Shown here one piece after another: positions 1 through 36,852 of a DNA stretch of 36,852 nucleotides (the first letter of the stretch is position 1; each line of letters begins with the position of its first letter). The DNA comes from Clostridiales bacterium (GTDB lineage Bacteria > Bacillota > Clostridia > Saccharofermentanales > Saccharofermentanaceae), in contig JAILNZ010000101.1 of NCBI GenBank assembly GCA_024691135.1, forward strand, positions 1 to 36,852, written 5' to 3'. Under the pieces are notes generated by a model. The model saw only the letters and a list, made by a program, of their open reading frames with translations, did not search any database and had not been told where the DNA came from. The position numbers were made by a program, and so were the translations under genes.

Positions 1-807
1 TTCGATAGAACAGAGGTGGAAGAATCCCTCCCTGTCGCGGGTATTATCGGGTCTTTGATCCTTCGGAAGACGCGTTGCTATCTCCATTGCGACAAGCTGG
101 GAATTGATCATCTTGCCGTAGGCTTCGCCCGGATGGACATTAAGTCCGTTTACGGTTATGACCGCTGAAGCAGCATTGAAGTTCTCGTAGGATATCTCTC
201 CTAATCTTCCGCCGTCGACGGTATATGCGGGACCTGATCCGAATCTCTCAGTATCAAAGAACATGATCCCTTCGCCGATCTCCTCGTCAGGCGTGAAAGC
301 GATCCTGATATCGCCGTGACGTATATCCTTATTGGTCATGAAATATTCCGCCATCGCCATGATCTCTGCTATGCCGGACTTATCGTCGGAACCTAAAAGA
401 GTCGTTCCGTCCGTCGTGACGAGCGTCTTTCCCTTATAGAGCAAAAGCTCGGGAAACATCGCAGGGCTTAGGATCTTCCCTTTGGACAAGGTGATGTCAC
501 CGCCGTCATAATCAAATATCACCTGCGGTCTTATGTTCTCACCTGAAGCCTCAGGCGACGTATCCATATGCGCGATAAAACCGGTCGATGGAAGATCATC
601 TCCCGCGTTTGACCTTATGAGGGCATAGACATAGCAATGCTCTTCATCGAAAAAGATATCGTCCTTCGGTATTCCCATGGAAAGGAGCTCAGTAACGAGG
701 ATCTTCGCGAGTTCAAACTGACCTTCCGTGCTCGGATGAGTTCCGGTCGTCTCACTCGAAGAAGTCCCGACCCTGATGTATCTAAAAAATCTCTCAAGCG
801 TCTTCAT
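1..807 (-). CDS. pepT: Peptidase T (tripeptide aminopeptidase, M20 family), 3' part outside window
   Basis: Reverse-strand frame open to the window edge (absent from ORF track because no stop): MKTLERFFRYIRVGTSSSETTGTHPSTEGQFELA...TGFIAHMDTSPEASGENIRPQV...LLGSDDKSGIAEIM...FTPDEEIGEG, typical PepT motifs. Confidence 0.93.
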   Translation of the reverse strand, partial: MKTLERFFRYIRVGTSSSETTGTHPSTEGQFELAKILVTELLSMGIPKDDIFFDEEHCYVYALIRSNAGDDLPSTGFIAHMDTSPEASGENIRPQVIFDYDGGDITLSKGKILSPAMFPELLLYKGKTLVTTDGTTLLGSDDKSGIAEIMAMAEYFMTNKDIRHGDIRIAFTPDEEIGEGIMFFDTERFGSGPAYTVDGGRLGEISYENFNAASAVITVNGLNVHPGEAYGKMINSQLVAMEIATRLPKDQRPDNTRDREGFFHLCSIE

Positions 808-809
808 CT

Positions 810-2348
810 TCAGTTCCTGACATACATATTTACGAGATAATTACCGTCAGGCGAAGGATACTTGACATAAAGGGTATAGTTGTTATTCATGAGGAAAGTA
901 TTGACCGCGTCTTCTCCTTCTGCCAATCCGTCTTCTCCGGTCTCGGGGAGGAAAGCAAAAACGACCACGTCAGGCACCTGATTTTTTACATATTGCAACT
1001 GCTCGTCAAACATCTCCGACCTGAACTTGTTCGGGGCATAGAACATCCTTCCCGAAGGACCTCCCGGAAGGGCCGCATCATATATGGGCTGGGTCAGAGC
1101 GCCCAGGAAGAGATATCTTGCGTCAGGATGAGCTTTTCCGTATTCTTCGATCTTTGTCTCGTAATCCTGTTTTTCGAAAGGTATGAAAGGGTTAATGAAA
1201 GATACCGCGATGACCGATGCGAGGAACAGAGCAGCGAGGATGACAGACAGGGGAAAGACGATCTTCTTTGAACTTAAGATCTCGGTAATGCTCTCCGAAG
1301 CCGTATTCGTGCCGTAGAGGAAGAGGATCAGAAAGATCACGTAGACATATGTATTGGTGACAGAATATGTCAGAGCCAAAAACGTTATGATCCCCAGGAT
1401 GAACATGACGATCTTCTGATAACCGATCCTGTTTCTCATGACATCCTTAAGGAGCGCGAGAACGCAAAGGATCAGGAAGACTGTGATGCTGATCTTTCCC
1501 GCCACGGAAACACTGCCGGACATGAGATAGATGCCGCCAAAGCCCGAACCGTAGGAAAGATTGAAAGAGATATAGTCATCGACGAATGCGCCGAAGCTCC
1601 CGTTGATCTCCATGACCGTAAGGACAGGTAAAGTAATGGTCGCGATACCTGCCAGGAAGATGCCCGAGGACTTAAAGAAAGGTGCTGACTTTTTCTTTAT
1701 TATGAGCCAGAGGAAATAGCATCCGACAAAGGCCAGGTAGAAGAAACATACATTGAGCTTTATCATGAACACGAGTCCGCAGAGGACTCCTATGATATAG
1801 AGCGATCTTAAGGGGATGATATAAGTTCCCTTTTTCGAAAACATGGTGCCTTTTAAGAAGAGGTATCCCGAGATGCAAAGTGCGGCAAAGATGAAATTAT
1901 CAGGCTTTGCTCCCGAAGCGAAGATGTTAACGTCGGTGACAAAGACAGAGCTAATCCCCATAAGGAGGACCGTGCTGAGAAGTGCCCCCTCCTTCGTAAG
2001 CTTGAGACCGGATATCTTGTATAGGAAGACGAATCCCAGGGAATCTATGACCGCACTTAAGATCCAGATGCCGATATCATGCTTTCCGGCGAGGATGTAG
2101 CCGATAAAGAGGATGACGTATGTGAGAGGTCCCTTATGATCGAACAGATCCTTATAAGGAAGCGATCCCTTCGTCATTCCTTTGACGATCATCTTGTAGC
2201 AGACTTCGTCATAGCTGAATATATATCTGTAGAGCGGGGAAAACGGGCAAATGAAGAAAGTAAGGATAAATACGGCTAAGGTAATTACCGAGATATTGAT
2301 GATCTCGCTTTTCCTGACTTCGTCTTTTCCTATAACATTCCCGCTCAT
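810..2348 (-). CDS. Polytopic membrane protein, GT39/ArnT-like glycosyltransferase family
   Basis: 512 aa, many TM segments; early loop YSYDEVCYKMIVKGMTKGSLPYKDLFDHKGPLTY resembles the D/E-containing first loop of GT-C glycosyltransferases. Confidence 0.7.
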   Translation of the reverse strand: MSGNVIGKDEVRKSEIINISVITLAVFILTFFICPFSPLYRYIFSYDEVCYKMIVKGMTKGSLPYKDLFDHKGPLTYVILFIGYILAGKHDIGIWILSAVIDSLGFVFLYKISGLKLTKEGALLSTVLLMGISSVFVTDVNIFASGAKPDNFIFAALCISGYLFLKGTMFSKKGTYIIPLRSLYIIGVLCGLVFMIKLNVCFFYLAFVGCYFLWLIIKKKSAPFFKSSGIFLAGIATITLPVLTVMEINGSFGAFVDDYISFNLSYGSGFGGIYLMSGSVSVAGKISITVFLILCVLALLKDVMRNRIGYQKIVMFILGIITFLALTYSVTNTYVYVIFLILFLYGTNTASESITEILSSKKIVFPLSVILAALFLASVIAVSFINPFIPFEKQDYETKIEEYGKAHPDARYLFLGALTQPIYDAALPGGPSGRMFYAPNKFRSEMFDEQLQYVKNQVPDVVVFAFLPETGEDGLAEGEDAVNTFLMNNNYTLYVKYPSPDGNYLVNMYVRN

Positions 2349-2366
2349 ATTCTATTCTCCTGAAGA

Positions 2367-2840
2367 TCATTCCTCCAAAGGAGGATTGGTGACGAGGCAG
2401 ATAAAGCTCGTTATTATCATAAGGACTGCGGCGCCCGCGAGGACATAGAAGCCGTAATAGTTCGATACAGTCCTTGTATATTCGAGATTGTCGAGATTTG
2501 TCGCGCCCACTTCCTTGAAGAGTTCCGCGAACTTATTGGCCGTATGTTCAAGATGACCGTTTGCCGCGGAAAGCAGTACCAGCTTCACGCCGATCAGAAT
2601 GCCTGCGATCGTGCCTATCCAGGGTGAATATCTGCAGTGACGTCCGAGTGATAAGAGGATGCCCATAACGGCAAGTAAGATAAGGCCCACTCCTATGACA
2701 GAAGGCATAAGTCCGGTATATGAAACATCGGTCTTCTTCCCTGTAATGACCTCGATCTTCTGACAAGGTACGACTATCGCAACAAGTGTAACAACACACG
2801 CAAAAAGGAATAGGAGCCTTCCAACTGTCCCCTTTATCAT
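2367..2840 (-). CDS. Small integral membrane protein of unknown function (about 4 TM)
   Basis: 157 aa hydrophobic ORF, lies in the same strand/run as the upstream gene. Confidence 0.6.
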   Translation of the reverse strand: MIKGTVGRLLFLFACVVTLVAIVVPCQKIEVITGKKTDVSYTGLMPSVIGVGLILLAVMGILLSLGRHCRYSPWIGTIAGILIGVKLVLLSAANGHLEHTANKFAELFKEVGATNLDNLEYTRTVSNYYGFYVLAGAAVLMIITSFICLVTNPPLEE

Positions 2841-2939
2841 ACTCTAAACCTCCCAAACGCTCACAACCGTTCATATCCATCATATCATTGTTTTTGTAAA
2901 CATCAAACGATTACGGCATAATGTCATATGTTTGTATTA

Positions 2940-2969
2940 TTGACAAGAGAATTCTTAATGGAGTATAAT
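2940..2969 (+). promoter_or_regulatory. Sigma70/SigA-type promoter for tRNA-Pro
   Basis: TTGACA (2940-2945), 18-nt spacer, TATAAT (2964-2969), directly upstream of the tRNA. Confidence 0.85.
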
Positions 2970-2983
2970 TTCATAGCAAAAAT

Positions 2984-3059
2984 CGAGGCGTAGCGCAGTC
3001 GGTAGCGTACGTGCTTAGGGAGCATGGGGTCGCAGGTTCAAGTCCTGTCGCCTCGACCA
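2984..3059 (+). tRNA. tRNA-Pro(AGG), CCA encoded
   Basis: Cloverleaf folded by hand: acceptor CGAGGCG/CGCCTCG, anticodon stem CGTGC/GCATG with loop TTAGGGA (anticodon AGG at 3017-3019), T-stem GCAGG/CCTGT with TTCAAGT loop, A73, CCA. Confidence 0.93.
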
Positions 3060-3066
3060 GCAAAGC

Positions 3067-3096
3067 AAAAAGGGTGTCCAATGTGACACCCTTTTT
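3067..3096 (+). terminator. Intrinsic terminator, probably bidirectional
   Basis: AAAAAGGGTGTC-caatgt-GACACCCTTTTT; A/T tracts on both sides, between tRNA (+) and the convergent TerB gene (-). Confidence 0.88.
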
Positions 3097-3122
3097 CATT
3101 TCCGGATATGAATTCCTATATC

Positions 3123-3857
3123 TTATGCGTTATTATTTCCGTTTCTTCCCGCCATGACGTTCGAGATCTGCTTCGCGTCAATGATCTTGGAAGATCCGCA
3201 GAAAGGACAGTTGGCACGGAGCATCGTGGAATCGAGTTCCATCTGGCCCGAGCAGTTAGGACAGGTCAGGTCGACGGAAACAACATTGTCGTCTTCCCTG
3301 GCAAATGAATAACCGGTCTTTCTTGCCACATAGTCCTTGAACATGCTGATGACTTTCTTCTCCTGGACCGTCACACCTCCGAGTCTCGCGATATTATCGA
3401 TATCGTTGACAAAAGAGATGAGTGCCGAAGGCTCGGCCTTATCAAGATATGATGTGACAGTGATGAACGATATCGCCTGATCGTTCATTATAGCCGATAC
3501 CTTTCCCTTCTCGGATGCCGGGATCGAAGCATCACTCATGATGCCTGCGGCGATCTTATCGAGTTCGATCTTCTCGTCTACCGAGATGATACCGTCGATC
3601 CTTGCGAGATAATAGCAAAGAGCGAGTTTTCCCAGAAGTGTATTAACATGTGTGGAATTAACTGTTCCCGACTGCTGAGCGGCCGGCTGATGAGCATAAG
3701 CCGCTTCCCTTGCCTGCTGTCTGCTTCCCATGATGTTTGCAACTACCGCTCCGGCTGCCGCTGCGCTTGCCGATGCGACTGCCGTATCTATAAGAGAATG
3801 AGAATGGCGGATCGGAACTCCTACCATCGTTCTTAAAAGCATTTTTCCAAGACCCAT
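3123..3857 (-). CDS. TerB-like domain protein with C-terminal zinc ribbon
   Basis: 244 aa; LARIDGIISVDEKIELDKIA resembles TerB acidic helices; C-terminal CPNCSGQMELDSTMLRANCPFCGS. Confidence 0.65.
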   Translation of the reverse strand: MGLGKMLLRTMVGVPIRHSHSLIDTAVASASAAAAGAVVANIMGSRQQAREAAYAHQPAAQQSGTVNSTHVNTLLGKLALCYYLARIDGIISVDEKIELDKIAAGIMSDASIPASEKGKVSAIMNDQAISFITVTSYLDKAEPSALISFVNDIDNIARLGGVTVQEKKVISMFKDYVARKTGYSFAREDDNVVSVDLTCPNCSGQMELDSTMLRANCPFCGSSKIIDAKQISNVMAGRNGNNNA

Positions 3858-3897
3858 ATCCTTCGTCTCCTTTGATCTTTCTGAATATATTATACAG

Positions 3898-3934
3898 AAG
3901 AAGGCCCGAAGTAAAAGATATCCCGGGCCTTCTT
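3898..3934 (-). terminator. Candidate terminator hairpin at the end of the Dlt-like operon
   Basis: 11-bp perfect inverted repeat AAGAAGGCCCG/CGGGCCTTCTT about 40 nt after the lipoprotein stop; T-tract weak on minus strand. Confidence 0.5.
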
Positions 3935-3973
3935 ACTCTCTGGTTTGACTTGTGATCAGGAATAATACGTTAT

Positions 3974-4549
3974 TTATTCCGCTGCGGTATAAGTAATAGA
4001 CTCAACCGTGCCGTCCTTGAAGATGAAGGACAGCTTTGTTCCGCCGTCGACTATCGTCATCGACGAATTGCCGTCGCCATCGATATTATAAGAGGAATAA
4101 AGTCCCCTTATGTCGTCTTCGGTCATTCCGATATATGCTCCCTCTGCCGTGTTTACGAGATCCGACTTGAGCTCGACGGATGATACGAGATCCCTGTCGC
4201 CGTCAGGATAAGTCCTTATGACAAAATCCGAATAGGTATATACCTTATCAAGTCCCTGGAAGGCACATGACTCGGCTTCAAAATAGCTCACCGGATCACC
4301 GAGGTCACTGATGAATGATGACGTATCCATGTCTATGGCAATTTCCTTGCCCTTGGCGACGAACTTGAGACTGGATGAGCTTTCCTGAGCTTTGCTCTCG
4401 GCTGCCCCTGAATTATCAGAAGCGACGGCTTCCGTGGCATCAGCTGCCTTTGACTCCTCACCTGAAGCGGTCTCTTCTCCATTGCATCCCGCAAAGCCCA
4501 TGACCATGATAAATGATATCAAAACTGCCGCGATCTTAAGTGGTTTCAT
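3974..4549 (-). CDS. Putative lipoprotein, last gene of Dlt-like operon
   Basis: 191 aa; signal peptide MKPLKIAAVLISFIMVMGFAGCNGEE with lipobox FAGC; low-complexity Ser/Ala/Glu linker then globular domain. Confidence 0.75.
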   Translation of the reverse strand: MKPLKIAAVLISFIMVMGFAGCNGEETASGEESKAADATEAVASDNSGAAESKAQESSSSLKFVAKGKEIAIDMDTSSFISDLGDPVSYFEAESCAFQGLDKVYTYSDFVIRTYPDGDRDLVSSVELKSDLVNTAEGAYIGMTEDDIRGLYSSYNIDGDGNSSMTIVDGGTKLSFIFKDGTVESITYTAAE

Positions 4550-5583
4550 TATTCTTCCTCCGTTATATTATTCATCTCTTCGATCATTTTATTATAAAGC
4601 TTGATCTTTTCCTCGTATATTTTGGTGTATTTCGGATCATTTCTGTGATCTTCAAGGCCGTAGTTATCCACAATATACTGTCCGAAGTATGAGGCTAGCT
4701 TTTCCGCCCCGTAGACATTCAGATGAAGTCCCGCATCATAGGTGTCATGAGACATATCAAGCCCGATCTCTTCGGAAAGCGGGATCATATTGATATATGT
4801 AAGGCCGTTTTCTTCGGCATATGAACTTACCTGCTCGTCCCATTCCGGATACCAGTACGGATACTCTATCGGAGCCTTGATCAGGATAAGCTCAATCCCC
4901 TCGTCCTTACACAGAGCCGTCATCTTGTCGAGATACATCATGGCGTTTTCGCCGAAGGAATAATCATCGAGCGGCATAGGATCAGGGAACTCACCCTGGG
5001 GCATGATGTCTGTCCTCAGGTAGTAGCCGTTTACGGTCACCGGCTCCTTTTCGAAAAGGAATTTAAAGTCGTCTGACGTAAGTTCCTGCCACCTCGAGTG
5101 GTACCGCAGTATCGGGAAGACATAGTCTATGAAATCCTCCTCTTCCGTCATCGACGCCTTGATGTCGTTGACCTTGGACATCGACCACTTCATGCCGTCT
5201 AATGTCATCCTGTTATATGCTTCTTTCTGGGGCTTATTATATTTGAGCGAGAGAACGTTGAAGACAACGACCTTCGGCTTCTCATATTTGAGGGTCTCTT
5301 CCAGGAGATAATAGGACTGCCAGATGAGCTGCTGGGAACTGCCTCTTATGTAGGACGTGATGCCGTATTCCTCCCAGAGCGTCATGGTCGAGAAATTCTC
5401 ATAGACCTCGCAGTCGCCGATAAATAGCACATCATGACCTTCCGTTTCCTTGTAATATTCTTCGATCATGGCGCCCTCGACGATCTTGCCCTGATATTTG
5501 GGCATGAGGAGCCTTTGAAGGAACCAAAGTCCCCCCGTAAGGAAGATTATTATCAATATTGAAGCAATGATCTTTTTCTTCAT
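4549..5583 (-). CDS. SGNH/GDSL-like (DltD/AlgJ-type) membrane-anchored protein, Cys at predicted nucleophile position
   Basis: N-terminal TM; block I-like HDVLFIGDCEVYENFS; C-terminal block DAGLHLNVYGAEKLA; sits directly downstream of MBOAT gene. Confidence 0.78.
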   Translation of the reverse strand: MKKKIIASILIIIFLTGGLWFLQRLLMPKYQGKIVEGAMIEEYYKETEGHDVLFIGDCEVYENFSTMTLWEEYGITSYIRGSSQQLIWQSYYLLEETLKYEKPKVVVFNVLSLKYNKPQKEAYNRMTLDGMKWSMSKVNDIKASMTEEEDFIDYVFPILRYHSRWQELTSDDFKFLFEKEPVTVNGYYLRTDIMPQGEFPDPMPLDDYSFGENAMMYLDKMTALCKDEGIELILIKAPIEYPYWYPEWDEQVSSYAEENGLTYINMIPLSEEIGLDMSHDTYDAGLHLNVYGAEKLASYFGQYIVDNYGLEDHRNDPKYTKIYEEKIKLYNKMIEEMNNITEEE

Positions 5584-5591
5584 AAGACTCC

Positions 5592-7169
5592 TCAGAACTG
5601 ATTATATATGAACTGTGTCATGTCATAGCCTGTACCATACGCTCCGAATACTATTACCCCCATTAAGAGCAGTGCCAGGAGCGAATATCTTAATGTGAAG
5701 GCATTGTCGGATATGACATGTCCTCTTTTGTTTTTGATGATGCTCACCGTAAGGATGATCACAAACGAGACGGCAAGTACAATATAATCCGCCGCCGTAA
5801 GACCGATCCCGAGAAGTGAACCGTCAGAGAATATCTTCAGGTTCACCTTCGTAAACATCGTTCCTATCATCTTAAACGTCAGAGGGACATTTCTGTAGCA
5901 GTCGAACATCCTTATCATGCTCATGAGAAGGATAGTCCTTACTATCTCGAAGATGCCGTACAAAGGCTTGTCCTTGACCTTGAACTTACCGTGGAACTTC
6001 GCGTACAAGGGCTCGAGTTCCTGGGACGCCATTATGACAACGTAGTTCATGAGACCCCATACGATGAAGTTCCATGCAGGTCCGTGCCACAGGCCAGTCG
6101 TAAACCACACGAGAAGCGACGCGAGATATACCGTAACGCGCTTGCCGATCTTCTGTCCCAGGTGTTCGCGTGACCACTTGGACAGCTTCAGCATCGGCGT
6201 GCAGACGGATACCGGATAGAAGATATAATCGGTGAACCAAGTGCCCATCGAGATGTGCCAGCGGTTCCAGTATTCCTTGATATTTTTCGAGAAGTACGGG
6301 AGGTTGAAGTTCTCTTTTACGTCGACCCCGAGGACCTTGGAGATACCTATGGTGATATCGATGCCGCCCGTGAAGTCGCAGTAGAGATCGAATGCGTAGA
6401 ACAGCATCGCGACGAAGACGAATGTGCCTTTATATGTATCTGTATCACCCGTAAGAGCGATCACGGCAGGAGCGATCCTGTTCGCGACGACGACCTTCTT
6501 GAAATAGCCCCAGATGATCCTCGTAAGGCCCGTGGAGATATTCTTCTCGAGTAACTTATGCTCGCCGAAAAGAGTCGGTGCCAGGTCATCATATCTGCAG
6601 ATCGGTCCCTGGACCAGGAGCGGGAAAAAAGATACGAAGAGCATCAGCTTAAAAGGATTTTTCTGAGGTGTCGTCTTGCCCCTGTAGACGTCTATTACGT
6701 AGCTGCACGTCTGGAACGTGTAATAAGAGATCGCGGCAGGGACTATGATGTTCATCTCCCTTATCTTTGAGCCGTCCTTGAGGAGCAGGTTTATGTTATC
6801 GATAACGAAGTTCGTGTACTTGGTAACGCAAAGGATACCGAGGGCGATTATAAGACCAATGATAAGGAATATCCTTTTTCGGGTCTTGGCCCTGCCTTTG
6901 ACTTCCTTCTTCTGTTCCTTGGTGATCTTATCCTTGTTCGAATCGATATATGCCTTTGTCTTAAGGTCGATCCTTCCCATCAGGATCGTGCATATATATG
7001 CGGCGAGGAAAGTTACGAAGATGAATATGAGATATCTCTTGTCCGCGGCAAAATAAAAACCGATGCTCGCGATAAGGAGCAGCGGCCACTGCGCCTTCTT
7101 CGGAAGCAGATAGTATAATACCGCAGGTATGATGACTGCGGCAATGAATCCCGCGGACGTGAATATCAT
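5592..7169 (-). CDS. MBOAT family O-acyltransferase (DltB/AlgI-like)
   Basis: 525 aa, polytopic; KEYWNRWHISMGTWFTDYIFYPV and TGLWHGPAWNFIVWG with the expected MBOAT His. Confidence 0.93.
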   Translation of the reverse strand: MIFTSAGFIAAVIIPAVLYYLLPKKAQWPLLLIASIGFYFAADKRYLIFIFVTFLAAYICTILMGRIDLKTKAYIDSNKDKITKEQKKEVKGRAKTRKRIFLIIGLIIALGILCVTKYTNFVIDNINLLLKDGSKIREMNIIVPAAISYYTFQTCSYVIDVYRGKTTPQKNPFKLMLFVSFFPLLVQGPICRYDDLAPTLFGEHKLLEKNISTGLTRIIWGYFKKVVVANRIAPAVIALTGDTDTYKGTFVFVAMLFYAFDLYCDFTGGIDITIGISKVLGVDVKENFNLPYFSKNIKEYWNRWHISMGTWFTDYIFYPVSVCTPMLKLSKWSREHLGQKIGKRVTVYLASLLVWFTTGLWHGPAWNFIVWGLMNYVVIMASQELEPLYAKFHGKFKVKDKPLYGIFEIVRTILLMSMIRMFDCYRNVPLTFKMIGTMFTKVNLKIFSDGSLLGIGLTAADYIVLAVSFVIILTVSIIKNKRGHVISDNAFTLRYSLLALLLMGVIVFGAYGTGYDMTQFIYNQF

Positions 7170-7175
7170 CGGTTA

Positions 7176-7406
7176 TCAGTCCTCATCCTCGATCTTTTTA
7201 ATGAGGGCATAAAGAGCCTTGGCTGAGTTGAAGTTCTCAGGGATTATCTCTTCTGCCGGAATGACGACATCGAATTCCTCGTTGATCTCGGAAATAACGG
7301 ATACGATATCAAAAGAATCGAGTATCTTATCGTCGATCAATGTCTCACATGTGTCAAAGTCAACATCCGGATGGAGGTCTTTCAGGATCTTGATGAGTTC
7401 TTCCAT
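7176..7406 (-). CDS. Acyl/peptidyl carrier protein (DltC-like)
   Basis: About 76 aa from MEELIKIL; phosphopantetheine site ...DDKILDSFDIVSVISEIN; SD AAAGGA upstream of ATG at 7406, so the ORF-track start at 7433 is probably too early. Confidence 0.88.
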   Translation of the reverse strand: MEELIKILKDLHPDVDFDTCETLIDDKILDSFDIVSVISEINEEFDVVIPAEEIIPENFNSAKALYALIKKIEDED

Positions 7407-7419
7407 TTTCTTTTTCCTT

Positions 7420-8934
7420 TCACATTGAAGCAAGTTTTTTTCTGTCGATCTTTCCGTTGGCCGTGAGGGGCAATCTGTCCAGCTTCTCGACCTTGTTCGG
7501 GATCATATATCTCGGGAGCTTGTCCTTAAGTACGGTTATGACTTCACCGGTCTCTATGTCTCCCGAATAGAAGAGCCGGATCTTGTCCTTCTCTTTGTCA
7601 TATACACAGCAGCAGTGTCTTATGCCTTCTATGTTATTGACGTTGACTTCTATCTCGCCAAGCTCGATCCTGTGACCCATATGCTTGATCTGATAGTCTT
7701 TTCTCGATACGAAGCAGAGTTCGCCCCTGCTGTTTCTCTTTCCTATATCACCCGTCCTGTAGATAAGTTCAGGATAAAGATCATTAAGCGGGTTTTGAAC
7801 GAATACTTCCCTTGTCTTTTCGAAGTTCTTATAGTATCCCATCGTAAGGGATGTTCCTACAACGCAGATCTCGCCTTCCTCACCGTCTTTACAAAGTTCG
7901 TTCTTCTCGTTAAGAAGAAGTATCCTCGTATTCCTGAACGGACCTCCGATCGGGACCGTATCGTCAAGGTCGAATTCGCGGTCGACCTTAAAGTAGCAGC
8001 ACATGCCCGTAGCTTCCGTAGGTCCGTAGAGATTGGTGAACCCGGCATTAGGAAGAGCCTCGCGCCATATATTGAGCTGCTTTATCGGGAAGACCTCGCT
8101 TCCGAATGCGATATTATCAAGATACTCCGGCTTTACCTTCTCGAAGGTCTTAAATGACGATATCATCGTGAGAGCCGACACTACCCAGCAGACGGTATTT
8201 ACCTTATGCTCGTTCAGGAATTCCACCAGCTTTACAGGAAACATAAAAAGCTGCTTGGGAACGATGACCGTCGTCGCGCCGAACTTCAGAGTCGGATAGA
8301 GCTCCTTGAGACAAGCATCAAAATAAAGCGGCGTCTGATTGGCAAATCTCGTCTCATGGTTAAATTCCAGGACCTCTGAGAGATTCTCGATATAATCGAT
8401 GACCGACCTGTGACATGCGACAACGCCCTTCGGAATACCTGTGGATCCTGACGTAAATACGATATAGATCGGGTCGGTATCTATCTGTTCATCCCTGATC
8501 TTGCCGAGCCTTTGATCATCGATAGCAGTCTTTATTGCCTCGTCATAAAGAATGACTTCTCCGTCATAATCCATCCCGCGGGAAAGTTCTGCCGTTTCCT
8601 CATCACATATCATGACTCTCGGCTTTAATGTCTGAAGGATAAGTTCCGTTCGAAACTTCGGCATCTCCTCGTCGATCGGTACATAGTAGCAGCCGCCGTA
8701 GACGCAGCCGAAGAATGCACTTACGGCATTCGGATGCTTTTTCATGAATACCACGACAGGCTCGGCGTAATAGCCCCTGATACTGAGGAGACTTCCTATC
8801 GCCCTGCTACTTTTATATAACTCCGCGAAGGTAAGATCGCTTTTGATATCCCCGTTCGAGAACGCGACCTTATCCGGATATTGAAGCACCGTCTTGTCGA
8901 GATACTCCATTACATTTCTTTGCTGCATGTTCAT
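7420..8934 (-). CDS. Stand-alone amino-acid adenylation enzyme (DltA-like, ANL superfamily)
   Basis: 504 aa; IVFTSGSTGIPKG (A3), NLYGPTEATG (A5), YRTGDIG (A7), QIKHMGHRIELGEIE (A8), NGKIDRKKL (A10). Confidence 0.93.
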   Translation of the reverse strand: MNMQQRNVMEYLDKTVLQYPDKVAFSNGDIKSDLTFAELYKSSRAIGSLLSIRGYYAEPVVVFMKKHPNAVSAFFGCVYGGCYYVPIDEEMPKFRTELILQTLKPRVMICDEETAELSRGMDYDGEVILYDEAIKTAIDDQRLGKIRDEQIDTDPIYIVFTSGSTGIPKGVVACHRSVIDYIENLSEVLEFNHETRFANQTPLYFDACLKELYPTLKFGATTVIVPKQLFMFPVKLVEFLNEHKVNTVCWVVSALTMISSFKTFEKVKPEYLDNIAFGSEVFPIKQLNIWREALPNAGFTNLYGPTEATGMCCYFKVDREFDLDDTVPIGGPFRNTRILLLNEKNELCKDGEEGEICVVGTSLTMGYYKNFEKTREVFVQNPLNDLYPELIYRTGDIGKRNSRGELCFVSRKDYQIKHMGHRIELGEIEVNVNNIEGIRHCCCVYDKEKDKIRLFYSGDIETGEVITVLKDKLPRYMIPNKVEKLDRLPLTANGKIDRKKLASM

Positions 8935-9632
8935 CAGTCTTCACCTTTTACCTTGTAGCCCGTCGCCCTGATCGCTGCCCTGGCGAGGATCTCCATCGCA
9001 TCTATGGTGCCTGTCATGTTAAGATCCGTCTTTTTCAGGAGCGACAGCTCTGTACAACCTAAGACGACCATCTTTGCGCCTTTGTCCCCAAAGTATGACA
9101 TGATCCGGTCAAACCGTTCTTTTGAAGGCTCTTCTCCGGCTTTTATGTCTTTATATATCAGGTCCATTATATCCTTTTGGATGTCTTTTGACGGCACTAC
9201 CGGTTCTATATCATGTTTTCGAAAAGCATCCTGGAAGATCTCACATCTTACCGTACCTTCGGTAGCCATGATGCCGGCCTTCCCTATACCGAGCCTTTGA
9301 AGTTCCGCGACAGTCTCATCGACCGCATTAAGGACCCGGACCTTAGTATTCCGGCAGAGCTTTCCGTGGAAACAGTGAGCCGTTATGCAGGGGATCGCGA
9401 TCACATCAGCACCGCTCTTCTCCAGTATCTCCGCGCTGTCATTTATATAAGGCAGAGGATCCTCATCACTCCCGCCCAGGATGAAAGCCGTCCTGTCAGG
9501 CGTCTTAGGATTACTGATGACGATCATCTCAATATGGTCCTGATCCTTCGAAGCCTTCGTAAGATCAGTGATCATCTCCATAAAATATACTGTTGCCATC
9601 GGGCCCAGCCCGCCGATTATCCCGAGTTTCAT
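8934..9632 (-). CDS. Aspartate/glutamate racemase family protein (RacX/YgeA-type)
   Basis: MKLGIIGGLGPMATVYFMEMI; two catalytic-Cys motifs IAIPCITAH and VVLGCTELSLL; SD GGAG before ATG at 9632. Confidence 0.88.
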   Translation of the reverse strand: MKLGIIGGLGPMATVYFMEMITDLTKASKDQDHIEMIVISNPKTPDRTAFILGGSDEDPLPYINDSAEILEKSGADVIAIPCITAHCFHGKLCRNTKVRVLNAVDETVAELQRLGIGKAGIMATEGTVRCEIFQDAFRKHDIEPVVPSKDIQKDIMDLIYKDIKAGEEPSKERFDRIMSYFGDKGAKMVVLGCTELSLLKKTDLNMTGTIDAMEILARAAIRATGYKVKGED

Positions 9633-9643
9633 ATTATCTCCTG

Positions 9644-10930
9644 TCATGCCGGATCGATAGTCTTTGCGTAATAGTTGATCCTGTATTGTACCGACTTGGT
9701 CGAAGGCTCCGGCAGGCCCTCGTGATCATAGTTATATCTGAAGCCGTGAACGTAGCAAAGATCCCACAGTTCATCTCCCGTGAGAAGATATGCGTTCATC
9801 GGCGTGTTGGCGCTGCTGCAGTCCATATAATACCACTCGCCCTCAACACAGAGCATGTTCCAGTAATGGCTTGTCGTAACCGGATCGCACCGCTCGATGA
9901 GATAATTATCGATACCTGCGCAGTCCAGGAGAGCCTTGGCACAGACGGCATATGTAAAGCAGTCACCTCGCAGCGTCGTGAAACCTTCATATGCGCCCGC
10001 AGTCCAGTGAGACTTATCCGATGTTCCGATATAGTGAAGATTATATTTACACCAGTTATAGATCGCGAAGCCCTTCTCCGCGTCTGTCATGCTGTTATCA
10101 ACTATCGTATCCAATACCTTGTTTGCCTCGGCATAGACAAGATCCGGCTCGACATATCCTTCAGGCTTTGCGATTATCGTGACCTGCGTCTTGACTTCGC
10201 TCATATTTCCCGTCTTATCGGTCGCCCTGTATGTCAGTTCATAAATTCCCGGCGTCGTTATATCGACCTTGGAATTATCCACCTCAAGAAGCGGATACGG
10301 ATCCATGTCGTCTTTTACGGATATATTCTCCTTATACTTGATCGGATCATTCTCATAAGATTCGATAGGCTCGACACCGCTTATAACCGGCGGATCGAAA
10401 TCATCTATTACCAGAAGCCTGACAGGAAGGATAGTCTCATTTCCCGCAATATCGGTAAACCTCACGCTTCCTTCGTTCTCACCGCCTTTTTTTGCATCAG
10501 GCTCTTTCTCAAAGTCTATCGTTATGGGATTCAGGTCACTGCAGTTCACGACATAGTCCATTACATCGGGAGCAATATTGACATCCGTCTTCAGATCCCT
10601 TACGGTAGCCTCGGGCGGCACGGTATCGACTATGGTAAGGACACTTGTATATCTCACATTGTCACACCAGAAAGGCACATAATATACAGCGGGAGTCTTA
10701 TTGTCGAGCGAACTTAGGTCGATCGCCGGCTTAACATATTCGATATCATCAGTAAAAAGAGACAGGTCAATATTATCTCCCGCTTCGATCGTCACTTCGG
10801 GAATAACTTTGCCTTCATAACGGTCGAGCCTGTCGAGCGTGAAAGTGAGCAACGCAAGACAGCACGAGAGCATAAGTATAATGATGAGCAGCTGGCGGCC
10901 GCTCACAGTGAACCTGCTTTTTCCCTTCAT
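9644..10930 (-). CDS. Membrane-anchored transglutaminase-like protein with repeated extracellular beta-sandwich-type segments
   Basis: N-terminal TM; Cys-His-Asp triad: LRGDCFTYAVCAK, TSHYWNMLC, WYYMDCSSANTP; middle region DTVPPEATV..., FDPPVISGVEP..., PGIYELTYRATDKTGN. Confidence 0.82.
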   Translation of the reverse strand: MKGKSRFTVSGRQLLIIILMLSCCLALLTFTLDRLDRYEGKVIPEVTIEAGDNIDLSLFTDDIEYVKPAIDLSSLDNKTPAVYYVPFWCDNVRYTSVLTIVDTVPPEATVRDLKTDVNIAPDVMDYVVNCSDLNPITIDFEKEPDAKKGGENEGSVRFTDIAGNETILPVRLLVIDDFDPPVISGVEPIESYENDPIKYKENISVKDDMDPYPLLEVDNSKVDITTPGIYELTYRATDKTGNMSEVKTQVTIIAKPEGYVEPDLVYAEANKVLDTIVDNSMTDAEKGFAIYNWCKYNLHYIGTSDKSHWTAGAYEGFTTLRGDCFTYAVCAKALLDCAGIDNYLIERCDPVTTSHYWNMLCVEGEWYYMDCSSANTPMNAYLLTGDELWDLCYVHGFRYNYDHEGLPEPSTKSVQYRINYYAKTIDPA

Positions 10931-10968
10931 AATGTTTAACCCCAGATAATTATATCAAAGATTTGATC

Positions 10969-12378
10969 TTACAACCCGAAAAAATCAGCTTTGCGCCTCA
11001 TGATCTCTTCGTGATCACGGATGTATATGAGAACATCCTTAGGAGTCGGGAACCTCTCGAGCCTCATATCACCGAACATCCTCTTGCTCATCGCACCCGC
11101 TCCCAGTGCGATCACGCTCCTTCTGTCGCTCATCATCGCGACATTATAGATACATTCTTTTCCGGGAAGCGAGAACCCCACATTCTCAAGCCCGTGGCTC
11201 GTATCCTTCTGCCTGTACATATAGTACGGGATATATCCGTTCCCCGAAAGCACCTTATATGCTTCTGACAGCACGCTGTCGAGCCTATGATCCCCGTCAT
11301 CTCCCATAACCTTCTCACGCTCCAGAGACGCGCGCCTCTTCTTATAGAGCGTATGAATCGTAATATTCTCCGGTCCTTTTCCGATAAGAGTCGAGAGTGA
11401 CTCAAGAAGCTCTTTTGGCTCCTCCATGTTAAGCCCCGCTATAAGGTCACAGTTTATGACCTCAAATCCGAGCTCCTTTGCCTTCTCGAAAACATCCAGA
11501 AAGTCCTTCACCGTGTGCTTCCTGTTATACTTTCTCAAGGTCTCGTCACTTAATGTCTGGGGATTGATGCAGATCCTTTTTATTCCGTATTCCCTCATTA
11601 CCTTGAGCTTACTTTCCGTCACTGTATCGGCTCTTCCCGCTTCTATCGTGATCTCCGTATCAGGACCTGTAGGGATCGATGTCATTATTGTCTCTATCAC
11701 CCCGGCAAAATCTTCATCGGAAAAGACTGTAGGCGTTCCACCGCCCATATAGACCGACGTAACCGGATCGAGCTTTCTACCTATCCACGATATCTCATCA
11801 CAGAGCGCCTCAGAATAATCCTTAAGCCTTCCCATATGATGACTTATATCTTCCGATACAAAGGAACAGTAAGCGCATCTGGACGGACAGAACGGAACTC
11901 CTATATAGACATTCAGTTTGTCTTTATCCGTCCTTCCTAATATATCCGCCTCATTACGCGAAGTCTCCATACAAAGATCCGCCTTATCGGGCCTTACCAT
12001 ATACTTTGATGTCAGATCTTCCGCGCTCTTTTCTTCCGACGCAACGACCGTCGGCCTTATGCCCGTTAGGCTCCCCCACGGATAATCTCTGCCTGTCTTT
12101 TCGGACAGGATAAGATAGAGCTGTCTTTTAAATTCCCTTTTGAGATCGACCCTTTCTTTGAATCTGTCCGGGATCTTCTTATTCCAGTAATCTTCCTCTC
12201 CCTCGACAAAAGTCACGGCACCGTCTTTTTCTGCCCTGCTTGTTATATTGATATCAAGATCCGTCTCGCTCGTCACCCTGTGCCCGTCGCGGTCTTCCCT
12301 GACATTTCCGAAAAAGAGCCTCAATATATCACCGAGCCCGTAATAGTTTTCATGTCCGATAAGGTTTACCGTGATCAT
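10969..12378 (-). CDS. hemZ: HemZ-type radical SAM coproporphyrinogen dehydrogenase-like protein
   Basis: YIGVPFCPSRCAYCSFVSEDI radical SAM motif; GGGTPTVFSDEDF; N-terminal extension typical of HemZ. Start at ATGA overlap with upstream gene. Confidence 0.85.
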   Translation of the reverse strand: MITVNLIGHENYYGLGDILRLFFGNVREDRDGHRVTSETDLDINITSRAEKDGAVTFVEGEEDYWNKKIPDRFKERVDLKREFKRQLYLILSEKTGRDYPWGSLTGIRPTVVASEEKSAEDLTSKYMVRPDKADLCMETSRNEADILGRTDKDKLNVYIGVPFCPSRCAYCSFVSEDISHHMGRLKDYSEALCDEISWIGRKLDPVTSVYMGGGTPTVFSDEDFAGVIETIMTSIPTGPDTEITIEAGRADTVTESKLKVMREYGIKRICINPQTLSDETLRKYNRKHTVKDFLDVFEKAKELGFEVINCDLIAGLNMEEPKELLESLSTLIGKGPENITIHTLYKKRRASLEREKVMGDDGDHRLDSVLSEAYKVLSGNGYIPYYMYRQKDTSHGLENVGFSLPGKECIYNVAMMSDRRSVIALGAGAMSKRMFGDMRLERFPTPKDVLIYIRDHEEIMRRKADFFGL

Positions 12379-13550
12379 TTCATGAGCTCCGGCATGATCC
12401 ACTTATAGAAATATTCGACATAATCATTACTGTCGACGGTATAAGTGTCAGTTCCGCCTTCCTGCCCGTTGGCCTCGAGGTAAGTATCATTGCTCGCCTC
12501 CGACACTTCAGCAACGACATCGGATATCCTTCCCGTCTCCTTGGACGACCAGTATGCCTGATCCGCCAGGATATCCTTAAGGACCGGTTCAAACTCACTT
12601 AAGCTGTAGAACCGGTCCAGATTTCCCAGGAGCGATCCGACACTGATAAAGATCTGGAAATATCCCGAATATCTGAAATCGGCGCGGCTCGACATGATGC
12701 ATGCAATGGCCGCGATAAAATTCGCATCATATTCCTTGGCATATCCTTTTGCATGAGCGAGCTCGTGACACACCGTATAAGGGAACTCGTAGACAGTCAT
12801 ATAATCGACATTGATATTTGATTCCCCGAGCATCGGATCATACATTCCTATGATATGCGTATAACTCCATAACGAACTTACCATGACAGGCTTTGCCCTC
12901 ACAAAGGTCGAACTCATACCGAGATCATACTGCCTGTTTATGTATTCCAATGCCACATTCGCATCAAATACCGTCTCAGCAAAACTCGTCTTCATATGGG
13001 ATACGCCGTTGATGTCATTCCCGAGCTCGCTCCTCGCCTGGATCATTCCCATATATGCCCACATCTCGACGGCATATATCTCGGAATACTCGCGCTCCGT
13101 CAGCTTAAGACCCATCCTGGCCGCAACCGTATCGCGCCTGTAGTTAAACCCGTGCATCAGCTGGAACGAACCGAAGATAAGGAGCACCAGCGCCAGTATG
13201 ATGCAAAGCCCCCTGTATAAGAACTTCCTTAAACGCTTCCTGATTATGCTCTTTATAAATCCCGCGATAATAAGAATGATGACCGGGATAAGAACTATGC
13301 TGCCCACGATAACGATCATCTCGGTGAACGAAAACATAAAGATATTGGAAAAACAGTTCCCGACGTAAGAGACCTTCGGAAAGATAAACTCCGAATAGCT
13401 GTTTGCGACCTTCCTCGTATAGAAAGGAGCATTCGGGATAAACCAGAACATAAAGATCGATACCGCCATAAGTACCGGTATCGCGATCTTCAATATCAGG
13501 CTTAACACCTTATGTCTTTTCGAAAAAGATCTCTTGTATTCTCTTAACAT
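12375..13550 (-). CDS. DUF3810 family membrane protein with HExxH motif
   Basis: 391 aa, three N-terminal TM; FPYTVCHELAHAKGYAKEYDANFIA. Confidence 0.82.
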   Translation of the reverse strand: MLREYKRSFSKRHKVLSLILKIAIPVLMAVSIFMFWFIPNAPFYTRKVANSYSEFIFPKVSYVGNCFSNIFMFSFTEMIVIVGSIVLIPVIILIIAGFIKSIIRKRLRKFLYRGLCIILALVLLIFGSFQLMHGFNYRRDTVAARMGLKLTEREYSEIYAVEMWAYMGMIQARSELGNDINGVSHMKTSFAETVFDANVALEYINRQYDLGMSSTFVRAKPVMVSSLWSYTHIIGMYDPMLGESNINVDYMTVYEFPYTVCHELAHAKGYAKEYDANFIAAIACIMSSRADFRYSGYFQIFISVGSLLGNLDRFYSLSEFEPVLKDILADQAYWSSKETGRISDVVAEVSEASNDTYLEANGQEGGTDTYTVDSNDYVEYFYKWIMPELMK

Positions 13551-14332
13551 ATCTTCCTCAACAGATGATCCACACCATAAGTCAAAGCCAGAACTATAGG
13601 CTGGTGTACGACATATATTATCAGTGAATGCCTTCCGATGAATTCAAAAGGCCTTGTGATCTTTAATAACGGACCAGGAGCATTCTTAAACAGCGTTTTC
13701 CTGTCAGAATATATGATCCTTCCTATCACTGCTCCCACGAGAAATACGCCGATCCACGGAAAGAGCGGCATATAATCTCCCATGAACGGATGTGTCTTTC
13801 CCGTAATACCGATCGGTATAAAGATATTGGTATCGACTTTGCCGTCATATTTGACCAGTTCCTTTCCGACCTGTGCAAAATACAGCCCGAAGAAAGTCAG
13901 AAGAACGTTCATGACCTTAGGATCGATCTTCGATTTCTTTTCGATAAGAGAAAGAAGTGCGTATACGAATATGCTTACCGCGAGCATGTGAAGGACATTA
14001 AATATGATCAGGCACTCGATGCCAAAACGGTATGTCGCCACATATGTCACGGCCGTGACGCACAAAGCCACGACAAGTAGTTTTCCGGCGCGCTTGAAAT
14101 TATTCTTGGAAAAAGTACAACAGACACCCGAGATACCTACAAACAGGCAAAGAAAGAACGGCTCGATAAATACCCAGAACCATCTGTATTCCATAAACTC
14201 AAAGGCATCATATCCGAAGATATATCTGATATCATACGCGAAATGCATAAGTATCATCAAAAACAGAGCGAGCCCTCTCAGAAAATCAAGTTCAAATGCC
14301 CTCGTTTTCTTTACTACTGATCCTTCAGCCAT
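13544..14332 (-). CDS. Heparan-alpha-glucosaminide N-acetyltransferase (DUF1624)-like membrane protein
   Basis: FELDFLRGLALFLMILMHFAYDIRYIFGYD; FIGRHSLIIYVVHQPIV. Confidence 0.85.
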   Translation of the reverse strand: MAEGSVVKKTRAFELDFLRGLALFLMILMHFAYDIRYIFGYDAFEFMEYRWFWVFIEPFFLCLFVGISGVCCTFSKNNFKRAGKLLVVALCVTAVTYVATYRFGIECLIIFNVLHMLAVSIFVYALLSLIEKKSKIDPKVMNVLLTFFGLYFAQVGKELVKYDGKVDTNIFIPIGITGKTHPFMGDYMPLFPWIGVFLVGAVIGRIIYSDRKTLFKNAPGPLLKITRPFEFIGRHSLIIYVVHQPIVLALTYGVDHLLRKIC

Positions 14333-15153
14333 CAGTCATCCTCCCCGTATATGCAGCTTCCTACTGCCGTTGCATATACCGCATCATCAGGAACGACGAA
14401 ATTCAGCCTGTAGAGTTTACTGAAGGCATCGCACATCTCCTGACACTGTTTCATGGACGTCATCTGTCCTGTAAGGACTATATCATTCAATCCCGCATTT
14501 CTTGCCGCAAGGACCGACATCGTTCCTATGGACTGATAAACGAGATTCATTATGCCTGCTATCTTATCTTCCTTTGAGAGGTCGTCATTATTCTTACCGA
14601 AATTGGAAGCCGTTGTATCCATTGAAAGACCCGGTATCTCCGTCTTAGAGATATCACCGACTGTAAGATCGACCTTGTTTATGTCACCCTTAGATGCAAT
14701 CTCTGACAGTTTCTCGGCATCATCGACATGGATAACGGAATTGGATAATCCCACGAGAGTTCCTCCGCCGACGCCGGAACCAATTATATGCCTTACGCGG
14801 TCAAAGCCCGCATCAAGATAAGCAGTACCCGTTCCCATCGATACTACGACTGCTCTCGATAAACCGGAAAGATAAAGACCGCCTAATCCCGTCGCTACAA
14901 ATTCAGTAACGATCCTTGTCTTTATGCCCAGGAGCGATCCTGTTGAAAAAGATGCTCCGACGCCTGTCAGGTTGACCTGCGAGATATCACTCACTTTAAG
15001 ATCATTCTCATCAATAAGCCTTCCCAATGCACCAAAAGCGGATGTAACAGGATCATTAGCTTTTACAACACACTTGGTAACGATCTTCCTGTCCTTCATT
15101 CCGACTATCTTGGTAGTGCTTCCGCCTACGTCCAATCCAACAACAATACTCAT
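14332..15153 (-). CDS. coaW: Type II pantothenate kinase
   Basis: MSIVVGLDVGGSTTKIVGMKDRKIV; VSMGTGTAYLDAG; IGSGVGGGTLVGLS; ATG at 15153 preceded by GGGAGA SD. Confidence 0.85.
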   Translation of the reverse strand: MSIVVGLDVGGSTTKIVGMKDRKIVTKCVVKANDPVTSAFGALGRLIDENDLKVSDISQVNLTGVGASFSTGSLLGIKTRIVTEFVATGLGGLYLSGLSRAVVVSMGTGTAYLDAGFDRVRHIIGSGVGGGTLVGLSNSVIHVDDAEKLSEIASKGDINKVDLTVGDISKTEIPGLSMDTTASNFGKNNDDLSKEDKIAGIMNLVYQSIGTMSVLAARNAGLNDIVLTGQMTSMKQCQEMCDAFSKLYRLNFVVPDDAVYATAVGSCIYGEDD

Positions 15154-15167
15154 AATTGTCTCCCGGC

Positions 15168-15201
15168 AAAAAAATATTGCCCCGCTCCTGCGAGGCAATA
15201 T
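15168..15201 (-). terminator. Intrinsic terminator of the pil operon
   Basis: Minus strand ATATTGCC-tcgcaggagcgg-GGCAATAT followed by TTTTTT. Confidence 0.85.
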
Positions 15202-15246
15202 CAGTATATCAGAAAATATATAAAATATTAATCTTCAATCTTATAA

Positions 15247-15759
15247 TTACCAATCATTAACCACGATACTATCACCTGAAGTATCCTTTACAGTTCCGTG
15301 AGGAATATATACTGATCCGGAATAGGTATATGTATACTTGTTGATACCATCGATCTTATTAGCCTGATCTTTAAGAGTTACGGTGTAATAAACCGTCCTC
15401 GTAGCAGCTTCAGATCTAAATGAAACGGAAATTTCCCACTTGTCATCACTTGGGATGATCTCATACTGCTCCATTGAAAGAAGCGGTGTAGCACCTTTGC
15501 AGACTCTGTTACCTTTTACCTTTATCGTCCTGCCGCCTGAATCACCTACCGACTTACTGTTGATGATCGCATTTTCTATAGCGCGACCGTTAAGCATTGC
15601 AAAGTCAGCCATATCATTCGCTGCTACTACATTTGTATGAGATTTGACTACAACGAGTATCAACGAGAAGAAGACACTTGCCGTCAACATCATGATAGCT
15701 ATCGCAAGTACTACTTCAAGAAGAGTAAAACCCTTTCTGGATTTATTATACTTTCTCAT
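15247..15759 (-). CDS. Minor prepilin-like protein
   Basis: Class III leader MRKYNKSRKG|FTLLEVVLAIAIMMLTASVFF with Glu5. Confidence 0.9.
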   Translation of the reverse strand: MRKYNKSRKGFTLLEVVLAIAIMMLTASVFFSLILVVVKSHTNVVAANDMADFAMLNGRAIENAIINSKSVGDSGGRTIKVKGNRVCKGATPLLSMEQYEIIPSDDKWEISVSFRSEAATRTVYYTVTLKDQANKIDGINKYTYTYSGSVYIPHGTVKDTSGDSIVVNDW

Positions 15760-15789
15760 ATCTGAGTGCCTCCGTTATCACTGATTATA

Positions 15790-16299
15790 TCAATTACAAT
15801 AAACTCTGCATTCCGAGCAATACCACTTACCGGTCTTGGCACTGATCGCAAGATTATCAGGTTTATGACAGGAAGGACACTTAATATCCGAAGGCAAGGA
15901 ATATGACAGAGCATACCTGTTCGTAGATACATTTCCTGATTCCTCACCCTTATTAAGTGATATAAACTTACCTGATTTTGTTGTCTTCCAAGTGTTTACG
16001 GTAAACTTAGCGTTTGCGGAATCCTTTTGGAGAGTCAGATTGAGCTTCTTTGCTCCCATATTTGTAACACCGCTTACTCCGCTTGACGAACCAGGCTTGT
16101 CTTTTCCAACCATCTTCTTTGCAACAACCTGATTTACTGATGCAACATTTGCATTACCCTGTCTGGCATATAATGCGGAATTAGCAGAATATGAAAGAGT
16201 AGACATAAATCCTTCAATGATCATAGTTGCCATTATAAGCATAATTGCCATTGACAGAACTACTTCGAGCAATGTAAAACCATTCTTATTTTTCTTCAT
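15790..16299 (-). CDS. Minor prepilin-like protein with C-terminal zinc-ribbon-like motif
   Basis: MKKNKNG|FTLLEVVLSMAIMLIMATMI; C-terminus CPSCHKPDNLAISAKTGKWYCSECRVYCN. Confidence 0.9.
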   Translation of the reverse strand: MKKNKNGFTLLEVVLSMAIMLIMATMIIEGFMSTLSYSANSALYARQGNANVASVNQVVAKKMVGKDKPGSSSGVSGVTNMGAKKLNLTLQKDSANAKFTVNTWKTTKSGKFISLNKGEESGNVSTNRYALSYSLPSDIKCPSCHKPDNLAISAKTGKWYCSECRVYCN

Positions 16300-16314
16300 A
16301 ACTGCCTCCGATTA

Positions 16315-16533
16315 TCAGAAACCATAGCTTTTGAGCTTATTATTCATATCAGCATTCTTGGTTCTCATATCAGCAACCCTGCTGTCAACAGCTGCCTTTG
16401 CGGTCTTGGTCTTATTGATATACCTCGCAATGGAATATGTCAGGGCTGAAGCCAGGATTACGATTATGAGAATTACCAAGACCATCTCGATCAAGGTAAA
16501 AGCATGTTTGTTCAATTTATTTAATCTGTGCAT
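16315..16533 (-). CDS. Ultrashort prepilin-like protein (72 aa) with Ala at -1
   Basis: MHRLNKLNKHA|FTLIEMVLVILIIVILASALTYSIARYINKTKTAKAAVDSRVADMRTKNADMNNKLKSYGF; upstream ORF extension (to 16632) overlaps a terminator hairpin and is unlikely. Confidence 0.82.
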   Translation of the reverse strand: MHRLNKLNKHAFTLIEMVLVILIIVILASALTYSIARYINKTKTAKAAVDSRVADMRTKNADMNNKLKSYGF

Positions 16534-16597
16534 ACGTGCCTCCGATTGTCGTATTCTATCACAAATCCCCAACTCTTTCCACAACGGACCATTTTCT

Positions 16598-16632
16598 AAA
16601 AAATGGAGGGAGAAGAAATCTCCCCCCTCCAT
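16598..16632 (-). terminator. Terminator/attenuator hairpin between major-pilin gene and minor prepilin genes
   Basis: Minus strand ATGGAGGGGGGAGA-tttct-TCTCCCTCCAT followed by TTTTTA. Confidence 0.8.
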
Positions 16633-16690
16633 CTACATACACTGTACTAAGAGATATAGATCTCTACAATGTTCTCGAGTAACACTACTA

Positions 16691-16891
16691 TTAGATGTTC
16701 TTCTCGATCTCTGCAACGCCTGCTTCAACCTCATCCTTGTGAGAATTGAGAACGGACTTAGCTGTGTTAGCATACTTGATGTAAGTAGCTACACCACCGA
16801 TCATTGCAACTGCAAGGATAACGATGATAGCGATAACGAGAACCATCTCTACGAGTGTGAAACCCTTCTTGGACTTTGAAATCTTTTTCAT
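16691..16891 (-). CDS. pilA: Probable major type IV pilin, ultrashort (66 aa)
   Basis: MKKISKSKKG|FTLVEMVLVIAIIVILAVAMIGGVATYIKYANTAKSVLNSHKDEVEAGVAEIEKNI; SD AGGAGG; own promoter and following terminator. Confidence 0.85.
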   Translation of the reverse strand: MKKISKSKKGFTLVEMVLVIAIIVILAVAMIGGVATYIKYANTAKSVLNSHKDEVEAGVAEIEKNI

Positions 16892-16933
16892 AAGAAATTC
16901 CTCCTAAAAATGTTTTATTGAGTTTGTAATTTG

Positions 16934-16961
16934 ATTATAACACCTATTTTTCAAATTGCAA
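16934..16961 (-). promoter_or_regulatory. Promoter of the pilin gene
   Basis: Minus strand TTGCAA - 16 nt - TATAAT with extended -10 TGTTATAAT. Confidence 0.75.
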
Positions 16962-16980
16962 TAGCAATTTTGAACTTTTT

Positions 16981-17015
16981 TTCACATTTTATTCGTAATT
17001 ACGTCTAAATGTGAA
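16981..17015. promoter_or_regulatory. Nested dyad, candidate operator upstream of the pilin promoter
   Basis: TTCACATTT...CGTAATTACG...AAATGTGAA: 9-bp outer arms and a 10-bp inner palindrome, almost co-centred. Confidence 0.65.
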
Positions 17016-17028
17016 CCGGGACACTTTT

Positions 17029-18093
17029 TTAGTCTCCGTTTGCCGGCTGATTATCTTCTTCACCAGCGTTAGCAGGATTCAATCCCGTGCCGTCAGCGAA
17101 CTCAAATTCGAACTGATAAGGGATCTTCTCGAACGGATCTTCATAAAGTGTGCCGTACTGCTTGTAGATCAATACCATCATAGCATTTGAGAAATATGAA
17201 CAGTATGGTCTGTTGGAGAACTCTTCGATTCCGTCACCGGCGATCTGATACATATAGAAAGAGTTCTTCTCGTTGAAGTTGAAGAGCGGAACACCGATCA
17301 TACCGCCGGAACAATCAACATTCTCATCGCCGTCCCATTCGATCTTGACCTGCTCTTTTTCCTTAACAGCAAGTATTCTGCTGGATCCGAGATCAGTACC
17401 ATAGCAGTCGATCTCTGCCCTGAGATATAAGAAACCAGTTGTTGAATCTTCAACAGTTACACTATGTACTTTAATACAATTCTTATAAGTATCATTATTT
17501 GCGATCGTCTTAAGGCCGTCTATGAACTGTGTATAACCCGTGATCTGATAATATGCAGGATCACCCATATGAGCAACGGCATCTGTGATAAGATCCTTTT
17601 CGAGCTCAGTACCGCCGGTATACCAGGCAGGTTTCTTGTTGAATTCAGGAATCGTGAATCCGTCTGTAGTTGCATATTCTACATAAACTCTCTTTAAGAC
17701 AAGCTTCTCTGCTGCCATTGATCCGTCAGGAAGATATATATCGCTTGTAGGGATATCTTCTACCTTGATCTCGGAAAGGTACGGACAATTGCTGCTCTCA
17801 AATACTCTCATTACATAGTCTGCAACAACATCGCCGTCAATATGAGCGAACAAAGATCCTTCTTTTGCCTTGATATCTTTTTCCAATTTCGAGATGTTGT
17901 CCTTTGTGCTCTCATTGGAAGCCTTAAGAGCATCGAGATACTCCAAGCGTGACTTTCTGTTATCGAGTTCCGCATTAGCCGAATCGATCGCCTTACCCAA
18001 AGGTCTGAGTACTGCTACATATACAATACCTACTATGAGCAAAAGGATGACAACATATATCAATACCTTTTCTCTTGTTGATAAATTATTCAT
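17029..18093 (-). CDS. pilO: PilO-like type IV pilus inner-membrane assembly protein
   Basis: N-terminal TM plus coiled coil (STREKVLIYVVILLLIVGIVYVAVLRPLGKAIDSANAELDNRKSRLEYL); position after pilN. Confidence 0.72.
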   Translation of the reverse strand: MNNLSTREKVLIYVVILLLIVGIVYVAVLRPLGKAIDSANAELDNRKSRLEYLDALKASNESTKDNISKLEKDIKAKEGSLFAHIDGDVVADYVMRVFESSNCPYLSEIKVEDIPTSDIYLPDGSMAAEKLVLKRVYVEYATTDGFTIPEFNKKPAWYTGGTELEKDLITDAVAHMGDPAYYQITGYTQFIDGLKTIANNDTYKNCIKVHSVTVEDSTTGFLYLRAEIDCYGTDLGSSRILAVKEKEQVKIEWDGDENVDCSGGMIGVPLFNFNEKNSFYMYQIAGDGIEEFSNRPYCSYFSNAMMVLIYKQYGTLYEDPFEKIPYQFEFEFADGTGLNPANAGEEDNQPANGD

Positions 18094-18096
18094 ATA

Positions 18097-19002
18097 TTAT
18101 GCCTCCTCCTCTGTTGTTGTAGCTTGTGGCGTATACTGCAGTATGATCTCAGCATCGGCAGTAACATGCATTGCAAACTTATCCGCACTTATTACACTCT
18201 GCAGATCCTCATCACTTATAGCAATTCCGTTAATGGATATTGAAGTCAGGTCGTATTTCTGACCGGAAATCTCGATCTGGGCAACGTGGTCTTTCTCGTA
18301 CGGAGCACCGGAGTCGTACATCTGTGAATCATCAAGTGAAAGGATGCTTCCGTCTGCTGCTACAGACATGATAGAAACGCAATACTGTGCATCGAGATTA
18401 GCCGTGATCTCGAATTCATACTTTGCATTGATAAAATTCAATGCCATATCGTTCTCATCCATATCCTCGGAAGGATCCCATCTCTTCTCGGCAACGTTAA
18501 CGTTCGTGAAGAAATTATATCCGTTCAGCATGTGAGCGACCTGGGTCATTGCATAATATGTATGAGCTTCACCCGTTATCTTAAGGGTTCCTTTATCGAT
18601 ACTGTAACCCGTAAGTACAGTACTTGACGGAATGTGATTGTTGATCTCATCGATGATCTGGAACTTAACGCCTGTTTCCTTATCTGCTTCAGCTCTGATA
18701 GCCGAAATTATGTAAGCATATCTGTTATTGGTTTCAGCCTTCTTGGCAAGTTCCTCTGCCTCAACCTGAAGATTTGCATAATCTGCGCTCTGGAAGAGCT
18801 GATCATAATATTTTACTTCAGTCTTGATTACACCCCATCTGATGAACTGTACTATCGCAAGAGTAACCAGCAAAGCAGCTACAACAATGCCTCCTATGAT
18901 CATATAACCCATTATTCGGGCTACTGCTTGTGAAGAAGCCGCAAACTCCGAGAAGAAGTTCATGTCCTTCTTAGCAAATTCCTTTTTGCCTATACTAGCC
19001 AT
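18097..19002 (-). CDS. pilN: PilN-like type IV pilus assembly protein
   Basis: Cytoplasmic N-term, one TM, then IIDEINNHIPSSTVLTGYSIDKGTLKITGEAHTYYAMTQVAHML typical of PilN. Confidence 0.8.
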   Translation of the reverse strand: MASIGKKEFAKKDMNFFSEFAASSQAVARIMGYMIIGGIVVAALLVTLAIVQFIRWGVIKTEVKYYDQLFQSADYANLQVEAEELAKKAETNNRYAYIISAIRAEADKETGVKFQIIDEINNHIPSSTVLTGYSIDKGTLKITGEAHTYYAMTQVAHMLNGYNFFTNVNVAEKRWDPSEDMDENDMALNFINAKYEFEITANLDAQYCVSIMSVAADGSILSLDDSQMYDSGAPYEKDHVAQIEISGQKYDLTSISINGIAISDEDLQSVISADKFAMHVTADAEIILQYTPQATTTEEEA

Positions 19003-19015
19003 TTTTTACCTCCTC

Positions 19016-20131
19016 TTATTCACGGATCAAAGCGCCGCAGCAGTTAACGAACTCGGAAATAATAAAGTTCTTAGGTCCTGTTACAGTACTTAATGTGTGC
19101 AAAACTTCTACCTGAGTGCCGAGCTGACGTGAAAGCTCTTTGTCGATCTTCTTGTATCCGGATCCCGAACCATAGAGGAAACATGTGCTGATACTGTCAA
19201 CATGGAACTTGGAGATAGAGAACTGAGCTGTTCTGGAAACTGCATCCGTCAAGCTCTTGAAATATGCATTAACGGCACTCTGGAGTGAAGGCTCGTCAGC
19301 AAGAGACTCGTGCCAGACATCAATATCCTCAACAGGAACTGTCATATCGGCATCACTCTTTGTGATGTTAAGTCTTCTAGCAAGAGAGGACTGCTTCTCT
19401 CCGCCGCCCTGCATCTTCTTAACGGTCTCAGCAACCTGACGGATATTTCCGTGACCAAACTGAAGTCTTCTCGAAAGAACCGGGAACCCCTTATCAAGAA
19501 CCGTGATCGTAGTTGTCTTACCGGAAAGCTCGATCAGAAGAAGAGTCGAATTGGAAACATTAACGTTACCGTTGATCATTCCGCCGTTAAAGAGCTTCCT
19601 TATGGCATTAGGATTAACATCCAATGCATAAGGTGTAAGATCAGTATTCTTAAGAAGCTCTTTATAATCATTTGCTACATCGATCGGGATAGCAGTAGCT
19701 CTAACCTTGAGTTTCTCTGCCTTTGTCTCCTCGTCCAATGTCTTGCCGTATACGATGTATTCTACGATCATATCTCTGTTGGAGCTCTGACCTAAGATCT
19801 CGTACTTAACCATATCCTTGAGCTGTTCAGGTCTTACTGAAGGGAGCTCAAGATCACGTGTATGCATGAAACCGCCCTCGATCGTGAGGATGGTGCTCTT
19901 TACATTGATATCAAGCTTAGCCAATGCATGCTTGAGAGCCATAACAACACCGAAAGAATCGGAAATCGCACCATCGTTGATCGTTTCTGAATCCAGCGGG
20001 ATGATACCTGCCTTATCAATGTTTACTACACCGGTCTTGTAATTATAGCTGCCGACTGCCACTTTGAGGTTGGAGCTCGATGCATCTATAACCAATTGCT
20101 GTGCACTTTTGCCAAATCCTGGAAAACCCAT
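19016..20131 (-). CDS. pilM: PilM-like actin-fold type IV pilus assembly protein
   Basis: QLVIDASSSNLKVAVGSYN..., LPSVRPEQLKDMVKYEILGQ, LLLIELSGKTTTITVLDKG. Confidence 0.87.
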   Translation of the reverse strand: MGFPGFGKSAQQLVIDASSSNLKVAVGSYNYKTGVVNIDKAGIIPLDSETINDGAISDSFGVVMALKHALAKLDINVKSTILTIEGGFMHTRDLELPSVRPEQLKDMVKYEILGQSSNRDMIVEYIVYGKTLDEETKAEKLKVRATAIPIDVANDYKELLKNTDLTPYALDVNPNAIRKLFNGGMINGNVNVSNSTLLLIELSGKTTTITVLDKGFPVLSRRLQFGHGNIRQVAETVKKMQGGGEKQSSLARRLNITKSDADMTVPVEDIDVWHESLADEPSLQSAVNAYFKSLTDAVSRTAQFSISKFHVDSISTCFLYGSGSGYKKIDKELSRQLGTQVEVLHTLSTVTGPKNFIISEFVNCCGALIRE

Positions 20132-20155
20132 TATTTTTTCTCCTTTCGGTTACTG

Positions 20156-21367
20156 TTAGATATTAATGAACGATGCCATCTTGAAGATCGGCAGACCACA
20201 GGCAGCAACTACGAGACCAACTACTATAGCCATGATGATGATCATACAAGGCTCAAGAGCAGCGGTAAGCTTTGCTGTCGCCGAATCCGCTTCATCCTCA
20301 AAGAAGTCAGCGGCTTTATCCAAAATCGAATCAAGAGTACCGGACTCTTCACCGATAGCAACCATTGCATAGATCATAGGCGGGAACTCCTTGATAGGTC
20401 TTATAGCCTTTGAAAGGTTCATACCTTTACGGATGTCGATACGAGCATCGTACAAGCGCTTCTCAAGGATCTTGTTATCCAATGTCGCCGATGTGATCTC
20501 AATAGCCTGAAGAACACTGATACCGCTTCGGAGAAGCGTAGCCATTGTTCTTGTAAATCTTGCGGCTGCCGTCATCTTGGTGGATTTACCGACGATCGGG
20601 AACTTGAGCATCAACTTAGCCCAAGTCAACGAACCTGATTCGGATTTTTTCCATACCTTGAAGCTGACAACAATTGCAGCCACAACTAAAATATAGATGT
20701 ACCAGAACTTAACGAGGGACTGGCTGAATGCCATGACACCCTTTGTAAGAGCAGGAAGTTCTCCTCCGAGCTCATTGATCGTATCTGAAAGTCTAGGAAC
20801 AACAAAGACCATGAGACCGACTGTAACAACTGCCGTAACGAATGCGAGGATCTTCGGGTAAACCAACGCGGAAGAAACCTTATTCTTGAGCTTAGCTTCC
20901 TTCTGGAAGTGATCTGCAAGCCTGAGCATAACCTCATCGAGCTTACCTGATTCTTCACCTGCAGAGACCATGGTAACCATGATACTCGGCAAAGCCGCGC
21001 TCTGTTCCTTAAATGCTTCCGACAAAGTCTTACCTGACTGGATAGACTCATAAATAGCACCTACGACGTTCTTGGCTTTTTTACTCTCAACCTGCTGATA
21101 GAGCATATCCAAAGCACGGATGATCGTAATACCGGCAGACAGCAATGAAGCAAGCTGTCTGGAGATGATAACGAGATCCTTCGTCTTGAGCTTCGGGCTT
21201 GAGATATCAGCGGTCAAGATACTTGCGCCAGTGTCAGCCTTGATTGAAGCAATGTATTTGCCGTCAGCCTTAAGAAGCCTTGAAGCATCATTGACGTTGT
21301 TAGCCTCAATGACACCCGAAGACTGTTTGCCTTTGGCATCAACTACTTCGTATCTGAATTTTGGCAT
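20156..21367 (-). CDS. pilC: Type IV pilus platform protein PilC (T2SSF family)
   Basis: MPKFRYEVVDAKGKQSSGVIEA; SRQLASLLSAGITIIRALDML; MVSAGEESGKLDEVM; MVAIGEESGTLDSILDKAADFFEDEAD. Confidence 0.95.
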   Translation of the reverse strand: MPKFRYEVVDAKGKQSSGVIEANNVNDASRLLKADGKYIASIKADTGASILTADISSPKLKTKDLVIISRQLASLLSAGITIIRALDMLYQQVESKKAKNVVGAIYESIQSGKTLSEAFKEQSAALPSIMVTMVSAGEESGKLDEVMLRLADHFQKEAKLKNKVSSALVYPKILAFVTAVVTVGLMVFVVPRLSDTINELGGELPALTKGVMAFSQSLVKFWYIYILVVAAIVVSFKVWKKSESGSLTWAKLMLKFPIVGKSTKMTAAARFTRTMATLLRSGISVLQAIEITSATLDNKILEKRLYDARIDIRKGMNLSKAIRPIKEFPPMIYAMVAIGEESGTLDSILDKAADFFEDEADSATAKLTAALEPCMIIIMAIVVGLVVAACGLPIFKMASFINI

Positions 21368-21391
21368 ACTATATAACCTCCTGAACAGTTC

Positions 21392-22519
21392 TTATGCGAA
21401 ATCCAAATCGCCGAACAGAGGCGATGTGCCTGCGATAGAATTGGAACCGCCGGCGTTGGATAAATACCTCTTCAAGTCATCCGGATATCTGCATCTGTTA
21501 AATGCAGTCTCTCTCGAGATAACATTACGCTTGCAGAGCTCTGCCAGATAGAAATCCAAAGGACACATACCATCCTTAAGGCTGGTAGCGATCGAACTGT
21601 CGATCTGGTATGTCTTACCCTCACGGATAAGGTTACGGATAGCATCGTTAGCGATCATGATCTCGAAAGCCGCAACACGTCCGCCGCCGATCCTCTGAAC
21701 GAGAGTCTGGGAAATAACTGCGATAAGGTTACCGCCGAGCTGTACTCTAACCTGATCCTGCTGATGAGGAGGGAATACGTCGATAATACGGTTAACCGTA
21801 TCAGCTGCACCGGAAGTATGAAGTGTGGACATAACCAGGTGACCCGTCTCAGAAGCTGTGATAGCGGTACTGATAGTATCAAGGTCACGCATCTCACCTA
21901 CGAGGATAACATCAGGGTCCTCACGGAGAGCTGCTCTGAGTGCATTGGCGAATGACAATGTATCTTCGTGAACTTCTCTCTGATTGATCATGGCCTCACC
22001 GTGCATATGGAGATACTCGATAGGTTCCTCAAGAGTAAGGATGTGGCACTTTCTGCAAGTATTGATGTGTCCGATCATCGCAGCAAGTGTCGTGGACTTA
22101 CCTGAACCCGTAGGACCTGTAACAAGGATAAGTCCCCTCGGCTTCAAAGCCAGATCCTTGAACAGATTAGGCAGACCCAACTTCTCACATGTAGGGATCT
22201 CGTTGGTAATGGTTCTTGCAGCAAGTGCATATGAACCTCTCTGCTTAAAAATGTTGCATCTGAATCTGCTGTAATCCTTAACGACGTACGAGAAGTCGAT
22301 CTCACCTCTCTCATTAAGGTATTGCTGTCTTGATTTGTCGATCATTGACTTACAAAGATATTCTGTATCCGCCTGAGTCAAGATCTGATTGCTCATAGGG
22401 ATCAAGTCGCCGTTAACACGGATCATCGGAGGAAGACCGACGGTAATGTGCGTATCGGACGCTTGTCGTCTGACAGCTTCTGTAAGGATCGCTTCAATCG
22501 TTAATGTAAAACCTTCCAC
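21392..22519 (-). CDS. pilT: Type IV pilus retraction ATPase PilT
   Basis: ASDTHITVGLPPMIRVNGDL; VTGPTGSGKSTTLAAMI; LREDPDVILVGEMRDLDTISTAITASETGHLVMSTLHT; NLIREGKTYQIDSSI. Confidence 0.95.
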   Translation of the reverse strand: MEGFTLTIEAILTEAVRRQASDTHITVGLPPMIRVNGDLIPMSNQILTQADTEYLCKSMIDKSRQQYLNERGEIDFSYVVKDYSRFRCNIFKQRGSYALAARTITNEIPTCEKLGLPNLFKDLALKPRGLILVTGPTGSGKSTTLAAMIGHINTCRKCHILTLEEPIEYLHMHGEAMINQREVHEDTLSFANALRAALREDPDVILVGEMRDLDTISTAITASETGHLVMSTLHTSGAADTVNRIIDVFPPHQQDQVRVQLGGNLIAVISQTLVQRIGGGRVAAFEIMIANDAIRNLIREGKTYQIDSSIATSLKDGMCPLDFYLAELCKRNVISRETAFNRCRYPDDLKRYLSNAGGSNSIAGTSPLFGDLDFA

Positions 22520-22531
22520 AATATACCTCCT

Positions 22532-24205
22532 TTAGTTTTCATCAATGGAATAAGCTACTCTATTCATCTCATCGATCGTTGTAATACCCTCTACAACAAG
22601 TGCTGCCGCAGAATCTGCAAGCATCTGCGTACCCTCGCTGACTGCGAGCTTACGCATCTCTTCCTCACTTGCTCTCTTCTCGATAAGACTCTTCATGGCT
22701 GACGTCATGACAACGATCTCGTGAATAGCAATACGACCCTTGTATCCCGAGCCGTTACAATCCTGACATCCCTCGCCCTTGTAGAGCTTCTGGCCTTCTT
22801 CGATATGAACTTTCTGACGCTCATAGTCAGTAGGCTCATAAGCTACACGGCAACCATTGCATATACGACGAACAAGACGCTGTGATACAACACCTACCAA
22901 TGCCGAACAAACCATGTAAGGTTCAAGTCCCATATCGATCAAACGGTTGATGGACGATACGGCATCGTTGGTGTGGATTGTACTGAAAACCAAGTGACCG
23001 GTGATAGCAGCTCGCATAGCGATCTCGGCAGTCTCACCGTCACGAATCTCTCCGACGAGGATAATATCAGGGTCCTGACGGAGAATAGAACGAAGACCGC
23101 TCGCAAAGGTCATACCTGCTTTTGCATTGACCTGAACCTGGTTAAGTCCAGGGATCTTGATCTCGACAGGGTCTTCAACTGTAATGATATTTGTATCAGG
23201 CTTATTCTTCTCAGAGAGAAGTGTATAAAGGGTTGTTGTCTTACCGGAACCGGTAGGACCTGAGATAAGGCAGATTCCCTGAGGAACTCTGATGATCTTA
23301 TCTATAAGTGCATTGTTATGATCACTTATACCGAGGTACTTACGGTTAAGGTTTCCGTCATTCTTTGCAAGGATACGGATAACGGTCTTTTCTCCGTAGA
23401 TAGTAGGAAGTACGGACACACGCATGTCGACTTCCTCGCCGTTGATGATAGTCTGGATACGGCCGTCCTGCGGGATCCTCTTCTCTGCGATATTCATTCC
23501 GCTAAGGATCTTGATTCTTGTAGTAATAGCATCTCTGGCATTTACAGGGTTACTCATGATCTCCTGCATGACACCGTCGATACGGATACGGACACGCACA
23601 CGGTCTTCCATAGGCTCGATGTGAATATCTGAAGATCCTGCTCTGATAGCATAATCGATCATTGAGTTAACGAGCTTAACAACAGGAGCACTGTTGACCT
23701 GCTCACTGACTTCTGCATCGAGACCTGCGATCAAGTCCTCATCGAAGTCTTCGTTAAGTTCCTGAGCTGCCTTCTCGGCACTCTCTTTACCGTAGTTAAC
23801 GCTTATGCATGTCTCGATAGCAGTCTTGGTAGCAAGCATGAGGGATATCTCTCTGCCTGTTATGAACTGGAGATCATCCTGAACAAGAACGTTAAGAGGG
23901 TCATCTATCGCAACTACGAGCTTCTCATCGTCAAAGCCGATAGGAACGATCGTGTTGTCCTTACAGTATTTCTCAGATACGAGAGCGGTAGCCTTAGGGT
24001 CTACCTCTACGTTATTAAGGTCTATGATAGGATAATTATACTGGCTTGATACTGCACGGAGGATATCGAACTCCGACATAAGTCCCATCTCTATGATTAC
24101 TTCACCAAGGCGTTTACCTGACTGTTTCTGAACACTCAAAGCCTCAGAAAGATCTGTAGCAGAGATAAAACCGCTGTCAATAAGGATATCACCTAATCGC
24201 TTCAT
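22532..24205 (-). CDS. pilB: Type IV pilus extension ATPase PilB (GspE family)
   Basis: ISGPTGSGKTTTLYTLL; ILRQDPDIILVGEIRDGETAEIAMRAAITGHLVFSTIHTNDA; CNGC...CQDC zinc site; N-terminal MshEN-like region. Confidence 0.96.
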   Translation of the reverse strand: MKRLGDILIDSGFISATDLSEALSVQKQSGKRLGEVIIEMGLMSEFDILRAVSSQYNYPIIDLNNVEVDPKATALVSEKYCKDNTIVPIGFDDEKLVVAIDDPLNVLVQDDLQFITGREISLMLATKTAIETCISVNYGKESAEKAAQELNEDFDEDLIAGLDAEVSEQVNSAPVVKLVNSMIDYAIRAGSSDIHIEPMEDRVRVRIRIDGVMQEIMSNPVNARDAITTRIKILSGMNIAEKRIPQDGRIQTIINGEEVDMRVSVLPTIYGEKTVIRILAKNDGNLNRKYLGISDHNNALIDKIIRVPQGICLISGPTGSGKTTTLYTLLSEKNKPDTNIITVEDPVEIKIPGLNQVQVNAKAGMTFASGLRSILRQDPDIILVGEIRDGETAEIAMRAAITGHLVFSTIHTNDAVSSINRLIDMGLEPYMVCSALVGVVSQRLVRRICNGCRVAYEPTDYERQKVHIEEGQKLYKGEGCQDCNGSGYKGRIAIHEIVVMTSAMKSLIEKRASEEEMRKLAVSEGTQMLADSAAALVVEGITTIDEMNRVAYSIDEN

Positions 24206-24440
24206 TAAACCCTCCGTTTAAGGACACAAATGTCCATAAATATATTTTATGTGCATTAAATGTCCTTGAATGAACATCTGTGTTAGTATTTTATTACAAA
24301 AAACCGACAGTAAAGCACGAAAATATGACACAATGCGCCGTTGTGTCTTAGAAAAATATACAACAGGGGACACAAAAATACAAGATTTTTTGAAGAATTG
24401 ACAAAAATAAAATAATATTTTCTGATAGAAAAGAAAAGAA

Positions 24441-24446
24441 TATAAT
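24441..24446 (+). promoter_or_regulatory. Candidate -10 element for pilD
   Basis: TATAAT in an AT-rich region about 60 nt before the pilD start; no strong -35 at 17 nt. Confidence 0.45.
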
Positions 24447-24505
24447 ACAATAGACTAAAATATCTGAGTTGTTTGATTTTCAAACAATCGTGAGGGATTC
24501 GTGTT

Positions 24506-25366
24506 ATGAATATTTTTATGATTTTCAACATCTTCTTTGTCGTGGTTTCCACGCTCTTCGGAATCGTCATCGGAAGCTTCCTGAACGTGGTCATCTACCG
24601 TATACCGGAAGGAAGGACCATCGTTAAAGGTCACTCGATGTGTATGAGCTGCGGGCACGAACTCGGGGCACTTGATCTGGTTCCGGTCTTCAGCTGGCTT
24701 TTTCTCGGAGGAAAATGCAGATACTGCAAGGCTCCCGTTTCTTCCCGTTATATCAAGATAGAGTCATTTACGGGACTTGTATTTCTCCTTTATGCCGTAA
24801 CCCATCTTAAATATCAGCTTGATATCCTCGACCTTTATAAGATCCCGGGTCTTGTAGTCTTCTGCTATTACTGCATTACATTGCTGGTCCTGGCTTCTCT
24901 CGTCTCTGCCATGATGATCTATTATGACAAGCAAAGATCGTATTATGGTTATTCCGTGTTCACAGGATGCGCGGCAGTTGTCTTATCTGCCCTGACACTT
25001 GCCGTTGAAAAGCCTTCATCAGTAGCGGCATATCTCCTTATCGCCGTTTCGGTATCCCTCATCGGCTGTGGTATCACGGCTCTTTTTTCCAGGATCCTGA
25101 GGAAGAAATATACGGCCGCTGATTTCTGGCTGGATATACCGTTTGCTTTCTTCTATGCATATTACGGAAGGTTAAGTTCCAATTATGATTATGCGATCAT
25201 CGCCATGATCCTTCTTCTTATCCTTCCGAGATCCATATTGAAGGGCACGAAGTTTGATAAGTATTCCGCGATCGTATCGATGTGCGGTATCGTCCTTTTT
25301 AATGTTATAGGGTTTATTCTTAACAGACTTTCTGATAATCTGTTCTGTAGCGCATTAGTTTTTTAA
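24506..25366 (+). CDS. pilD: Prepilin leader peptidase/N-methyltransferase
   Basis: GSFLNVVIYRIPEG; CMSCGHELGALDLVPVFSWLFLGGKCRYCKAPVSSRY; polytopic. Confidence 0.92.
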   Translation: MNIFMIFNIFFVVVSTLFGIVIGSFLNVVIYRIPEGRTIVKGHSMCMSCGHELGALDLVPVFSWLFLGGKCRYCKAPVSSRYIKIESFTGLVFLLYAVTHLKYQLDILDLYKIPGLVVFCYYCITLLVLASLVSAMMIYYDKQRSYYGYSVFTGCAAVVLSALTLAVEKPSSVAAYLLIAVSVSLIGCGITALFSRILRKKYTAADFWLDIPFAFFYAYYGRLSSNYDYAIIAMILLLILPRSILKGTKFDKYSAIVSMCGIVLFNVIGFILNRLSDNLFCSALVF

Positions 25367-25381
25367 AAACAGGAGGTATTT

Positions 25382-26107
25382 ATGTCAGGTCATTCCAAGT
25401 GGAGTAACATCAAGCGTAAGAAGGAGGCTTCTGACGCAGCTAAGGGCGCGATCTTTACCAAGATCGCAAAGGAGATCGCAGTAGCGGTAAAGGCGGGCGG
25501 TCCTGATCCTGACGGTAATTCCAGGCTTAAAGACGTTGTAGCCAAAGCTAAGGCTGCCAATATGCCTAATGACAACATCGCTAGAGCGATCAAGAAGGCG
25601 GCAGGCGCAGGCGAAGGCGATGATTACGAAGAGATCACATATGAAGGTTACGGCCCGGGCGGAGTAGCGGTCATCGTTAAGACGCTTACTAATAACCGTA
25701 ACAGGACTGCAGGTGACGTAAGGCACCTTTTCGATAAGTATGGCGGAAACATGGGTGTATCGGGAAGCGTATCGTTCCTTTTCGAGGATAAGGGCGTGAT
25801 CGTAATATCCAAGGAAGAGTACGAGGACGAAGATCAGGTTATGTCTGATGCCCTTGATGCAGGTGCTGAGGATTTCTCGTCAGAGGATGAGTGCTATGAG
25901 ATCACGACTTCTCCGGATGATTATTATGCCGTAAGAGACTCTCTCGAAGACAAGGGATATGTTTTCCTTGACAGCAGTTTGGGACCTGTTCCCGTTACTT
26001 ATGCCCAGATCACGGATCCGGCTTTGCAGGAGCAGTTTGATAAGATGCTCGACAAGATGGACGAGAACGACGATATTCAAGAGGTATTCCATAATCTCGA
26101 CGATTGA
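25382..26107 (+). CDS. YebC/PmpR family regulator
   Basis: MSGHSKWSNIKRKKEASDAAKGAIFTKIAKEIAVAVKAGGPDPDGNSRLKDVVAKAKAANMPNDNIARAIKKAAG. Confidence 0.97.
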   Translation: MSGHSKWSNIKRKKEASDAAKGAIFTKIAKEIAVAVKAGGPDPDGNSRLKDVVAKAKAANMPNDNIARAIKKAAGAGEGDDYEEITYEGYGPGGVAVIVKTLTNNRNRTAGDVRHLFDKYGGNMGVSGSVSFLFEDKGVIVISKEEYEDEDQVMSDALDAGAEDFSSEDECYEITTSPDDYYAVRDSLEDKGYVFLDSSLGPVPVTYAQITDPALQEQFDKMLDKMDENDDIQEVFHNLDD

Positions 26108-26120
26108 TTAAGGTGATAAA

Positions 26121-27182
26121 TTGGCTCCCAGAGACGACAGCGATAAGTCCAAGGGCACAATAGAGCCCGAGAATAAGGTATCCGAGAATACCGGCAGGCA
26201 CGGTGTGCTTATTCCGGAACTTCGAAATACCCTGAGGATCTTTGACAGGGCCGGTGAACCACGTGTACATAAGCAGGAAGTCATCTCAACTGAGATGATA
26301 CTTACGAGTGAGACCGCGACCAGGGAGGTTTTGTCTTCCATCGCGGTTGTTGCTTTTGTCGGGCCTTCAGGTACGGGTAAAAGTACCAGGGCAATAAGGG
26401 TCGCAAGATCCAACAACATCTCATATCTCATAGATGACGGTCTTCTTATAAACGGAAGCAGGATCGTAGCAGGAACATCCGCAAAAAAAGCGCCTACGAA
26501 GCTCGAATCAGTGCGTCAGGCACTCTTTGCCGACGATACAAGAGCCCAGGTAATGAGAAGGGCGTTAGTCGAGAATATGCCGACTTCGCTTATGATACTC
26601 GGCACCTCAGATTCCATGCTCGAGAAGATATGCAATAATCTCTGGCTCAATCAGCCTTCGATGCTCATCAGGATAGAAGATGTAAGTTCTGAAGAGGAGA
26701 TGCGTCAGGCCAGAAATACCCGTATGACGGAAGGTATGCATACGATCCCTGTCCCTTCCATGGAGATAAAACATGAGTTTTCCGGTTATTTTACCGATCC
26801 GCTGAATAAACTTCGACAGCGCTTCGATAAGGAAAGAGGTGTCTCCCCTGTCGTTCCCGACATCGAAAGGACGATGGTAAGACCTACTTTTTCTTCCCTC
26901 GGATCTTATTCCATCTCAGATGAAGCTCTTCTGGATCTTATCAAGATAGTCCTTAATAAGGTGCCGGGATATGCCGAAGTCGTTTCCTTCAAATCCGAGA
27001 AGAGAACATACGGCGTTGTCTTAAGTCTCGAACTCGCGATCTTTTACGGAGCTGACGCACAGGAAGTACTCTATGAAGCCCAGCAAAATATCGGACGGTC
27101 CGTTGAGGAATATACTTCCATTACGATGATCGCCGTTAACGTCAGGGCAAAGCGCGTCGTAAAACCGACCAATAACGTTTGA
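26121..27182 (+). CDS. P-loop NTPase-like protein with C-terminal Asp23/Gls24-like domain
   Basis: TTG start after SD AAGGTG; Walker A VAFVGPSGTGKST; C-term EVVSFKSEKRTYGVVLSLELAIFYGADAQEVLYEAQQNIGRSVEEYTSITMIAVNVRAKRVV resembles Asp23. Confidence 0.72.
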   Translation: MAPRDDSDKSKGTIEPENKVSENTGRHGVLIPELRNTLRIFDRAGEPRVHKQEVISTEMILTSETATREVLSSIAVVAFVGPSGTGKSTRAIRVARSNNISYLIDDGLLINGSRIVAGTSAKKAPTKLESVRQALFADDTRAQVMRRALVENMPTSLMILGTSDSMLEKICNNLWLNQPSMLIRIEDVSSEEEMRQARNTRMTEGMHTIPVPSMEIKHEFSGYFTDPLNKLRQRFDKERGVSPVVPDIERTMVRPTFSSLGSYSISDEALLDLIKIVLNKVPGYAEVVSFKSEKRTYGVVLSLELAIFYGADAQEVLYEAQQNIGRSVEEYTSITMIAVNVRAKRVVKPTNNV

Positions 27183-27198
27183 TCAAAAAGGAGATCAT

Positions 27199-27963
27199 AT
27201 GGAAAAGATATATACCATCCCTGTAAATGATGCATATAATGAGCCTTCAATCTGCCCTTTGTGTTTCCTTCGAAACAAGGCGGAATCTGATTATCTCGAT
27301 TATTACCTCGGTCCTTCACTGATGGAACCCGATACGAGAAAAGTAACTAATAAGACAGGTTTTTGCCCCGATCATATGGGTAAGCTCAATAAAAGGGAAG
27401 CTAACCGTCTGGGGCTCGGACTGATGCTTCATACGCACCTTATCGACATAAAGGCGGACATCGATCCCCAGCTCAAGAAAGCAGCTCCGGGCAAGGGAAA
27501 TCTTCTTAAGGGAAGAAATACCGAATATAAGACAGGTCTTAAAAAACTGGCCGACAAGATCGATTCTAGAGTAAGATCCTGTCCCATATGCGAGAAGCTC
27601 GATTACACGATGTCCAGATATAATGACGTAATCTGCTGGATGTTCTCGCATGACAAGGAGTTCAGGGAGAAGTTTTCCTCCTGCAAGACATATTGCCTGC
27701 CGCATATAGCATCTCTTCTGAGGGCATGCGCGGAAAACATGAGCCAGAATGATGCGGCGGATTTTCTGCCGCTCCTCGCGGAGGGTGTTGACTCATCTCT
27801 CACCGAACTTATTTCCGATGTGGAATGGTTTACTTTGAAATTTGATTACAGGAACAATGACAAGCCGTGGGGCAACAGTAAAAATGCTATCCAGAGATCT
27901 ATGAGGATCCTATCCTCAGACAGGAGTGAATTTGATGAAAAACAGGGAAAACAAAAGCAGTAA
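27199..27963 (+). CDS. DUF6062-like Cys-rich protein
   Basis: SICPLCFLRNKAESDYLDYYLGPSLMEPDTRKVTNKTGFCPDHMGKL; RSCPICEKLDYTMSRYNDVICWM; CKTYCLPHI. Confidence 0.8.
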   Translation: MEKIYTIPVNDAYNEPSICPLCFLRNKAESDYLDYYLGPSLMEPDTRKVTNKTGFCPDHMGKLNKREANRLGLGLMLHTHLIDIKADIDPQLKKAAPGKGNLLKGRNTEYKTGLKKLADKIDSRVRSCPICEKLDYTMSRYNDVICWMFSHDKEFREKFSSCKTYCLPHIASLLRACAENMSQNDAADFLPLLAEGVDSSLTELISDVEWFTLKFDYRNNDKPWGNSKNAIQRSMRILSSDRSEFDEKQGKQKQ

Positions 27964-28423
27964 TGACAATGGTTCTTATCATGAGCTCTATGCGGCAGGT
28001 TCATCTACCGCTTCTGCTGCCGTGATAGAAGAGCCCGAGACAGACCTGAATCTGTTTCCGGATCTTATACTTGATGATTCAAACGGCAGTCTTACCGTAT
28101 TGATCAAGCACGATTATTATTCTTCTGACACAGAACACGGAAGAGAGTTGCTCGGTGCCTTTCTTGATGTCCTGGCAGACGAATTCTCGAAAGTTTCCCG
28201 TATATTCCTTATTGATTCGGGAGTAAAGCTCCTTGACCCGGGAAATCCCCTTCATGCTTCCTTCTGTATGCTCGAAAAGATGGAATATTCAATAGTCTGC
28301 TGCAGGGAGAGCATAGATGAATTCGAAGTTGAATTTGAAAAAAAGGATAACGATTCATTAATGTCGATGCACGAGATCGCGCTGGAACTCATGAATGTTC
28401 CCTATCTGTATACGATAGACTAA
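27926..28423 (+). CDS. DsrE-like family protein
   Basis: GTG at 27926 or ATG at 27935, overlapping the upstream gene; SLTVLIKHDYYSSDTEHGRELLGAFLDVLADEFSKVSRIFLIDSGVKLL...LEKMEYSIVCCRESIDEF. Confidence 0.6.
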   Translation: MNLMKNRENKSSNDNGSYHELYAAGSSTASAAVIEEPETDLNLFPDLILDDSNGSLTVLIKHDYYSSDTEHGRELLGAFLDVLADEFSKVSRIFLIDSGVKLLDPGNPLHASFCMLEKMEYSIVCCRESIDEFEVEFEKKDNDSLMSMHEIALELMNVPYLYTID

Positions 28424-28447
28424 TTGTCTGATCTTTAAAAATCTCTT

Positions 28448-28475
28448 ATGCCATGCACCGCATGGCATTTTTTTT
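28448..28475 (+). terminator. Intrinsic terminator of the yebC-dsrE-like cluster
   Basis: ATGCCATG-caccg-CATGGCAT followed by TTTTTTT. Confidence 0.9.
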
Positions 28476-28479
28476 GCAC

Positions 28480-28512
28480 AAAAAAACAGGTTGTCACAAA
28501 TGTGACAACCTG
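28480..28512 (-). terminator. Intrinsic terminator of the 573-aa pilus-like gene
   Basis: 12-bp perfect stem CAGGTTGTCACA/TGTGACAACCTG; minus-strand T tract follows. Confidence 0.9.
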
Positions 28513-28532
28513 TGAAAGTCCTATCGATCAGA

Positions 28533-30254
28533 TCAGTAGAAATATCTGAATCTCTTGGCTGCGTACTTCGATTCCTTAGGTGTGAAATCATCTGCAGGTG
28601 TATCATCAAATGCACCCGGGCACCAAGGGAAGTCGGAATTGTTACCGTTGTTTGTATCAATATCAGTACAGGTAACTCTTCCGTAGAATGTTGACTTACC
28701 TAAAATGTCAAACTTGGAACCGGCTCCGAACAATCCGCAATATGCTTCAAATATCTTATTATCATTGTGGACATTTACGGTAGTTCCCGAATAACCATAG
28801 ATAAAGCAATGTGGCTTATCCTTCTTACCGCCGGAAACATTAGCAGACTGGATTCCTCCTACAGAACTCTCGTTGTTACCAACATTCAATGTAGCTCCCG
28901 GTAAGAGGATGAACGTAGCCCACTTGGATGTGTCATTCGTTCCGTTCTTAAATCTGAAGCCGGCCGTTTCCTTGATCGTAAGAGTACCCTTGACGATGAT
29001 GACATAAGGTCCATTGGAAAGATCAACATCATACCAGGAAGAGATGGTCTCTGTATTAACAAAGTAAACTCCTTTGCCACCTGTCTTAATGGAATTAAGA
29101 GATTTACATCCCGTCTGAGAAGATTTTGTTGAGATGCACTGCTCAGCAAGTTGCCTGATAGCGACGAGCGAAGGATCAGCGTTCGAATCATCAGCAGAAG
29201 GAAGATTAGCAAGGAATGCCTTGGAAGCCTTATCCACTGTCGGGAACTTATTCTCCTCTTTAATGGCATTAAGTGCTCTTTGCTTGATCGAATCCTCGAG
29301 TTCCTTCTTCATGGCAACATTCGTAGCATTCGTTGTCTGATTATAAGTAGCGTAATTATTGTTACTTGTCTGTGAAAATTTGTTGTTTCCGCCACCGTTT
29401 ACAAATCTCTGAACATTCCTGAAAAGAGTATTGATCTCAAAGTTGTAGAAACATGCGTTCTGGATAGTACAGTCGATCGTAAGATTACCCGTCTTACCCT
29501 GTGTTCCGTCAGGAGCTACGAAGAATACCTTCTCTGCATGAACATTACCGGTCATCTTATTTATCGTTGCGTCCTTACCCGCAAAGATCAGGCTTCCCGT
29601 GATATTAGCAGTATTGTTGAAGTCAACAGGTCCTACTGTAATAATATCAGAATATATACTGTTAGAAGCTGTACGTGTCAAATATGAATGTCCGTGGAGG
29701 AATACTGTGTTATCCGGTCCCGGATCATGACCTGCACCGATATTAACACCACCGAAGTCACCGCCGTCACCGACTTCGATAAGATTCTGGAAAAGATCGA
29801 CCTTATCCGGCTGCGGCTTCTTGCCCCAGTAGACCATACAGTTCTCTGTTGCATACTTACCGTCAGACTTAACTCCGAGAGTAGTCGTGAAAGTAGCTAT
29901 GAGATAAGCACCGTCCTTATCAAACTTGATCTTGGTCGTCGCACCGCCTTTACCGAGACCGGGAACGTTATCAAGAGTTACAGTAGCAACATCCTTGTTA
30001 GTAGTCCATTTCTCAAATTGATCATCAGTGATCTCCTGAATGTCTAATGCCTTGACAAAAGACTCAGCAACTGCGGTACAGACCGTTCTAGCTTCGCTTG
30101 AATAAACGTTGTCATAATATCTTGCTCTCGTGGAGTTCGTGATCATAACTGCCGATGTTGTGAAGATCAACGCCATAGCTACGACGATCAAAACGAGAGT
30201 AAGCATAGATCCGCGTTTATTGGATCCGACCTTTCTCCTGAATGACTTAATCAT
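28533..30254 (-). CDS. Large pilus-associated (PilX-like) surface protein
   Basis: 573 aa; N-term SNKRGSMLTLVLIVVAMALIFTTSAVMITNSTRARYYDNVYSSEARTVCTAVAESF resembles PilX-type proteins; Asn/Gly/Thr-rich body suggesting beta-helix. Confidence 0.65.
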   Translation of the reverse strand: MIKSFRRKVGSNKRGSMLTLVLIVVAMALIFTTSAVMITNSTRARYYDNVYSSEARTVCTAVAESFVKALDIQEITDDQFEKWTTNKDVATVTLDNVPGLGKGGATTKIKFDKDGAYLIATFTTTLGVKSDGKYATENCMVYWGKKPQPDKVDLFQNLIEVGDGGDFGGVNIGAGHDPGPDNTVFLHGHSYLTRTASNSIYSDIITVGPVDFNNTANITGSLIFAGKDATINKMTGNVHAEKVFFVAPDGTQGKTGNLTIDCTIQNACFYNFEINTLFRNVQRFVNGGGNNKFSQTSNNNYATYNQTTNATNVAMKKELEDSIKQRALNAIKEENKFPTVDKASKAFLANLPSADDSNADPSLVAIRQLAEQCISTKSSQTGCKSLNSIKTGGKGVYFVNTETISSWYDVDLSNGPYVIIVKGTLTIKETAGFRFKNGTNDTSKWATFILLPGATLNVGNNESSVGGIQSANVSGGKKDKPHCFIYGYSGTTVNVHNDNKIFEAYCGLFGAGSKFDILGKSTFYGRVTCTDIDTNNGNNSDFPWCPGAFDDTPADDFTPKESKYAAKRFRYFY

Positions 30255-30419
30255 AGATAAACTTCCTTTCTACGTTACCTCATAAAGAGTCATTAAAATA
30301 CTACATGCATTATAACCGCATCAAATCGGTTTGAGAAGTGGTTTTTTGCCGTTTTCGGGGTAAAGTTCACACTTACTTCACATTTACATCAGAAATTTGT
30401 CACTTTTTACTTCATAATA

Positions 30420-31427
30420 TCACATTTCTGTCATAGCCTCTGAAGGCGGTGAAGACGGCTCTCCTTTGCTCCCAAACTTCTTGAATTCTTCCGATTTATC
30501 AGCTATCAGATAGTAGTCTGATTGCGCTGCAAAGCGCATTACCATGGCTGCAAAGTACTTGCCCTGCCTGCTCCTTTTAACCCTGGTCCTGCAGAAGAAA
30601 TCACCGTGTTCTTTACAGGAGTAAAGCGCATATACAGACTTCCTGATCCTGAACGGTTTTATCTTCGCGTTAAGCAAATCTTTACAAATTGGACATATTT
30701 GAGGAAAATAAAACGCTGTCTTATATGCCTCCTCCAGATCCTCTGTCTCACCGCTCATAAAAGTAAACTCTTTTACAAGATCAGGATTTCTTAATGAACT
30801 TCCGATAACCGCCAGGAGCTCCTGAGCCTTGTTATGTTCAAACATGCTCTTGAAGACGAGACCCGTATAATGACTGTCTGCCCATGCACTGTGGAAGGTA
30901 TCGTCCTTTGGGATGGAATAATAATCGACGGCAAATTCAACACTCCTTTGCTGTCCCCTCTCCCCCGCGAATCTGGAGAATACCGGCTGGAGGTCAAAGA
31001 ACGGATGGTCGATCTTGTCGTCAAACCCGTAGAACTTCATATTCTGCTTAAGGATGTCGGGATCGGAATTGCCCCAGCAGACAAGGATATAGTCGTCACC
31101 GCAGAAGGACAGGTACTCGGGGAATGCTTCCTCAAACGGAACTCCGTTCTTGATCTCCCTGTTCGTCTTATGAGTGAGCTTCTGGACATGATAATGGAGC
31201 TTGCGGTAGACCTTGGGCCTTACCTGCATGGAAAAGCTGCCTTCACGGACGAGGCCGCCGAAGCAGTAGACGTATTTTTCCGCGCCGATATCGATTATCT
31301 CGCCCCGAAGGGTGGAAACATCGATGCCGTAGTCTTTGCCCGGAAACGGCTGATTCCACTCGAGATCGAGGATGATAAACTTCGTCCCCTCTTTTATCTG
31401 ACAGTCTGCTGATATGTTATAGTTCAA
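30420..31427 (-). CDS. DEDDh-type 3'-5' exonuclease-like protein with C-terminal Cys-rich module
   Basis: KFIILDLEWNQPFPG...EIIDIGAEKY; FHSAWADSHYTGLVF; CPICKDLLNAK...YSCKEHGDFFCRTRVK. Confidence 0.8.
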   Translation of the reverse strand: MNYNISADCQIKEGTKFIILDLEWNQPFPGKDYGIDVSTLRGEIIDIGAEKYVYCFGGLVREGSFSMQVRPKVYRKLHYHVQKLTHKTNREIKNGVPFEEAFPEYLSFCGDDYILVCWGNSDPDILKQNMKFYGFDDKIDHPFFDLQPVFSRFAGERGQQRSVEFAVDYYSIPKDDTFHSAWADSHYTGLVFKSMFEHNKAQELLAVIGSSLRNPDLVKEFTFMSGETEDLEEAYKTAFYFPQICPICKDLLNAKIKPFRIRKSVYALYSCKEHGDFFCRTRVKRSRQGKYFAAMVMRFAAQSDYYLIADKSEEFKKFGSKGEPSSPPSEAMTEM

Positions 31428-33655
31428 GATCTTCTCTCTTTCACGCGAAACAATAATATTACTACTATACTACATATAACCGAAAACATGACCACACAAA
31501 GCGAAATAAAGAGGAAAATATCCCATGTCTCGATCGAGACGGTGACGGGCTTGTCCGTTTCTATGTCAAATGCGAGCTTGCCGCCGATGTCATAAGTCTC
31601 GACCTCCTGCCCGTCCACCTTGACCTTTACCATGTTGTCGGATTTCCTTCCCGTCAGGACGGTAACATTGCCGGTCACTTCAAAAGGTCCGTCGTAAGTC
31701 TGTGCTTTTGAGACAAAGGCGTCAACGACTTCCTGATCGACTGTGTAGAAACTGTAGATCGATCTCTCGCGGATGTTCGGATCATCTATGAGGAACTTGG
31801 CGCTGAACGTCTCCGCGCCGCCCAGATCCATCTTCCGGAGGACAGGTCCGTTAAGTTCCGTCATCGTCTCTTCGCCGTCTTTTTCGATAATGAGCGTAAC
31901 GGGACCTTTGTGGTCGGTATAGACGTAGAGGTCGTTTTCGAGTTCCCAGAATTCGAGCGAATACATCTTGTAGGATACTACCGTCTTTCCTCCCTCGACC
32001 ATGTCAGCGCCGTTAAAGACCGGACGCTCCCCGTCCCTGAAGATGCTGTTGGAATTCATCAGGGGCATGAATAAAGGCTCATAGACCGAGGAGGCGGAGA
32101 TGAGGTTGAGCATTTCCGGAAGGTTCCGGTACTCGTTCGAGAAGCCGTTCAGGATATAAAAATCGTCATTGTCTTTTTCGAAAAAGTCCATGTTATCGAG
32201 AGGTATCTCCGTCGTAAGGGCATACTCCCTGTTATCGAAAAGGACTGCCGCCTCATCTGTGGGCGCGCCGTAAGACGATATGGGAAGAATAAATGACAGA
32301 TTAAGAAGGAGCCCCGATAAGACAAGGCAGGATGATATGAGAGGATGGATCCGGTCACGTTTCTTGATGAGGAAGTACGTTACGACAACGCAGAGCGCCG
32401 TGAAATACATCGAGAAGAAACTCGGAGTAACTTCGTTTCTTGAGTTGTTGGAAAGAATGACGAAGGCGATCACCGCAAAGCAGATGCCTGCGCAGAGGGT
32501 GTTTGAGATGCGGCCGATATTTCTGAGGCTGATCGCGGCCGCAAAGATCAGGAGCGAAGACAGAAACGCAAATCTGGCGCCCGTTATGATACCCGTATTC
32601 ATGACCGTTGTCGAAAACAGGATGCTGATCTTGAACAGAAAATTCGAAGAATAGAATGCGTAATAGGCAATGACGCAAAAAGCCAGGCTCGAACGGAGCC
32701 TGATTGGGATCGACGGATTGAAAAAGAACAGAAGCACCAGTATCAGGACAAAGACCGTCATGGAAAGGCCGATGCCCGAAGGGAGCGACGTCTGAAAGGC
32801 TTTGCCGTTAAAAAACCGGATAAAGAGATCAAACATCGATGACCTGAGCTCGAGATCGATCAGGTCATCCTCGGTAAGAGGAATGTCGGAACTGAGGATG
32901 GTGTTTGCGAGAGTAAATGCGGATAATCCGACAGATATGAGAGTAAAAGGCAGAGTCTTCAAAAAGAGGATAAAAGAAGATCCGAGGTTCCTTCCGACTG
33001 CCATCGCAACTACAAGAGAAGTTATGAGAACGAACGGGAGCACTGACATAAGGTTAAGGCCTCCCGAGACGTATAAAAGAGCCGTTATGATGAGCGACAG
33101 GAACATCCCCTTCTTTAGTGAGGTGTCGTCACGCAGATATTCGATGAGGAAATCAAGGAAGACCGGGATGAGTATCACCGTATTCATCGCACATGAATAG
33201 GAGGAAATTCCCAGGACCGATGAGGAAAGGCTGTAGACCACGCTCAGGAGCACCGTAACGGGTACGCTAAGAGGAACCTGCTTTTTGAGAAAGCGGTGCA
33301 TGGTAAAAGAAGCAAGCGACAGCCTGATCACATAAGCCGCATAAAGGAACTTCGATACGTAAGCGGTAGATATGAAGGAAGAGATAAGTACGAACGGATC
33401 GAGATGTCCCAGGTAAAGGAGCCTCATGTCCCTGAAAGGGGATGAACTCACCACATAATCAATGTCCCTCAGAACGCCCCTGAAAAGGTCCATATCGAAC
33501 TTGCCCGTACGTAAAGTGAGCTCCTTGGGGATCTTTGTATCCCTGATGCCGAGCACAAAAGCACAGCCGAAGATGAACAGGGGCAGGAAAAGTACCGCCC
33601 ATGTCTCAAGGAAGCTGATGAAGACCTTGTCCGTTCTCTTAAGCCTGCGGAGCAT
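31424..33655 (-). CDS. YfhO-like polytopic membrane protein (paralogue 1)
   Basis: 743 aa, many TM then extracellular beta-rich C-terminal domain; overlaps the 919-aa YfhO gene. Confidence 0.7.
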   Translation of the reverse strand: MLRRLKRTDKVFISFLETWAVLFLPLFIFGCAFVLGIRDTKIPKELTLRTGKFDMDLFRGVLRDIDYVVSSSPFRDMRLLYLGHLDPFVLISSFISTAYVSKFLYAAYVIRLSLASFTMHRFLKKQVPLSVPVTVLLSVVYSLSSSVLGISSYSCAMNTVILIPVFLDFLIEYLRDDTSLKKGMFLSLIITALLYVSGGLNLMSVLPFVLITSLVVAMAVGRNLGSSFILFLKTLPFTLISVGLSAFTLANTILSSDIPLTEDDLIDLELRSSMFDLFIRFFNGKAFQTSLPSGIGLSMTVFVLILVLLFFFNPSIPIRLRSSLAFCVIAYYAFYSSNFLFKISILFSTTVMNTGIITGARFAFLSSLLIFAAAISLRNIGRISNTLCAGICFAVIAFVILSNNSRNEVTPSFFSMYFTALCVVVTYFLIKKRDRIHPLISSCLVLSGLLLNLSFILPISSYGAPTDEAAVLFDNREYALTTEIPLDNMDFFEKDNDDFYILNGFSNEYRNLPEMLNLISASSVYEPLFMPLMNSNSIFRDGERPVFNGADMVEGGKTVVSYKMYSLEFWELENDLYVYTDHKGPVTLIIEKDGEETMTELNGPVLRKMDLGGAETFSAKFLIDDPNIRERSIYSFYTVDQEVVDAFVSKAQTYDGPFEVTGNVTVLTGRKSDNMVKVKVDGQEVETYDIGGKLAFDIETDKPVTVSIETWDIFLFISLCVVMFSVICSIVVILLFRVKERRS

Positions 33656-36380
33656 CTGTGACCTCTTCTTCGGAAGGAGGGATCTCCTTCGGCTGATCTT
33701 CTCTGAATGATCTTATAAAGAGCTTGCCGAACGTAAGGACCGCAAGTATAACGAGGGAAACTACGGAGATTATGACACCCGTATCGAATTCCCTTAAAGT
33801 GTAATAGATACTGACTTCATGTGTGCCCGGTGTGAGCTTGACCGACATGAGGGCATCCCTGACAGGAATGATCTCCGTCTCCTTGCCGTCGACATAAGCC
33901 TTGAATCCCTCGGAATAAGGAAGTGTCAGGAACAGAAGCCCCCCTTCTTCCGTAGTTATCGTTCCCGTGATCGACTTGTCGTCATATTCCGTTACGTCAA
34001 GCTGTTCATCGGAAAGGAGCTCGAGCATCCGGTCATATGCTTCATTATCGACCTCATAGGAAAATGCCTTGATCGAACCTCCCGGACTTGTAGGAAGCGA
34101 GATCGTACACTTGATCGTGGTTCCGTCAAATATCCCCAGAGGGATTATCTGATAATATCTGTAAGCGATACCCGCGGTGTGGCTCGTCTCATTGCCTTCT
34201 TCGTCAAAATGCGTGATCGTGTAGGTTCCGCCCTTGGAACAGTCAAGATAGATATAGACATCCGAACCTACGGTGGCTTCATCTATCACGATCGTCAGCT
34301 TTGAGGCCTTATCGGCATTTATTATCGAGAAGGAATCTTCCCCGAACGTGTCGGAACTTAATGAAACATTCTCGAACTCTTCCCCGTACGATTCGATCCT
34401 TCTGTAGACATCCTTGTCGAGGCCCATGCTCTTTACCCAGAGATTGGTCTTCCTGAACGGATCCCTGTCATTCGGATCAGGCTCATAATCAAGTATGTCA
34501 TCGGATACTATATATCCGACCGACAGCGCGTCCTTGTTGCCGTAGGACTTGATATAACCGTCATCATATTCGAGTTCGAACATCGGAGGAACGCTGTCCG
34601 TGATATCCGATGCGATAAAGTTCCTCTCACCAAGGAGAGTAGCCGTGACCTTGGTCAGGCCCATGCTCCTGGTACTGTTTATCTTGTTATTGTGGAATCC
34701 GAAATTCCTTATGTAGGTTACAAAACTCTCGCGGCAGGTCGAAGAGAAAGTCGACATGCCCCTGACATCGTAGATGGACTGGATGTTGCAGAAGTTATTC
34801 GGATAAACTTCCGTTCTCTCGAACTTTTTGTGTCCCTGCGAATTCTCCGCGGAATCCGCGTATTTTTTTACCCTGTCATAATTGATGCCGTACGACTTAT
34901 AGAGCGGGAATCCCTCATTCATCGACACCGTTCCGATCATGACAAAACAGGATGCGATCATCTCAAGAGCCATGATCACCGACACAAAGATCTCGTAGAA
35001 AGTATACTTGTGCTTCGTGTCCGTAACGGTGCACCTGAGGATGATCCCCTCCACGATGACAAATCCGAGGGTTATCAGTATCTGTATATATCCTTCGTTT
35101 CCCTCCCCGAACTTCTCGAAAAGGACGAGGAATATTCCGGCGCCGATAAACAGTGCGCTGATCTTCGCAGGCGAAAAGCTCTTAAGGACTCTTATGGCCT
35201 TATATCCGAGAAAGATAACAAGGAACGAAAACAGGAACGACTGCCTGTACGGGATCTGGTTAGGGAAATGAAAACCGTGCCAGATGAAGTTCAGCGTCCT
35301 GTTGGTAAAGCTTAAGTACATGACAAGAAGCAATATCCCGTATCCGAGCTTGTGACGGAAGCGGATACCGGTCTCCTTGGAAGCTGCAAAGAACAATATG
35401 ACCATGAGGATAGGGATTATGCCTGAATAGACATTGGCCATGCCGTCCCTGATATTCGGATTGGCGGCCACGAGAAACCTTCCGAGAAAATCAAAGAGAT
35501 TTCCTGTAAGTTCGTATTCATGCGGGAACTCGGTACCGACAGCCGAGGATGACTGAAGGATCTTATATGTCGGAAGAACGATAAATGCCGAGATGCCGCC
35601 TGCGACCAGGCTTGCAAGAGAGAAGCGGCCGATGCTGATGACTGTATTCTTGAACGAGAACCTTCCTTCGATAATGGTCTCCTTCTTCGTCTGGAACAAT
35701 GAGAGGCAGAAGACCGGTGCGAAGAGCACGAGGAACAGGCAGATGAAGTAGCCCGTATAGTAGTTACTTATGATCGCAACCGCAAGGGATATGGTGTAAA
35801 GAGCATATTTGCCTTCGGTGATGAGCTTACGGAGTCCGAGAGCGATGAGCGGCATCAGGACCACCGCATCGCACCACATGATATTCCAGAAATCGCAGCA
35901 GAACCAGCCGCAGAGGGCGTAGGCACAGGCAAAAGCCGTTGTGATGAAGTCACGTCTTCCCTCGTCTTCGCCCGTCAGGAACCAGCTCATGAAGAGTGCC
36001 GCAAAGCCGGCGCGGAAGGCCGTGATGAAAGCGGCAAAGACCGGCATGGTCTTGGCGTTGAAGAAAAGGCAGAATATGTTAAGAGGACTCGAGCAGTAGT
36101 TCGCGTAAACGGCGTAGTATTCCATTCCGAGTCCGTTGTTCCAGGTATAGAACAGGCTCCTGCCCTCGAGCACCTTGTTGCGGAATTCGATCAGGAAGGG
36201 AACATACTGGTGATAGGAGTCGACCGTGAGCATGACACGGTCTCCGAACGGGTATACCTTCTGGATGGCAAAGGCCACGATGACCGCCAGAAACGGAAAG
36301 ATGAAAGTAAGAAGATTCATGAGCCAATCACAATTGGCTTTCTTCCGTCTGTCGACTATGGCTCTGTAGGTGTCCTGCAT
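33639..36380 (-). CDS. YfhO family membrane protein (paralogue 2)
   Basis: DSYHQYVPFLIEFRNKVLEGRSLFYTWNNGLGMEYYAVYANYCSSPLNIF; LFLTLPYSEGFKAYVDGKETEIIPVRDALMSVKLTPGTHEVSIYYT; ATG at 36380 has better SD (GAGAGGG) than 36398. Confidence 0.88.
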   Translation of the reverse strand: MQDTYRAIVDRRKKANCDWLMNLLTFIFPFLAVIVAFAIQKVYPFGDRVMLTVDSYHQYVPFLIEFRNKVLEGRSLFYTWNNGLGMEYYAVYANYCSSPLNIFCLFFNAKTMPVFAAFITAFRAGFAALFMSWFLTGEDEGRRDFITTAFACAYALCGWFCCDFWNIMWCDAVVLMPLIALGLRKLITEGKYALYTISLAVAIISNYYTGYFICLFLVLFAPVFCLSLFQTKKETIIEGRFSFKNTVISIGRFSLASLVAGGISAFIVLPTYKILQSSSAVGTEFPHEYELTGNLFDFLGRFLVAANPNIRDGMANVYSGIIPILMVILFFAASKETGIRFRHKLGYGILLLVMYLSFTNRTLNFIWHGFHFPNQIPYRQSFLFSFLVIFLGYKAIRVLKSFSPAKISALFIGAGIFLVLFEKFGEGNEGYIQILITLGFVIVEGIILRCTVTDTKHKYTFYEIFVSVIMALEMIASCFVMIGTVSMNEGFPLYKSYGINYDRVKKYADSAENSQGHKKFERTEVYPNNFCNIQSIYDVRGMSTFSSTCRESFVTYIRNFGFHNNKINSTRSMGLTKVTATLLGERNFIASDITDSVPPMFELEYDDGYIKSYGNKDALSVGYIVSDDILDYEPDPNDRDPFRKTNLWVKSMGLDKDVYRRIESYGEEFENVSLSSDTFGEDSFSIINADKASKLTIVIDEATVGSDVYIYLDCSKGGTYTITHFDEEGNETSHTAGIAYRYYQIIPLGIFDGTTIKCTISLPTSPGGSIKAFSYEVDNEAYDRMLELLSDEQLDVTEYDDKSITGTITTEEGGLLFLTLPYSEGFKAYVDGKETEIIPVRDALMSVKLTPGTHEVSIYYTLREFDTGVIISVVSLVILAVLTFGKLFIRSFREDQPKEIPPSEEEVTDAPQA

Positions 36381-36544
36381 CCTTTTTCCCTCTCTCATGT
36401 CCCCAAGATATCAAACGTGATTATCATATCACATTTTGTATTCAAAATGCCTTATTTCTGCGTTTTATATGTAATATATTATGAAACAAACTGTGGTAAA
36501 GTAGTATGGAGTGATCATAACTTTTGTTTTCGAAAAGGTGATGT

Positions 36545-36852
36545 ATGGGATTAAGACTTAAGATAATCATGAATCCGTCCTCAGGCAGGGAGCTCGCCAG
36601 AGCCAATGTCGAGGATACCATCGCATATCTTACTACGCAAAGGGCGATCGAGAGAGCCGATATTTCTTATACGGCAGGTCCTTTTGATGCGACGAGATAT
36701 GCCATGAATATAAAGGCGGATGAATATGATATCGTTATGGCCGTCGGCGGCGACGGAACAGTAAATGAGGTCGTAACGGGAATGCTGCGGGGAAATATCG
36801 ATCTTCCTCTGGCTATATATACCTCGGGAACGGTAAACGATTTTGCTTCTTT
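36545..36852 (+). CDS. Diacylglycerol kinase/lipid kinase (YegS/DagK family), 3' part outside window
   Basis: MGLRLKIIMNPSSGRELARANVEDTI...YDIVMAVGGDGTVNEVVTGMLRGNIDLPLAIYTSGTVNDFAS; SD AAAGGTG. Confidence 0.92.
   Translation, partial: MGLRLKIIMNPSSGRELARANVEDTIAYLTTQRAIERADISYTAGPFDATRYAMNIKADEYDIVMAVGGDGTVNEVVTGMLRGNIDLPLAIYTSGTVNDFAS

Follow-up and report, generated by a model that had tools for sequence, protein, structure and literature searches.

A conserved seven-gene cassette of Clostridia with a predicted carrier-fed route of cell-envelope aminoacylation

Organization of the cassette

The window, i.e., the whole stretch of DNA that was analysed (36,852 nucleotides; contig JAILNZ010000101.1 of the Clostridiales bacterium assembly GCA_024691135.1), contains seven minus-strand ORFs between positions 3974 and 10930, with neighbouring genes overlapping or nearly abutting each other. 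In the order of transcription, these ORFs encode a membrane-anchored protein with a bacterial Ig-like region and a C-terminal transglutaminase-like domain (TG; 9644..10930), a cofactor-independent racemase of the Asp/Glu family (RAC; 8934..9647), a stand-alone amino-acid adenylation enzyme (A; 7420..8934), a carrier protein (C; 7176..7406), an MBOAT of 525 amino acids (B; 5592..7169), a putative SGNH-fold transferase with an N-terminal transmembrane helix and an extracellular domain (D; 4549..5583), and a lipoprotein (LP; 3974..4549). The contiguity and order of these genes, as described in a previous sequence-only reading of this DNA, were borne out by their coordinates, their junctions, and their family matches.

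Five of the seven products were named by Pfam and NCBIfam. The Pfam families were Transglut_core (5e-9), together with a bacterial Ig-like domain, for TG; Asp_Glu_race (PF01177, 9e-39) for RAC; AMP-binding (PF00501, 5e-62) for A; PP-binding (PF00550) for C; and MBOAT (PF03062, 6e-17) for B. D and LP gave no strong single-sequence Pfam match. Overlaps of 4 nt, 1 nt, and 1 nt were found between TG and RAC, RAC and A, and D and LP, respectively, and gaps of 6 nt and 8 nt separate C from B and B from D. The gap of 13 nt between A and C is the largest in the cassette, provided that C is counted from the ATG at 7406; this start codon is the most likely one, and the listed TTG at 7433 was rejected.

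A strong hairpin was found on the same strand directly after LP (3898-3934; -23 kcal/mol, z -3.6), and is the probable end of the cassette transcript. Upstream, the hemZ stop codon lies 38 nt from the start of TG, so the cassette may also be read together with hemZ and its transcript may start further up. A promoter scan returned no more sites than were obtained with shuffled sequences.

Distribution in Clostridia

One genome per species was searched with an alignment of A enzymes, which yielded 538 related stretches; the locus counts given here refer to the best 80 of these, together with loci from the window's own genus and order. Among the best 80 of the 538 stretches, the gene set recurred in Lachnospiraceae, Oscillospiraceae, Clostridiaceae, and unplaced Clostridia, the genera including Blautia, Mediterraneibacter, Agathobacter, and Cuneatibacter. 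All seven genes were present together in 56 of the 74 well-flanked relatives in Clostridia, and 12 of the 74 had an otherwise complete operon without the racemase.

A neighbourhood check upheld the view that racemase and TG are conserved neighbours: where enough upstream sequence was available (n = 96), TG was found in 92 loci and the racemase in 75. Similarly, C, B, D, and LP were present in 80, 81, 81, and 77, respectively, of the loci with enough downstream sequence (n = 82). The chromosomal site varied among relatives, with the cassette lying beside hemZ, purF, or other genes, which suggests that it moves or is kept as a unit. Moreover, since the same set recurs at different chromosomal sites, the grouping of these genes is above chance.

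Adenylation enzyme, racemase, and putative cargo

The A enzyme scored 283 bits with the DltA model TIGR01734 (curated cut-off 560), and C scored 28 bits with the DltC model (cut-off 68). With regard to a canonical dlt operon elsewhere, a point raised by the sequence-only reading, no DltA above the TIGR01734 cut-off was found in any of the 85 genomes of the window's genus; two control genomes did pass. In DltA, the methyl group of D-Ala is surrounded by Leu, Met, and Cys268, and it is Cys268 that selects the D-form (PMC8972799). Alignment to GrsA gave the pocket DAKCAGLGMK for A, and this code or a close variant was found among its homologues. The position of the DltA Met is occupied by Lys, and that of Cys268 by Gly (Ala, Val, or Ser in a few homologues). 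Indeed, Lys was present in every homologue at the position equivalent to GrsA 239 (Lys210 in A), and Cys was present at position 301 in none. As A does not have a DltA-type pocket and no DltA reached the cut-off in the genus, a residue other than D-Ala is likely, and the cargo of the cassette is probably not D-Ala.

The cassette resembles the Dlt pathway (DltXABCD) in its adenylation enzyme, stand-alone carrier, MBOAT, and SGNH-fold partner. It might thus be an ordinary dlt operon that has diverged and still transfers D-Ala onto teichoic acid, with the racemase and TG as mere passengers. The four shared catalytic classes would agree with this, as would the below-cut-off matches of A and B to the DltA and DltB models and the LtaS-type sulfatases, which were found in all ten genomes tested. 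Nevertheless, we consider this explanation improbable in view of the replacement of the DltA Met and Cys268 by Lys and Gly, the conservation of racemase and TG as neighbours, the lack of DltX, and the presence of Cys in place of Ser in D (see below). The gene order A-C-B-D, correctly described by the sequence-only reading as unlike that of the usual dlt operon, and the addition of a lipoprotein to the racemase and TG are further differences. Judged by its sequence, the cassette does not qualify as a canonical dlt operon.

Lys at position 239 is typical of glutamate-activating NRPS domains, for example in surfactin synthetase, with Glu codes such as DAKDLGVVDK; this string was not found in the open-access literature. 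Taken together with a racemase that has both carboxylate-binding residues, Lys239 makes an acidic D-amino acid, of the Asp or Glu type, the best guess for the cargo. Loading would take place on C, whose D-S-F motif (phosphopantetheine Ser codon at 7316-7314, minus strand) was conserved at the 95% level in 39 homologues.

Among curated models, RAC was best matched by that of the cysteate racemase CuyB (210 bits, cut-off 190), slightly above the aspartate racemase model TIGR00035 (204 bits). The catalytic residues Cys87 and Cys198 were kept in all of the 92 racemase homologues, as were Arg52 and Lys169, which we take to be the carboxylate-binding residues of aspartate racemase. RAC is thus similar to the aspartate and cysteate racemases in its two catalytic Cys and both carboxylate-site residues. 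It differs from them in being tied to an envelope operon and in its CNT motif, the Asn of which was replaced by Ile, Val, or Met in 88 out of the 92 operon racemases. This replacement, as well as the better match to CuyB, leaves some doubt about plain aspartate.

The racemase is not obligatory for the cassette: it was absent from 21 A-enzyme rows of the tree, corresponding to about six changes. One racemase-less clade exhibited the changed pocket GGLGV and up to three copies of TG. All 13 loci with the GGLGV pocket were devoid of a racemase; however, this could not be retained as independent covariation between racemase presence and the A pocket, since GGLGV forms one clade on the tree and therefore represents one event. 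Most of the other losses in the A-enzyme tree retained the usual pocket. With about six racemase losses, in most of which the pocket stayed the same, the D-chirality of the cargo is not fixed.

Alternatively, the pathway could be the same but carry a different cargo, either an L-amino acid or an acidic D-residue of another kind (e.g., D-cysteate), with the racemase serving in a linked catabolic or pool function. The rank of CuyB as best curated model and the complete operons without racemase, including the clade with the GGLGV pocket, are in line with this alternative. It is nonetheless unlikely, as the racemase adjoins A in most loci and both of its carboxylate-site residues are invariant. 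The interpretation given in the sequence-only reading is partly supported, and the counter-checks named there did not overturn it: the attachment of a residue other than D-Ala is likely, A being without the DltA pocket for D-Ala, and the production of a D-amino acid on site is plausible.

MBOAT and fused acyl shuttle

With the DltB model TIGR04091, B scored 146 bits (cut-off 375), the match spanning residues 106-414 of 525. B exceeds the DltB match by about 110 residues, and the partial coverage by the model leaves room for extra helices. His305 and His362 are conserved. The protein ends with the hexapeptide FIYNQF (5595..5612, minus strand; Tyr522), and the corresponding FXYXXF motif was terminal in all of the 98 full-length homologues.

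In PatA, and in DltX of the Dlt pathway, the acyl group is carried on the Tyr of a C-terminal FXYXXF motif; MBOATs with the fused motif work without a carrier protein and use acyl-CoA (PMC12148441). No DltX gene was found in the cassette, in which the gaps between genes are too small for one. The occurrence of FIYNQF on the MBOAT, in an operon that also contains the A and C genes, points to a carrier-fed donor side joined to a fused shuttle. The cassette is therefore similar to PatA/PatB-type systems in that its MBOAT is extended at the C-terminus and bears a fused FXYXXF motif, and in that the SGNH partner is separate. It differs from them in being fed by a carrier and an adenylation enzyme rather than by acetyl-CoA, and in the Cys that takes the place of Ser in its SGNH partner.

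A cysteine-type SGNH protein associated with TG and LP

When the D sequence was compared with solved structures, the sole match was a spurious one to a sigma-factor regulator, which made a fold comparison necessary. In a Foldseek comparison, the AlphaFold model of D (mean pLDDT 94.2) matched GDSL lipases, DltD from Enterococcus faecium (6pfx), and PatB from Neisseria gonorrhoeae. The Lipase_GDSL_2 profile was matched by 44 of the 47 D homologues, and no DltD Pfam match was obtained for D or for the homologues examined. According to this model, D is an SGNH-fold protein.

At the SGNH Ser motif, D and its homologues exhibited GDCE (96 out of 96), in which Cys replaces the catalytic Ser. In the model, Cys58 (codon 5410..5412, minus strand) occupies the position of the SGNH nucleophile, coming after the first core strand (52-56) as the initial residue of a helix (58-61). 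The other block positions are filled by Gly81, Asn109, and His287, the latter located just before the last core helix, which completes a C-G-N-H set. The name motif of the GSCFA family (PF08885) also places a Cys after G-S, and this family might thus be a precedent for a Cys-type SGNH protein; GSCFA was not detected in the cassette proteins. GSCFA is an uncharacterised SGNH family with no known function (PMC9487903).

Cys-type and Ser-type proteins were compared by means of a wider profile search and the neighbourhoods of 20 hits. Among the 109 loci with a Cys-type D, 100 had TG and 98 had LP, whereas neither gene was found with any of the 13 distant Ser-type homologues, most of which adjoin an MBOAT; locus L144, entered under 'none' in this comparison, is Cys-type. 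The genome that contains the window has a second MBOAT pair, whose partner likewise seems to be of the Ser type (GGSF). Moreover, D and LP were fused in one reading frame in five species. Since Cys-type D tracks TG and LP, the Cys seems, from these sequence comparisons, to be part of the acceptor side and not of the supply side.

The Cys-His-Asp triad of the Transglut_core domain (Cys324, His355, and Asp370 in TG) was present in all of the 126 TG homologues. LP has a lipobox Cys (Cys22), a second invariant Cys (Cys95), and a BLIP/DUF4309-like fold, which was assigned from weak matches. With regard to the acceptor, TagB/F (PF04464) was matched in 75 of the 85 genomes. No match was found in several operon genomes that are more than 90% complete (e.g., G112, G001, and G115), and TagB/F was therefore rejected as a required maker of the acceptor. 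The LtaS-type sulfatases of all ten genomes tested keep lipoteichoic acid possible as an acceptor; other candidates are a different glycopolymer and amines of peptidoglycan or of a protein.

These observations bear on a further explanation, in which the Cys thioester of D feeds an amide and no polymer ester is formed: the aminoacyl group would end up on a peptidoglycan or protein amine, or the TG Cys would take it over by trans-thioesterification and TG would then make the final bond. The association of Cys-type, and not Ser-type, D with TG and LP is consistent with this, together with the invariant TG triad, the extra invariant Cys of LP, and the nearly complete operon genomes without a TagB/F match. 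On the other hand, LtaS-type enzymes able to make a lipoteichoic acid acceptor are present, and transglutaminase-like domains are frequently peptidases or scaffolds. We regard amide formation as possible but doubtful.

The supply genes appeared to be exchangeable in some loci. L216, L217, and L221 have TG, B, D, and LP without A, C, or racemase. In L206-L210, which belong to the same genus, D (GDCD), LP, and several TG genes were found with glycosyltransferases in place of A-C-B; in these genomes, an MBOAT is encoded at another site, next to genes for a carrier-like and an FkbH-domain protein. Tentatively, the cassette might belong to a widespread new class of envelope acylation, whose final transferase uses a Cys thioester ('CGNH'), acts together with TG and the lipoprotein, and delivers an acidic D-amino acid to an amine as an amide. 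The exchangeable supply would then be A, carrier, and racemase; the MBOAT alone; or, in the genomes without A-C-B, an unlinked FkbH/carrier/MBOAT set that could deliver glycerate.

Proposed pathway

With moderate confidence, we favour a role of the cassette as a carrier-fed MBOAT/SGNH pathway for aminoacylation of the cell envelope, with an acidic D-amino acid moving from Tyr522 to Cys58 and from there to the acceptor; its chemical steps are inferred from the protein families. In the cytoplasm, RAC would convert an acidic amino acid, with aspartate or glutamate as the most likely candidate, to its D-form. A would activate the alpha-carboxyl group of this residue in an ATP-dependent manner and load it onto the phosphopantetheine of C. 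B would then carry the amino acid across the membrane to Tyr522, in the FIYNQF tail at its own C-terminus, and from this tail it would be transferred to Cys58 of D as a thioester. Finally, D would deliver it to an envelope acceptor, either a glycopolymer of the surface or an amine of peptidoglycan or of a protein. TG and LP would act outside the membrane, on the side of this acceptor. For every one of these steps, the required residues are present in the cassette proteins. The identity of the amino acid and that of the acceptor are the least certain parts of this mechanism.

No description of such an operon was found in the open-access literature, to which our search extended; this is weak evidence of novelty. 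What appears to be new is a variant of MBOAT-SGNH envelope acylation in which carrier feeding is joined to a fused shuttle and to a predicted Cys-based SGNH transferase, the latter being a directly testable prediction. Both resistance to cationic peptides and host signalling depend on esters that modify the charge of the cell surface. If an acidic residue is added by an operon that is common in gut Clostridia, surface charge would be altered differently from D-Ala, and many gut bacteria would have a surface chemistry that has not yet been looked for.

The fused FXYXXF shuttle, the Ser-to-Cys replacement in the SGNH protein, and the link of this Cys to TG and LP were features that the sequence-only reading had missed.

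Related genes and cassettes in other genomes

Among the loci compared with the window operon, L206-L210, from genomes of the same genus, lacked the genes for the adenylation enzyme, carrier and MBOAT, and retained those for the lipoprotein and the SGNH protein, the latter exhibiting a GDCD motif. Two to six copies of the transglutaminase-like gene were present in these loci, adjoining family 2 glycosyltransferases, with family 87 glycosyltransferases also observed in L206. In L142, L143, L146, L147 and L167, the SGNH protein and the lipoprotein were fused in one reading frame, in which the lipoprotein signal-like segment was internal.

Further adenylation enzyme-carrier-MBOAT-SGNH cassettes were found in L092 (3254-7633), L211 (2694-7903) and L224. 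Their SGNH proteins carried the usual nucleophilic serine, the transglutaminase-like protein and lipoprotein were absent, and the substrate-pocket codes (DAKSFVLGIK, DSKDMCIVDK) differed from that of the window operon. An adenylation enzyme paralogue with the pocket DLQVLCLEAK and a DltA-like cysteine, detected in L118, L119, L120 and others, was neighboured by genes other than dltB, dltC and dltD. Finally, an unlinked cassette in L240-L246 encoded a protein with an FkbH domain, a small carrier-like protein, a HAD phosphatase and an MBOAT whose last six residues are FIYARI or FIYATI; glycerate is a cargo that this cassette could deliver to the cell surface.

Other genes in the window

A heparan-alpha-glucosaminide N-acetyltransferase-like membrane protein (HGSNAT_cat; 13544-14332) is encoded directly upstream of DUF3810 and hemZ. 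Type IV pilus/type II secretion genes were identified at 17029-24205 (T2SSM, PilM_2, T2SSE), as was a large membrane protein at 33639-36398 belonging to the YfhO family, which is associated with the glycosylation of lipoteichoic acid elsewhere in the Bacillota.
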